IMG/VR virus record: IMGVR_UViG_3300036852_000211
Coordinates: 1 to 43,792 of that record
Strand: one strand, 5' to 3'
Length of the DNA: 43,792 nt
From: a virus
This document shows positions 1 to 43,792 of this stretch, piece after piece (within the stretch, counting starts at the first letter, position 1; each line of letters starts with the position of its first letter). Below the pieces are notes generated by a model that saw nothing but the letters and a program-made list of their open reading frames with translations, did not search any database and was not told the DNA's origin. The position numbers and the translations under genes are program-made.

Positions 1-64
1 CCGTGAATGTCGGATGGTCTTCTGGCAACGCGGGCAGTTGCGGCGGAAGGCGGGAGAGCGATGA
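1..64 (+). CDS. 3' end of the small basic Cys-containing protein that starts at 43547 (partial at contig edge)
   Basis: The frame ending with the TGA at 62-64 is the C-terminus of the 60-residue protein encoded complete at 43547-43729. It appears here only because the circular contig was opened inside it. The stop overlaps the ATG of the next gene (ATGA). Confidence 0.8.
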   Translation, partial: RECRMVFWQRGQLRRKAGER

Positions 65-127
65 AGGCCCCGAGCATCGTCCTCGTCGGTGTTGCGCTTG
101 TTTTCCTGGGCATGCTGGCGAGTTGGG
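1..127. repeat. Terminal direct repeat, left copy (circular-contig overlap)
   Basis: These 127 bases are identical to the last 127 bases of the window. An exact repeat of this length at both contig ends is the usual sign of a circular or circularly permuted molecule assembled with a k-mer of 127. It is probably an assembly overlap rather than a biological terminal repeat, because it cuts through two coding genes and reading frames continue correctly across it. Confidence 0.93.
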
Positions 128-291
128 CAACGCGGCACGTAGGCCCACGTGGGAGCGGCGCTGAAGCGCAGATGGTGCGTGTGCGTCCCATCATCCGTGA
201 CAACACTATTGTGGGTTGGGAGCGCGATCCCCGATCACTGGCTGCGCAGGATGTGCAGTGTCTCGCCCGCGCAGAGGATGTGTCGCGATGA
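61..291 (+). CDS. Small membrane-anchored hypothetical protein
   Basis: A 76-residue product. The ATG at 61 is preceded by GGGAG five bases upstream and overlaps the stop of the previous gene, which favours it over the longer in-frame start at 7. Residues 4-21 are strongly hydrophobic (start MKAPSIVLVG), predicting an N-terminal membrane segment or uncleaved signal. The rest is hydrophilic and basic with one Cys (QCLAR). I do not recognise the family. It belongs to the early operon that runs through the circle junction from the cro-like gene. Confidence 0.65.
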   Translation: MKAPSIVLVGVALVFLGMLASWATRHVGPRGSGAEAQMVRVRPIIRDNTIVGWERDPRSLAAQDVQCLARAEDVSR

Positions 292-563
292 GCCATCGCC
301 ATCCTCCCCGCTACATCTTGACACGCCCGCACCGTCAGTCCTCAGGGACGAGTTGGTGGGTGGATCAACCGCGAGACAACTGGACGTGGCGCTGCACGCT
401 ACGGGTGGCGGAGATGAATGCAGGACCGTGCGGGAACTATACCCCCTTGAACCTTATCCGATCCGCAAAGCAGAACGACAAGATTCGGGCGCAGGAACTC
501 CGCAGCGGACCGTGGGGAAGCGAGAGCACGAAAGGATTACCACATGCCGATTCTCTGGACTGA
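288..563 (+). CDS. Hypothetical early protein
   Basis: 91 residues. The ATG overlaps the preceding stop (ATGA), and GAGGATG lies about ten bases upstream. The product is basic and Trp-rich (TSWWVDQ, DNWTW) and its 3' end overlaps the next gene by 20 bases. No family is recognised. Alternative frames are open here, so confidence rests mainly on the stop/start coupling. Confidence 0.5.
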   Translation: MSHRHPPRYILTRPHRQSSGTSWWVDQPRDNWTWRCTLRVAEMNAGPCGNYTPLNLIRSAKQNDKIRAQELRSGPWGSESTKGLPHADSLD

Positions 564-813
564 TGACGAGGACTATTCGTTCGGGGTGACGATGCAGGAT
601 GGCTACAGCCTGATCATTGATGCGCCGTCGGCCCTCGAGGCACTCGAACAAGCCGAAACCAAATTGTCCATGCTGGGCACCCCGCACGGACGCGCCCTGC
701 ACGCGGAATCCTTGAGCAAGGAGGAAGCGGAGTACTGGCCGGAGGCGCCACCGTCGCAGCGAGGCCGTGACGCTGAGGAGGAGGCATTCGATCGCTGGAA
801 AGAGAGTGCGTAA
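544..813 (+). CDS. Acidic hypothetical protein
   Basis: 89 residues, acidic, beginning MPILWTDDEDYSFGV and ending in a charged tail. AAAGGA lies seven bases before the ATG. The middle (APSALEALEQAETKL) looks helical. The stop overlaps the next start as TAATG. The function is unknown; small acidic early phage proteins often bind host proteins, but nothing here shows that directly. Confidence 0.65.
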   Translation: MPILWTDDEDYSFGVTMQDGYSLIIDAPSALEALEQAETKLSMLGTPHGRALHAESLSKEEAEYWPEAPPSQRGRDAEEEAFDRWKESA

Positions 814-980
814 TGCCCAAGCAAAGCCAAATCGAGAAGATCATTGCCGAACTGGAGGAAGAGATTCGCATCCGGCAATTCGCGATTGCGAAGCTCCGCG
901 CGCAACAGCAGCAACAGCACGTGAAGCCCGTTCGCAAGGCTAAGGTGACGCGGATCGATAGCGAACCGAGACCCGCATAA
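813..980 (+). CDS. Short coiled-coil hypothetical protein
   Basis: 55 residues, starting at the ATG of a TAATG overlap. Residues 5-37 form a heptad-like amphipathic helix (IEKIIAELEEEIRIRQF) followed by a Gln run and a basic tail. It is probably a small helical oligomer. No family is recognised. Confidence 0.6.
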   Translation: MPKQSQIEKIIAELEEEIRIRQFAIAKLRAQQQQQHVKPVRKAKVTRIDSEPRPA

Positions 981-1030
981 AGAACAAAGGCCCGTGCGGG
1001 AAACACAGGCCAGAAAGCAGAGTTGATTCA

Positions 1031-1243
1031 ATGAGGATTCTAGCACAACTCAAGAAACGATGGCGAATTCTCCGGGCAGCATTGCAACAGGACTGGCACG
1101 AACACCGCTGCCGAAGTTGCCGGCATGTCTGGCTGTGCCAAGGGCGGAACTGTCGTCCGTGGCCCGATGACGAATGCCCGGATTGTGAAGTCGCTGGGTT
1201 TGAGGAACACGTCATTTTGAAGTTCGGAAAGGTGGTCTGGTAG
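1031..1243 (+). CDS. Small zinc-ribbon-like protein
   Basis: 70 residues. A basic N-terminal helix (LAQLKKRWRIL) is followed by a Cys/His cluster with four main pairs: CRSC at about 27-30, CQGRNC at 36-41, and CPDC at 49-52. That spacing is compatible with a zinc ribbon. It sits directly before the SSB-like gene. Its role is unknown; zinc-ribbon mini-proteins recur throughout this early operon. Confidence 0.65.
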   Translation: MRILAQLKKRWRILRAALQQDWHEHRCRSCRHVWLCQGRNCRPWPDDECPDCEVAGFEEHVILKFGKVVW

Positions 1244-1245
1244 CC

Positions 1246-1722
1246 ATGAAAACCAGCGAAGCGTTTCCCAGCAATTACCTGAAGGCCGCCGACCTGAATG
1301 GTCGATCCGTCCGCGTGGTGATCGATTCCGTCACCGTCGAAAAGATTGGTGACGACCGCAAGCCCGTCCTGCATTTCGTGGGCAAAGAGAAAACGCTCGT
1401 GCTCAACAAGACCAACTCGAATCGGATCGAGGAGGCGACGAACACCGACGAAATGGACGATTGGGCGGGTTGGACGATTACCCTCTACGCCTGCAAGGTG
1501 GACTTCCAAGGCAAGCGCGTAGATGCGATCCGGGTCGACGACCGGCCGGGCACCTCACAGCCGCCACGACCCGCTGGACGGGCCGCAGCCCAACGCGCGG
1601 AAGTTCCTGTTGAGCATGATGCGCCTCCGCCTATCACGGACGACGACATCCCGTTTGCTTGGTTGTTGCCGCTGGCGCTACCGCTGGCTGGACTGCTCGG
1701 CGCGGGAGCGATGCTCGTATGA
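1246..1722 (+). CDS. Phage OB-fold/SSB-like protein with internal DDDIPF motif and C-terminal hydrophobic tail
   Basis: 158 residues. Residues 10-97 resemble a family common beside phage replication genes (LKAADLNG near 12-19, LVLNKTN at 51-57, VDFQGKRVDAIRV at 85-97) that is generally taken to bind single-stranded DNA. A low-complexity Pro/Ala linker follows, then DDDIPF at 132-137, the signature tip by which bacterial SSB recruits partner proteins. In SSB that tip is the extreme C-terminus. Here it is followed by 21 very hydrophobic residues (138-158, AWLLPLALPLAGLLG onward) that look like a membrane segment. The function is inferred; the motif placement is seen directly. Confidence 0.75.
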   Translation: MKTSEAFPSNYLKAADLNGRSVRVVIDSVTVEKIGDDRKPVLHFVGKEKTLVLNKTNSNRIEEATNTDEMDDWAGWTITLYACKVDFQGKRVDAIRVDDRPGTSQPPRPAGRAAAQRAEVPVEHDAPPPITDDDIPFAWLLPLALPLAGLLGAGAMLV

Positions 1723-2177
1723 ATCGACAAAGTCCTGCGGTAGACCGCTTTTGGTTCCGAGTGGTGAAGACCGACGACTGTTGGTTGTGGTCTGGCGGCA
1801 AGAATGCTGACGGTTACGGGAGATTAAGCATCGGAGGCAGGCACATCCTGGCCCATCGAGTCTCATGGGAGCTTCACAACGGACCGATTCGCTCAGGGCT
1901 TTGCATCCTACATCGATGCGACAACCCAGCATGCGTGCGGCCCGACCATCTATTTAGCGGCACGCAGTCCGACAACATGTGCGACATGACGCGCAAGCGC
2001 CGTCGTGTCTCTGGTGAGCGTCATGGAATGGCCAAGCTCACTAGAGATAATGTTCTAGCGGTCAGACGCCGCTTCGGTGCGGGTGAAACGATGACCCTGC
2101 TGGCTGCCGATTTCGGCGTATCAATAAGTCGCATCTACGCAATCGTTACGCGCCAAAGCTGGAAAGAAGTTGCGTGA
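1719..2177 (+). CDS. HNH endonuclease with C-terminal DNA-binding helix-turn-helix
   Basis: 152 residues, start overlapping the previous stop (ATGA). The N-terminus (RFWFRVVKTDDCWLW, GYGRLSIGG) and the core (AHRVSWELHNGPI, LHRCDNPACVRPDHLFSG) match the HNH_3 type of free-standing homing-like endonuclease. The second His pair and the Asn sit in the CDNPACVRPDHL block. Residues 105-152 contain a helix-turn-helix (LLAADFGVSISRIYAIV), which probably gives sequence specificity. It could be a selfish homing nuclease or a packaging/recombination nuclease; its position inside the early operon favours the former. Confidence 0.88.
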   Translation: MNRQSPAVDRFWFRVVKTDDCWLWSGGKNADGYGRLSIGGRHILAHRVSWELHNGPIRSGLCILHRCDNPACVRPDHLFSGTQSDNMCDMTRKRRRVSGERHGMAKLTRDNVLAVRRRFGAGETMTLLAADFGVSISRIYAIVTRQSWKEVA

Positions 2178-2181
2178 ACTG

Positions 2182-2856
2182 ATGGTTAATCGATTCTGCC
2201 TGCTCGATCTGGAGTGTGTTGCCGCACCAGACGCGGAGCAATGGCTATCGCCCGCAGAGCCCGACAAGAGACTCACCGACCCGACGAAAATTGCCGCTGA
2301 CATCGCCAAGAAGCGCGCCGAGCAAATTGCAAGGGCTGCTCTCGATGCAGACCTTTGTATGATCGTCTGTTTCGCTTGGCAAACTGAATCTGACCGAGAG
2401 CCGCAGACCATCCTCGCGGAAGACACGACCGCCGAAACACGCGCGCTCAATCATATTTGGGGCATCGTCTCGCTCACTCGCCCGATGGCTGGGTACGGCC
2501 TTATCTGGTACGACCTCGGCGTACTTGTCAGGCGGTCACAACTCCTCGGCGTACTGGTTCCATCGTGGGTCTACAAGCAAGGCAAATACCGTCATGAGGG
2601 CGTCATCGAACTCTCGGACTATCTGACCTTGAACGGCGTAATCGACCAACAACGCGGTCGGGGGCTGGACTACCACTGCCGGCGCCTCGGCATCCAAGTG
2701 GAAGATGCGATCACCGGGAAGGACATTGGCGCCCTATGGGCCGAGGGAAGAATCGAACAGATTCGCCAACACTGCCGCAGTGATCTCGTGCGGATTCGTG
2801 GACTAGCAGAACGACTCGGGGTAATTCAGCCGGCGCTCGTGGAGCAGGTGTTGTGA
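2182..2856 (+). CDS. Putative DnaQ/PolB-like 3'-5' exonuclease (DEDD superfamily)
   Basis: 224 residues from the ATG at 2182. A TTG at 2170 with GGAAAG just upstream is an alternative start. Exonuclease motif I is LLDLEC near the N-terminus, motif II is AGYGLIWYDLGVLVRR, and motif III is represented by the final HCRSDLVRI helix. RHEGVIELSDYL lies between them, as in phage exonucleases that degrade or proofread DNA. No polymerase domain is attached. It lies with recombination-type genes, so a role in processing DNA ends is plausible but inferred. Confidence 0.72.
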   Translation: MVNRFCLLDLECVAAPDAEQWLSPAEPDKRLTDPTKIAADIAKKRAEQIARAALDADLCMIVCFAWQTESDREPQTILAEDTTAETRALNHIWGIVSLTRPMAGYGLIWYDLGVLVRRSQLLGVLVPSWVYKQGKYRHEGVIELSDYLTLNGVIDQQRGRGLDYHCRRLGIQVEDAITGKDIGALWAEGRIEQIRQHCRSDLVRIRGLAERLGVIQPALVEQVL

Positions 2857-3092
2857 TGGCGCTGGTTCCGCAGAGTAGAAATCCCTACGAAGTGGAAGAC
2901 GAGCCACAGGCGCCAGAGTGTGCAGACTGCGGCACGCCAGCCACCGGCCATGTGTACGCCGATGCCCACGGAAGCAATCCGATCCCGCTCTGCACAGGGT
3001 GTTTGCAGGCGTACGAGGATCTTGACGCAGAGATTGCGGGACTCATGTATCGCGTGAACGAGATCCCAATCGAAGCTCAGAGGCGCCGATGA
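2856..3092 (+). CDS. Small zinc-ribbon hypothetical protein
   Basis: 78 residues. The ATG overlaps the preceding TGA, with GGAGCAGG upstream. One CxxC pair (CADCG, about residues 22-25) and a second (CTGC, 47-50) flank a short beta-like region, giving a four-Cys zinc site. The acidic C-terminal helix is coupled to the next gene through ATGA. The function is unknown. Confidence 0.7.
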   Translation: MALVPQSRNPYEVEDEPQAPECADCGTPATGHVYADAHGSNPIPLCTGCLQAYEDLDAEIAGLMYRVNEIPIEAQRRR

Positions 3093-3277
3093 GTAAGCGA
3101 CCGTTGTCTAACGAAGCGCTTGCGCAGCAAGTTGACAAGCTGAGCCCTGCCGACTGTTTGCGATTGGCGGCTAGCCTGATTGATAAAGGCGGCGACCTCA
3201 CGATCGCGCTGATGATCGCGCGTCGGGGCGTAGATATGTTGGCGCTCGTGAATTTGCTCGGACGTAAACCGCGATGA
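3089..3277 (+). CDS. Small helical hypothetical protein
   Basis: 62 residues, with ATGA overlaps at both ends. The sequence is all-helical in appearance (LAQQVDKLSPADCLRLAASL) with a basic C-terminus. Nothing identifies a family. Tight coupling on both sides supports translation. Confidence 0.65.
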   Translation: MSKRPLSNEALAQQVDKLSPADCLRLAASLIDKGGDLTIALMIARRGVDMLALVNLLGRKPR

Positions 3278-3627
3278 GCGAGAACCTGCACACGCCGACA
3301 CCGTGGGAAGTCGTTCGGCATCGACATAGCGATGACCAGTTGTGGCTGAGCATCAATCAGTGTGCCGATGCAGAAGGCATGAAGCGCTGGATTGCAGAGA
3401 TTAAGTATCGATCCGACGACGACGCGCAGCTATGGGCAGACGCCGAATTCATCGTCCGTGCCTGCAATGCCCATGAGGCCCTCGTCGCCGTGTTGAAGAT
3501 GTGTCTGCCATCACAGTGCCAAGCGATGCATCACGCATCACCGAACTATCGCCATGGAGAGCCGTGCGGAAGGTGTGCCTTTTGCGTTGGTTCTGCTGCC
3601 CTCACCCTAGCGGAGCCGCCCGCATGA
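3274..3627 (+). CDS. Conserved phage hypothetical protein
   Basis: 117 residues. It begins MSENLHTPTPWEVV and contains DAEFIVRACNAHEALV, a pattern common to a widespread phage protein of unknown function in which a TPW start is followed by a helix with FIVRACN. It ends in a Cys-bearing tail (CGRCAFCVG) that may bind zinc. It is coupled at both ends by ATGA. Confidence 0.72.
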   Translation: MSENLHTPTPWEVVRHRHSDDQLWLSINQCADAEGMKRWIAEIKYRSDDDAQLWADAEFIVRACNAHEALVAVLKMCLPSQCQAMHHASPNYRHGEPCGRCAFCVGSAALTLAEPPA

Positions 3628-4211
3628 GTGACGCGCCTGAATTTGTTGGCCTCTGCTCGTGTGGGCAACCAGTGGACACGAAACACGGTAAACATTGCGC
3701 ACGGTGCAGGCTGGCTGCGTGGAGCCAAATGGGCCGCATGAACGCGCGGCCGAAACCGACTTGTGCGCGATGCGGCCAACCCGTAAAGAGACACAGCCGA
3801 GTGTACTGCTCGAATACGTGTTCCGCGAACGCGCGTCCAATCCAGCATAGTCACTACCGTAACGGCGCTACGGCGGGTCACATCGCGGTCGCATCTCGCG
3901 CACTCGGTAAGCGATTGCCGTACGGCGCACAAGTCCACCACATGGACGGGAATAAGCAAAACAATATCAACTCTAATCTGGTGATCTGCCAAGACGCCAA
4001 ATACCACAAGTTGCTCCATGTGAGAGCCAGAGTGCTTCGTGCTGGCGGCAATCCCAATTCACAACGCATCTGCCCTACCTGTAAAGAGCTTGGGCCGATC
4101 ACAAAGCGCAGTCTTGCTGTATCCGATAATCGCTGCCGCAAATGCGCCAACGAAAACGCCAAGTTAAGGCAGCGACTATACCGCGCCAGGAGGATGGCGC
4201 ATGTTGCCTGA
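3624..4211 (+). CDS. HNH endonuclease with multiple zinc knuckles
   Basis: 195 residues from the ATG overlapping the previous stop. The N-terminal half carries four CxxC-type clusters (CSCG, CARC, CARCG, YCSNTC). The middle is a His-Asn-His core (VHHMDGNKQNNINSNLVICQ, then YHKLLHVRAR), and the C-terminus has another pair of zinc knuckles (CPTC, CRKC). It is typical of phage HNH proteins that nick DNA near packaging or recombination sites, or act as homing enzymes. This is the second of three HNH genes within 3.5 kb, and their differing folds argue against simple duplication. Confidence 0.85.
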   Translation: MSDAPEFVGLCSCGQPVDTKHGKHCARCRLAAWSQMGRMNARPKPTCARCGQPVKRHSRVYCSNTCSANARPIQHSHYRNGATAGHIAVASRALGKRLPYGAQVHHMDGNKQNNINSNLVICQDAKYHKLLHVRARVLRAGGNPNSQRICPTCKELGPITKRSLAVSDNRCRKCANENAKLRQRLYRARRMAHVA

Positions 4212-4686
4212 CACTGCCTTTGTTGGATTTGTTTCAGAGGACGGCCAAAAACTTCTCTTGGACTTTCCGAAGGCGTTCAAAGCGTATTTCAAACGCTACG
4301 CCGGCCATGAAGTCGTGCTAACGATCCAGAAGAAATCCGAGGCGAAGACACGCGCTCAAGAGATGGGATTTCACGCCATGATTCAACCATGGGCGAAGGA
4401 TGAAGGCCATCAGATCGAAGCGCTGAAACGCGACTTACTCGGCGAAGTCTTCGGCTATCTGGAGACGCCCTCCCCGCTCACTGGGGAACGCGTCCTGCGA
4501 GAACCGAGCACCGCGAAGCTCTCGAAACCGAAGTACAGCCAACTCATTGAAGAAACAATGGTGATCGCTGCGCGCTGTGGCTACATCCTCATCGCGCCTG
4601 AGGAATACAAGCGGCAGCATCCCGAGAAGTATCCCGAGTATGCCCGCAAGCTGCGGCGCGAGAAACGCCAGACGAAAGCCGCGTAG
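4201..4686 (+). CDS. Conserved phage protein, possibly NinB-like recombination protein
   Basis: 161 residues. The block RAQEMGFHAMIQPWAKDEGH followed by LKRDLLGEVFGYLE and a C-terminal helix (LIEETMVIAARCGYILIAP) resembles the general plan of NinB/Orf-type phage recombination mediators, which assist strand annealing and loading. The match is by pattern only. The next gene is an HNH nuclease, as ninB is often followed by an endonuclease gene. It overlaps the preceding gene by 11 bases. Confidence 0.55.
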   Translation: MLPDTAFVGFVSEDGQKLLLDFPKAFKAYFKRYAGHEVVLTIQKKSEAKTRAQEMGFHAMIQPWAKDEGHQIEALKRDLLGEVFGYLETPSPLTGERVLREPSTAKLSKPKYSQLIEETMVIAARCGYILIAPEEYKRQHPEKYPEYARKLRREKRQTKAA

Positions 4687-5175
4687 ATGCCTCTCAGCGA
4701 CTTCTATTCCTCGGCGTCCTTCCCTAAAGCCTACCGCACGACACGTGTCCCTGCGCCCAACCTGCGGTCACAGAAAGGCCCTGTGGCACGCGCGCGGCAC
4801 CGGAAACGGCTGGCGCATGTGCAAGCAAAACGCACGATCAAAGCCGAGGTGCGCGTCCTTGACGAGAATCGCTGTCGGTGGCCGGAGTGTGACGCCCCCC
4901 CTGAGAGCTTCTGGGGTCAGATCGACGTCGCGCATTACAAAGCGGACGGCATGGGCGGAGACCCCAGTCTTGAGCGGATGACGCCAGACAATCTTTTGCT
5001 GCTATGCAAATTCCATCATGTCGGACCACGAGGACTACATAGTGGACTGGCGCGGATGGAAGCACTCAGTGAGGACGGTATGCGCGGGCCGGTGATGTTC
5101 CTGCGGCTCGAACGTGGTGAGAGTGGACGATGGTTACTGGCGGGGATTACCGAACCCCCAAAGGAAGGCGCGTGA
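4687..5175 (+). CDS. HNH endonuclease (recombination-type)
   Basis: 162 residues, starting right after the previous stop. The core reads CRWPEC, then QIDVAHYKADGMGG, then MTPDNLLLLCKFHH: two zinc Cys, a His that would activate water, the DN pair, and the final Cys-His-His. This is the HNH arrangement of free enzymes that cut DNA structures. The N-terminal 45 residues are basic and probably contact DNA. Its place after the NinB-like gene suggests a Holliday-junction or recombination role. That is inference. Confidence 0.82.
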   Translation: MPLSDFYSSASFPKAYRTTRVPAPNLRSQKGPVARARHRKRLAHVQAKRTIKAEVRVLDENRCRWPECDAPPESFWGQIDVAHYKADGMGGDPSLERMTPDNLLLLCKFHHVGPRGLHSGLARMEALSEDGMRGPVMFLRLERGESGRWLLAGITEPPKEGA

Positions 5176-6209
5176 AGTCAGACACTCTTACGCACCGATT
5201 GCCCCAATTGCCGTCAAACGTCCTTGCCGATCGAGTCGTGGTACGCCTGAGAGAAGCCGAGAAGGCCCTTCAACAGGCCGTGAACGTACATCAAGCGAAA
5301 CTGATCGCAGACGTGGCCTCGGCGCAGGAAGTCTTCGCGCACCGGCAGAAGCTCGGCGACGACATTATCGGTTACGCCCACCAGATCAAAATCTACGCCC
5401 TGGCGCGCCTTGGGGATCTGCTTCAGCAAATGTCGAAGGCCAGTGGCGGCAAGAGACCGAAAGGATCAAGCGGCGCAAAGGGCCGCATTAGCAGTGCGAT
5501 CAAGGAACCGCTAATAGCAACGCTTGCGGATCTCGGGCTCGACAAGAAAACGTCAGCCATTGCTCAGCAGCTCGCCAAACTCGATCAATCCACACGGCAG
5601 GCAATCGCTGATCGTGAACAAACCCTCTCAGGCGCGATACAAGAATCCAACAGAAAAGAGATTCGGGCCAAGCTTGACGATGTAGCCGCGCGAGAAATCG
5701 AAGCCCCGACGGGTCTGTACGACTGTATTGTGATCGACCCCCCCTGGCCGATGGATAAGATCGAACGCGATGAACGCCCGAATCAGGTTGAGTTTAGTTA
5801 TCCCACGATGCCGGAGGACGATTTACGGGAATTAGTAATCCCCTGCGCCACAGACTGTCATGTGTGGGTGTGGACAACCCAGCGATTCTTACCGATGGCT
5901 TTTCGGCTTCTCAGCGCGTGGCAACTGAACTACATCTGCACATTTGTGTGGCATAAGTCTGGAGGCTTTCAACCTTATGGCTTACCTCAATTCAACTGTG
6001 AATTTGCGTTGTACGCGCGGCGTGGTGCGCCAGTGTTTCTCGACACAAAAGCGTTCCCCGTTTGTTTTGATGCCCCACGAGGTGAACACAGCAAAAAGCC
6101 CGACGCCTTTTACGATGTCGTTCGTCGAGTGACGGCCGGACGACGGCTCGACATGTACAACCGTCGTGAAATTGAAGGGTTTGTCGGATGGGGGAAAGAA
6201 GCGGCGTAG
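5172..6209 (+). CDS. MT-A70 family DNA N6-adenine methyltransferase with N-terminal helical domain
   Basis: 345 residues from a GTG overlapping the previous stop (GTGA), preceded by AAGGAAGG. Residues 1-170 are helical and resemble the region commonly fused to phage MT-A70 enzymes (YALARLGDLLQQM, LADLGLDKKTSAIAQQLAKL). The catalytic domain has the DPPW motif at 189-192 (CIVIDPPWPM), followed by a typical MT-A70 core (VWVWTTQRFL, YICTFVWHKSGGF, KKPDAFYDVVRRVT). It should transfer a methyl group from SAM to adenine N6, modifying phage DNA against host restriction or marking it. The recognition site is unknown. No cognate endonuclease is obvious. Confidence 0.92.
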   Translation: MKSDTLTHRLPQLPSNVLADRVVVRLREAEKALQQAVNVHQAKLIADVASAQEVFAHRQKLGDDIIGYAHQIKIYALARLGDLLQQMSKASGGKRPKGSSGAKGRISSAIKEPLIATLADLGLDKKTSAIAQQLAKLDQSTRQAIADREQTLSGAIQESNRKEIRAKLDDVAAREIEAPTGLYDCIVIDPPWPMDKIERDERPNQVEFSYPTMPEDDLRELVIPCATDCHVWVWTTQRFLPMAFRLLSAWQLNYICTFVWHKSGGFQPYGLPQFNCEFALYARRGAPVFLDTKAFPVCFDAPRGEHSKKPDAFYDVVRRVTAGRRLDMYNRREIEGFVGWGKEAA

Positions 6210-6725
6210 ATGGCCAGCTATCAGACTGACCGCGAGTGGTCTGATCGGTTCTTACCCACCGTCAAACAGATCGTGGGTCCGCGTTTATTGGTGCCATCCA
6301 CGTTTGAAGCCGACATCACGCAGGCGACCGACTTGATGATTCTACGAGCACGCGACCTGACGATTGCAGCGCGTGTTCGCCGTGCGGGATATGCACAGAA
6401 GTATCCGTATCAGTTCACGCTTCGCTCGAAACGTGATTCTGGCGCGGAAACAGAGCTGAGCAAGATCGTCAACGGATGGGCCGATTGGATGTTCTACGGC
6501 CATGCCGTCACCAATGAGGGGTGTTGGATTCATCCGTGGTGGATTGTAGATTTAGCCGCGTGGAGAGCAGCCCTAATTCGAGACAGAAAACAGATTCAGA
6601 AAGGCCAAGTCCCAAACGGTGACGGCACATATTTTACGTATTTCGATCTGCGATCTTTTCCGCCGAATCCGCCAATCTGTGTAGCCAGCGCGGAACCAGT
6701 TCCGGCGAGAACGATCGCGGCGTAG
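6210..6725 (+). CDS. Conserved phage protein of unknown function (methyltransferase neighbour)
   Basis: 171 residues, beginning directly after the methyltransferase stop. The blocks ATDLMILRARDLTIAARVRR, QFTLRSKRDSGAETELSKI and GWADWMFYGHA form a pattern seen in many phage genomes. The acidic and basic residues arranged on predicted strands could fit a PD-(D/E)XK nuclease, but I cannot identify all catalytic positions, so this is only a possibility. Confidence 0.65.
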   Translation: MASYQTDREWSDRFLPTVKQIVGPRLLVPSTFEADITQATDLMILRARDLTIAARVRRAGYAQKYPYQFTLRSKRDSGAETELSKIVNGWADWMFYGHAVTNEGCWIHPWWIVDLAAWRAALIRDRKQIQKGQVPNGDGTYFTYFDLRSFPPNPPICVASAEPVPARTIAA

Positions 6726-6827
6726 TCGCGCTCAGTCAGCGGCGCTCAATCAAGCAGGCTGACAGACACTCGGGCAAGACCGAGCAGAAGGACCGAAAGG
6801 CGCCGGATGCGCTAAGGGGCACACAGG

Positions 6828-6920
6828 ATGACGACTTATGTCCAGGTGAAATTCCTGAACCGCGAGATCACAACCGCTCGCGTCCTCCCCGCACCTGAAA
6901 GGTTCGCCGAAAGCACTTAA
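6828..6920 (+). CDS. Possible 30-residue peptide
   Basis: An open frame starting MTTYVQVKFLNREI, with AAGGGGC about ten bases upstream, lies in the otherwise empty 6726-7051 interval. The beta-like start and codon choice look like a real coding segment, but its length gives little support. The rest of this 325-base interval shows no other gene or clear terminator. A 9-codon ORF (7015-7044) and a purine-rich run lie just before the next gene. Confidence 0.3.
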   Translation: MTTYVQVKFLNREITTARVLPAPERFAEST

Positions 6921-7051
6921 CGGCCCGGTGCAGCGCACAGAAAGGGCCTACAAGCGGTAGTGGTTGGGCCTCGAACTCAGCGGATGAGGGATAGGTAAAA
7001 GTCGTTGTGTCTTTATGAGATCAGAAGAAGAGAAGAAGTACTGAGAGTTTC

Positions 7052-7447
7052 TTGTTGGGTACAAGTACAGCAGATTCATTCGACGCATTTTGGCAAGTCT
7101 ACCCGAAGCGCGTCGCCAAGAAAGACGCTCGGAAGGCGTGGGCACAGCTGAAACCCTCGGCTGAGCTGACGGCACGGATACTCACCGCCGTTGAGACACA
7201 ACGGCAGGATCGTGCCAGAGCGCACGCGTGTGGACAGTGGGTGCCTGAGTGGCCGTATCCAGCGTCTTGGATTCGCGGCGAGCGCTGGGACGATGAGCGG
7301 TTGCCGATCGTCTCGCCTCAGAGGCGGCAATCCCTGGCGACGAATGCGGACGTTGACCAGATGCGCAAGACTCAGGAAGTGAAGCGATTGATGCGTGAGG
7401 AGGGGTTGACATTGGCGGCAGCCTCTCATCGTGTGGGGTATCGCTGA
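7052..7447 (+). CDS. Replication-protein (lambda O / DnaT-type) C-terminal domain, stand-alone
   Basis: 131 residues if the TTG at 7052 is used; a second TTG follows at 7055. No ATG or GTG lies closer to the conserved region, and an in-frame TGA at 7016-7018 limits extension. The block FDAFWQVYPKRVAKKDARKA, then WVPEWPYPASWIRGERWDDE, is the hallmark C-terminal region of many phage replication initiators and helicase loaders. The usual N-terminal winged-helix origin-binding domain is absent, so this is either a reduced protein or the remnant of a longer gene. A basic C-terminal helix (RLMREEGLTLAAASHRVGY) may bind DNA. Confidence 0.7.
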   Translation: MLGTSTADSFDAFWQVYPKRVAKKDARKAWAQLKPSAELTARILTAVETQRQDRARAHACGQWVPEWPYPASWIRGERWDDERLPIVSPQRRQSLATNADVDQMRKTQEVKRLMREEGLTLAAASHRVGYR

Positions 7448-7456
7448 TGAGGCGAG

Positions 7457-7744
7457 ATGCCTAGATGGGCCGCGAAGGTCGACAGCACGAGTCACGCCGT
7501 TATCGCGGCCTTCCGCGCCTATGGAGCGGACTGGCTAGATACATCTCGCTCGCCAGGCATTGACGGCTGGGTGCTCTTTCGTGGGCGCTGTATCCCAGTG
7601 GAGATTAAGACACCGTTGTCGAAGACAGGCACGGTGAAGCTGACCGAGACCCAAGAGCGGCTCAAGGCACGTGGTTGGCCGATTGTGATTGTGACGAGCG
7701 CGGATGATGTACGCCACGTGCTTGGTCTTGACCCGGTGATCTGA
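7457..7744 (+). CDS. VRR-NUC-like / Holliday-junction-resolvase-type nuclease
   Basis: 95 residues. The segment SRSPGIDGWVLFRGRCIPVEIKTP gives the D...ExK core of the PD-(D/E)XK superfamily (Asp in GIDGW, Glu and Lys in VEIK). KLTETQERLKARGWPIVIVTSADD then follows, as in small phage VRR-NUC proteins thought to cut branched DNA. The length suits a minimal single-domain enzyme. It sits next to the replication-protein gene, consistent with resolving recombination or replication intermediates. Confidence 0.83.
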   Translation: MPRWAAKVDSTSHAVIAAFRAYGADWLDTSRSPGIDGWVLFRGRCIPVEIKTPLSKTGTVKLTETQERLKARGWPIVIVTSADDVRHVLGLDPVI

Positions 7745-7752
7745 GAAGTCTG

Positions 7753-8016
7753 ATGAAGGTGCGGTATCGCTGGGCGATCCAGCAATGCTCGTATAGCGGG
7801 CATCCCGATGATCGCGGGAAGTGGTCGGGGCCGCTGGGCGCGGGCTGGATTGACTATGAGGCGCAGTTGCCTGCATGGGTGGATCATTGGCCCGCAAGTT
7901 TTCGCACACGTCGCGAAGCGCGCGAGGCGGCACGGCAGATGCGCAAGCGATCACAACGGCACAGTGATTGGCGATTTCGGCCTGTGAAAATTGCGATCCG
8001 CGTGACGGTGATCTGA
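7753..8016 (+). CDS. Basic hypothetical protein
   Basis: 87 residues, Trp- and Arg-rich, beginning MKVRYRWAIQQCSYSG. The centre (WPASFRTRREAREAARQMRKR) is a strongly basic helix that could bind nucleic acid. It overlaps the next start by one base (TGATG). The family is not recognised. Confidence 0.6.
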   Translation: MKVRYRWAIQQCSYSGHPDDRGKWSGPLGAGWIDYEAQLPAWVDHWPASFRTRREAREAARQMRKRSQRHSDWRFRPVKIAIRVTVI

Positions 8017-8153
8017 TGACGCACACCCACTGCGGCACCGTCCTGGAGATTCGGCGTGAGCGGATCATGGACGATCCAGTACTAGACGAAATGGTCCCAT
8101 GGTGCCAACGGTGTGCGCGAGTGATTCGTGATCCGCAGGAGTTGAGCGCGTGA
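8016..8153 (+). CDS. 45-residue Cys/His mini-protein
   Basis: It begins at the ATG overlapping the previous stop. HTHCG near the N-terminus and CQRC near residue 31 could together bind one zinc ion. Start and stop are both coupled to neighbours (TGATG before, GTGA after), which supports a real gene despite its length. Confidence 0.6.
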   Translation: MTHTHCGTVLEIRRERIMDDPVLDEMVPWCQRCARVIRDPQELSA

Positions 8154-8425
8154 GACATCGCGTCCGCTCACGGCCATTACACGCCGCAACATGGCGGCAG
8201 CGCGCGCGGGCGGTGTTTGTCGCCTTGCGCGGGGAGCTAGAGGCCGAACAGCGTGCTGCGCAGATTGCGGCCTTACCGATCGTCGAGTGGCGCAATGATC
8301 AACTGCGGACGATTCGCTGCCACGGTACGACTGGCAACGGCCCCCATGATCGGCATGTACCGGAAGCGCTGTTGTGGTGTCTCATTGACTTGCGGGCGTA
8401 TGTGTGTCCGTTCCATACGCGGTGA
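8150..8425 (+). CDS. Hypothetical protein
   Basis: 91 residues from a GTG overlapping the previous stop. The N-terminal 45 residues form a basic helical region (ATWRQRARAVFVALRGELEA), and the C-terminal half holds His and Cys residues (IRCHGTTG, CPFHTR). It is the last gene before the operator-bearing promoter at 8434-8474. The function is unknown. Confidence 0.6.
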   Translation: MRHRVRSRPLHAATWRQRARAVFVALRGELEAEQRAAQIAALPIVEWRNDQLRTIRCHGTTGNGPHDRHVPEALLWCLIDLRAYVCPFHTR

Positions 8426-8433
8426 GGTGGCTA

Positions 8434-8474
8434 AATACCGTAAAGTTGACAAAGAATACGGTATTGTGTATACT
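8434..8474 (+). promoter_or_regulatory. Near-consensus sigma-70 promoter with 9-bp inverted-repeat operator
   Basis: The -35 box TTGACA (8446-8451) is perfect, the spacer is exactly 17 bases, and the -10 box is TATACT (8469-8474). Two arms of a perfect inverted repeat, AATACCGTA (8434-8442) and TACGGTATT (8457-8465), flank the -35 box and enter the spacer, so a bound repressor would block RNA polymerase. It drives the gene at 8492 and probably the small-gene run that follows. The protein that binds the repeat is unknown; the ribbon-helix-helix protein at 9185 and the phage repressors are candidates. Confidence 0.85.
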
Positions 8475-8491
8475 GGTGTCTGGAGGTGAAC

Positions 8492-8674
8492 ATGGGATGG
8501 TATCAGCACTCCGGCAAGACGAAGGACACCTGTTACATCTGCGGGAAGCGGATCAAGAAGGGCGAGAAGTTTTATTTCATGACCGATGGGCCAGACGCGG
8601 CGCTCGGCCATTTTCTGTGCGTGTGGCAGAAGCAGGAGACGGAAGACAAGGCGAAGCAAGAGGCGGTGCGGTGA
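8492..8674 (+). CDS. Small zinc-finger-like protein, first gene of a promoter-led sub-operon
   Basis: 60 residues. The ATG is preceded by a strong GGAGGTG. Residues 14-23 contain CYICGKRIKKGEKFY, a treble-clef-like knuckle, and a second Cys/His pair comes from HFLCVW, giving a plausible zinc site of the kind found in small phage and HNH-related proteins. The promoter and operator just upstream mean it can be expressed apart from the rest of the early operon. Confidence 0.72.
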   Translation: MGWYQHSGKTKDTCYICGKRIKKGEKFYFMTDGPDAALGHFLCVWQKQETEDKAKQEAVR

Positions 8675-8973
8675 TGGTCAGCTTCAAGTGCAGTCGGGAA
8701 GATCACGAAGCGGCGAGAGAAATCGCCGAACGAGCTGTCCGCGCGGCTCGCAAGGCAAGAATCGATGCCACGTTTCGTGATTTCTGGATGGACATCCTCG
8801 CCACGCATTGCAACGGGTGCCAGCTGCGACTTCAGAAGTTGCTCGTGGCGAACGACTTCGATTTCTCTCATGACGTGTTCGGGATTCGGCGACACCTGAA
8901 TCGACAGACGGGACAGCTTGAGGGTTGCTTCGTGCCGCGCTTCGCAGTGCCGCAAGAGCAGGCGGTGCGGTGA
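8674..8973 (+). CDS. Hypothetical protein, Cys-bearing and helical
   Basis: 99 residues from the ATG overlapping the previous stop (TGATG). A long charged helix (DHEAAREIAERAVRAARKAR) is followed by HCNGCQLRLQKLL and a short beta-like end. It is unrecognised. The organisation suggests a DNA- or protein-binding accessory factor, but nothing decides this. Confidence 0.62.
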   Translation: MVSFKCSREDHEAAREIAERAVRAARKARIDATFRDFWMDILATHCNGCQLRLQKLLVANDFDFSHDVFGIRRHLNRQTGQLEGCFVPRFAVPQEQAVR

Positions 8974-9188
8974 TGCCGGTTATCTGTGACGGCTGCCGTG
9001 TGCGCGGCTCTTGGGAGCATCGGTGCCACGGACAATTGGCGCGCGTCAACGACGAGACTGCTGGCCGTGCATGTGAATGCACGGAATGTGCCGAAGATCG
9101 CAAGGCGCATCCAATTGGCTGTGTCTGCGAGACGTGCTGTGTCGCTTACGAACGCGACGCGTGGGACCCCCGAATGGGCGAGCGATGA
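8973..9188 (+). CDS. Cys-rich zinc-binding mini-protein
   Basis: 71 residues with ten Cys in pairs: CDGC, a lone C after HR, CECTEC, and CVCETCC. This is enough for two zinc sites. It starts in a TGATG overlap. No family is recognised, but it resembles the many Cys-pair proteins of this operon. Confidence 0.62.
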   Translation: MPVICDGCRVRGSWEHRCHGQLARVNDETAGRACECTECAEDRKAHPIGCVCETCCVAYERDAWDPRMGER

Positions 9189-9409
9189 ATACCGCTACAC
9201 TCGCGGGCATGGCAAAGAAGCGCGGCTATTCCCGCGAGTTCACCCCGAAGATCCGTACGCCAGAGAGCCGTCGCCGGATCACGGTGGACTGGATTCCTCC
9301 CACTGTCTACGAGGCCGTGGTGGCGAAGGCGAAGCGCGAGCATGTAAGCATGCGGGCCTTAGTGATTCGCCTGCTTAACGATTGGATAGGCCGTGGCGAA
9401 TCAAAGTGA
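9185..9409 (+). CDS. Putative ribbon-helix-helix regulator
   Basis: 74 residues. The start ATG at 9185 overlaps the previous stop. Residues 29-72 (RRRITVDWIPPTVYEAVVAK followed by a second helix ending LLNDWIGRG) fit an Arc/MetJ-type ribbon-helix-helix: a short strand that enters the major groove, then two helices for dimer formation. It lies four genes downstream of the 8434 operator, so autoregulation of that promoter is an attractive guess. The 26-residue basic N-terminus (AKKRGYSREFTPK) may also contact DNA. Confidence 0.68.
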   Translation: MNTATLAGMAKKRGYSREFTPKIRTPESRRRITVDWIPPTVYEAVVAKAKREHVSMRALVIRLLNDWIGRGESK

Positions 9410-9480
9410 GGTGCTACGTGCCAAGGAGTCAGCATTCGAGCGCTCATCCTGTCGCTGCTCGAGCAATGGGTGAAGATCGC

Positions 9481-9579
9481 ATGATCCGCCGTCTCCTGCG
9501 CTGGACGTATCGCTATCTCCGCTACTACCGCCACGATCTGTACGTCCCAGGCTGGAGCAAGCGGAAGGAGTTTCGATGA
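9481..9579 (+). CDS. Possible 32-residue basic peptide
   Basis: It starts MIRRLLRWTYRYLRYYRH and is very rich in Arg and Tyr. GGTGA lies seven bases before the ATG, and the 3' end is ATGA-coupled to the next gene. The in-frame ATG at 9466 or a GTG further upstream could extend it. Otherwise the interval 9410-9480 has no good gene. Confidence 0.4.
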   Translation: MIRRLLRWTYRYLRYYRHDLYVPGWSKRKEFR

Positions 9580-9830
9580 AGAAGATCACAAAGACCAGGA
9601 CACGTCGCAATTCGAGCGGGAGCTGCAAGACGTTGAGAGAAGAAACCGGGAGTTGGCTCTGGTCGCGTTGTTACCAGTGCGGGCATCGTCTGGCGTTTGC
9701 TTCAACTGGGTGTCCACAGTGTGGGATCGACTTCGATGGTCGCAAGATGCCCAAACGCTGGCCAGAGAAGTGCGATTGCGAGCGATGCACCGATGCGAAA
9801 CGCAGGCATCGCGTAGGGCCGCATCGATGA
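9576..9830 (+). CDS. Zinc-ribbon hypothetical protein
   Basis: 84 residues from an ATGA overlap. A basic N-terminus (MKKITKTRTRRNS) precedes a zinc ribbon with CYQCG and CPQCG separated by 14 residues; a third Cys group (CDCERC) lies near the C-terminus. This could be a nucleic-acid-binding ribbon. The family is unidentified. Confidence 0.65.
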   Translation: MKKITKTRTRRNSSGSCKTLREETGSWLWSRCYQCGHRLAFASTGCPQCGIDFDGRKMPKRWPEKCDCERCTDAKRRHRVGPHR

Positions 9831-10015
9831 GTACCACTGACGCGAAGGTGCTCGCCGAGTGGATTCGGATGGTGCACGAGGAAGCCGCGAAACCGCTGAC
9901 CGATTGGGAACTCTCGTTTATGGAGTCGATAACCGACCAGTTCGAGCGCACCGGGCGATTGAGCGAGCGACAGGTCGAGATTCTCGAGCGCATTTACGCA
10001 GACAAGACGGACTAA
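9827..10015 (+). CDS. Small acidic helical protein
   Basis: 62 residues, with the ATG in an ATGA overlap. The sequence is almost wholly amphipathic helix (LAEWIRMVHEEAAKPLTDW, then LSERQVEILERIYADK), without Cys. WELSFMESITDQFERTGRLSERQ resembles a short helical domain found in several phage genes of unknown role. Confidence 0.65.
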   Translation: MSTTDAKVLAEWIRMVHEEAAKPLTDWELSFMESITDQFERTGRLSERQVEILERIYADKTD

Positions 10016-10017
10016 CT

Positions 10018-10410
10018 ATGAGCTGCGCGGACGTCTGTATTGACCATGAAGACTACTCCGACTGCGATGCCAGCGACTTGTACCGAGAAGCCGTCGTCAC
10101 GGCGCGGAAGCTGCACGTGTGTTGCGAGTGCGGCGACCCAATTCAGGCAGGCATGCGCTACCAGCGAGCCTCCGGTAAATACGACGGAAAGATGTGGGTC
10201 GAATGCACCTGCATCTTGTGTTTGGAGATTCGCAAGGTGTTCGTCTGCGGCTCGGTGGTTCTCGGAATGCTATGGGATTCGATCGAGGACGCCATATTTC
10301 CAATCTGGGAGGAGAAAGGCCCGATCGATTGTCTGGCGAAGGTCGAGTCGCTTGAGGCGCGGACGAAGTTGCGCACACGATATACCGCGTGGAGTAAAAG
10401 ACAGTTATGA
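10018..10410 (+). CDS. Conserved phage Cys-rich protein
   Basis: 130 residues. The block ARKLHVCCECGDPIQAGMRY followed by GKMWVECTCILCLEIRKVF is a pattern often seen in phages: two CxxC knuckles around a beta hairpin with a conserved Tyr and Trp. The helical C-terminus may mediate contacts. No biochemical role is established. It is ATGA-coupled to the next gene. Confidence 0.72.
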   Translation: MSCADVCIDHEDYSDCDASDLYREAVVTARKLHVCCECGDPIQAGMRYQRASGKYDGKMWVECTCILCLEIRKVFVCGSVVLGMLWDSIEDAIFPIWEEKGPIDCLAKVESLEARTKLRTRYTAWSKRQL

Positions 10411-10919
10411 CGATCCCCTCCCGCCCGACGCTCGATGCCTCTCCGGGGAAGAGTGATGAATCACCTCTACGCGAAATGCAGCACGCGGCGCGTCCCGACT
10501 GTCAAGCCGAAGGCTGGCACTTGTGCAGACCCACCGAAAGCGGGGAGGCGGTGACCACGCCCGTCTCCCCGGCAATTAATCAGAAACCGCAATATGCCAG
10601 TGTCGATGTGCTACTGGCCTATTGCCGGTCGCTTGATGACTGTATCGCCGCGACGTTCGACCGCGTGTGGACGACCGAGGACGGGCATTTGCACGCGGAA
10701 TGTTGCGGACAGGAAGTAACTTACTCGTACGGCATCTTTGGTCCTGACCAAGCGCGCTGCAAGGCTTGCGGCTCCGCGATGGTCAATGTGCTGTCTCCGC
10801 ATGTCAGCCCGGTCCTGCTGGCGCCAGCGGGTAACTACACGCATTTCCCTTCAGAGAAGTTCGCCAAGGAAATGGAAGGGCGGAACTGGCTCTCGTGGCG
10901 CAAAAAAGGGGCATCATGA
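10407..10919 (+). CDS. Hypothetical protein with zinc-ribbon-like core
   Basis: 170 residues. The first 60 look disordered (Ser/Pro/Glu-rich). The remainder has ECCGQEVTYSYGIFG and RCKACGSAM, a CC...CxxC ribbon, and a helical end (SEKFAKEMEGRNWLSW). It is ATGA-coupled at both ends. No family is recognised. Confidence 0.65.
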   Translation: MTIPSRPTLDASPGKSDESPLREMQHAARPDCQAEGWHLCRPTESGEAVTTPVSPAINQKPQYASVDVLLAYCRSLDDCIAATFDRVWTTEDGHLHAECCGQEVTYSYGIFGPDQARCKACGSAMVNVLSPHVSPVLLAPAGNYTHFPSEKFAKEMEGRNWLSWRKKGAS

Positions 10920-11584
10920 GCCAGTCTCCATCTTCTCCCCCGGTGGCGTGGGATGCCGAGCAGGTGACGAAACTTGTTCAACAGCTCCGTCGTCTCAGTG
11001 AACTCAATCGGCCGGACGATGATCTGCTAAGCACTGAGCTAGAGGTCGTTGCTGTACCGGAGCTTACCTGGGGCGAACTAGCGGAACTTTCGGCGGTCTT
11101 GAGTAATGCTGCGGATGCTCTCGACGCCGCCCGTCACACCATCACCCAGCAGGCGCAGGATTCGCGGGCCACGACGCAATACGCACGTCAGATCAGGGAA
11201 CTAGAACGGCAACGCGATCTCTACAGATCGTACATGATGGATGCCGTCGACGCTTTGTCCCCACTTCAGACTGGAGGCGATCTTTGCGAAGCGGCGGGCT
11301 TACGATTGGGCGACTCGCTGATACAGGATGGGATTCCGTGGCTTATTCTACGTGTACGTCAGCAGGCGCAGGAGATCGCCCGCCTGCGAGAACAACTGGA
11401 ATGGGAGGTAGCGCTTAAAAGGGCGCTGTTGCCTTATCAAGAACGAGCAGTCAGAGCAGAAGCCTCCCGCGACGACCTCCTTGCGCAGGTGCTGGCGATC
11501 GTAGATGCCCATGTCTCGCTAGGGCAACGGGAGCCCTTGCGTGATCAGATCGCCGCCCTCCGTGCCGCGCAGGAGCCCGCATGA
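10916..11584 (+). CDS. Coiled-coil hypothetical protein
   Basis: 222 residues from an ATGA overlap. Two long heptad regions (about 85-115 and 150-205, including RQIRELERQRDLYRSYM and RQQAQEIARLREQLEWEV) flank a short globular stretch. This form is common among phage early proteins of unknown role. It could be an adaptor or host-interaction factor. The stop is coupled to the remnant at 11581. Confidence 0.65.
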   Translation: MSQSPSSPPVAWDAEQVTKLVQQLRRLSELNRPDDDLLSTELEVVAVPELTWGELAELSAVLSNAADALDAARHTITQQAQDSRATTQYARQIRELERQRDLYRSYMMDAVDALSPLQTGGDLCEAAGLRLGDSLIQDGIPWLILRVRQQAQEIARLREQLEWEVALKRALLPYQERAVRAEASRDDLLAQVLAIVDAHVSLGQREPLRDQIAALRAAQEPA

Positions 11585-11661
11585 GGCCTCAGCGCATTCA
11601 GCGGAAGCGCACGAAGCCGTCGAAGTGGGGCACCGCTCTAGCGCGTAACTGTTGGATGTAA
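11581..11661 (+). pseudogene. 26-codon fragment, possible remnant of a DUF4326-like gene
   Basis: The frame begins at an ATGA overlap and reads MRPQRIQRKRTK, then a few residues later KWGTA before a TAA. The start closely resembles DUF4326 proteins, whose N-terminus has RPxRIQRKRTKGWR followed by VGRPSxWGNPF. Here the middle is missing and the gene ends early, so it is either a decayed copy or a very short peptide. Confidence 0.45.
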
Positions 11662-11676
11662 ACGATTTACGTGACC

Positions 11677-11832
11677 ATGACGAGCAAAACCGCACAGGAA
11701 CAGCCGCGCGTCCTTTTGGGCGCATATTATGCGCATGACACGGACAAAGCGGCGGGCGGAAGCCAGTCAGCCGCCTTTTTCTTGGGTGAGGCCGGTTTTC
11801 GCGCTGTCCAATGCGAACCGGCTTCACTCTGA
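11677..11832 (+). CDS. Doubtful 51-codon open frame
   Basis: An ATG-started frame (MTSKTAQEQPRVLLGAYYAH onward) stays open through the intergenic region 11662-11880. It lacks a ribosome-binding site and includes a terminator-like hairpin, so coding is uncertain. It is listed because the codon pattern is not obviously random. Confidence 0.2.
   Translation: MTSKTAQEQPRVLLGAYYAHDTDKAAGGSQSAAFFLGEAGFRAVQCEPASL
11720..11734. promoter_or_regulatory. 15-bp perfect palindrome
   Basis: GCGCATATTATGCGC has two 7-base arms around a single T. It could be a regulator-binding site. One arm (TTATGCGCA) also resembles an XerC half-site of dif, but there is no proper second half-site at the required distance, so it is not called as an attachment site. 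Confidence 0.4.
11755..11782 (+). terminator. Rho-independent terminator candidate at the end of the early operon
   Basis: GGCGG (11755-11759) pairs with CCGCC (11771-11775) and is followed by five T and TCTT. It lies after the last early gene and before the small-terminase-like gene, where early transcription would be expected to stop. The 11-base loop and short stem make it moderate in strength. Confidence 0.5.
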
Positions 11833-11881
11833 ACATTCCTAAGAGACTCTCAACTTCCAATCTGCGTCTTCTCCACTCATC

Positions 11882-11901
11882 TTGACATGGTATGCTATGC
11901 T
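11882..11901 (+). promoter_or_regulatory. Possible extended -10 promoter before the HTH/terminase-like gene
   Basis: TGGTATGCTATGCT at 11888-11901 gives two overlapping TATGCT boxes, the first with the extended TGN element. A TTGACA at 11882-11887 is too close to serve as its -35 box. It is the only promoter-like sequence between the early terminator and the gene at 11953. Confidence 0.35.
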
Positions 11902-11952
11902 CTGAGGCGCACCCCAGCCAACGCATTGACGAGGAGTGCTCTGCACAAGTCG

Positions 11953-12486
11953 ATGAGCGACACAGTCGAGCTTGCGTCCACCGCCGGGCTAGCGCAATCC
12001 CAATCCACCGAGCACTTCGCCACTAGCGAGGCAGCATCGCTTAACGCAACTCGTGATTATTCTCGCCTGACCGACGACGAGAAAGGCGCTATTCTCCAGC
12101 TGCTCGCCGAAGGCGTGGCGCAAACGCTGATCGCTGAGCATATTGGCTGCCATCCCTCCAGCATTACACGCGTCAAACAGCTGTTTGCCGACCGAACCGA
12201 CCTAGCAATTCAATACCTTCGCGGGCGTGCGCTGGCGCATGCGGAAAAACTGGACGACATCGCCACCAATGGTGCGCACGACGACTCAATCAAGGCGATT
12301 CGCACATCATTCGCTGCAAGTGGTGTCATTAAAGAGGTTAGCAACTTAGCTGTTGGGGTTCAGGTGGTCATCGGTCAACCGGATGCGCCGGCGATTGACC
12401 CATTAGCGATCACGCTTACGCCGAGTGCCAGTAGCACACTTTCGCCTGACAAGATCAACGACTTAGCCTGTGGAAAAGTAGGCTAA
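11953..12486 (+). CDS. Helix-turn-helix protein, candidate small terminase subunit
   Basis: 177 residues from the ATG at 11953; an upstream in-frame ATG at 11887 overlaps the -10 region and is less likely. GAGGAG lies 16 bases upstream, rather far. Residues 34-80 hold a helix-turn-helix (YSRLTDDEKGAILQLLAEG, then LIAEHIGCHPSSITRVKQLF). A helical oligomerisation-like region (YLRGRALAHAEKLDDIA) follows, as in small terminases that recognise pac and load the large subunit. It is about 7 kb from the large terminase genes, which is unusual, so a transcription regulator is an alternative. Confidence 0.5.
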   Translation: MSDTVELASTAGLAQSQSTEHFATSEAASLNATRDYSRLTDDEKGAILQLLAEGVAQTLIAEHIGCHPSSITRVKQLFADRTDLAIQYLRGRALAHAEKLDDIATNGAHDDSIKAIRTSFAASGVIKEVSNLAVGVQVVIGQPDAPAIDPLAITLTPSASSTLSPDKINDLACGKVG

Positions 12487-12494
12487 CTAGAGAT

Positions 12495-12525
12495 TGTGCG
12501 TCTAAGAAGATTGATTATGTTAACT
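12495..12525 (+). other. dif-like site, candidate XerCD-type attP
   Basis: TGTGCGTCTAA (12495-12505), a 9-base centre, and TTATGTTAACT (12515-12525). Against the Escherichia coli dif arms recalled from the literature, the XerC-side arm matches 8 of 11 and the XerD-side arm 10 of 11; the centre is longer than the chromosomal 6 bases, as in several phages that integrate with host XerC/XerD. It lies between genes, and no integrase is present anywhere in the genome. This is inference from similarity only; the host dif is not known. Confidence 0.45.
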
Positions 12526-12574
12526 AGGCGGAACCCAGGATTAGCACACGCTCGAGCGATTCCGGCGAGCGGAT

Positions 12575-12609
12575 CGCCAGGGGCCCCACCGGGGTGGCCT
12601 AGCCTGGCG
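12575..12609. other. Strong GC-rich hairpin beside the dif-like site
   Basis: CGCCAGG (12575-12581) pairs with CCTGGCG (12603-12609), and CCCC/GGGG (12584-12587 with 12591-12594) forms an inner stem. No T run follows, so it is not a classical terminator. It may be a structural element of the attachment region or part of the leader of the gene at 12667. The rest of 12487-12666 holds no gene. Confidence 0.45.
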
Positions 12610-12666
12610 GTACCGTTACTACCCTCGCGGCTAGGAACCCTTGTTCACTTGTGGTAGAGTTCACGA

Positions 12667-13164
12667 ATGGACAAGCGGAAGAGTATACAAGTGAGTGAGG
12701 GGTGTTGGGCGTTACTGCGGGAGATGGCGTTACAGCAGCGTGAGACGGTGGGACAGTTAGTGGAACGGCTCACGCGGAAAGCGGCGGTGGGGGTGCTGGC
12801 GGCTAGAGCGGTGGCGGCGGAATCGGTAGGGGTGAGCGAACCGTGGATGCGTGAGGCGGAACAGTTGCGGGCGGATCGGGAGCGCTCACGTGCGCCGAGC
12901 GAACGCTCACCAGAGGAGTGCGGGAAAGCGGCGGCGCGGGAGTTTTTCTCTGGCGCACGTCCGGTGGTGAACCATGAAGCGGCGCGGGCCTATGTGAAAG
13001 AGCAGGGGCTGAACCCAGAGGATTTCCCGGCGGTGTGTAGGCCGAGCGAGCATTCACCTGATGCGCGTTGTCGGTGTGGGCAGAAGTGGAAGGATCATCA
13101 GGGCGGGGCGAGTCGGACGCTGGCGGTCGTGACTAATTGCCGGGCGTTTCAGGAGGTTGGGTGA
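12667..13164 (+). CDS. Hypothetical protein with ribbon-helix-helix-like N-terminus and C-terminal Cys motif
   Basis: 165 residues. Residues 1-40 (KRKSIQVSEGCWALLREMAL, QLVERLTRKA) look like a ribbon-helix-helix DNA-binding unit. A disordered Ser/Glu region follows, and residues 124-158 (HSPDARCRCGQKWKDH) may bind zinc. There is no Shine-Dalgarno sequence. A TAGAGT box ends six bases before the ATG, so the message may be leaderless. Codons are unusually NNG-rich compared with neighbours, hinting at separate acquisition. Confidence 0.6.
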   Translation: MDKRKSIQVSEGCWALLREMALQQRETVGQLVERLTRKAAVGVLAARAVAAESVGVSEPWMREAEQLRADRERSRAPSERSPEECGKAAAREFFSGARPVVNHEAARAYVKEQGLNPEDFPAVCRPSEHSPDARCRCGQKWKDHQGGASRTLAVVTNCRAFQEVG

Positions 13165-13454
13165 TTGCGCTGCTCTCGGATAAGGCAGCCGACGCTATCG
13201 AACGCGCGTGTTGCGCATGGATCTGGGCGGATGACTGGCGCCGGTTCTTTCCTGGCGAGATCGTCCACTTTGCAGCGTTTTCAGAGCGCGACGCAGTAAT
13301 TAGTATGTGGTTTCACTGGGAGCCCACGAAAGCAGAAGCTTGGGTGGCTCCACGAATCGCGCGGGCGCACGAAAGAGCGCAAGCAGAAGCATGGGAGATG
13401 GTGCTGATGCCGTGTAAAGGTGGCGGGAAGAAGAAGGGCGGGCGGGGGCGCTGA
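13161..13454 (+). CDS. Hypothetical protein
   Basis: 97 residues from a GTG overlapping the previous stop (GTGA), with AGGAGG upstream. An aromatic core (CAWIWADDWRRFFPGEIVHF) is followed by a helical region and a Gly/Lys/Arg tail. It is not recognised. It is the last cytoplasmic-looking product before the block of exported proteins. Confidence 0.6.
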   Translation: MIALLSDKAADAIERACCAWIWADDWRRFFPGEIVHFAAFSERDAVISMWFHWEPTKAEAWVAPRIARAHERAQAEAWEMVLMPCKGGGKKKGGRGR

Positions 13455-13455
13455 G

Positions 13456-13668
13456 ATGACTCGGCGCGCATTTTTCGGGGCGGTGGGGGTGCTGCTGGCG
13501 GCGCCCATGGTGGCGCTCAGAACGAAGGTCGTCCCGCGCCTGTGGATTGATCCGCGTTGCCAAGAAGCGATCCGGTCGCTGCCGCGTTGGAACTATCGCC
13601 CCTCTTCAAAACAAGTTGAATTCATGAACTCACTAGAGCGACGGGTATTGTGGACAGGTGGACGCTGA
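13456..13668 (+). CDS. Small protein with Tat-type signal peptide
   Basis: 70 residues. The start TRRAFFGAVGVLLAAP has the twin arginine, the aromatic residue at +2 and the hydrophobic stretch of a Tat signal, so export in folded form is predicted. The mature part is only about 48 residues. Its end (PSSKQVEFMNSLERRVLWTGG) looks like the stretch that precedes the Walker A loop in large terminases, but the gene stops before any GKS. That could be chance or a remnant. Nothing else identifies a function. Confidence 0.6.
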   Translation: MTRRAFFGAVGVLLAAPMVALRTKVVPRLWIDPRCQEAIRSLPRWNYRPSSKQVEFMNSLERRVLWTGGR

Positions 13669-13698
13669 GCACGTAACACGAGATTGGATGCTGATTCA

Positions 13699-13953
13699 AT
13701 GAATCGGCGCGCGTTTTTAGGGGTATTTTCAGGAGTGCTCACGGCTCCGGTGGTACCGTGGCGGCAGCGGTACGGATGGGTACGCCTGACCAGACATAGT
13801 GGAGACGGCGCGCGGTATATCTACGGTACGTGGGGCGCGGTTGAACGCTCGACATATCCATGGTGGCGCGCACACGTGCCACGCACGGCGGCGACGTCTC
13901 GCCAATTCTTGATGGCGCTACGCGCAATGATGGGAGAATGTCGAATTCGATAG
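13699..13953 (+). CDS. Second small protein with Tat-type signal peptide
   Basis: 84 residues. The leader NRRAFLGVFSGVLTAP parallels that of the preceding gene and matches the Tat consensus well. The mature part is Trp/Arg/Tyr-rich (YIYGTWGAVERSTYPWWRAH). Similar leaders on two neighbouring genes suggest duplication of the signal region. The function is unknown. The following interval 13954-14134 holds no gene; a short AGCGG/CCGCT hairpin is the only structure seen. Confidence 0.6.
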   Translation: MNRRAFLGVFSGVLTAPVVPWRQRYGWVRLTRHSGDGARYIYGTWGAVERSTYPWWRAHVPRTAATSRQFLMALRAMMGECRIR

Positions 13954-14134
13954 AGCACGACTGACCCTTCTGGCTGGAGCGGCTTTATAACCCGCTGACG
14001 AGCGCTTCCCGAGCGCGCTGGTAGGACAACGGGGCACGACAGAGACGGGGCTGGTGTGACCACGGTGGGATGCCGAGGACATACTGGCCCTTTTCCTTTG
14101 TACGTGTCCCGTGCGTTTCTGAGAGGAGCACAGG

Positions 14135-15685
14135 ATGCGAGCGCGAACTGGAATGGTCTGGGTGTGGTGGCTGCTCGTGCTGCTCCTGATCCCCATACCG
14201 ACGGGCGCACAACCGCAACCGGTGCGCTTATTCTCGGCCGCGGATGGGCCGGACGACATTACCGCCAATGCTGCCACCGGGGCCTCGCTGGCCACGGGCG
14301 GCTTTGGGACGGTTGGCTTTCAGGTCACGAATACGTTTGTCGGGACCATTGAACTGCAATGCACGGTGGACGGCACGACCTACCGCCCGCTAACGCTCAC
14401 CCCCTCCAATTCCGCGACGACCGTCACGAGTGTGACCGGGACCGGGATCTGGTTTGCCTCGGCGGGGGGATGTATCACGACGCGCGCCCGATCGACGGCA
14501 TGGACCTCTGGGACGGCGACCACCACGATTGTCGGGATTTCGGCGGGTGGGAGCGGCGGGAGCAGCGGCGGCGGTGGCGGGGGACTCACGGATGCCGAGC
14601 TGCGAGCCTCGGCGGTGCCGGTCAGTCTTGCCACGGTGCCCTCGCATGCGGTGACCAATGCCGGGACGTTCGTCGTGCAAGAGAACGGCGCGGCGCTCAC
14701 CGCGCTCCAACTCATTGACAACATCGTTTCAGGCACGGGCGTGAATGTCTCCCAGATGAACGGAGTGGCCGTCTTGATGGGGTCAGGCGTCAATGGGACG
14801 GGCGCCCAACGGATCTCGCTGGCGACTGATGACGTGACGGCGCTCAACATTATCGATATCGAGGCGCTGCTCACGACGGGCAACACGCAAACCGATGGCA
14901 TCGAAGCCTCGCTGACCACGATGACTGGGGCGATCGCCAGCAATCGCTACAACGTGGATATTAAGGCCGTGAATGGGCTTGTCCCGACCGATGACCTCAC
15001 GTTTGACTTCGATTCCGGCGCCGGGACACAGACCCGATCCGCGATTGGTATTGCATTTTCTGCGTCAGGTGGAGCGGTCCTCGCCGTTGGCGGAACGGGT
15101 ACCGCTTCAACCGCGACTCTCCGGACCGTGACCGCCTCGGATGACCTCGGGATTGTCTCTCTTGGTCTACTCGATGATGCGGTCTTCACCGACGACGCGG
15201 CGTTTACACCCGCCACCTCGAAAGCCTTCGCGGTCGGCTTCCAAGCGGATGACACCACGCCCGATAGCGTGGATGAGGGGGACTTCGGCGTCCCACGCAT
15301 GTCGCTGGATCGTATGCTCTACATGCGGCCAGGTGGCGCGTCGGTGTTCTACCGGACGTCTGCAGGGACGACCGAAGATGAGCACGAGATCAAGGCGACG
15401 GCGGGCACGCTGTATTCCGTGCTGGTGACCAACACCAATGCCGCTGCACGGTACATTCGCTGCTATAACCTGACGGCGGCCAGCACGACGCCTGGCACGT
15501 CAACGGTCTTTTGGGGCGCCGCGATTCCGGGACAGACCGCTGGGGCCGGATTCGCGTACCCCTTTCCATCTGGGCTGACGTTCGATATCGCCCTCACGTG
15601 TGCGTTTACGACAGGCGCGGCTGATACGAACACCGACGAGGTCGCAGCCAATGAAATCAAGGCGACGTATTCGTTTCGTGACTAG
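14135..15685 (+). CDS. Large beta-rich phage structural-type protein with Sec signal peptide
   Basis: 516 residues, GAGAGGAG before the ATG. Residues 1-25 are a classic Sec signal (WVWWLLVLLLIPIPTGA, cleavage before Gln26). A beta domain (30-137) with two Cys (76 and 113) precedes a Gly/Ser linker (138-150). The C-terminal part is Thr/Ala/Gly-rich beta sequence containing VSLATVPSHAVTNAGTF and INGV-like repeats (NGVAVLMGSGVNGTGAQR) that I associate with phage virion decoration or fibre proteins. Such proteins do not normally have signal peptides. It is either a secreted adhesin made by the phage or a virion protein assembled outside the usual route. Confidence 0.78.
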   Translation: MRARTGMVWVWWLLVLLLIPIPTGAQPQPVRLFSAADGPDDITANAATGASLATGGFGTVGFQVTNTFVGTIELQCTVDGTTYRPLTLTPSNSATTVTSVTGTGIWFASAGGCITTRARSTAWTSGTATTTIVGISAGGSGGSSGGGGGGLTDAELRASAVPVSLATVPSHAVTNAGTFVVQENGAALTALQLIDNIVSGTGVNVSQMNGVAVLMGSGVNGTGAQRISLATDDVTALNIIDIEALLTTGNTQTDGIEASLTTMTGAIASNRYNVDIKAVNGLVPTDDLTFDFDSGAGTQTRSAIGIAFSASGGAVLAVGGTGTASTATLRTVTASDDLGIVSLGLLDDAVFTDDAAFTPATSKAFAVGFQADDTTPDSVDEGDFGVPRMSLDRMLYMRPGGASVFYRTSAGTTEDEHEIKATAGTLYSVLVTNTNAAARYIRCYNLTAASTTPGTSTVFWGAAIPGQTAGAGFAYPFPSGLTFDIALTCAFTTGAADTNTDEVAANEIKATYSFRD

Positions 15686-15694
15686 CTATCTGTG

Positions 15695-17053
15695 ATGACT
15701 CGTGAATCTGTACCAGGAAGGCTCAGCACTTTGTCGGTCGTCCTCCTTCTGCTCGTGCTTCTGCTGGCTAGTGCGTGGCCAGCAGAAGCACAGCTGAATG
15801 CAGCTACCGGATCGTTCAACGTTACCACAGCCGCGGCCGGCAACACCGTCGTCGTCACCGGTCTGGGCTTCCAGCCCAAGATTGTCTTCTTCTTCTGGTC
15901 TGGTAGGACGGAGAGCGTCGATACCATCAGCCGTATTAACCAACAACACGGGTTTGGGGCCGCGATCTCGACCACCGAGCGGTTCGCGGTTGTCGCTCGG
16001 TCGAATGATGCCTCCGCCCTTGCTGCCGCGGCCTCTGCGCACTCGGATGCAGCGTGCATCCTTGGAACGACCGCAACGCCAACCATCGGCGCAGCGATGG
16101 ACTTGCAATCCATGGACTCCGGCGGGTTTACGCTCGTGATCGACGATGACTTCGGGAATGACTTGAGAGTCACGTACGTGGCGCTGGGAGGACCGACGCT
16201 GACCGGACAGAAAATTGGCACATTCACGCCCACAGGGACGGCCCCAGTCACACAAGCCGTTACGGGCGTCGGTTTTCAACCCGAAGTGGTTATCTTTGCC
16301 GCCATCGCGGCTGCCGCCGCCGCGCCGCCTTCGGCTGTCCTCGACTCGACCTTGATGCTTGGGGCCATAACAGGCGCTACCGGCGAAGGAGTGTGGGTGG
16401 CTAGCAGTGATGATGCTGCAGCGACCATGCAGACGATGGCGTACGCGCTGAGCGGCGAAGCGATTGCGCGCTTCGATAACACCATCACAGCAATTGCTGA
16501 TCGAGCCGAGTTCTCCGCCTTCGGGGCGGATGGCTTTACGATCAACTGGCTCGAACGCGCGAATGCCGGCACGGTCTTCTATGTTGCCCTGGATGGCCTC
16601 AATGCTACCGTCGGCAATTTTGTGACGCAGACGGATACGACCACAGCGATCACGACGGGGGCCTTGGGCTATACCCCCCGGGCGATGGTCGTTGTCTCGG
16701 CCGCTCGGGCAGCCAGTACCGCCGATACGCCGACGGACCACGATCAACTTTCGATTGGCGCCGCTGTGTCGGCCTCCGCTCGATCAGCGCAAGCGACTTT
16801 GGACGAGGATGCCGTGCTGACGAGCGAGGTGACCGTCGCCATTGAGTTCGACGCGGTCTACGCGAATATCTCGACGGCCTCGGCCATTCAGGGGCTGATG
16901 GATGTGACCGCCTTCAACAATGACGATGTTGCGTTCATTATGGATGATGCTGACCCTTCTGCGAGCTTTGCGTGGTGGATTGCGTTCGGTGAGCCCACGG
17001 TCACGAGCAGTGGGCAGCGGATGAGTCTTCTAGGGGTCGGTGACCGGCAATGA
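15695..17053 (+). CDS. Exported protein with three tandem beta-domain repeats
   Basis: 452 residues from the ATG at 15695 (a GTG at 15692 is possible). The N-terminus has a Sec signal with a long hydrophobic core (STLSVVLLLLVLLLASAW) and an AEA-Gln cleavage site near residue 32. Three copies of a unit of roughly 125 residues follow (about 38-163, 174-299 and 306-432). Each opens with a strand pair (VTGLGFQPKIV, VTGVGFQPEVV, TGALGYTPRAM) and closes with YVALGG, YVALDG or WWIAFGE. Similar units occur in phage virion proteins. Triplication suggests a modular fibre or surface array. The function is not established. Confidence 0.75.
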   Translation: MTRESVPGRLSTLSVVLLLLVLLLASAWPAEAQLNAATGSFNVTTAAAGNTVVVTGLGFQPKIVFFFWSGRTESVDTISRINQQHGFGAAISTTERFAVVARSNDASALAAAASAHSDAACILGTTATPTIGAAMDLQSMDSGGFTLVIDDDFGNDLRVTYVALGGPTLTGQKIGTFTPTGTAPVTQAVTGVGFQPEVVIFAAIAAAAAAPPSAVLDSTLMLGAITGATGEGVWVASSDDAAATMQTMAYALSGEAIARFDNTITAIADRAEFSAFGADGFTINWLERANAGTVFYVALDGLNATVGNFVTQTDTTTAITTGALGYTPRAMVVVSAARAASTADTPTDHDQLSIGAAVSASARSAQATLDEDAVLTSEVTVAIEFDAVYANISTASAIQGLMDVTAFNNDDVAFIMDDADPSASFAWWIAFGEPTVTSSGQRMSLLGVGDRQ

Positions 17054-18483
17054 CCCGGTTCCTTGGCGCCCTTGCCGTGCTTCTCCTGTCGGTCAGTGTC
17101 TTAGCCGATGGTCAACTGCGCCGGACGGGCGTTGGTCGTGGTGCAGATCCTCCCCCGCCTCCTGGACAGGTCGTGATTTCCACGGCTGCCACGCTCCCGA
17201 CGGGGACACAGGATGCAGCCTATGCCGCCGTGACTATTACCTGCACGGGCGGTGTCTCCCCTTATACGCTCAGCCTGATCGGCGGGGCCTTCCCAACCAA
17301 TATCGCGATCAGCGGGATGACGATTACGAGTAGTGGCGCCAACGTCACGAATGCGGGGGACTTTTCCCCCGAGCTCCGGTGTACGGATGCCATCGGCGGA
17401 TTCGGCGATAAGATCATGGCCCTACGGATCAATCCGGCTGTGACAGGGAGCTGCTCGGGCGCGAATCCGGATGATTTCTTCAACTGTTTGGTCAATCTCG
17501 CCATGGGCGCGGGCGGTGCCAATGTCAATAACAATCTCAAGGTGAACGCCAACATCGTGGGCTGGTCCAACGGGTCGTCGCCAGGTCATAGTTTCACGAG
17601 CGGTTTTTTCTACGATTTCTCAGCCGATACCAACGCCAACAAGGTCGACGGGGCGGCCGTGACGATCCCGATCAACCTAATCTCGATCCCGGGCGCACAA
17701 CAGGTGCTCATGCCGATGAATGTCCAATCGGGGGACGTGCTGTTTGTATGGGATTGGCGCGGCACGCCCGAATGGCGATTGGGCACGGTCTGTGCGGGCG
17801 GTGGGCAGGTCGCCACTCAAAAAACGTTCCAGATCAAATCGACGAACCAGAATTCCGGCTCATGGTTTGAGATCCGGCAAGGCTACACGGGACAAGATCG
17901 CATGGCTGGATCGGGGATCATCGCGGGATGGAATCCCGTGACCAGCCAATCCGTTGGGACGGACATTGCCACAACGGACGCACGATCCTATCAAGTCAAT
18001 GCAAGTGGATATACCGGGACGTTTATCCAGGGGTCGATCGATTCGATTCCGGGGATGCTCAACAACAAAATCGTCCAAAAGAACCTCTGGACGCGGTACT
18101 ACACGCTCGTGCGTATGAATGCAGGGGGCGCGTGGACGTACACGCCGAACGGGTCGACGGGAAACGCCGAACTGATCTCACTCTGGGTCAGTGATGAAAA
18201 CACGGATGCGGTGCAAATCTACAGTAACGTGTCGAAGGAAGCCTGCAATCCCAACACGCCCGCGGCAGCCTGCATCGTGAGTGGCACGGGAAAGGATCAG
18301 CGGACCAAACTTGAATTCAACTCCAGTAGTGGCGGATGCACCGACGGTGGCAACCAATCGCGCCGCGCCTATATGCGAAACGTCGTGGGGCTGCACTCCG
18401 TCACGGGGGCCATCGTTGCGAGTGCGACGTCCATTGCGATCGCCGGCACGGAAGTCTTGGCCGGGATTCGCCCAAAGGCATAG
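17050..18483 (+). CDS. Exported Ig-like domain protein
   Basis: 477 residues, the ATG overlapping the previous stop (ATGA). Residues 1-19 form a Sec signal (FLGALAVLLLSVSVLA). A Pro-rich hinge (34-38) leads to an Ig-like He_PIG-type domain (41-130: LPTGTQDAAYAAVTITCTGG, then SPYTLSLIGGAFP). The remaining 340 residues are Asn/Gly-rich beta sequence with several Cys, as in lectin- or jelly-roll-type folds (SGSWFEIRQGYTGQDRM). Ig-like domains on phage proteins commonly bind cell-surface or matrix sugars. It could be a secreted adhesin or a virion surface protein. Confidence 0.73.
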   Translation: MTRFLGALAVLLLSVSVLADGQLRRTGVGRGADPPPPPGQVVISTAATLPTGTQDAAYAAVTITCTGGVSPYTLSLIGGAFPTNIAISGMTITSSGANVTNAGDFSPELRCTDAIGGFGDKIMALRINPAVTGSCSGANPDDFFNCLVNLAMGAGGANVNNNLKVNANIVGWSNGSSPGHSFTSGFFYDFSADTNANKVDGAAVTIPINLISIPGAQQVLMPMNVQSGDVLFVWDWRGTPEWRLGTVCAGGGQVATQKTFQIKSTNQNSGSWFEIRQGYTGQDRMAGSGIIAGWNPVTSQSVGTDIATTDARSYQVNASGYTGTFIQGSIDSIPGMLNNKIVQKNLWTRYYTLVRMNAGGAWTYTPNGSTGNAELISLWVSDENTDAVQIYSNVSKEACNPNTPAAACIVSGTGKDQRTKLEFNSSSGGCTDGGNQSRRAYMRNVVGLHSVTGAIVASATSIAIAGTEVLAGIRPKA

Positions 18484-18490
18484 AGGCATC

Positions 18491-18775
18491 ATGAGACGGA
18501 TCTTTCTGACGCTGGTCTTGGTCGCCTCCGTGAGTCTGACGGCCCAGGAGGCGGCGATCCCCGTCCTTGAAGCAGCCGAACTGCAAACGGTGGCAGTGGT
18601 CCTGAAGATGGCCGCGAAAGCGAATGCTGCCTGTCAAGCGTTGGACGATTACAAGTTGTATGTGGAGATGCGGAACGCCGTCCATGCGCAACTGGCAGCG
18701 AAGTATCCGGGATTTACAGTGAATTGGGCGACACGGAAACTCGAACCGGCGGTGTCCACGAAAGGCCCGTCTTAG
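18491..18775 (+). CDS. Small exported helical protein
   Basis: 94 residues. A signal peptide (RRIFLTLVLVASVSLTA, cleavage before Gln19) precedes a single helical domain (LQTVAVVLKMAAKANAACQAL, then YVEMRNAVHAQLAAKYPG) with one Cys. It completes a run of six genes whose products carry export signals. The function is unknown; a periplasmic partner or chaperone for the three large exported proteins is conceivable. Confidence 0.65.
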   Translation: MRRIFLTLVLVASVSLTAQEAAIPVLEAAELQTVAVVLKMAAKANAACQALDDYKLYVEMRNAVHAQLAAKYPGFTVNWATRKLEPAVSTKGPS

Positions 18776-18786
18776 CGGCAGCAATG

Positions 18787-18821
18787 GCGTGAGGCGAGCG
18801 CGGAGCGCCTACCACTCACGC
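18787..18821 (+). other. Nested RNA hairpin in front of the 18835 gene
   Basis: GCGTGAG (18787-18793) pairs with CTCACGC (18815-18821), and GGCG/CGCC (18793-18796 with 18806-18809) forms an inner stem. It ends nine bases before the AAGGAG ribosome site of the next gene. There is no T run, so it may stabilise or process the mRNA rather than terminate it. Confidence 0.5.
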
Positions 18822-18834
18822 ATAAGGAGACACA

Positions 18835-19389
18835 ATGGGCGAATTGAAACGCATCTACCGACCGACGGCATTTAATGATCTCGTGAACTTTCTCAGTACG
18901 TGGCAGATCAGCGGGACGGCAGTCGCGGCGACGGCCGCCGAACTGAATCGCGTGGCCGATACCTCCGGGCGCCTCGTCGCGGCGGGGGCGGCATTAACCG
19001 TCACGGAAGCCCTCCATGACGGCAAAACCATTCTGCTCGATACCGCCGCGGGATCGACCTGCACACTGCCGGCAGCGACAGGATCGGGGGCGAGATTCCG
19101 GTTCGTGGTGTCGGTCATTGCCACTTCCAATAGTCATGTCATCAAGGTGGTGGGGAATGATGTCATGGCTGGCATGTGCATCACCCTCCAAGATGCGGGG
19201 GATACCTCCGTGGCGTTTGAGACGGCGTCAGATAGCGATACGATTACCTTGAATCGCACGACGACCGGCAGTACACAGAAAGGTGAATTCTTCGAGTTGC
19301 AGGATGTGGCGACGGATACTTGGTCTGTCTTTGGAGTGGTGGCGGCGACCGGTACGGAAGCCACGCCGTTCAGTGCCACCGTGACATAA
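18835..19389 (+). CDS. Putative virion decoration or head-fibre protein
   Basis: 184 residues, AAGGAG seven bases before the ATG, no signal peptide. It contains AATAAELNRVADTSGRLV, the TAAELNxL/V motif often found in phage fibre and decoration proteins, followed by beta-rich Thr/Ser sequence (TILLDTAAGSTCTLPAATG, DSDTITLNRTTTGSTQ). Its place just before the terminase genes suits a structural protein of the head or fibre. Confidence 0.65.
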   Translation: MGELKRIYRPTAFNDLVNFLSTWQISGTAVAATAAELNRVADTSGRLVAAGAALTVTEALHDGKTILLDTAAGSTCTLPAATGSGARFRFVVSVIATSNSHVIKVVGNDVMAGMCITLQDAGDTSVAFETASDSDTITLNRTTTGSTQKGEFFELQDVATDTWSVFGVVAATGTEATPFSATVT

Positions 19390-20388
19390 ATGGCACGCGC
19401 GCTCTGTTGCTGGTGTGGGTCGGGATTACAACGGTGGGTACAGCCCACGGTCATGGAGCAGCCATGGCTCTGCCCGACCCTCGCCTGCAAGACACGTCAA
19501 CTGCAGTGGGCGGTGGTGATCACGATGAAAGGCAAGCCGCCCCGCCCTGTCTATATTCCGACGCCGCGTCAAGTGGAATGGCATGAAGCCGTCTATCACC
19601 GGGCTACCAATCGGTTATGTGTTGGCGGTCAAGCCGGGCCAGGCAAATCGAAGTGGTTGCGCGAAGTCTTGTACCGATTCGCACAACAGGTCCCTGGTTT
19701 CCATGCCCTCTTATTGCGGCGGACATATAAGGACCTTGATCAGTCACATCTGCGTTTTGTCCCGTTTGAAGTCGCGCAACGTGGGGGGCACTGGAAAATC
19801 AGCGACCGCATTGTGGAATTCCCTCACAAAAATCGGCCGACGGCGATTATTCGTATGGGCCATCTGGAAGATAAAGGGGCACTCGAGGACTATCTCTCTT
19901 CCGAGTACGACGCGATTGCCCCCGATGAACTTGTCACGTTTGAGCGCGACGAAATGCTGGAGTTGTTCGCCCGCGCGCGCTCGGCGAATGAACATCTGAT
20001 GGCCTTGCGTGGCGGGTACAAGTATTGGGATGTGAATGAAGATGGTGACCTCGAAGAGATGGAGACGGATGGATCAATTGTCGTCACCGCGACCAATCCG
20101 GGCGGGAGAGGCGGTCGGTGGGTCAAGGACTTTTTTATCGATCAGACGCCGGATCGCGACCAACATCCAAATTACCGCGCAGAATTCTGGGCATTCCACG
20201 GCGCGCGTCTGAAGGACAATCCATATATCAAGCGCGCGTATGTGACGACGTTGAAAGATCTCCCAGAGATCCGTCGCCGGCAACTTCTTGAAGGCGATTG
20301 GGATGCGTACTTGGGGCAGTTTTTTGATTGGCGCGCCACCAAAGACGGACACGAGTGGCATGTCGCCGATTTGGAGATTGCGGCATGA
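19390..20388 (+). CDS. terL: Large terminase subunit, ATPase half (split gene)
   Basis: 332 residues. An N-terminal Cys cluster (CCWCG at 6-10, CPTLAC at 28-33) may bind zinc. The ATPase core has PTPRQVEWHEAV, the Walker A GGQAGPGKS (79-87), the Walker B EYDAIAPDE with D179/E180, and the coupling motif TATNPGG (233-239). It ends at residue 332 after GDWDAYLGQFFDW, exactly where intact terminases pass into the nuclease domain. The nuclease half is the next gene, joined by an ATGA overlap. Together they should pump and cut DNA at the portal. Confidence 0.93.
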   Translation: MARALCCWCGSGLQRWVQPTVMEQPWLCPTLACKTRQLQWAVVITMKGKPPRPVYIPTPRQVEWHEAVYHRATNRLCVGGQAGPGKSKWLREVLYRFAQQVPGFHALLLRRTYKDLDQSHLRFVPFEVAQRGGHWKISDRIVEFPHKNRPTAIIRMGHLEDKGALEDYLSSEYDAIAPDELVTFERDEMLELFARARSANEHLMALRGGYKYWDVNEDGDLEEMETDGSIVVTATNPGGRGGRWVKDFFIDQTPDRDQHPNYRAEFWAFHGARLKDNPYIKRAYVTTLKDLPEIRRRQLLEGDWDAYLGQFFDWRATKDGHEWHVADLEIAA

Positions 20389-20990
20389 GAGCACGCGATC
20401 TCACCGTGAAGATGGGGCTCGATTGGGGCCAAGCCTCACCCGGCGTGGTCCTCTGGGGGTGTGCCTTACCGGACGCGCACGCTCATATCTTTGACGAGTT
20501 GAAGTTTCAGCGGATGAGCGTGCGCGAAGTCGCCGAGGCGATCCGTGATCGAACGCTCGGTGACTGGAAACTGCCCAAGATGCCACCGATTTACTGCGAT
20601 CCCGCCTTAAAGGCGAAGACGGGCCAGATTGGTGAGGACTACTTGCAGACGTTTGCTCGCCATAAAGTCGTGCTCACGCCCGTCAGCAATCATCGGACGG
20701 CGGGTTGGCAACGGGTTCATGAAGCGCTCTCGATCAATAAGGAGACTGGACGTCCCTGGCTGACCGTCCATCCGCGGTGCAAGTATTTGATTCGGACGCT
20801 GCCAGCGATGATGCAGGATGACCACAATCCAGAAGATTTGAATACGGAGAGCGATGATCATGCGTGCGACACCTTGCGGTATGTGCTGATGGGCGGCTTA
20901 CGCCCAGGGACGAAGCCAGTCATTGTGAAGACGGATAAACCGGGCACGTGGGGCGCCTTCAAGCGCTTTGCGCGGAGTCAAGCGGCATGA
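20385..20990 (+). CDS. Large terminase subunit, nuclease half (split gene)
   Basis: 201 residues from the ATG overlapping the ATPase stop. It has the RNase H-like nuclease acids in order: D13 in MGLDWGQASPG, D72 in IYCDPALK, and D158/D162 in SDDHACDTLRYV. This is the C-terminal domain of a large terminase that cuts concatemers. There is no missing segment between the two halves, so the split is at a domain border. A -1 frameshift at the overlap would restore one polypeptide; a sequencing or assembly error cannot be excluded. Confidence 0.9.
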   Translation: MRARDLTVKMGLDWGQASPGVVLWGCALPDAHAHIFDELKFQRMSVREVAEAIRDRTLGDWKLPKMPPIYCDPALKAKTGQIGEDYLQTFARHKVVLTPVSNHRTAGWQRVHEALSINKETGRPWLTVHPRCKYLIRTLPAMMQDDHNPEDLNTESDDHACDTLRYVLMGGLRPGTKPVIVKTDKPGTWGAFKRFARSQAA

Positions 20991-22990
20991 TGGTCGAACC
21001 TGTTGCACCGGCCCTGGCGATGCCGACCGAACCCGTGGGGCCCGTACTCAAGATTCCCTTGTCTGACGAGAAGCTCGAACTCTTCCGCAAGGAAATCGAG
21101 CGCGCGCGCCAATTGCGCGAGAACAAGATTGTGGAATGGCAAGTTGAGGAGAATTTGAAACGGTACGCACCAGCCGCCAAAAATGCTGTCGGCGTAAATG
21201 TCGGCGTGGACTTTCGCGACGTTGAGCGAAAAGGCGCTGACCTCCTGTTCGACACACCAGTGATCGCTGTGCAACCGGGTCCAGATGGTGATGCGCAAGC
21301 TGCATTGTTACATCAAGAATTGTTGAACGCATTGCTTGCGGCTGACAAGATGAACGCGAAAGCGACAGCCTCCAAAGCGATCCAGAATTGTCTCATCGCG
21401 ATTCAACCAGCCTTCACGAAGATCGGGTATACCCCCACCATCGTAGACGTGCCTGACGCGATGACGGGTCTCCCGATTCCACAGGTCGTGCATGAGGAAT
21501 TTTTTTGGTCCCGTATCAGTGGGAAAGCGGGCCTTATCCCCGTTGATTTCCACGATACGGATTATGACAAAGCCCCTTGGCTTGGCTACGACTGGAAGAA
21601 ACCCGTCTCCCAAGTCAAGCGGGAATACAACCTACCGCCCGACTGGGAACCCACGAAAGGGGGCACGCGCGAAGTCACGTTTAGCGAAGGCAAGGAACCT
21701 GCTGGCGCCAGTGATCCCCAATGCACCGGCACCGAACTCTGGTATCGCGCCAGTCTTTTTGATGACACTGTCATCCATCCCGAACTCTTGCGCGTGCTGG
21801 TCTTGATCGATGGCTACGATCATCCTGTAAAACACGAGAATGCGCCATGGCAGGAACGCGACGGCCGTATCGTGCTCACACCGGACACGATCATTGGGTA
21901 TCCCATTCACCCGCTGGCGCTACGAGATTCTCCGGACAGTGCGTGGGTGCCCGCCGATTCTTCGCAGACGGGACCACTGACGAAAGAGATCAATACATAT
22001 CTCGATCAGACGAAAGCCAAACGTGATGCCAACCGCCTGATTCTGCTCGCCGCTATCGGCAAGATCGACATGGAGGCGCTAGCGACAATTAAGGAGATGG
22101 AGATTTTCAAGGGGATGGATATGAATATCATCCCCGTGTTGGAAGAAGCGCTTGCCTCAGGCAAGTCCAATACCGTCCTCCAGCAAGTGCCCACCTTGGA
22201 ATTGGGTCGTGAGACCTATCTGGGGCTCGAGATTTTCGAGCAGAAGCGTGATCAGATCTTGGGGATGACGGCCCCACAAGGCGGTACACAGAATAGGAAA
22301 GCGCGCACGGCTACGGAGATCGCGACGGTTGATCGACATTCGAATGCACGGTTCAATAAAGAGCGCAAACGTGACGAGGAATGGTTTCTGGCTGGCGTGC
22401 GTAAATTCTCCGCATGGCTTGTCCAGTACGGCGATCGGATCGCCGTCGATATTTTGGGCCGTTCGCGCGCGGCCCAATGGCTGCAATTTCGCCAGGCTGG
22501 TTTGTTAGGCCGGTTCACGTTCGATATCGCCATGGATTCCGGCAAATATATCGACGTTGAGGATGACCGGCGACAGTTCTTGCAAGTCATCAACTTCGCC
22601 GCCAAATCCCCATTTATCAATCAGCAGACGATGTGGCGCAAGTTCTGCGAAAAGTTCGGGTATGACCCCGCGGAATGGTTGGCGCAGCCGCAACCGGAGA
22701 AACCCGATCCGCCGGGGATGAACGTGGCTCTCAAAGGAGAGGACTTCATTGGCGCGCAAGGGCCGATCGTGCTCGATTTGCTCTCGAAAATGGGTTATCC
22801 AATTGATGGGAAGGCCGTGCAATTGGCTTTGGCACTTCAGAATCTAGGGGTTGGCGCACAGCCGACGAACGGGGCAGAAGCACCGGCGAATGGCAATCCC
22901 CAGACGGCGAGCACAGCGGATAAGGCGGACCGGCTCGACCAACATCAGCTTGACGAAACAGGAGCACTGAGTGGACCAGGTCCAATGTGA
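20987..22990 (+). CDS. Portal protein (P22-like)
   Basis: 667 residues, ATGA-coupled to the terminase nuclease. The length, the helical N-terminus (FRKEIERARQLRENKIVEWQ), the central conserved region and the crown-like C-terminal helices fit P22-type portals. Blocks such as WVPADSSQTGPLTKEINTYL and RTATEIATVDRHSNARF are typical of the helix that lines the DNA channel. Twelve copies would form the ring at one capsid vertex through which DNA is packaged and ejected. The C-terminal 50 residues are low-complexity. Confidence 0.92.
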   Translation: MMVEPVAPALAMPTEPVGPVLKIPLSDEKLELFRKEIERARQLRENKIVEWQVEENLKRYAPAAKNAVGVNVGVDFRDVERKGADLLFDTPVIAVQPGPDGDAQAALLHQELLNALLAADKMNAKATASKAIQNCLIAIQPAFTKIGYTPTIVDVPDAMTGLPIPQVVHEEFFWSRISGKAGLIPVDFHDTDYDKAPWLGYDWKKPVSQVKREYNLPPDWEPTKGGTREVTFSEGKEPAGASDPQCTGTELWYRASLFDDTVIHPELLRVLVLIDGYDHPVKHENAPWQERDGRIVLTPDTIIGYPIHPLALRDSPDSAWVPADSSQTGPLTKEINTYLDQTKAKRDANRLILLAAIGKIDMEALATIKEMEIFKGMDMNIIPVLEEALASGKSNTVLQQVPTLELGRETYLGLEIFEQKRDQILGMTAPQGGTQNRKARTATEIATVDRHSNARFNKERKRDEEWFLAGVRKFSAWLVQYGDRIAVDILGRSRAAQWLQFRQAGLLGRFTFDIAMDSGKYIDVEDDRRQFLQVINFAAKSPFINQQTMWRKFCEKFGYDPAEWLAQPQPEKPDPPGMNVALKGEDFIGAQGPIVLDLLSKMGYPIDGKAVQLALALQNLGVGAQPTNGAEAPANGNPQTASTADKADRLDQHQLDETGALSGPGPM

Positions 22991-23393
22991 GATATGCGGC
23001 GTGTTTTACGGGATTGGTGATTATCCGTTCTGTAAAGGCGGGCATGGACGTGCACGAGGGATCGTGGTCGGTGATGACATTCCTGGCGGGATGTGGCAGG
23101 AGAACGGCTTCTCTCAACCGATCAAGGTGCATTCCTGGTCCGAATTACATCGTCGCTTGGCGGCTGAAGGCTTGCAAATCGCCCCGCGCTATGTGGAGGG
23201 GTCCAAGCATTTGACGAAATGGGTCTCGGTGGATCTGGAAGCAGCCAAGGCGCTTGTATCTCGTGGTGTCACATCAACGACCGCACCGACCGGACCGGGC
23301 GGCTTGGCGCTTCTGGAGCCGCACCCGGATTATCCGATCACCGTGACCGATGCCGGGTGGACGATTACCAGCCGTGAGGCTACACGTGAGTAA
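22971..23393 (+). CDS. Small zinc-containing structural-module protein
   Basis: 140 residues from a GTG inside the 3' end of the portal gene, with GGAG upstream. CEICG at 6-10 and CKGGHG at 21-26 could form one zinc site, as in phage proteins encoded next to the portal. The middle (HSWSELHRRLAAEGLQIAPRY) resembles a conserved phage helix. Its role in the virion is unknown. Confidence 0.72.
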   Translation: MDQVQCEICGVFYGIGDYPFCKGGHGRARGIVVGDDIPGGMWQENGFSQPIKVHSWSELHRRLAAEGLQIAPRYVEGSKHLTKWVSVDLEAAKALVSRGVTSTTAPTGPGGLALLEPHPDYPITVTDAGWTITSREATRE

Positions 23394-23862
23394 GGGCTTT
23401 GCCGTCTTTGCCGCAATGCGGGGTACACCGCAGATGATGCTGACGTCGCCGCAGATCGCGCTGATTCTCGCACTCGAGCGCATCCTACAACAAGCGGGCC
23501 TCTGGCTCGTCTGCGCGCGATGTGCGCGCGTGCACGGGACCTACAAACATCTCGCTATGGCGAATGCCATCGAGGATGACATATGGAAGATCGATTGCCC
23601 GTGCATGACACGCCGATTCCCGCGCGCCGCTCTCGAGCACTCGATGACCCCAAGTGGGGATCTGCTGAAACTGGCGGAAACCCTCTTAGCTGGCACCCAG
23701 TTGGCAATCCGGTGCCCGGTGAAACGAACGGGGTGTCTGACGACCCCGTTGGACGTGACGCTAGAGCCGGACGGCGTGACGGCGCGGTGCCAGTGCTGGC
23801 AGATCGATCTGACAGCGGGAGCGTATCGGTTCCGGAAACAGCAGCCGGCGGTGCCCGCGTGA
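23386..23862 (+). CDS. Hypothetical Cys-rich protein in the head module
   Basis: 158 residues from a GTG that overlaps the previous gene. An N-terminal helix is followed by several Cys pairs (CARC, CPC, then CPVKRTGC and CQC), suggesting two metal sites. Genes of this kind lie between portal and scaffold in related layouts, but no function is known. It is GTGA-coupled to the next short gene. Confidence 0.62.
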   Translation: MSKGFAVFAAMRGTPQMMLTSPQIALILALERILQQAGLWLVCARCARVHGTYKHLAMANAIEDDIWKIDCPCMTRRFPRAALEHSMTPSGDLLKLAETLLAGTQLAIRCPVKRTGCLTTPLDVTLEPDGVTARCQCWQIDLTAGAYRFRKQQPAVPA

Positions 23863-23972
23863 CTTGTGGCTGTGGGCAGACCGTCGTGTATACACGTCCG
23901 AGCGGGCGACGGATTTGTGTGACCTGCGGAACACGCATCCGAGATGTAGTTCCAAAAATGGAGAGATTTTGA
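23859..23972 (+). CDS. 37-residue zinc-ribbon peptide
   Basis: It reads from a GTG overlapping the previous stop. CGCG at 3-6 and CVTCG at 20-24 define a minimal two-knuckle zinc ribbon with a short beta hairpin between. The coupling at both ends (GTGA and TTGA) supports translation despite the size. Confidence 0.6.
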   Translation: MTCGCGQTVVYTRPSGRRICVTCGTRIRDVVPKMERF

Positions 23973-24373
23973 ACAACGTGACGGTCCTGGATTCGACGAC
24001 GAGAGAAATTGATGATCGCGTTGATCTGTACATGCACACGTGGGGTGCCAACGACCATTGGAAGATCCGCCTCGTGGATCTCATGACTGGACGAGTATTG
24101 ACAAGGGAAGGGCAGGGCCGCTCAGCGCGTCTTGCAGCAGAACAAACGATGCGTGTGGAATTAGCAGAGAAACAAAAAGGTTCTGAGATGTCGATAACGC
24201 TCGCGGAACTTGAACTCGCCGCCCAGCGTGTACGGAATGTGTTGGATTCGCTCCGGGAAAGAGGGTACGGCCTGGAGGATGGCGACGAGGAATATATACG
24301 CGCGTTTGCGCTGGAGATCGTTGCTGCTGAAGCACGCGGTCGACGACAAGCAGAGCAGAATGCGATGCAGTAA
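23969..24373 (+). CDS. Hypothetical helical protein before the capsid leader
   Basis: 134 residues if the TTG overlapping the previous stop is used, with GGAGAG four bases upstream; a GTG at 23978 is the alternative. A beta-like N-terminal half (DDRVDLYMHTWGANDHWKIR) is followed by a long charged helix (LAELELAAQRVRNVLDSLRE). It is the last gene before the structured leader at 24385-24510. Confidence 0.6.
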   Translation: MNNVTVLDSTTREIDDRVDLYMHTWGANDHWKIRLVDLMTGRVLTREGQGRSARLAAEQTMRVELAEKQKGSEMSITLAELELAAQRVRNVLDSLRERGYGLEDGDEEYIRAFALEIVAAEARGRRQAEQNAMQ

Positions 24374-24384
24374 CCAAGTTTTGA

Positions 24385-24440
24385 CAGGACGCTAGGCCGA
24401 CGGGCCGAACCGCGGGTTGCCTTCCCGCGTGGCGTTCCTG
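24385..24440 (+). ncRNA. Three-way-junction RNA structure upstream of the scaffold gene
   Basis: An outer helix (24385-24392 with 24432-24440, one bulge) encloses two hairpins: GGCC/GGCC with a GACG loop (24395-24406) and CGCGGG/CCCGCG with a 7-base loop (24411-24429). It lies immediately before a long intrinsic terminator and the scaffold-coat genes. This placement suggests a structured leader that controls capsid gene expression, for example through binding of a virion protein or a ligand. It matches no riboswitch class that I recognise. Confidence 0.6.
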
Positions 24441-24460
24441 ACAACAGGCAGCAAGACCGA

Positions 24461-24510
24461 GGCGCTTGCGCGTCATGGATCGATTCCATGGCTGCGTGAG
24501 CGCCTTTTTT
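24461..24510 (+). terminator. Long intrinsic terminator upstream of the scaffold gene
   Basis: GGCGCT (24461-24466) pairs with AGCGCC (24499-24504), and CATGGA (24474-24479) with TCCATG (24485-24490) continues the same hairpin. Six T follow directly (24505-24510). Flanking CAGGCA (24445-24450) and TGCCTG (24513-24518) can also pair, which may be an alternative fold. It should end or attenuate transcription between the portal-side genes and the capsid genes. No separate promoter for the latter is obvious in 24511-24567. Confidence 0.8.
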
Positions 24511-24567
24511 GTTGCCTGTCTCTTTTCGAGCGCCGCGATGCGAGACAGCGGCAGACGGAGTGTACCG

Positions 24568-25575
24568 ATGGACCCAATCACGACCACACCGAATGTCCCA
24601 GCGACGACAGAGACACCATCTGTCGCCACGACGACGCCCAGTGTGTCGGCCGAGAAGCCTGCAGCGACGTGGGATGAAGCCTATGCCCGCGTGGATGCGG
24701 CGGCAGCCGCGGCCCCTGCCACCCCCGAGACGCCCGAGTCCCCGGCGTTAGAGCCTGCTCCTGCGACAACGGAGCCGCCGCCCGCAGAGGACGTCCCGGT
24801 CCCTGGTGAACCGCCGAAAGAGCGATGGCCCTCCATCCTTGAGAACGCGCGTAAGAAAGGGCACGAGGCGGCCATACAGGAATTTCAGCAGCAGTACGGC
24901 GGGGGCCTGGAAGTGGTCCAAGCCCTCCGATCCGACTTGCCAGGCACGCTCGGCCAACTCCTTGACGAAGCGATCACCTCCCCTGAACACGGAGCGAGTG
25001 TGCGCGCGATGTTGGGGCAAAAGCTGAGTAGCCTGCGCCGCCAGACGACACCGCCACCCGTGGAAGACGCCGAACCACAGATCTACGTGCAGGGCGAGAA
25101 CGGTGAAACGTTTGTCGATCCGGCGGCGCTGCCCAAACGCGATGCGTGGCTCGAGCGACGCCTCGAACGCAAGTTTGAGGAGAAATTCAAGCCGATCGCG
25201 GATCTGCAGCAACAAGTCGAACACGCGCAAGCCATCGCCAGATTTCAGGCGCAATCACAGCAGACCGTGACTCAACGCTTGGAGTTTTGGAAAACCCAAC
25301 CTGGGTTCACGACTCACGCCAAAGCCATTGCCGCGAAGCAGAAAGAACTCTTCGAGGCGAATCACGCGAATGGCATGGACGAGTGGACCGCGTTGGGGAT
25401 GGCGTACGCGCAGATCGTCCCGCCCCTACTGCAACAGCAACAGCAGACAGATTTGACGGCGACGGCGGTGGCGAAAGCGGCCGGCCGAAGCGATAACCCT
25501 GCGGCGTCGGCCCCCGCCCCGCCGCGCAGACCGAAGACGTGGGATGAAGCCTATGCCCAGGTCGGCTTGGTCTGA
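24568..25575 (+). CDS. Scaffolding protein
   Basis: 335 residues, start at MDPITTTPNV with CGGAG upstream; the longer frame from 24466 would read through the terminator. The first 110 residues are Pro/Thr/Ala-rich and disordered. A charged helical centre and a coiled coil (RLERKFEEKFKPIADLQQQV) follow, as expected of scaffolds that guide coat assembly and then leave. It precedes the coat gene. The sequence TWDEAYAxV occurs at residues 34-42 and again at the C-terminus. Confidence 0.85.
   Translation: MDPITTTPNVPATTETPSVATTTPSVSAEKPAATWDEAYARVDAAAAAAPATPETPESPALEPAPATTEPPPAEDVPVPGEPPKERWPSILENARKKGHEAAIQEFQQQYGGGLEVVQALRSDLPGTLGQLLDEAITSPEHGASVRAMLGQKLSSLRRQTTPPPVEDAEPQIYVQGENGETFVDPAALPKRDAWLERRLERKFEEKFKPIADLQQQVEHAQAIARFQAQSQQTVTQRLEFWKTQPGFTTHAKAIAAKQKELFEANHANGMDEWTALGMAYAQIVPPLLQQQQQTDLTATAVAKAAGRSDNPAASAPAPPRRPKTWDEAYAQVGLV
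24666..24688 (+). repeat. 23-base direct repeat, copy 1 (scaffold N-terminal part)
   Basis: The 23 bases GACGTGGGATGAAGCC..., encoding TWDEAYA, recur exactly at 25536-25558. Both copies are in frame, at opposite ends of the scaffold gene. Confidence 0.85.
25536..25558 (+). repeat. 23-base direct repeat, copy 2 (scaffold C-terminus)
   Basis: Exact copy of 24666-24688, coding for TWDEAYA seven to eight codons before the scaffold stop. Recombination between copies would delete almost the whole gene, so retention suggests that both are useful or the duplication is recent. Confidence 0.85.
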
Positions 25576-25592
25576 AGAAAGGACACGGATAG

Positions 25593-26561
25593 ATGCCAGT
25601 TCCGAACGTTGGACAGCGCGAGGCGGCGGCGTGGGAAGTCTACGTCGGCACCAAGCCCAACGACGCGATTCACGATGAGTACTCACAACTCGAACGCATG
25701 GAGCGCTCCAAAGCCTTCAAAGGCTTCACGGGCGGGAAGGCGTACATCGGGACGATTGAGTACAGACTGAATACGTCGGTCAAACCGATCACCGACACGG
25801 AAACGCTCGACACTACGCGAGTCGATGTGTTCGACGAGTTCGAATACGACGGCAAACAGTACGCGGGCGATTACGTCATCTCGACCAAAGAGGAAGCGGA
25901 AAACCGCGGCTCAGCGGCGAAGTTCGACCTGGACAAGGGCAAATCGGACAACTTGCTCAAGTCCCTGCGCTCACGAATCAATGCTGATATCTGTGGCGCG
26001 CAGAGCGGCAATGAAATCCTGGGCCTCCAGGATCTCGTCTCCGCCACACCCACGACGGGCAGCCCCGGCGCGGTTGATCGCTCCGTCCATACCTTCTGGC
26101 GCAATCAGCAGGTCACGGGGACGCAGTCCACGAGCGCGTTCGATAACCTCCGGGCCTCCATGCGCACGATCCATGCCGCCGCATCGAAAGGCATGGGCGT
26201 GATGGAGCCGGAATACTACCTGTCGACTTCCACGGTCGTGAATGGCTATGAATCGCTCCTCGTCGCGAATGAATTCGTGAGCGACAAGCGCGATTCCGGT
26301 CAAGTGGATGCCGGCATCGATCACGATGCGATGCGGTTCAAAAAGGCCCGCGTGGTCTGGGACCGTGACGTGCTCGCGGACACGATGTACGCGCTCAACA
26401 ACGAAAACCTGCTCATTGCGTACCAGACCGATTTCTGGATGAAGGCGTATGGCAAGGTGCGTCCTGGGAATCAACTCGTCGACATCCTCGCAGTTGAAAC
26501 GCAGTGCGCGTTGATCTCTAACAACCCACGCCATCTCGGCGTGATCACGGCCATCAGCTAA
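25593..26561 (+). CDS. Major capsid (coat) protein, HK97-fold type
   Basis: 322 residues, AAAGGA upstream of the ATG. Its place right after the scaffold gene, its size, and its sequence character fit a coat protein: an extended N-arm, an E-loop-like strand pair (FDEFEYDGKQYAGDYVIS), a spine helix region (NLLKSLRSRINADICGAQSG) and a beta-rich A-domain (RFKKARVVWDRDVLAD). Several hundred copies would form the icosahedral head. No clear N-terminal protease site is seen, so cleavage after assembly is not predicted. Confidence 0.88.
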   Translation: MPVPNVGQREAAAWEVYVGTKPNDAIHDEYSQLERMERSKAFKGFTGGKAYIGTIEYRLNTSVKPITDTETLDTTRVDVFDEFEYDGKQYAGDYVISTKEEAENRGSAAKFDLDKGKSDNLLKSLRSRINADICGAQSGNEILGLQDLVSATPTTGSPGAVDRSVHTFWRNQQVTGTQSTSAFDNLRASMRTIHAAASKGMGVMEPEYYLSTSTVVNGYESLLVANEFVSDKRDSGQVDAGIDHDAMRFKKARVVWDRDVLADTMYALNNENLLIAYQTDFWMKAYGKVRPGNQLVDILAVETQCALISNNPRHLGVITAIS

Positions 26562-26572
26562 AGGAGGACATC

Positions 26573-27304
26573 ATGCCTAACATTGCTGGATGGCCAATCG
26601 CAATCGGACAAGAGGCGTTCGTCTCTTCCACGAATCGTGTACATCCCCTCGGGCAACCGGGCGTCACGGCCGATGGCCGGTTTTTCCGTTATGTCCGCGC
26701 CGGCGCCTCCGCGCTCGTCGTGGGCAACGCCTTGCAGTCGCGCGTGCAAGATGTCGATCACGATGACATCACGGCGCGCGTCACTGCAGTAGGCGCGAGC
26801 ACTCTGCTCATCACGGCCGGTGCGTCTGGAGGCGCGCTTGACGTCGATGAATATGCCAATGGCTATGCAGTCGTCGATACGACTCCTGGCCTCGGCTACA
26901 CCTACAAGATCGCGGGCCATGCTGCGATTGCCGCATCCGCCAATGGCGAATTGGTCTTGGCGGACAACGAAACGGTGCAGGTCGCGTTGACAGCCTCGTC
27001 ACGCATCACCCTGGTCGCGAATCCGTACGACAAGGTGATTCAACATCCGGTCACAACGGCGTCAGGGATCACCGTGGGTGGGTGCACCTATCCGATCGCT
27101 GCCAATGAATACGGGTGGATTCAAACGGGTGGCGTCGGGGCCGCGTTGATTGCCGGGACACCCGGTGTCGGCCAACCCGTGACGGCGGTCGGTGCGGTGG
27201 CGGGCGCGTTGTCCGTCCATTCGGCCGAACTGTCGCACGTCGCCTACATGATGGTCACCGGACGCGATACGAAGGTGCTGCCGGTGTTCTGGGTGCTGTA
27301 CTAA
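26573..27304 (+). CDS. Putative capsid decoration protein
   Basis: 243 residues, with a strong AAAGGAGG ribosome site consistent with high expression. The sequence is Gly/Ala/Val-rich and all-beta in appearance (FFRYVRAGASALVVGNALQS, ASGITVGGCTYPIAANEYGW). Proteins of this kind follow the coat gene in many phages and cement the shell. A 13-bp hairpin follows its stop. Confidence 0.72.
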   Translation: MPNIAGWPIAIGQEAFVSSTNRVHPLGQPGVTADGRFFRYVRAGASALVVGNALQSRVQDVDHDDITARVTAVGASTLLITAGASGGALDVDEYANGYAVVDTTPGLGYTYKIAGHAAIAASANGELVLADNETVQVALTASSRITLVANPYDKVIQHPVTTASGITVGGCTYPIAANEYGWIQTGGVGAALIAGTPGVGQPVTAVGAVAGALSVHSAELSHVAYMMVTGRDTKVLPVFWVLY

Positions 27305-27311
27305 CGCAGAT

Positions 27312-27347
27312 GGTGGGGCTGGTCTATCGGACCGGCCTCACCCATTT
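27312..27347 (+). terminator. Strong hairpin after the capsid genes (partial terminator candidate)
   Basis: A stem of about 13 pairs, including wobbles, runs from 27312-27324 to 27330-27342 with a 5-base loop (TATCG) and is followed by CATTTC. The T run is weak, so it may slow transcription or protect the capsid mRNA end rather than stop all transcripts. Confidence 0.5.
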
Positions 27348-27358
27348 CAAAGAGTCGC

Positions 27359-27607
27359 ATGATGACGAAAAAGAAAAGTGTTGCCGAACGGGTCAAAGCT
27401 GCTGCGACGGCCCTCGTCGCCCCTGCTGAGACGGAAGCCGATGACGGATTGCTTCCGGTTCTCGTCGAAACCGTAGAAGGCAAGGTGGAGTCAGCGCGTG
27501 CAGAAGCGCCCCATGAGCGCTCATTCCATGTTCGGGTGAATGGCCTGCAGTTCTACCACTGCGGCACGGCCGATGATGGCACGTGGATTTATCGACAGGA
27601 GAAGTGA
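27359..27607 (+). CDS. Hypothetical protein in the head-tail module
   Basis: 82 residues. A basic helical N-terminus (MTKKKSVAERVKAAATALV) leads to a C-terminal beta-rich part (SFHVRVNGLQFYHCGTADDG). No family is recognised. The stop overlaps the next start (TGATG). Confidence 0.65.
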   Translation: MMTKKKSVAERVKAAATALVAPAETEADDGLLPVLVETVEGKVESARAEAPHERSFHVRVNGLQFYHCGTADDGTWIYRQEK

Positions 27608-28254
27608 TGGCGAAATTTCATAGCCCCAATGATCCCGACACGCCAGATCAGGACGTCTCGGCTGGACCAGGCGTCGATCCGACGGCGATCGCCATCGCGG
27701 TGGCGGCTGCGATGGCTCCGCTCATCCAGCAGATGCAACAGGGACAAGCGGAGATGATTGCGGCGCTCCTCAAGGGCCAGACGGTCAGTACGGCAGAAGC
27801 CGTCAAGGCCGCTCGGACGAAGCGGCCAGAATCGTATCTCGGAGATTTTCCATTCCCTGGGATGAGTCATTTCTCTCCCACCGGCGAGAAGCTGCCCCCC
27901 TTGCGGTGTGAGTCCTTTCTCGGCTACTGGGACGAGGATGAGAACGGGCAACTCACAATCTATGCCGGGTATCCCTATGTCGCCGATGAGTACGGCGGTT
28001 GCACGCTCGAAGAGCGGACCTTGCTGAACAATCTTGAGGCGGGTGTCTATCGCGCCAAACGGCGTGATGGGATGGAGGGAATCATCCGTGTGCAGATCAA
28101 GCATGACATCGATGGGCAGCCGACGCGGCTCGTCGTGGCGCCACCGAAAACGTGGTTGACCATGCAGATGAAAAACATGGTGGGCGGCGTGGATTTTCTG
28201 CGCCAGCTCCAACCTGACGTCGCGCAACGGGTGCGCGATAAGGATGCGGCGTAG
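27607..28254 (+). CDS. Conserved structural-module protein of unknown role
   Basis: 215 residues from the TGATG overlap. Residues 20-70 form an Ala/Gln-rich helix (IAVAAAMAPLIQQMQQGQAE). The rest is a mixed domain (CESFLGYWDEDENGQLTIYA, GVYRAKRRDGMEGIIRVQIK). It sits between capsid decoration and the tail adaptor, so a head-completion role is possible but not shown. Confidence 0.65.
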   Translation: MAKFHSPNDPDTPDQDVSAGPGVDPTAIAIAVAAAMAPLIQQMQQGQAEMIAALLKGQTVSTAEAVKAARTKRPESYLGDFPFPGMSHFSPTGEKLPPLRCESFLGYWDEDENGQLTIYAGYPYVADEYGGCTLEERTLLNNLEAGVYRAKRRDGMEGIIRVQIKHDIDGQPTRLVVAPPKTWLTMQMKNMVGGVDFLRQLQPDVAQRVRDKDAA

Positions 28255-29208
28255 ATGACGCGGTTGGATCTCCTCACGAAGCTGGCGCGAGCGACCGGTA
28301 AGAATGCCACGACGCTGGACAGTCTCACGCAAAGCCGGTTGTTAGATCATCTGAACAATCGGCATCGCGAGATTCTCTCTCGGCCGGGATGTGATGGATT
28401 ACGTCGTCGGACCACGACGCTGCTGAGTGTGGTCGATCAAGCCGCGTACGCTCTGCCTAATGTCGAGGATGTCCTGGAGATTCGCGAGACGACCAATGAC
28501 CGCACCCTGGGGCGGCGTTCCATGAGTCGGTATCGGACCTTCAATCCCGATCCAGCAGTGAGTACCGGCACGCCAGAGGCGTACGTGCCGAGCGGGTATC
28601 AACAGGTGGCGAAACAACCCGCCAATGCCAGTGAACTCTTCGTGAAATCATCCACGACCGATACGACCCAAACCGCCTATATCGAAGGTGCAATTACGGG
28701 TGGCTATCCTCGTTCAGCGAGTATCACGCTTACAGGGACGACGGCGGTGAGCCTGAGCACCACGATTACTACATGGGAGCGCATCGACAAGTTCTATCTC
28801 TCGGCGGTACCAGTGGGCGTCATCACGTTACATGAAGATAGCGGCACGGGCACGGAGCTTGCGCGGATTGGCATTAATCAGACGGTCCAGCGTTACTACA
28901 CCTTCTATTTCGATCCGACGCCGAGCGCCGCGATCACCTACGACCTGGACCTCGAATATGCGATCACCGACCTCGCCCAGAACACCGATGAGCCCTGGTT
29001 GCCAACCGACTTCCACGACCTGTTGTTTTATGGCGGGCTGATGGATGAATTGGTGAAGACCGATGACACACGGTTTGCGTGGGCTGAGCGTCGGTGGAAT
29101 CAGCGCTTGGGTGATCTGAACTTACATCTCGCACGGCAAGCGATGGAGACCACACCCAGCGGTCGCACGTCACGACTCGGGGCGTGGGTGGATGGAGGGG
29201 CATTCTAG
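28255..29208 (+). CDS. Head-to-tail adaptor (P22 gp4-like)
   Basis: 317 residues, starting right after the previous stop. The N-terminal helical segment (LLDHLNNRHREILSR), the strand-rich middle and the C-terminal helices (DFHDLLFYGGLMDELVKTDD, WAERRWNQRL) follow the plan of phage tail-accessory/adaptor proteins of the P22 gp4 type, which attach below the portal and receive the tail. Order on the genome (adaptor then nozzle) agrees. Confidence 0.72.
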   Translation: MTRLDLLTKLARATGKNATTLDSLTQSRLLDHLNNRHREILSRPGCDGLRRRTTTLLSVVDQAAYALPNVEDVLEIRETTNDRTLGRRSMSRYRTFNPDPAVSTGTPEAYVPSGYQQVAKQPANASELFVKSSTTDTTQTAYIEGAITGGYPRSASITLTGTTAVSLSTTITTWERIDKFYLSAVPVGVITLHEDSGTGTELARIGINQTVQRYYTFYFDPTPSAAITYDLDLEYAITDLAQNTDEPWLPTDFHDLLFYGGLMDELVKTDDTRFAWAERRWNQRLGDLNLHLARQAMETTPSGRTSRLGAWVDGGAF

Positions 29209-31142
29209 TGGCGCAGGATCAAACGAGGGTCTGGCGCTTTACCAATTTCCGGGGGTATTCCTCGAGAAGCAGCCCGCAATCACTACCCCCAGGCATCGGC
29301 GGGGCCTGTGAAGACGTGCTCCTGGTGCCGGGATCACTCGGGAAGCGACGACCCTCGACTACGGGGCAATCATTGACCAGTGGCCCGACAGCAGAAGTAC
29401 ATTACATGGCTGTGCATCGGCCTGCGGGGAGCGGCACGATTCAGCCGCAATTGTGGGCCTTCAGCAATACCACGGCGGTTGTCGTGCATGCTTGGTCCAC
29501 GGTGACGAGCACGTGGACTGCTCGCACACTGATCGATACACCGACGGGTAGCGGATCACCGATTGCCCTCACGTTCAATGACAAGTTCTATCTCGCCTAT
29601 GAGAACGCCGAAAACCGCTTGCATTTGTGGGATGGCACGGCCGTCCGGCGCGTCGGACTCATTCAACCCGCCGCGCCAACCATCGCGAACACTGGGGCCG
29701 GCGCGTACGCAGCGACGGCACGGCAATATCGCATCGCCTTTCTGATTAAGAGCGGATCAGATGTCGTCGTGATGTCGGAACTCTCCGCCGCGGTCTCTTT
29801 TACGCCTTCGGGGGCAGGAACAGCCGCGCGCATCACCAAATCCACGACCGTCGATAGCGCGACCCATTGGCGTATCTACGCCTTGATTTCAACGGCTGGT
29901 GACACCTACGACCTCTATGAAGACATCAGCGGGGATATTGCCGTCGCGACGACGACGTACGACGATAGTGTCAATCCGAGTGCGTATGACGGTGACGCGC
30001 CGCCCGCATTGGGCCTGCACATCCCGCCGCCCTCATGGAAGTTCATGATCACCGATGGGAACCGTCTGATCGGCGCGGGGGCGTGGAAAACCTCCTCGGC
30101 TGCCGGCGAAACCGTGCCGAAGACATCGCGAGTCTGGTTCACGCGCGTGCTGGGATCGTCTGACATTGGCGATGACGAAACGATTCCCAATACGGCGTCC
30201 CAAAAGAACTGGATCGATGTGGGACAAGGGGATGGGGATATCGTCGTCGGCTTAGGTGGTCCTATTGATGGCATCGTATACGTCGTCAAGACACGCCGGA
30301 TCTACCGTCTGATTCCCACTGGGATCGATACCGTACCCTACCGTATCGATCCGACGTCCATTGCGGTGGGGGCGCTAGATTCTGGGGGCACATACGCCCA
30401 TCGCAATATCGTGCACGCGGGGCAGGAGTTGTATTTCCAAGCCCGGTCAGGCGCACATCGTCTGTCGCCCGCCTATGGTGTGCAGTACGTGGGCCTCGAC
30501 ATCAGTGATAGCCAAGGATTAGGGCCTGTTTGCAAAGGGGGCGCGTACAACCCGGACCTCAATGTCGTGGCATGGGTGGCCAGTACCGTCTCCGAGATGC
30601 ATGTCTTCTACCCACCACTCGCCGAAGCCACGCGCGAAGGGTGGCGTGGCGGGTGGGGGGTGTGGAATCCGGCGGCGTTCAGCACACCGAGTTCCCTGGT
30701 GATGTTTGAACCCAGTGGCGAGCTGACCCAGCAATTCCTCACGCTTGGCGGTGCCCACGCCGGATCCGCCAAAATCGATATCTTCAGCAGTGCGGCCGCG
30801 TCTGATTCAGGCGGCACCTATATCCCACGGATCGACTCAGCGCCCTTGCTGGCAGCAGGTGGGCATAAACGGTTGTCTGCCGCTGCACCCGTCTTTGAAG
30901 CCGATGTCAATGCTGCTGCGACGCCCACACTGACCTACGTCATGGATTATGGCCGGGAATCCCGCGCGGCCACGGTGCCGGTCTTGACCCAGAGTGGAAA
31001 TGAATTGCGGAAAATTCACGTGGTGGAAGGACTGGAAGCGGCGGATGTGGCCGCATTGCAAGTGCGGCTGCAGTGGGACACGGATCAAACAAATCTCGTG
31101 GATGCGGTCGTGGTGCGCTACAAGGAGCAAGAACCGCTGTGA
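29208..31142 (+). CDS. Tail nozzle / hub protein (P22 gp10-like)
   Basis: 644 residues from a GTG overlapping the previous TAG. It is nearly all beta with repeating blade-like segments (LTFNDKFYLAYENAENRLHLWDG, ITDGNRLIGAGAW, HVFYPPLAEATREGWRGGWG), consistent with the beta-propeller nozzle that extends the portal channel in short-tailed phages. The length suits this role. It is GTGA-coupled to the next gene. Confidence 0.77.
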   Translation: MAQDQTRVWRFTNFRGYSSRSSPQSLPPGIGGACEDVLLVPGSLGKRRPSTTGQSLTSGPTAEVHYMAVHRPAGSGTIQPQLWAFSNTTAVVVHAWSTVTSTWTARTLIDTPTGSGSPIALTFNDKFYLAYENAENRLHLWDGTAVRRVGLIQPAAPTIANTGAGAYAATARQYRIAFLIKSGSDVVVMSELSAAVSFTPSGAGTAARITKSTTVDSATHWRIYALISTAGDTYDLYEDISGDIAVATTTYDDSVNPSAYDGDAPPALGLHIPPPSWKFMITDGNRLIGAGAWKTSSAAGETVPKTSRVWFTRVLGSSDIGDDETIPNTASQKNWIDVGQGDGDIVVGLGGPIDGIVYVVKTRRIYRLIPTGIDTVPYRIDPTSIAVGALDSGGTYAHRNIVHAGQELYFQARSGAHRLSPAYGVQYVGLDISDSQGLGPVCKGGAYNPDLNVVAWVASTVSEMHVFYPPLAEATREGWRGGWGVWNPAAFSTPSSLVMFEPSGELTQQFLTLGGAHAGSAKIDIFSSAAASDSGGTYIPRIDSAPLLAAGGHKRLSAAAPVFEADVNAAATPTLTYVMDYGRESRAATVPVLTQSGNELRKIHVVEGLEAADVAALQVRLQWDTDQTNLVDAVVVRYKEQEPL

Positions 31143-31681
31143 AGTTACCACTCTCATTTCATTCATGGCATGACGTATTGGTGTTCGCCACCTCGATTGC
31201 GGCAAGTTGGAATGTGGAGCACAACGCAGATGGCACGCACAAAACAGGACCACGCGGGAAGGCGTACTTAGGCACGGGACAAACCATCGCCGATGGTCCC
31301 TTGACTCGTATCACGTTGGACAAGATTGTCTACGACCACTTCAACGAGTTCAACCCGATCACGGGCTTGTGGACGGCCCGTGAGGACATGGATGTCATCG
31401 TGTTCGCGGGATTATTTATCGCCAGTACCGATACAGGGAATTGGTACGTCACGATTAATCAGGATGAGACGTCCACGGGTGGCGGGGCGACGAATATCAA
31501 ATCGTACTCCATCGATCAAGCGCCGGTGAATGGGACGACGACGGGCCGACAACTCTCGGCGGTGCTCGAAGTGAAGCGCGGCCATTCCATTGCTCTGATG
31601 GCCGAACAACATACAGGCGGGAATCAGACGGTGGGAGCGGGCGAAAACTCCACGTGGATGGCGATCCATCGCACGCGATGA
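31139..31681 (+). CDS. C1q/TNF-like jelly-roll protein, putative receptor-binding tip
   Basis: 180 residues from a GTG overlap. The pattern of FNEFNPITGLWTAREDMDVIV, VFAGLFIAS, WYVTINQDE and VLEVKRGHSIALMAEQHTGG matches a C1q-type jelly roll, a trimeric fold common at phage fibre tips. It follows the tail nozzle and no long fibre gene is present, so it may be the receptor-binding protein or be held by another fibre. Confidence 0.68.
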   Translation: MKLPLSFHSWHDVLVFATSIAASWNVEHNADGTHKTGPRGKAYLGTGQTIADGPLTRITLDKIVYDHFNEFNPITGLWTAREDMDVIVFAGLFIASTDTGNWYVTINQDETSTGGGATNIKSYSIDQAPVNGTTTGRQLSAVLEVKRGHSIALMAEQHTGGNQTVGAGENSTWMAIHRTR

Positions 31682-31710
31682 CAGGCACGGACCACACGAA
31701 GAGTTAAGTT

Positions 31711-32667
31711 ATGGCACTCCCTCGTTACGGTCGATATACCGATCAGGATGCGCTGCAACGGGCCATGTTGGGCGAAGAGGAAGAACCCCGTCTCTATCGT
31801 CCTGGACCGAATGTCACGCAAGGCTTGATTCCGCCGATTCCGTCATTGCCGACGCCCTATGACGATCCGGCGCGTCCGCAACTTGGTCCACCGATGCGCC
31901 CGCCAGTACAGCCGGCCGATCCGGTACGCACGAAAGCCCTCACGGATTTTCGGACGGCCAATCAGGGCGGCTCGAGCGAAGACTATCTGCGTAAGGCCTA
32001 CACGTCATTTCTCGGCCGTGAGGCCGATCCGGAAGGGCTGGTCGCGCACTATCAGAATCCCGGCGGCGTCGAGGGGGCTCTAGGGTCGCTCTATGACTCG
32101 CCTGAAGGTGTGGCGTATCGGGCTCGGCCCACGCCTCCAGCCACACCTCCACCGACCACAGGCGGAACGACGTACGGACAGACGCTCCCGACACGTGGCG
32201 CCACTGGCCAACTCACGGGCTATCCCACGGATCTCGGGCGGTCCATGAAACATGTGTTCGGTGCCATTGCGGCGCGGTATCCAAACGACCGGAACCAACT
32301 CGCAAACATCATGCAAGACCCGGAATTTAAGGCGTGGTTCCCGAATGCTCGACAAATTGACGATGACAAGGTCGATTTTGGCGGCCAACTCTCGGATTTC
32401 GAGGAAGGCGTTCCTGTCGGTGTTGTCGACGTCATGCGCGGCGGGGATGATGCGTGGCAATGGATCGATCAGAACTTTGTGGATGGGGGTGGTGGCGGTG
32501 GTGGCACGGCTGGTCTTTCCCCGGATCTGCTGATGGCGTTGGCGGGACTCGGCGATCAAGGCGGGACGCTCGAGGAGATTCAGCGCGAACTCGAGGCGGT
32601 AATTAGCGGCCGGCCGTCCCCAACCAATCAACGGTATCTCCAGGCGGCTCTGACGGGAGGGCGGTAA
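31711..32667 (+). CDS. Virion/ejection-module protein with DUF4214-like domain
   Basis: 318 residues. A Pro-rich N-terminal half surrounds the block YLRKAYTSFLGREADPEGLV with a following GxxxSPEG segment (about 90-130), which is typical of DUF4214 domains found in surface-layer and secreted proteins. The C-terminus has a poly-Gly hinge (GGGGGGG) and an acidic helix. It lies at the start of the presumed ejection genes. It may be a tail-associated or internal protein. Confidence 0.65.
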   Translation: MALPRYGRYTDQDALQRAMLGEEEEPRLYRPGPNVTQGLIPPIPSLPTPYDDPARPQLGPPMRPPVQPADPVRTKALTDFRTANQGGSSEDYLRKAYTSFLGREADPEGLVAHYQNPGGVEGALGSLYDSPEGVAYRARPTPPATPPPTTGGTTYGQTLPTRGATGQLTGYPTDLGRSMKHVFGAIAARYPNDRNQLANIMQDPEFKAWFPNARQIDDDKVDFGGQLSDFEEGVPVGVVDVMRGGDDAWQWIDQNFVDGGGGGGGTAGLSPDLLMALAGLGDQGGTLEEIQRELEAVISGRPSPTNQRYLQAALTGGR

Positions 32668-33803
32668 TGCCGATCTACGACCTCCCAACCGCGAAGCAGA
32701 GAGTCTCAGCCTACGCGACGCCGAAGTACGGTCGCGGCCCAACGGAGGACGAATTCGCCCGGATTGGCTCAGCCATCGGGTACGGTGGCGGGGACATTAC
32801 CGATGAGATGTTGAATCAAGCCTATGGAGAGGTGGACCGGATCGCGAGTTCCTACGGTGCGACATCGCCACAACCGCAAGCGCCCTTGCCAGCGCCGGAT
32901 CTCGACCTCGAGGCAGCCAAGCAGCAAGTCACGGGGTATGCGACCCCACGATACGGACGAGGCCCAACGGAACAGGAATTCGCAACCATTGGCCAGAACG
33001 TCGGCTATCAGGGCGGGTCCGTCACGCAGGACATGCTGCAACGGGCTTTTGGCGAAGTCGACCAACTCGCGCGCGCTCAGGGCGCCCCCAATGCCCCTGC
33101 GGCCCCTGCAGCGCCCGCTCAGACCGCGATCTCGCCTCCGGCAGGGGTCAATATTCCCCCCAATCTACAGGCCACCGTGGGGAATCTCTTCGCCTCACCA
33201 CCGACGAGCCCTGTCCAAAGTGTGTATCAGGATTCACTGTTGTCGTTGATTCAGAATGCCCAACGCCCGCCCAGTCTCACTGATCCGACGCTGCAACCTG
33301 CGTCAGATGTCTATCGAGCTAGTCAACAGCGAGCGACTGAGCGCGCGCGCAGCGCGTTAGCCGAACGCGCGGCGGCGACTGGCACGCTGGGTGCGGGTGG
33401 CTTCGATGCCGGTGTGCAGCAACTCTATAACGAGGAAGGCCGGAATATTGCCGAGTACAACGCGAATCTGGTCCTCGGTGAAATGCAGGCGCGTCGGCAG
33501 CAATTGATGCAAGGACTCGCCTTGGCCCAAGCGACGGGGAATGCTGAGGCGGCACGGCAACTCCAAACGCAATTGGCGCTGCTCCAAGAGTCGATGGGCG
33601 AGTCGCAGTTTGGGCGTGAACTGGGATTCAGAGAAAAGGCCCTCGGTCAGCAAGGCACACTCGGACGCGGCGAGCTCGCCCTCCGGCTCTTGGCGCTGCT
33701 CACGGGCAATGCCTACAACTACGACGTGCTTGGGAGCAATAACGCCTTCCGGCTGAGCGATTCCAACCAGCGCGCCCTTGAACTCTTACTTGGAGGGCTG
33801 TGA
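32667..33803 (+). CDS. Ejection-module protein with two 60-residue tandem repeats
   Basis: 378 residues (TAATG start). Residues 5-64 and 80-139 are clear copies of one unit (YATPKYGRGPTEDEFARIG and YATPRYGRGPTEQEFATIG) at an offset of exactly 75. A Pro/Ala linker and a long Gln/Ala-rich helical half (RARSALAERAAATGTLGAGG) follow. Repeated units with a helical body suit internal virion proteins ejected into the cell. The GRGPTExEF motif itself is unfamiliar to me. Confidence 0.65.
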   Translation: MPIYDLPTAKQRVSAYATPKYGRGPTEDEFARIGSAIGYGGGDITDEMLNQAYGEVDRIASSYGATSPQPQAPLPAPDLDLEAAKQQVTGYATPRYGRGPTEQEFATIGQNVGYQGGSVTQDMLQRAFGEVDQLARAQGAPNAPAAPAAPAQTAISPPAGVNIPPNLQATVGNLFASPPTSPVQSVYQDSLLSLIQNAQRPPSLTDPTLQPASDVYRASQQRATERARSALAERAAATGTLGAGGFDAGVQQLYNEEGRNIAEYNANLVLGEMQARRQQLMQGLALAQATGNAEAARQLQTQLALLQESMGESQFGRELGFREKALGQQGTLGRGELALRLLALLTGNAYNYDVLGSNNAFRLSDSNQRALELLLGGL

Positions 33804-34507
33804 TGCCTTGGCTTGGCAAATTACTCGGCGGACTCTCAGTTGGAGCGGCGCCTTTTACTGGTGGGACATCACTGGCGTGGCTTCCTGCTGTCCTTGGAGC
33901 AGGGAGTGCCGCCGCAAGTGCTATTGGGACAGGACTTTCTCAAAATCGTCAAGGCCAAAACACAGCCGCACAACAGCAGAATCAATTGCTGGCGCAACTC
34001 TTCGGCACACAGCAGGGAGCAGCACTCTCCGCCTTACAGGGCGAGGAAGCGGGCAAGCTGAACCGTGCGGGCCTTGATCTGAGCCAGCGGCAATTTGCTC
34101 TCAATGCCCCCAGTGTGCGCGGCCGTCAAGCAGTGGCCGGATCATTACTCCAAAACTTGCAACCGGCCACGATGAGCGGTGGGTCCGCACGCCTACAGGC
34201 GGCGACTCCGCGGATCAGCGGGGGACTGAATGCCTCAGTGCTCAGTCCTGACGCTCGGCAAGTAGGGCAATTCATGGTCCAACAAGCACTTACCGGCCAA
34301 CAGCAGGGCGACGTCTTTGAGTCCATTCCGGCCACGGATTTTCAGGGTGGACGGCTCACGCCGCCAGCGATGACCGCGTACCAGCAACCAGGCAAGATGG
34401 AGTCAATCCTCGGTCTGCTTGGGCTCACCCAGCCATTGATTGAAGAGTTCCGCAGGACGAGAAGGCGCTATAACCCGCTCGAGCCTTCAAAGACGGCGGG
34501 AGGCTAA
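33803..34507 (+). CDS. Putative ejection protein with hydrophobic N-terminus
   Basis: 234 residues from a TGATG overlap. Residues 5-45 are Gly/Ala-rich and hydrophobic (LGGLSVGAAPFTGGTSLAWL), consistent with a membrane-inserting segment. The remainder is Gln/Ala/Leu-rich helix, as in P22-type pilot proteins gp7/gp16/gp20 that form the DNA-delivery channel. Only the pattern and the position support this. Confidence 0.63.
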   Translation: MPWLGKLLGGLSVGAAPFTGGTSLAWLPAVLGAGSAAASAIGTGLSQNRQGQNTAAQQQNQLLAQLFGTQQGAALSALQGEEAGKLNRAGLDLSQRQFALNAPSVRGRQAVAGSLLQNLQPATMSGGSARLQAATPRISGGLNASVLSPDARQVGQFMVQQALTGQQQGDVFESIPATDFQGGRLTPPAMTAYQQPGKMESILGLLGLTQPLIEEFRRTRRRYNPLEPSKTAGG

Positions 34508-34509
34508 TC

Positions 34510-35553
34510 ATGCCTTTGGGCATTCCCGGACACATCGGCCAAATCGCGCGAGAGCAACTCGACGAACAACTCAAGCAGCAACTCGAACAGCAACTTGTCG
34601 CGCAACGGATCAAAGAGTTCGAGGCTGAACAGCGTGTGCAACAAGAACGGCTTGATCTCGATCGCCAGCAACTTGCTGGACAAGCCGCGCATCAAGGTCG
34701 CATGGAACGTGCTGCAAGTAATCGCACAGGCGTCGAAGAGATGCAATTGACGCGGGCGGCCATGGATAAGGCTGAACGGGCGGCACAACTTGATGCCCTT
34801 GCGAACGATCCGAATCAATCGCCCCAAGTGCGACAACTCATTCCCTTACTGAGAGCTGGCGGAATCTCGAATATTCCCGCTGACGTCCTGACGTCGCCGA
34901 AGTCCCCGAAATACCGCGTGACTGTGCCTGGTGCGAAGGGTGAGCCCATCTCCAAGTTGTATAGAGAAGAGGAATTAGAGCAGGGCGTCACAGAGTACCG
35001 CGCACCAGAGAAACCGTCGCGCACGGAGTTGACGCCTGGACAGGCGTTCAGCGCCGAACGTCAGCTTCGCAATGAATTTCGGATCGAGAGTAAAGCGGCG
35101 CGCGAAGTCACCACACAATTGGGCCTGATGCGTGCCGCCCTGACCGCTGCGAAACAGGGCGATATGGCCGCTGGGTCTCAAGGCGTCCTTGTGACATTTC
35201 AAAAGATTCTCGATCCAACTAGTGTGGTCCGTGAATCAGAATATGCACGATCAGCTGCCGGACAATCACTCTTGTCACGGATCGAAGGCGGGTATCAACG
35301 TTTGGTAAAGGGCGGTGCGGGCGTGCCCGTGCAAGAGTTGGAAAAGTTTGTTTCCTTGGCAGAACAGTTTGCCAAGAATCAACAGGCCAACGCGAACGAA
35401 TTCAAGAAACAGGCGGAAGCCATTGCCGTTGATTACAGGCTCGACCCAGAGCGGATCACACGAGAGATTGGCGAGCTAGAGACAAAAGCTCCTCCTGAAC
35501 CAGGCGCGAAACCTCGACTTCGATTTGATGCGAAGGGGAATCGCATCCCGTAA
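34510..35553 (+). CDS. Putative internal virion (ejection) protein, coiled coil
   Basis: 347 residues. The first 70 form a continuous Gln/Leu/Glu helix (REQLDEQLKQQLEQQLVAQR). The centre holds SKLYREEELEQGVTEYR and the end is helical with a basic tail. It lies between two other ejection-like genes and the stop overlaps the next start (TAATG). No enzymatic motif is seen. Confidence 0.63.
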   Translation: MPLGIPGHIGQIAREQLDEQLKQQLEQQLVAQRIKEFEAEQRVQQERLDLDRQQLAGQAAHQGRMERAASNRTGVEEMQLTRAAMDKAERAAQLDALANDPNQSPQVRQLIPLLRAGGISNIPADVLTSPKSPKYRVTVPGAKGEPISKLYREEELEQGVTEYRAPEKPSRTELTPGQAFSAERQLRNEFRIESKAAREVTTQLGLMRAALTAAKQGDMAAGSQGVLVTFQKILDPTSVVRESEYARSAAGQSLLSRIEGGYQRLVKGGAGVPVQELEKFVSLAEQFAKNQQANANEFKKQAEAIAVDYRLDPERITREIGELETKAPPEPGAKPRLRFDAKGNRIP

Positions 35554-36881
35554 TGCCGCAGCAACCGATCATCGTGGATGTCGAAGGTGTCGGGGAATTG
35601 GAATTTCCAAGCGGCACAGATGAGATTGTGATCCAGCAGACCGTCAAGCGAGTGATTGGTGATCAACGTCCATTGAGAGAGTTCGGCCCTGCTCGGTTCG
35701 CGATTGAGGCCACACGCACACCACCCAAACCGGAGATGTTGCCCACCGCAGGCGGGATGCTGGGAAGTGCCCTCGGTCCGATCGGTGCGGCAGTTGGCGG
35801 CGGGGCGGGAGCAGCGGCGCGCAATCTGTACCAGGGACGACCCATCACGGAAGGCGTCGCAACAGACGCCGCGATTCAAGGAGCGGCCCAACTCCTCGGC
35901 CCCCTGATCAGTAAGGCGAAATCCGCACTGGTCCCCATTGCGCAAAAGGGCCATGACGTACTGATGAAGGGTGCGCTCAAGATGGACCGCGGGTATCTCA
36001 ACAAGATGACCGGGCCACGCGGGGATCTGGCTGCCAAAGAGCAGCGCATCCTAAATACAGTGCGCGGACTCGGCGTCAACCCTACCACACGGGCCGGGGG
36101 TGAACGCATTCAATCCGCGATCGAAGATATCGCCGCCAAACGCACCGCTAAGATCGCCGCCGCCCCTGATGAGCCTGTGCCTCGGTCTGGCCGCGCGGCC
36201 GAACATGCTGGCCGCCGTGTCACTGAAAAGATCGGCCGTGGCGAAGCGCCACGCGAACGGCTCGCGACCAGCCGCGGCGTAGTTGAACAGATCAAGGAAT
36301 CCCCGCGCACGGGTGAAGCAGCATTGCAACGAGTCTCATTTGCTCAGCAGCCGACACCGATTCTAGATGCCTCCGGACGACCGATCACGCGGCTGGTCCC
36401 AATCGCCGGGAAAGAAATCCGTCGTGCCAAGGATCTAACGCCACAACAATTGGCAGAGACGATCGAGGAAACCAACAATGAACTGCGGGGATTATTTGGC
36501 GATGCCAAGTTGGGGCCACGGGCCGAAACACTCATGGGTATCAAAGGCGCACGCGGCCAATCTCTCGATCTGGCTGCGCGAACTGGGCCACTGTCGCGAC
36601 AGATGCGTGATCTCATTGACGTCCGGAATGTGAGTCAGATCGCCAGACGCCGTGCCGATGCCTACAACCCGATTGGGCTTACGGACGTCATCAGTTTATC
36701 CGCCGGGCGTCCAACCGTACTGGCGGCGTCAATGAGTATGAAACCCAAGACACAAGGGGCCTTGGCGGCACTTCTCGGGCGAAAGGCGCGCACGTTGGCT
36801 GAGCCTGGGGCGAGTGAGGTGATGACCCCGCAACTCGCACGACTCTTGCACCTCTTACTAACGTCTCACGAACAGGAGTAG
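35553..36881 (+). CDS. Putative internal virion protein with glycine-zipper membrane segment
   Basis: 442 residues from a TAATG overlap. Residues 64-92 contain a glycine zipper (GMLGSALGPIGAAVGGGAGA), a feature of ejection proteins that enter the host membrane. The other regions are basic and helical (RAAEHAGRRVTEKIGRGEAP, ETIEETNNELRGLFG). It is the last gene before the lysis module. The zipper is visible; the ejection role is inferred. Confidence 0.68.
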   Translation: MPQQPIIVDVEGVGELEFPSGTDEIVIQQTVKRVIGDQRPLREFGPARFAIEATRTPPKPEMLPTAGGMLGSALGPIGAAVGGGAGAAARNLYQGRPITEGVATDAAIQGAAQLLGPLISKAKSALVPIAQKGHDVLMKGALKMDRGYLNKMTGPRGDLAAKEQRILNTVRGLGVNPTTRAGGERIQSAIEDIAAKRTAKIAAAPDEPVPRSGRAAEHAGRRVTEKIGRGEAPRERLATSRGVVEQIKESPRTGEAALQRVSFAQQPTPILDASGRPITRLVPIAGKEIRRAKDLTPQQLAETIEETNNELRGLFGDAKLGPRAETLMGIKGARGQSLDLAARTGPLSRQMRDLIDVRNVSQIARRRADAYNPIGLTDVISLSAGRPTVLAASMSMKPKTQGALAALLGRKARTLAEPGASEVMTPQLARLLHLLLTSHEQE

Positions 36882-37064
36882 ATGATGCTCACGGTCCTTC
36901 TCGTCCTCGTCGTTATCGGCGTGTGCCTCTATCTTGTCGAAAATTTTATTCCGATGTCTGCTCCGATTAAGACGGTGCTCCGCGTGGTTGTCATCATCCT
37001 CCTCGTACTTTGGTTGTTGCGTATCTTCGGCGTGACGGATTTGCCCATCCCGCAAGTGCGGTGA
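36882..37064 (+). CDS. Small two-segment membrane protein, candidate holin
   Basis: 60 residues with two hydrophobic spans (about 2-20, LTVLLVLVVIGVCLYLV, and 31-48, LRVVVIILLVLWLLRIFG) separated by a short polar loop. It begins at the first codon after the previous stop. Size and position directly upstream of the spanin-like and lysozyme genes suit a holin that times lysis; small two-span proteins of unknown role (Thivi_2564-like) look similar. Confidence 0.65.
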   Translation: MMLTVLLVLVVIGVCLYLVENFIPMSAPIKTVLRVVVIILLVLWLLRIFGVTDLPIPQVR

Positions 37065-37071
37065 GACGCTT

Positions 37072-37431
37072 GTGACGCCTGACCAATGGTTCCAAACTGC
37101 CTATACGATCCTCGCAGCCGCGTTAGTGGTGGGCGCGTGGTGGGGCCGGCGGCAAGCCGCCGAAAAGGCGGCTGCCATCGCTGTCGAACATATTCGGGAG
37201 CGCTTCGACGAGAAGGTGAACGAGTTGGAACGGCGGATTGAGGCGAGCGATGAACAGCGACAGCGCGAGTACGACAACCTTCACGCGAAAGCGGGCGAGA
37301 CACAGAAAATGCTCGCGGATCTCTTCAAGGATCTCATGGATCGCTTTGCCCAGCGGCCAGAGTTCGACCGACTCGATCGGACCGTGGACGAATTGGTGCG
37401 GCGTTTTAATCAAGTGCAGGATCGGCGATGA
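37072..37431 (+). CDS. Single-span membrane protein with coiled coil, possible i-spanin
   Basis: 119 residues from a GTG. One N-terminal transmembrane helix (TAYTILAAALVVGAWWG) is followed by a long heptad coiled coil (IRERFDEKVNELERRIEASD onward). This is the layout of Rz-type inner-membrane spanins that fuse inner and outer membranes. An embedded Rz1-like lipoprotein was looked for in other frames and not found, so the assignment is tentative. It is ATGA-coupled to the lysozyme gene. Confidence 0.6.
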   Translation: MTPDQWFQTAYTILAAALVVGAWWGRRQAAEKAAAIAVEHIRERFDEKVNELERRIEASDEQRQREYDNLHAKAGETQKMLADLFKDLMDRFAQRPEFDRLDRTVDELVRRFNQVQDRR

Positions 37432-37856
37432 CGATCACGAGCGTGCTACGCGACCAACTCATTGCGCATGAAGGGTTACGATTGAAACCGTATCATGATA
37501 CCGTTGGGAAGCTCACGATTGGTGTTGGCCGCAATCTCACCGACGTCGGTATCTCGCAGGAAGAAGCTCTTTATCTCCTCGACAACGACCTCCGCGCATC
37601 TATCGCAGACTTAGAGCGACTCCCATGGTTTGAGTCGCTTGATCCCATCCGCCAGCGCGTGGTTGTGGACATGCGCTTCAACTTGGGGCCATCGAAGTTT
37701 CGAGGGTTCCACAATACCATCGCGGCGATGACGGTTGGTGATTATGAACGCGCCTCACGGTTGATGCTGCGATCAAAATGGGCCGAGCAAGTGGGCGGCC
37801 GTGCCGCACGCCTAGCGCGCATGATGCAGACAGGTCATGATGAGGGGACGCCGTGA
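37428..37856 (+). CDS. Endolysin, T4-type lysozyme (glycoside hydrolase family 24)
   Basis: 142 residues from an ATGA overlap. The catalytic triad is E15 (AHEG), D24 (PYHDTVGK) and T30 (LTIGVGRNLT), matching E11, D20 and T26 of T4 lysozyme with a shift of four. C-terminal conserved parts (RFNLGPSKFRGFHNTI, SKWAEQVGGRA) are intact. There is no signal peptide, so it needs a holin for release. It cleaves the glycan strands of peptidoglycan. Confidence 0.93.
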   Translation: MTITSVLRDQLIAHEGLRLKPYHDTVGKLTIGVGRNLTDVGISQEEALYLLDNDLRASIADLERLPWFESLDPIRQRVVVDMRFNLGPSKFRGFHNTIAAMTVGDYERASRLMLRSKWAEQVGGRAARLARMMQTGHDEGTP

Positions 37857-37923
37857 ACGTGGCGCCGTTCCCGGTCGGCCGAGTACTGGGTGTCCGTCGC
37901 CTGTCGGTGGAGTAGCGATTGTC

Positions 37924-38148
37924 ATGTATTGGTGGACAGAACGGGAAGATGGGCGGATGGCCGTGCCCGTGCCCGTATGGGTCCGGCATACGACGCAGGC
38001 TACAACCTTCGACCGCTGCGAAATTAAGGTAACCCGCGTGCCTGGGCACCTCGGATGGCGACGACAGCTCGTCATCCGGCAGCACGGCGAAGAATTGAGA
38101 CAATTCGCATCGAACAGAATAGGAGTCGGTAATCATGCTCAGCATTGA
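37924..38148 (+). CDS. Small hypothetical protein after the lysozyme
   Basis: 74 residues starting MYWWTEREDGRMAVPV. The product is basic and beta-like (VRHTTQATTFDRCEIKVTRV). The start is uncertain, and a 20-codon GTG frame at 37853-37915 lies in between and is probably not a gene. The 3' end overlaps the next gene by 14 bases. The function is unknown. Confidence 0.45.
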   Translation: MYWWTEREDGRMAVPVPVWVRHTTQATTFDRCEIKVTRVPGHLGWRRQLVIRQHGEELRQFASNRIGVGNHAQH

Positions 38149-38992
38149 GGCCCTTGAAAACACCCCGCGTCATCTGCGAGCAGATCCACGCTACAGCGAA
38201 GACAAACGGATCAGGGATCAGGCGTGGGATGATTGGCGCGCAAGCCATCCGGAAGCTGCTGAGGCTTTTCCGATCGAGATGCAACAAGTCATTGATGAGG
38301 GATATGCCGCCAGACTCGCAGCAGGAGACACACGCGCCGCCTCGCTCTTTGCCCGCCTTGTCGCCTTCCGCATGAATTCCCAAGGCCGGACTGACAAGCC
38401 AGGATGGCTGAAGAAGGGTGGCGGCAACAATGTGGATGGGTACTCCGTAGATGCCATCGTGCTCAACGCCAACCCAAACGACCTATTCAATGTGATTGAT
38501 CTCGTGCGTGCTGCTGAGGCGCCTAGTGCGAGTCCGCAATGGAATGGCCCACTGCCGCGCCGCACCATCGATGTATGGGATGCGCCGCGCCAGCTGTCAA
38601 CGGCGGACCTGACGTACTTGAAGCCCGTCGGCCCAGGTCCGCCGCCGCCACCTCCACCGCCGCCATTGAAATCACGCGCCCAATTCGCAACCGAGTTCAG
38701 CACCGTGAATGCTTTCTATGGCAACCAAGCTGGGCTCCAACGGGTTGGAGGGATGGTCAGCGGCGTCGATGCCTCGGTCTTCGCCATTTTGCGCAAGAAA
38801 GCAGATGGCGAATCAATCGATGATCTGGCTGTGCGCAATGCCTGCCGCGCTGTACTCCAGCTCCAGTGTGATGTGCAATCGATGATTCAGTGGGGGTATG
38901 ACCTCATGGCGGGGAACACCGATGCACAAGTCATCAAGGCCATCCGCCAGAGTGACGAATGGAAAGCCAAGCATCCGGGAGAAACGCCATGA
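38135..38992 (+). CDS. Hypothetical protein with polyproline linker (late/lysis module)
   Basis: 285 residues, AGGAG nine bases upstream of the ATG. The N-terminal domain (about 1-160) contains KPGWLKKGGGNNVDGYSVDA and NDLFNVIDLVRAAEAPSASP, a pattern I have seen in phage proteins near endolysins. A run of nine or so Pro residues (about 169-180) joins it to a helical C-terminal domain (QLQCDVQSMIQWGYDLMAGN). It may be a second cell-wall-related or virion protein. The enzyme class is not evident. Confidence 0.65.
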   Translation: MLSIEALENTPRHLRADPRYSEDKRIRDQAWDDWRASHPEAAEAFPIEMQQVIDEGYAARLAAGDTRAASLFARLVAFRMNSQGRTDKPGWLKKGGGNNVDGYSVDAIVLNANPNDLFNVIDLVRAAEAPSASPQWNGPLPRRTIDVWDAPRQLSTADLTYLKPVGPGPPPPPPPPPLKSRAQFATEFSTVNAFYGNQAGLQRVGGMVSGVDASVFAILRKKADGESIDDLAVRNACRAVLQLQCDVQSMIQWGYDLMAGNTDAQVIKAIRQSDEWKAKHPGETP

Positions 38993-39255
38993 ATGCTCTG
39001 TGGATGTGGATTCGGAGCAATACCCAAGGGATCACCGAAGCGGCACGGCAAGTGCTCTATATGCTCCTGGGCTTCGAGGTATTGCGGAACATGAAAGGCG
39101 AGCCCTGGACGGATGCACAGACGGGCCTTGTCTTGGCGGCTCTCTCAGGCATCCTCGCGCTCATCGCCGCGAAGACGAACGTTTCTGCACCAAAAGTGGA
39201 GGAGCGGATCAAAGAGGCGCACGCGAAAGGTGTCGTTGTAGGTTCGAACCAATAG
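38989..39255 (+). CDS. Small membrane protein, second holin candidate
   Basis: 88 residues from an ATGA overlap. Two moderately hydrophobic regions (AARQVLYMLLGFEVLR and GLVLAALSGILALIAAK) with a charged C-terminus (EERIKEAHAKG) suggest a holin-like protein or a membrane anchor. It overlaps the previous gene in the same late transcript. Confidence 0.6.
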   Translation: MNALWMWIRSNTQGITEAARQVLYMLLGFEVLRNMKGEPWTDAQTGLVLAALSGILALIAAKTNVSAPKVEERIKEAHAKGVVVGSNQ

Positions 39256-39264
39256 TGAGACAAC

Positions 39265-39459
39265 ATGGCTGGCCGCTTCTACGTCATCCCTGCATCGGCC
39301 TTGCCGAAGGCATCGTATCCTGTGAGAGAAGAGGCCGAGGCCGCCGCACGCGACGAGGCCCAACGACACAAACGCCGCCGTGTGGCTGTCGTCCACTTGC
39401 AATCAATCCACATGGCCGCGGCAGCAATCCTCACAGGAAAGCGCGTGGATGTGCCCTGA
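39265..39459 (+). CDS. Small basic hypothetical protein, last gene of the late operon
   Basis: 64 residues, MAGRFYVIPASALPKASYPV at the start, then a helical basic segment (EAEAAARDEAQRHKRRRVAV). No family is recognised. It is the last plus-strand gene before a large inverted repeat and the oppositely transcribed sulfatase. Confidence 0.6.
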   Translation: MAGRFYVIPASALPKASYPVREEAEAAARDEAQRHKRRRVAVVHLQSIHMAAAAILTGKRVDVP

Positions 39460-39461
39460 AT

Positions 39462-39542
39462 CTGACCACGGGGGACCTGTCGCTGGGACTCTTCGCATGC
39501 TCTCCCCGAGACGAAGAGGGATGGGCCGACCCCCGTGGTCAG
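39462..39542. terminator. 13-bp inverted repeat between convergent genes, candidate bidirectional terminator
   Basis: CTGACCACGGGGG (39462-39474) is the exact reverse complement of CCCCCGTGGTCAG (39530-39542). Inside the 55-base loop, CTCTTCG (39490-39496) pairs with CGAAGAG, so the whole segment folds into a branched hairpin. It lies between the last late gene and the 3' end of the sulfatase, the right place for a bidirectional terminator. The absence of a T run also allows a recombination or mobile-element scar. Confidence 0.6.
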
Positions 39543-39578
39543 TTAGTTCTGAGTATCGTTCAGCGGAGTCGATGACTG

Positions 39579-40988
39579 TTATGGTCGCACTTGCCCTAAG
39601 AGCGCTCGCAGATAAGTCACACGAGCCGCGACGCTCGGATCAGTCGCTCGATTTTGCATCTGATCCGGGTCGGTCGAGAGATCGTAGTACTCACGCTCTC
39701 CAGTCAGCAAATACTCTGCATACATCTCGGCGATCGTGTACACCGCTTGCATGCGTGAGCCCGGAGGCGCCGCGCCAAGGATTTCGACGTACGCACCTTC
39801 GCGCCATGGCGCAGACGGGTCTGCGAGTAGCGGGAACAGATCCATGCCTTTTGTTGGAAACGGAGGCGGCACGCCCGCATACGAAAGGATGGTACGCGGC
39901 AGATCCAGAGAGGAGACCACATGTGTGCTGTCCACACGAGACGTGATGCCCGGTGCTCGAATTAGGAGGGGCACACCGACACAATCGAGGTAGACGCAAT
40001 TCTTCAGGTGCCCGTTCGACCATCGGCGCTGATAGTAGTTCATGCCGTTGTCGCTGGTGAACATGATCAGTGCGCCGTCAAGGCGCCCCGTATCACTGAG
40101 AGCCTGCAGCACGCGCTGAATCCCGCGATCGACGGATAACAGTGTTTCATGCTGCCGGCGCCGCAAGGCATCGCGTTGAGCGATTTGGGACGGCGTCCAG
40201 AACGGAAACGCTTGCATATAGGCGGGCTTGTCACTGAGATCCTGTTCGCCCCACGATGGCGGCCGAAAGTTCGGGAGGCTTGAAAAGGTTCCCGCATCGC
40301 GAGCAGCGGCCGTCGCCGGTGCGTGGGGCGCGAAGGGTGCCACATAGAGAAACAAGTCATTTATCGAGGAGCGGATCGCCGTATCCGCTTCGCCAAACAC
40401 GTAGTCCGTGGAATAGACCGGTGGCATGATTTCCAATCGGTCCTCAGTCACGACCACATAGCCAGGGTTGTACGCCTGTTGCGTCTTGAAGACGCGCCAG
40501 CGATCCCAGCCCAAGGGGACATATGGCCATGGAGTCAGCTTCTCGTACTGGTTCAGGTATTTGCCGAGGAGTGCCGTATCCCATCCGGCATCATCCAGCG
40601 CGGTCGCGAGTGTTCGCGAGTCATCGAATACGGTCGCAGCACGATCAGACAAGTTGACAACGCCATGTTGAGACGGTGCCAGCCCGGTAAAAAAGGACGC
40701 TCGAGACGGCGCGCAAATTGGGTGGATGACGTGTGTCCGGGTAAATTGCACGGTGCCCGCCCCAATGGAGTTCATGGCGACCAGCAGTTCTGGGGACATA
40801 TCATCGGTCATGACGACCACCACGGTCTTGGCGTCGGGAGGAGCCTGCATGGTGACGACATTCGGCGTGGACGATGAGGCCACACTGGCGCCCGTCGGCT
40901 GAGACGGGCTGAGCGTGCAGGCCAAGAGGAGAAGCGCGATGCCGGGGATCAGTTTCATGCGAGTGAGCGTAGACTGGATGGTAGCCAT
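39579..40988 (-). CDS. Lipoprotein sulfatase (S1 family, N-acetylglucosamine-6-sulfatase-like)
   Basis: 469 residues when started at the ATG at 40988, which has AGGAG ten bases upstream; the ATG at 40958 lacks one, and the longest frame starts at 41075. A signal peptide with lipobox LLAC puts the lipidated Cys at residue 24, followed by Thr, so outer-membrane lipoprotein is likely. The sulfatase core is intact: metal ligands in VVMTDDM (D62, D63), CAPSR at 92-96 (Cys to formylglycine, then ASFFTG), GKYLNQY at 142, H222 in FAPHAP, SDNG at 312-315 and K329. It should remove sulfate from sulfated sugars at the cell surface, once activated by a host maturation enzyme. It reads opposite to the late genes. 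Confidence 0.93.
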   Translation of the reverse strand: MATIQSTLTRMKLIPGIALLLLACTLSPSQPTGASVASSSTPNVVTMQAPPDAKTVVVVMTDDMSPELLVAMNSIGAGTVQFTRTHVIHPICAPSRASFFTGLAPSQHGVVNLSDRAATVFDDSRTLATALDDAGWDTALLGKYLNQYEKLTPWPYVPLGWDRWRVFKTQQAYNPGYVVVTEDRLEIMPPVYSTDYVFGEADTAIRSSINDLFLYVAPFAPHAPATAAARDAGTFSSLPNFRPPSWGEQDLSDKPAYMQAFPFWTPSQIAQRDALRRRQHETLLSVDRGIQRVLQALSDTGRLDGALIMFTSDNGMNYYQRRWSNGHLKNCVYLDCVGVPLLIRAPGITSRVDSTHVVSSLDLPRTILSYAGVPPPFPTKGMDLFPLLADPSAPWREGAYVEILGAAPPGSRMQAVYTIAEMYAEYLLTGEREYYDLSTDPDQMQNRATDPSVAARVTYLRALLGQVRP

Positions 40989-41061
40989 GTGGTCGCAGCT
41001 CCTATCTGCGGTAGCGTGGTCAGGGACGTGCGCCGCATCCATCGCGGCGCGCGTTCCGTTT

Positions 41062-41091
41062 ACGCTAGCACACATTTCTTGCGCCTGACAA
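41062..41091 (-). promoter_or_regulatory. Possible sulfatase promoter
   Basis: On the minus strand, TTGTCA (41091-41086) and TAGCGT (41067-41062) are separated by 18 bases and lie about 75 bases before the start codon. The -35 box is good and the -10 box weak. The wider gap 40989-41315 has no gene. It also holds small inverted repeats GCCTAA/TTAGGC (41132-41158) and CTTGAC/GTCAAG (41192-41212) of unknown role. Confidence 0.4.
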
Positions 41092-41315
41092 TTGTGAGGA
41101 TGGCACGGTCGATGACTGCGCTCGACGTTCCGCCTAACCTCAGACAGCCGAATTAGGCAAGTATGTTATTACCCTTTTTAGTGTGCCAGTCCTTGACCAC
41201 TACCTCGTCAAGACTGCCGTCTGCCTGTCCTAAAACAGCACAATAATACTCGTCCGCGACGCGCGCTACGTGGTGGACATGTCTGGATTGAGCTTTGCAA
41301 CCTCATCAGTTATGG

Positions 41316-41891
41316 CTACCCGTGTCGTCGCCCGTCTCGTCGCGTTGCTGCCCGCCGTTGTAGCTCAGCTTTCAGAGAGTCAACAAGTCCTTGTCGTAGG
41401 TCTGGCGGTAAGATTCCTTCACGGAGCATCACCGCGATCCCATAGAGCCATTCGCGATCCGGTGCCTGCAAGCCGCGCCACAGTTCGTGCAAATTCCGGG
41501 TCAGGCCAGCGGCGGGCTCCTCGTCCGCGAAAAACGCGACGAAAGCGCACAAAGCGCGGGTCACGCTGAGCGGCCAGCGATGTAATGCCCGATAGAGCGC
41601 AGCCTCGTCAGCATTGAGTTGTTTGATGCTGCTGTCCGGAGGCACGACGAGATTGGCGACGGGGACACCTGACAGCTCTGAGATCGCCTCAAGCATAGGC
41701 AAGGTCACATGCCGCTCACCCTTGACGTAGGGGGTGACCCCTGATGGCCTAAAGCCCATTCGTTCGGCCAAGGCTTTCCTAAATCCTCTGCGCTCGGCAA
41801 GTTCCCGCAAGCTGTCGCTGACGCGTTCCGAGAGGGTTTGATTATGCACCACGATCAGGGGGTTTGTGGAATAAACTACGCGGTTCGTCAA
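41316..41891 (-). CDS. Prophage repressor, XRE-type helix-turn-helix
   Basis: Up to 191 residues from a TTG at 41891; GTG codons at 41852 and 41849 are alternative starts, and none has a good ribosome site. The DNA-binding domain is ELAERRGFRKALAERMGFRP with VTPYVKGERHVTLPMLEAIS. The C-terminal 90 residues are helical and lack the Ser-Lys dyad of LexA-like S24 repressors, so SOS self-cleavage is not expected. It faces the cro-like gene across the operator region. It is expected to hold the early promoter off and to keep the lysogenic state. Confidence 0.85.
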   Translation of the reverse strand: MTNRVVYSTNPLIVVHNQTLSERVSDSLRELAERRGFRKALAERMGFRPSGVTPYVKGERHVTLPMLEAISELSGVPVANLVVPPDSSIKQLNADEAALYRALHRWPLSVTRALCAFVAFFADEEPAAGLTRNLHELWRGLQAPDREWLYGIAVMLREGILPPDLRQGLVDSLKAELQRRAATRRDGRRHG

Positions 41892-41915
41892 CTTGCTTCA
41901 CTGTCAGATAAATAG

Positions 41916-41928
41916 ATGTTGACAACAT
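41916..41928. promoter_or_regulatory. Operator palindrome between repressor and cro
   Basis: ATGTTGACAACAT is a 13-bp palindrome with a single central base. It covers the -35 box of the rightward promoter. Its position makes it the probable binding site of the repressor and/or Cro-like protein. A 9-base core, GTTGACAAC, also occurs by chance-like placement inside the sulfatase gene. Confidence 0.7.
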
Positions 41929-41947
41929 TCATAACCCGTATTAGGCT
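41919..41947 (+). promoter_or_regulatory. Rightward early promoter (PR-like)
   Basis: TTGACA (41919-41924), 17-base spacer, TAGGCT (41942-41947). The -35 box is perfect, the -10 box is weak. The start codon of the cro-like gene is only ten bases after the -10 box, so transcripts would be nearly leaderless, and no Shine-Dalgarno sequence is present. It drives the early operon across the circle junction. Confidence 0.65.
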
Positions 41948-41956
41948 TCACAAATC

Positions 41957-42220
41957 ATGAAACAGAAGGCGAAAAAGCCCACCTATCGTTCCCTCCATGA
42001 ATGGCTCGACCGGACTGGAACGAAGCAGCAAACGCTTGCACGTCGTGCGGGGGTGACAGACTCGGCCCTGTCCATGTTGCTTCGTGGTTCCAGGCGATGT
42101 TCGGTTGTAGTTGCCCTGAGATTGGAAGAGATCACGGGCGTGCCTGTGAAAAACTTGGTGGCGTGGCCACGAGTTCACTCAGAGCGAATTGAGGCGAAAC
42201 AGCAGGCGAAAGTGGCGTAA
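41957..42220 (+). CDS. cro: Cro-like helix-turn-helix regulator
   Basis: 87 residues. A classic HTH (TKQQTLARRAGVTDSALSML, then LRGSRRCSVVVALRLEEITG) is followed by GVPVKNLVAWP. That same tail motif is in the opposing repressor (GVPVANLVVP), so the two proteins share an ancestor and probably compete for the same operator. No C-terminal regulatory domain is present. It is the first gene of the early operon, as in lambda-like switches. Confidence 0.82.
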   Translation: MKQKAKKPTYRSLHEWLDRTGTKQQTLARRAGVTDSALSMLLRGSRRCSVVVALRLEEITGVPVKNLVAWPRVHSERIEAKQQAKVA

Positions 42221-42242
42221 CGTGCGATCCGTAGATACGCCA

Positions 42243-42584
42243 ATGATTCCGGGCCTTCTGATATGTCGTGCGGCGACTGAGTCTAGTAATAGATATCGGG
42301 TTGACTTTGCGCCTAGTGAACGCGTGTTTCCGGAACCGGAGGCTCGTCGAAGGAATGGTGGACCGAAACCGCTGACGAGTGCCGAGAGAGTAGCACAGTT
42401 CTGGTCGAAGGTTCAACGGCCTTCTCGGCATCGTGGTTCTTGTCGTCCCCCCCATGCGCTTCATATCAACACCGCTCTGACACTGCCAAGAGGCGCAATC
42501 GCGTCGTATGCCCGACAGCACGGCCTGTCGCCCATCACCCTCCGGCGCGGCGCCGTCGTGCGCGAACACCGAAAGGCAGCCTAG
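42243..42584 (+). CDS. Hypothetical early protein with HTH-like C-terminus
   Basis: 113 residues from the ATG at 42243; a GTG at 42222 is also possible, and neither has a strong ribosome site. The middle has AERVAQFWSKVQRPSRHRG, which recalls the start of HNH_3 nucleases, but no HNH core follows. The last 35 residues (ASYARQHGLSPITLRRGAVV) look like a helix-turn-helix. It may be a reduced or rebuilt nuclease-derived regulator. Confidence 0.55.
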   Translation: MIPGLLICRAATESSNRYRVDFAPSERVFPEPEARRRNGGPKPLTSAERVAQFWSKVQRPSRHRGSCRPPHALHINTALTLPRGAIASYARQHGLSPITLRRGAVVREHRKAA

Positions 42585-42586
42585 TC

Positions 42587-42841
42587 ATGCCCGAATCTCA
42601 GACCATGTTGGCGCGTGCGCTCGCGAAAGCGCCCGCAAGACGAACGCTACATGCCACCGACGAAGAAATTGAACTGGCGCTGGCATGGCTTCAGGACCGT
42701 GTGACGCTAACGCAAGTTGTATTCGCACTATACGGTGCTGGCGAAGTTGTAAAGAGATCGTACGGCGGTAACGCGCTCTATCGCGTCGCCGTCTCTCTAC
42801 GCGAAGCTCACCGACAAGGGAAGTTGAAGGTGGTGGCCTAG
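42587..42841 (+). CDS. Small helical early protein
   Basis: 84 residues, MPESQTMLARALAKAPARRT at the start. A helical middle (DEEIELALAWLQDRVTLTQV) and a basic end (YRVAVSLREAHRQGKLKVV) could be a DNA-binding HTH-like unit. The start context GCCTAGTCATG recurs before the next start, suggesting that short segments around these starts were copied. No family is recognised. Confidence 0.6.
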   Translation: MPESQTMLARALAKAPARRTLHATDEEIELALAWLQDRVTLTQVVFALYGAGEVVKRSYGGNALYRVAVSLREAHRQGKLKVVA

Positions 42842-43044
42842 TCATGCGCGATCCCCATCAACCGATCCAGCTCCTTGATTGCCCATCGAAGACACCCTTG
42901 CAGGATTTCGACGCGGCGTGCCGCGTCCGCGAGCTGGATCGCGAGCTGCTGGTTCTCCATGCGCAACGACTGCTCGGCGTCTGTGATCTGACGCTGGACA
43001 CTGTTGCGCGGATCGCGCTGTTGGTCGAAAGGCTCTGAGGCCAT
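42838..43044 (-). CDS. Possible coiled-coil protein, minus-strand option of an antisense pair
   Basis: 68 residues with a convincing heptad helix (RMENQQLAIQLADAARRVE, then WAIKELDRLMG). The start has AAGGG very close to the ATG, and the frame opposes the early operon. Composition (Glu, Gln, Arg, Ala) favours coding, gene direction does not. Confidence 0.4.
   Translation of the reverse strand: MASEPFDQQRDPRNSVQRQITDAEQSLRMENQQLAIQLADAARRVEILQGCLRWAIKELDRLMGIAHD
42844..43038 (+). CDS. Possible small protein, plus-strand option of an antisense pair
   Basis: 64 residues, MRDPHQPIQLLDCPSKTPLQ at the start, in the direction of the operon with the repeated start context GCCTAGTCATG. Leu- and Val-rich with several Cys. 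The opposite strand is open over the same stretch and its product looks more protein-like, so only one of the two is probably real. Confidence 0.4.
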   Translation: MRDPHQPIQLLDCPSKTPLQDFDAACRVRELDRELLVLHAQRLLGVCDLTLDTVARIALLVERL

Positions 43045-43426
43045 GGCCCTTACTAGAGCATTCGGCGCTATCCCGGCGGAAGTGAATCCTCTCCACCGAA
43101 GATCGGGCGAAGGGGTGAACTCAGTTTGCCTCCTCAGGCTGTTTCGGGCCGCGATAGCGAAGGCCGGGATCTCCCAAATCTATTTGGCGAGTGCGATGGG
43201 CATCGGGGAATCGCTCCTGTCGGCGCAACTGTCCGATCACGAGGAGAAGCATCTGAGTCTGCGCCGGTTGAGCCGTGTACCGGATGTGGGGTTGTGGAAA
43301 GAGTTCGCGTTGCTGCTGCTGGAGGATCTGGGCTTTACGGTGATCGTGCTCGACCAGGATCAAGCCAGTGCATTCCACCAATTGCAGGCGGCGAGTGCGA
43401 AGTTCACACAGGAGATGATTCGGTGA
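43043..43426 (+). CDS. Phage regulatory-type protein with HTH-like region
   Basis: 127 residues from the ATG at 43043 (a GTG at 43114 is possible). The segment LLRLFRAAIAKAGISQIYLA followed by SAMGIGESLLSAQLSDHEEK resembles a helix-turn-helix of the CII/XRE type, and the C-terminal part is a helical/beta dimer-like region (LWKEFALLLLEDLGFTVIVL). It may regulate early or lysogenic genes. GTGA-coupled to the next gene. Confidence 0.6.
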   Translation: MALTRAFGAIPAEVNPLHRRSGEGVNSVCLLRLFRAAIAKAGISQIYLASAMGIGESLLSAQLSDHEEKHLSLRRLSRVPDVGLWKEFALLLLEDLGFTVIVLDQDQASAFHQLQAASAKFTQEMIR

Positions 43427-43545
43427 AAGACGACATCCCTGCGTTTTTTTACATTGTTGCGGGTGGTGTAGTTGGAGCGCTGCTAACGATTGCTAACAAT
43501 CTGCGCCTCATCGCAAAGGCGATTGAAGCTCTTGCAGGCAAGTAG
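43423..43545 (+). CDS. 40-residue membrane peptide
   Basis: Starts at a GTG overlapping the previous stop, with AGGAG nine bases upstream. Hydrophobic core FFYIVAGGVVGALLTIANNL then a basic-amphipathic end (LRLIAKAIEALAGK). It should be a single-span membrane peptide. Possible roles are superinfection exclusion or a small holin-like toxin, without direct evidence. Confidence 0.6.
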   Translation: MKDDIPAFFYIVAGGVVGALLTIANNLRLIAKAIEALAGK

Positions 43546-43546
43546 A

Positions 43547-43729
43547 ATGGCCGCCCTCGCACTCTCTTATCTCCTCGCGCGCTGCCGACAGGTCGGTCAT
43601 TGCTGGGTCAATGGGCATCGGCCGGTGACGCGGAAGGCCATGGGCCGCGTGTACGAGTTGGCCTGCCGTGAATGTCGGATGGTCTTCTGGCAACGCGGGC
43701 AGTTGCGGCGGAAGGCGGGAGAGCGATGA
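43547..43729 (+). CDS. Small basic Cys-containing protein at the circle junction
   Basis: 60 residues from the ATG just after the previous stop, no clear ribosome site. It has CRQVGHCWVNGHR and CRECRMVFWQRG, giving a Cys/His set that could bind zinc. The stop overlaps the ATG of the next gene, which continues at base 61 of the window. Its 3' end is duplicated at 1-64. Confidence 0.65.
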   Translation: MAALALSYLLARCRQVGHCWVNGHRPVTRKAMGRVYELACRECRMVFWQRGQLRRKAGER

Positions 43730-43792
43730 AGGCCCCGAGCATCGTCCTCGTCGGTGTTGCGCTTGTTTTCCTGGGCATGCTGGCGAGTTGGG
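43666..43792. repeat. Terminal direct repeat, right copy (circular-contig overlap)
   Basis: Exact copy of bases 1-127. When the two copies are merged, the gene starting at 43547 ends normally and the gene starting at 43726 (equivalent to base 61) continues intact at the left end. The non-redundant genome is therefore 43,665 bp. Confidence 0.93.
43726..43792 (+). CDS. 5' end of the small membrane protein encoded at 61-291 (partial at contig edge)
   Basis: The frame starting at the ATG of the ATGA overlap is identical to bases 61-127 and is cut by the end of the window. It is the same gene as the one at 61-291 on the circular molecule. Confidence 0.85.
   Translation, partial: MKAPSIVLVGVALVFLGMLASW

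Follow-up and report, generated by a model that had tools for sequence, protein, structure and literature searches.

A candidate Sec-exported fibre cassette in the late structural region of a tailed phage

Introduction

The virions of tailed phages are assembled in the cytoplasm. Exported proteins encoded by phages are also known, such as Lom of phage lambda and its like, which carry a signal peptide and are sited among the tail genes (PMC12309495). Rumen phages analysed with SignalP have 0–2 signal peptides per genome (PMC5723332). We found no report of leader-bearing virion cassettes in the open-access papers searched, which is not proof of novelty. Here we analyse such a candidate in an uncultured tailed phage, given as a 43.8-kb IMG/VR virus record (IMGVR_UViG_3300036852_000211, positions 1 to 43,792; hereafter the window), for which a preliminary description had claimed six consecutive genes with export signals.

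Results

Four coding genes and two doubtful ORFs

All six open reading frames of the block at 13456–18775 were confirmed, all on the plus strand; they are given here with the genes that follow.

13456..13668, plus strand: ORF A, 70 aa, beginning MTRRAFFG, with a Tat-like motif; gene status doubtful
13699..13953, plus strand: ORF B, 84 aa, beginning MNRRAFLG, with a Tat-like motif; gene status doubtful
14135..15685, plus strand: gene C, 516 aa, with a leader, repeat modules, a Gly/Ser linker and a jelly-roll C-terminal domain; cysteines at 76, 113, 443 and 489
15695..17053, plus strand: gene D, 452 aa, with a leader, an all-beta domain and an LLGVG motif at the C-terminus
17050..18483, plus strand: gene E, 477 aa, with a leader, a Pro-rich stretch, an Ig-like region and 8 mature cysteines
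18491..18775, plus strand: gene F, 94 aa, with a leader and 1 mature cysteine
18835..19389, plus strand: 184-aa gene without a leader, sited after the block and before terL, with a weak minor-head-protein match (E 0.12)
19390..20990, plus strand: terminase large subunit in two ORFs, ATPase (19390–20388) and nuclease (20385–20990)

Genes C, D, E and F have coding-like codon usage, with log-odds of 0.20–0.36 per codon against a mean of 0.27 for the training genes, which were structural genes of the same phage. For ORFs A and B the values are 0.02 and -0.05, close to those of their own wrong frames, and the two therefore may not be genes. Both do carry R-R-x-F-(F/L)-G near the N-terminus, which had been read as a twin-arginine leader, but neither matched a Tat-signal family in Pfam or NCBIfam, and the relatives search, tblastn included, returned no homologue of either. 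The leader scorer described below passes ORF A weakly and fails ORF B. The best tblastn match of ORF A was TerL (E about 0.7) and its PHROG match a terminase (E 0.018), a weak resemblance that is probably due to chance. Because A and B lack coding signal, homologues and a Tat-family match, we count the block as four export-type genes plus two doubtful ORFs; the twin-arginine reading of A and B is not supported.

Genes C–F lie in the late structural region, upstream of terL, a portal-like gene and the major head protein; the portal-like gene follows the terminase and the major head protein comes further on. The block had been placed directly before the terminase, but the leaderless 184-aa gene intervenes.

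The leaders of genes C–F

Read from the sequence, the leaders of C–F are clear Sec-type leaders and no annotation accident, in agreement with the preliminary description. All four pass a home-made leader scorer that evaluates the n-, h- and c-regions (charge, hydrophobic core) and an AxA-type site, and gene F's leader is called as MRRIFLTLVLVASVSLTA, before Q. Its calls for the other three genes are as follows.

14135..14209, plus strand: Sec-type leader of C, MRARTGMVWVWWLLVLLLIPIPTGA, cleavage called before Q
15695..15790, plus strand: Sec-type leader of D, ending WPAEA, cleavage called before Q
17050..17106, plus strand: Sec-type leader of E, MTRFLGALAVLLLSVSVLA, cleavage called before D

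Whole-protein shuffles pass the scorer at a rate of 5%; shuffling confined to the first 35 residues, which preserves the N-terminal composition, gives 16%. When any start within the first 40 codons could be used, leaders were called in 8 of the window's 47 other genes, mostly weakly or at internal starts. Signal calls at internal GTG or TTG codons of the long leaderless proteins of loci L022, L032, L052, L055, L069 and L093 were judged false and discounted. That the leader calls rest on a home-made scorer is a point we count against our main reading.

The start sites of two genes also bear on the leaders: the best ribosome-binding site of gene C (AGGAG, 6 b) belongs to the start that includes the leader, and in gene D the stretch from the leader to the mature domain offers no alternative start codon. 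None of the C–F cleavage sites has a lipobox cysteine. Sec export is predicted for C with high probability and for D–F with somewhat lower probability. Evidence from relatives argues more strongly that the leaders are real than do the scorer and the start sites. Across many loci, leader-bearing genes occur in runs of two to four.

Gene C is built from modules common in phages

The mature part of gene C comprises the following segments.

14279..14542, plus strand: module M4, with Cys76/Cys113, a pair common to leader-bearing L014 and L121
14546..14584, plus strand: Gly/Ser linker, residues 138–150, read from the sequence
15185..15322, plus strand: module M1, DDAFT...DSVDEGDxGxxRM
15332..15682, plus strand: module M3, a predicted 8-strand jelly roll with Cys443/Cys489

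The linker noted earlier is real; it is also where the antibody scFv chain matches of a PDB sequence search fall, and such searches gave no useful match. Sequence homology of C to phage proteins of the M1/M3 type covers the mature protein, and gene C matches L018 with E 6e-74. The modules recur in very many phages, M1 in 80 loci and M3 as 102 distinct domains, and most M1 and M3 proteins are leaderless, often starting MADN. A sister module, M2 (36 loci), is absent from the window; in L014, L100 and further loci it follows M1 on the C-terminal side. Wherever the N-terminus of an M2 protein is readable, M2 stands behind a leader or an internal transmembrane segment, the latter in a version from Acidobacteria MAGs (L131–L133).

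Structure prediction of M3 gave the jelly roll with pLDDT 91. A fold search in BFVD returned clear phage matches, some of which carry Ig-like, collagen-repeat or tail fibre annotations, and in the PDB only weak jelly-roll matches, including C1q-type heads. In the model, Cys443 would lie on the fourth and Cys489 on the seventh of the eight strands, which are adjacent in a standard jelly roll.

Cysteine pairs follow the leader

The Cys443/Cys489 pair is present in 8 of 12 leader-bearing M3 domains but absent from all 80 leaderless ones (Fisher 5e-9). The eight are those of the window, L002, L003, L141, L143, L144, L146 and L148; L002, whose leader is internal, and L150, which is split by a frameshift, were placed by hand among the leader-bearing set. 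The remaining intact leader-bearing domains (L106, L188, L215) have another pair or pairs. For the M4 pair 76/113, the numbers are small and leaderless members mostly have 0 or 1 cysteine. In the sister module M2, 34 of the 36 complete domains keep all four conserved cysteines, and each of the two exceptions retains one pair: L014 has lost its first two cysteines and L126 its last two. The losses thus occur pair by pair, as two disulfides predict.

A preference for even cysteine numbers is known to mark exported proteins (PMC7678975). Across all non-redundant genes of the collected loci, the count is even in 38 of 43 mature leader-bearing proteins against 254 of 439 leaderless ones (Fisher 3e-5). 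Within the block, C carries both of its pairs and E, with its eight cysteines, is consistent with pairing; D and F, with one mature cysteine each, show no such signature. Taken from sequence comparison, a leader-dependent pairing of cysteines would be hard to explain unless the proteins reach an oxidising compartment.

Gene D and the C–D unit

Single-protein scans for direct relatives of D and E found none; relatives of D surfaced only with a two-sequence alignment as query. Nearly all of mature D can be aligned with the C-terminal portion of UOF79175, a beta-helix protein of 886 aa from podovirus MW202608 (E 6e-55), and with the IMG/VR relatives L135–L139. Identity is 26–37% over this whole set and 26–36% for L135–L139. 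None of these relatives has a leader, and those of L136, L137 and L139 begin where mature D does. Gene D thus reads as a leader grafted onto an otherwise leaderless domain. Its single cysteine adds nothing to the disulfide argument, and L012, a leaderless relative, is richer in cysteine than D. The structure prediction for D is all-beta (pLDDT 75), and a fold search among solved structures gave no credible match (TM about 0.1).

17027..17041, plus strand: LLGVG motif of D, C-terminal, followed by DRQ, which ends the protein

This motif ends 46 forward-strand ORFs of the collected loci against 3 reverse-strand ones, and 43 of 62 LLGVG-type ORFs adjoin an M1, M2 or M3 gene, where 8.7 would be expected under random placement. 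Most adjacent pairs have both genes leaderless. In the others, inspected by hand where borderline, both are exported, L108 being the exception; in the L101 and L113 pairs, one N-terminus is unreadable. Because the pairs are jointly leaderless or jointly exported, the unit has cytoplasmic and exported forms, and by its sequence the window's C–D appears to be the exported form of this two-gene unit of a fibre and an LLGVG-ending protein. In exported versions, the LLGVG-type ending is often surrounded by cysteines (CTSSIALLGVGCR, CTMSLLGAGPC). One exported LLGVG protein, L003 11626, is a match to phrog_553, a family of minor tail proteins (E 2e-12).

The preliminary description had named homologues without leaders as a finding that would speak against export signals. 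Such homologues exist for C and D, but their N-termini differ from those of the window and those of C lack the cysteine pairs, which argues for re-targeting rather than mis-annotation.

Genes E and F and the slot before terL

Looking for the block in related phage contigs, as had been suggested, recovered the relatives of C and D and an exported cassette in L007; no homologues of E and F were found. The Ig-like region of E is our own reading of its sequence and has no significant match in Pfam.

Three sister phages, L006, L007 and L008, have the terminase and the portal-like gene in common with the window at 60–75% identity. In L007, the slot before terL holds a run of leader-bearing genes, whose products are an M2 protein, one of 244 aa that ends RLLLRCCDR, and one of 1053 aa. 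The same slot holds a LamG/TIG protein without a leader in L006, and a comparable large gene is absent from L008. On this sequence evidence, the slot's contents appear to vary as those of a host-range or fibre cassette do. A host search by alignment of the portal protein against bacterial genomes gave no match.

Discussion

Based on the leaders, the cysteine pairs and the relatives, we propose that C–F are a virion fibre or receptor-binding cassette that has been re-targeted to the periplasm, is folded there with disulfides and joins virions at or after lysis, a proposal whose chances we put at about even. C would be a modular fibre with a jelly-roll tip, D its all-beta partner with the common C-terminal motif, E an Ig-containing protein and F a small helper of the cassette. 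We infer that late in infection Sec would move C–F to the periplasm, that signal peptidase would cut off the leaders and that disulfides would form there. Once lysis opens the envelope, the mature proteins would encounter virions and could attach as fibres, tips or decorations that bind the next host. Since virions are assembled in the cytoplasm, attachment after export requires lysis, and dilution would oppose it; from homology and the behaviour of the cassette, attachment itself could fall either way. We also count against this proposal that D and F have one mature cysteine each, that E and F have no homologues and that L012 is richer in cysteine than D.

Of the three options offered earlier, virion decorations added after export or lysis provide the best fit, given that the leaderless two-gene unit is found in many phages and given the phrog_553 match. 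The main rival is that the exported proteins act off the virion, as soluble receptor-binding domains that are held in the periplasm, released by lysis and then mask receptors on debris or neighbouring cells, or as a biofilm adhesin or depolymerase. The export and disulfide signatures also suit such a role, as do the lectin- and beta-helix-type domains of leader-bearing relatives (LamG in L014, a beta helix in L131). However, the cassette retains the arrangement in two genes and the C-terminal motif that leaderless proteins of virion type have, it takes the slot that such a protein occupies in L006, and the window, as far as annotated, showed no other complete set of fibres; we therefore regard an adhesin or receptor-masking role, and off-virion action generally, as possible but rather unlikely.

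A lysogenic envelope trait, also offered earlier, gained no supporting evidence. Modification of the host envelope during infection or lysogeny, for superinfection exclusion or conversion, has precedent in phage-encoded exported proteins such as Lom or Cor, but C–F are long, modular and fibre-like and lie within the late structural region, and no integrase was found in the ORFs scanned. Nor do they resemble the outer-membrane barrels or lipoproteins of exclusion and conversion (Lom, Cor, Llp), having no lipobox and a jelly roll in M3, so that we consider this explanation improbable. Slightly less probable again is that the leaders stay uncleaved as membrane anchors, or are N-termini that are hydrophobic by chance, on proteins that work in the cytoplasm like other virion proteins. 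The scorer's false-positive rate is real, and L131–L133 and L002 do have a cytoplasmic N-terminal part ahead of the hydrophobic segment. In cytoplasmic proteins one would nevertheless not expect cysteine pairs to go with a leader, to be lost two cysteines at a time and to give even numbers, and an anchor, too, would leave the mature part outside.

The collected loci suggest that, in some tailed phages, part of the outer coat is folded in a compartment other than the one in which the virion is assembled. The broader proposal, that a widespread set of tailed phages exports fibre or receptor-binding proteins through Sec, disulfide-bonds them in the periplasm and joins them to particles no earlier than lysis, when periplasm and cytoplasm mix, we hold tentatively, at a little under an even chance. 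If the exported cassettes are virion parts, not only would they define a two-compartment assembly route for tailed phages, of which we found no description in the open-access papers searched, but disulfide-stabilised fibres would also be a common environmental adaptation. Otherwise, these phages deliberately release receptor-binding proteins in bulk, a matter relevant to adsorption and to competition between phages.

Several known proteins resemble parts of this cassette. The leaderless M1/M3 proteins, which begin MADN and include a "glycoprotein repeat domain-containing protein" of MW202601, have M1 repeats and a jelly-roll C-terminal domain as in gene C, but differ in their cytoplasmic N-terminus, with neither leader nor cysteine pairs. 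UOF79175 and the proteins of L135–L139 contain the whole mature domain of D; unlike D, they lack both the leader and the LLGVG end, and the MW202608 protein has a beta helix fused in front of the domain. The minor tail proteins of PHROG 553 are matched by the leader-bearing LLGVG protein that directly follows the gene C relative in L003, although gene D itself gives no match. Lom and similar proteins share with C–F a phage origin and a signal peptide, but Lom is an outer-membrane barrel, whereas C–F are a run of four modular beta proteins of soluble type.

Terminase organization

The terminase large subunit is encoded as two adjacent or overlapping ORFs, an ATPase and a nuclease (19390-20990 in the window), and this split is kept throughout the lineage (window and related loci L005, L006, L008 and L010). 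In L007, the nuclease half of the terminase (8553-10040) contains an insertion, beginning CLVGDTPI and ending VLTHNC, which reads like an intein.

Exported modules and C-terminal motifs

Many virion-type phage proteins, across many loci, carry a short (L/M)(L/M)G(V/A)G motif at the C-terminal end, possibly a docking or sorting tag. Examples are:

L021 7497
L053 3507
L095 7907
Window 17027-17041, end of gene D

Some proteins are fusions, in which a cytoplasmic N-terminal part is followed by an internal leader or TM segment and then by exported modules:

L002 9860-11359
L131 4279-6324
L132 4135-6324

Near the exported cassette, the Acidobacteria contigs L131 and L132 also encode a small c-type cytochrome-like protein with a leader and a CAACHG motif:

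L131 1680-2126, minus strand
L132 1619-2041, minus strand

An exported cassette with M2, a four-cysteine module, is found in contig L134, binned as Streptosporangiaceae, a Gram-positive family. The N-terminus of this cassette is nearly identical to that of L127, and the L134 contig may be mis-binned.

In L007, the slot before terL encodes a leader-bearing protein of 1053 aa (4398-7556) that contains 14 Cys and matches no Pfam family. Downstream of the leader, its Pro-rich N-terminus is similar to that of window gene E.

Follow-up and report, generated by a model that had tools for sequence, protein, structure and literature searches.

Sulfatases gate access to sulfated polysaccharides. Among the described enzymes, BT4656 (5g2v) and BT3177, an S1_11 enzyme (7p24), have the S1 fold in common with the phage protein considered here (Z 41-42 over 400 residues); however, they are 21-24% identical to it and are not phage-borne, and their substrate pocket may differ. 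VIA scored 6hr5, the S1_25 sulfatase module of Formosa agariphila, above all others (Z 45.5, 354 residues); it is one module of a rhamnosidase/sulfatase protein and has 21% identity to the phage sulfatase. The GKYLN / PPGWDEW type of cellular PF00884 sulfatase shares its domains, their order and the core residues with the phage protein, but its genes are chromosomal and mostly encode CCPSR, whereas the phage protein has CAPSR and is changed at 19 of 68 columns conserved in the family. The giant-virus sulfatases found in BFVD (Satyrvirus, Yasminevirus, Tetraselmis virus 1) also have the same fold, but they belong to viruses of eukaryotes and are 13-18% identical to the phage sulfatase. PHROG 19870, a phage protein family with no function listed, was matched by the sulfatase with an E of 3.4e-21, the best stretch covering only residues 241-482 of the 498-codon frame, and sulfatase-like proteins are thus already present in a phage catalogue.

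The literature searched for phage and viral sulfatases yielded few papers of relevance; true phage sulfatases are hardly discussed in it, and several phage "sulfatase" mentions refer to proteins with a formylglycine-generating enzyme (FGE) domain. Passages of PMC10232697, PMC11318856 and PMC12724379 deal with such domains, which belong to proteins distinct from sulfatases, and PMC10029852 cites a sulfatase among the viral auxiliary genes of deep groundwater. The sulfatase described here is a real but rarely reported viral cargo. It is encoded on the minus strand (39579-40988) of IMG/VR virus record IMGVR_UViG_3300036852_000211, the whole 43,792 nt of which were analysed and are referred to below as the window.

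The sulfatase gene product

The sulfatase frame (39579-41075, minus strand) runs uninterrupted for 498 codons. The best candidate start, and the one used in the sequence-only reading, is the ATG at 40988, which gives a 469-aa protein and is preceded, at a distance of 10 nt, by AGGAG, a possible ribosome-binding site (40999-41003, minus strand); the next in-frame Met, at 40958, gives a 459-aa form, whose numbering is used for all residues below. The protein, annotated as an S1 (PF00884) sulfatase with an SGSH_C domain, matched PF00884 (E 3e-28, 99.4 bits against a cut-off of 25), PF16347 (E 8.7e-11, above cut-off) and, weakly, PF01663. It scored far under the cut-offs of the NCBIfam equivalog models, including those for choline-sulfatase and PehA, and thus no named enzyme fits it.

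The top PDB match by sequence was 5g2v, the N-acetylglucosamine-6-sulfatase BT4656 (E 6.3e-25). An AlphaFold2 model, built from 52 sequences, had a mean pLDDT of 90.8 and a pTM of 0.88, and with it Foldseek found 412 PDB matches at E<=0.001, BT4656 again being the first (E 5.5e-29). In VIA, which like Foldseek compares whole folds, the Z scores were 45.5 (6hr5), 41.9 (5g2v) and 41.2 (7p24) over 354-400 residues; no entry among the VIA matches was titled as a bacteriophage protein, which says little. Structures of SulfAtlas S1_11 (6-O-sulfated GlcNAc/Gal) stood near the top by VIA, but S1_25 scored higher, and the nearest folds point to a substrate that may resemble GlcN- or Gal-6-sulfate.

It had been claimed from the letters alone that the minus strand carries an intact S1-type sulfatase with the motifs CAPSR, TDD, GKYLN and SDNG. 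Each of these was located in the protein (CAPSR at 82-86, TDD including D52 and D53, GKYLN at 132-136, SDNG at 302-305), and the protein has retained every one of the 11 core positions (DD, C-x-PSR, K, H, DN, K). Across the 52 aligned rows, D52 and D53, the presumed metal ligands (40800-40805), R86, K133 of GKYLN (40560-40562), H212 of PHAP (40323-40325), D303 and K319 (40002-40004) are invariant (52/52 each); C82, P84, S85 and N304 are conserved in 49 to 51 of the 52 rows (C82 in 51, N304 in 50) and are kept in the phage protein. The formylglycine motif C82-A-P-S-R86 lies at 40701-40715 and D303 N304 at 40047-40052, all of these being on the minus strand. The roles given to the core residues, in binding metal and sulfate, are those general for S1 sulfatases.

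The Pfam domain above cut-off, the C-x-P/A-S-R motif, the residues for metal and sulfate binding and the full-length alkaline-phosphatase-superfamily fold all agree, and the gene almost certainly encodes an intact S1 sulfatase, as the sequence-only reading had held. Since the protein is 41% identical over 453 residues to a cellular sulfatase and has a confident full-length S1 fold, the identification is not a matter of chance. The concern that the core might prove non-functional in a structural alignment was not borne out by the sequence alignment taken together with the fold: the core residues are kept, and the enzyme is probably active in a suitable host.

The N-terminus of the protein, MATIQSTLTRMKLIPGIALLLLAC, has the form of a signal sequence, with a hydrophobic stretch followed by LLAC, and a simple scan flags it as "lipo". 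This putative signal peptide (codons 1-24, 40917-40988, minus strand), seen in the sequence and in a hydrophobicity scan, ends in this LLAC, which resembles a lipobox with its Cys. Residues 1-40 are poorly defined in the AlphaFold2 model, as expected of a signal peptide and linker. The lipobox signal reported earlier was therefore found again, and the sulfatase is likely to be an exported lipoprotein; its placement in the outer membrane is plausible and depends on the host.

Genome organization and related phages

The first and last 127 bp of the record (1-127 and 43666-43792) are identical direct repeats, and hence the record most probably represents a whole circular phage genome, 43,665 bp in length. 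On the plus strand lie the late genes: the terminase (19390-20990) comes first, the major capsid protein (25593-26561, matching phrog_9953) further on, and an endolysin (phage lysozyme, 37428-37856) last. Past the lysozyme, the sulfatase is reached after two small uncharacterized genes on the plus strand, the first for a phage protein of unassigned function without a usable family match (38135-38992) and the second for a small protein convergent with the sulfatase (38959-39255); phage genes thus flank the sulfatase on both sides. Upstream of it is a gene for a CI-like HTH repressor (41316-41891, minus strand), with HTH_31/HTH_3 scores just below the Pfam cut-offs, and divergent from the repressor is a gene for a Cro-like HTH protein (41957-42220, plus strand) with PF01381 above cut-off. 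The sulfatase does lie beside the repressor, as had been claimed, being downstream of it on the same strand across a gap of 327 bp. No promoter stands above chance in the gap upstream of the sulfatase.

Elsewhere in the window, the large terminase is split into two ORFs, as it is in G002 (26270-27880) and G014 (33015-34842); in ten relatives it is a single ORF matched by both halves of the window's split terminase. Three successive large ORFs at 14135-18483 (plus strand; 516, 453 and 477 aa) each have an apparent Sec signal peptide, and they gave no Pfam or PHROG match and no homologue among 13 relatives. The second of these has 35% identity to part of a podovirus protein (MW202608.1), and the third shows a weak likeness to decoration proteins of phages (E 0.003-0.01). 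It would be odd for virion-like proteins to be exported, as these seem to be. The large ORF at 20948-22990 had no match among named phages, and megablast with positions 1-25000 gave none either.

Capsid scans yielded 50 viral records, many of which are fragments, and PF00884 was found in none of the 50 (0/5 and 0/45); the scan of the 45 records detected, as expected, the two sulfatase-bearing viral records L018 and L019, which are described below. The absence is solid for those relatives whose records are near-complete, including two with end repeats (G007 and G018), and less so for the fragments. Since none of the capsid-related records has a sulfatase, the gene is accessory, lineage-specific cargo, with the absence from related phages by which a moron is recognized. 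Among the long relatives the closest is G002 (capsid 83% and repressor 45% identical), in which the repressor adjoins the same Cro-like gene; homologues of that gene are also found in G015 and G018. Downstream of the G002 repressor there is, in place of the sulfatase, a small ORF and a gene for a T5orf172/MUG113 protein (20402-21130, which is L009 402-1130; minus strand). It may be that this position after the repressor receives cargo genes, though a comparison of two genomes is too small to claim as much.

Relative to the late block, the early/regulatory block has opposite orientations in G002 and the window. Three relatives, G002, G015 and G018, have proteins of 358-516 aa that look glycosidase-like by eye (L008 4018-5568, L183 7913-8989, L193 5883-7130) and are encoded close to either the tail/lysis end or the early genes. 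Pfam gave no glycosidase family for these proteins, and a PDB sequence search with those of G015 and G002 returned nothing useful.

Possible role in the infected host

Lysogenic conversion had been proposed for this gene. The part of the proposal that stood is the repressor with its divergent Cro-like gene, a pair that fits and suggests a temperate phage. On the other side, there is no above-chance promoter and no tyrosine integrase (PF00589) was found in the window, nor in G002 (five of 14 other capsid-related records examined have one), and neither a serine recombinase nor a partition gene was seen among the ORFs scanned, a subset of those in the window. Lysogenic conversion by the sulfatase is plausible. 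Neither FGE nor anSME was found in the window, and since the phage has neither of these, the activity of the sulfatase would depend on a host maturase, a need that had been foreseen; the host may, as had been proposed, be a sulfatase user.

With regard to the host, the capsid alignment (A3) searched against 84,980 species genomes gave no relatives among 289 candidate stretches. A more sensitive capsid search hit a single genome among 395 of Gemmatimonadota and a single one among 396 of Actinomycetota; the contigs concerned, only 7.8 and 4.7 kb long, are too short for either hit to decide the host. PF03781, a domain broader than true FGE, was present in 113 of 150 Gemmatimonadota genomes; only nine listed places had E < 1e-74, and in three genomes (G147, G194 and G199) such a place is beside a sulfatase match. 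Among the eight genomes with near relatives of the sulfatase, MAGs that may be incomplete, PF03781 was found in three and the anSME cut-off was passed by none; the MAG holding the nearest cellular relative, L070, does have a PF03781 protein.

The reading that we prefer, and to which as a whole chain we give about an even chance, is that the gene is a long-resident moron for an exported, lipid-anchored, formylglycine-type S1 sulfatase. Its position, behind the repressor on a shared strand, would allow expression of the gene in the lysogen or at an early stage of infection. A host maturase would turn Cys82 of the CAPSR motif into formylglycine, and the protein, judging from its sequence and model, would be exported, acylated at the lipobox Cys and tethered to the envelope by its disordered linker. 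There it would take sulfate off a sulfated sugar, as the observed fold and core suggest, and the infected cell would gain sulfur or carbon from a sulfated polysaccharide, or an altered surface glycan. A membrane-tethered sulfatase given by a phage and relying on the formylglycine machinery of the host could alter the diet of the infected bacterium or the surface seen by other phages. Formylglycine maturation also leads to a clean prediction, which is that the gene pays only in hosts with FGE or anSME.

Instead of the infected cell, the enzyme might serve the phage, by desulfating a capsule or envelope polysaccharide of the host so that progeny escape or competing phages are unable to bind. We consider this possible but rather doubtful: the same genome has three further large exported-looking proteins, of which one matches a segment of a podovirus protein and another is weakly decoration-like, and the sulfatase is among or near virion genes in the two other sulfatase-bearing viral records, but the window's gene is outside the late operon, on the opposite strand and by the repressor, and a signal peptide speaks against a virion part. 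It is unlikely that a sulfatase with a re-shaped pocket desulfates the host surface glycan, giving the lysogen a new coat that keeps out other phages, and makes up an exported surface-remodelling set together with the proteins encoded at 14135-18483.

Divergence and origin of the sulfatase

When viral contigs were scanned with the single sequence, no relative of the sulfatase emerged. Scanning with an alignment instead detected L018 and L019, two viral loci, together with 330 cellular relatives; the 80 best of the latter were retained. The nearest cellular relative among these 80 is L070, a sulfatase of the GKYLN / PPGWDEW type from Gemmatimonadetes MAG JACCXV010000137.1, with an identity of 41-44% (41% over 453 aa) and a setting that looks chromosomal by eye. 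A 106-row tree groups the phage sulfatase with five other sequences, three from Gemmatimonadota, one labelled "uncultured proteobacterium" and one from a deltaproteobacterium (six rows in all; SH-aLRT 80-88, none at the tool's 95 mark). Phylogeny had been suggested as a way to the donor clade; Gemmatimonadota are indeed the nearest kin, but the grouping stays below the 95 support mark, and a Gemmatimonadota-like donor is a best guess, not a result.

A column of the 52-row alignment was counted as conserved when at least 90% of the other rows agreed in it; of 68 such columns the phage sulfatase departs at 19, more than any of the other 51 sequences. Next come two sequences with 11 departures in 70 columns and 10 in 69, and the 51 others have a median of three. 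The changed columns include G309Y and H311R, close in sequence to D303 N304 of the core, and with so many conserved columns changed the substrate may have shifted from that of the family.

The same 19 changes, G309Y and H311R among them, would also suit an S1-fold hydrolase whose substrate is not a sulfated sugar, such as a phosphonate ester, a phosphate ester, or choline sulfate or another small sulfate ester. Phosphonate monoester hydrolases and choline sulfatases reach a VIA Z of about 37 with the model and there is the weak PF01663 match; however, the best structural matches are carbohydrate sulfatases and the NCBIfam choline-sulfatase and PehA scores are far under the cut-offs, and we regard this explanation as improbable. 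That the gene is a decaying passenger without activity is very unlikely. Its end branch in the 106-row tree is long (1.31 changes per column) and its departures from conserved columns are the most numerous, but about 470 codons run without a stop or frameshift, the fold is of high confidence, and all core residues are kept, where decay is not expected to spare exactly the core. A spared core in a changed surround rather suggests an active enzyme under other constraints.

As to long residence in the phage, on which the preferred moron reading draws, the GC content is 0.593 for the sulfatase gene and 0.590 for the genome, and the codon-use correlation between gene and phage is 0.83, the fifth highest of 20 genes; no signature of recent transfer was found in either measure. 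Since GC and codon use match the phage, the gene is probably long resident, and not a recent or chimeric join. Another record, L002, is identical to window positions 19050-28706 over 9,657 bases (100%), and so the phage has been recovered twice; this match excludes the sulfatase region, of which no independent copy was found in other records. It is hardly credible that a bacterial sulfatase was fused to phage sequence in assembly, the chimeric join against which the sequence-only reading had warned, for although the region occurs in no second record, the identical 127-bp ends make the contig circular, phage genes lie on both sides, GC and codon use are phage-like, and the 9.7-kb stretch in L002, which lacks the sulfatase region, belongs to the same phage.

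Sulfatases in other viral records

Like the window, L018 (IMGVR_UViG_3300036861_001017) and L019 (IMGVR_UViG_3300031576_000023) carry a sulfatase of the same type, 33-35% identical and with the core residues kept, but in these two records the gene lies among or near virion genes, whereas that of the window adjoins the repressor. L018 is split from the window sulfatase by a branch of support 99, and L019 is without clear separation. Because of the branch that sets L018 apart, this enzyme type seems to have entered viruses at least twice. Weaker sulfatase matches were found in six unannotated gut phage records in GenBank (phage status as recorded).

Directly upstream of the L018 sulfatase, among tail-like genes, there is a signal-peptide protein (5429-8014) in which PF18582, the middle domain of hydrazine synthase alpha, was detected (2.3e-10). 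The sulfatase of L019 (2488-3783) starts with QLESRDLL, which resembles the planctomycete extracellular motif (PF07595, E 0.0068, under the cut-off) and hints that the host of L019 may be a planctomycete.
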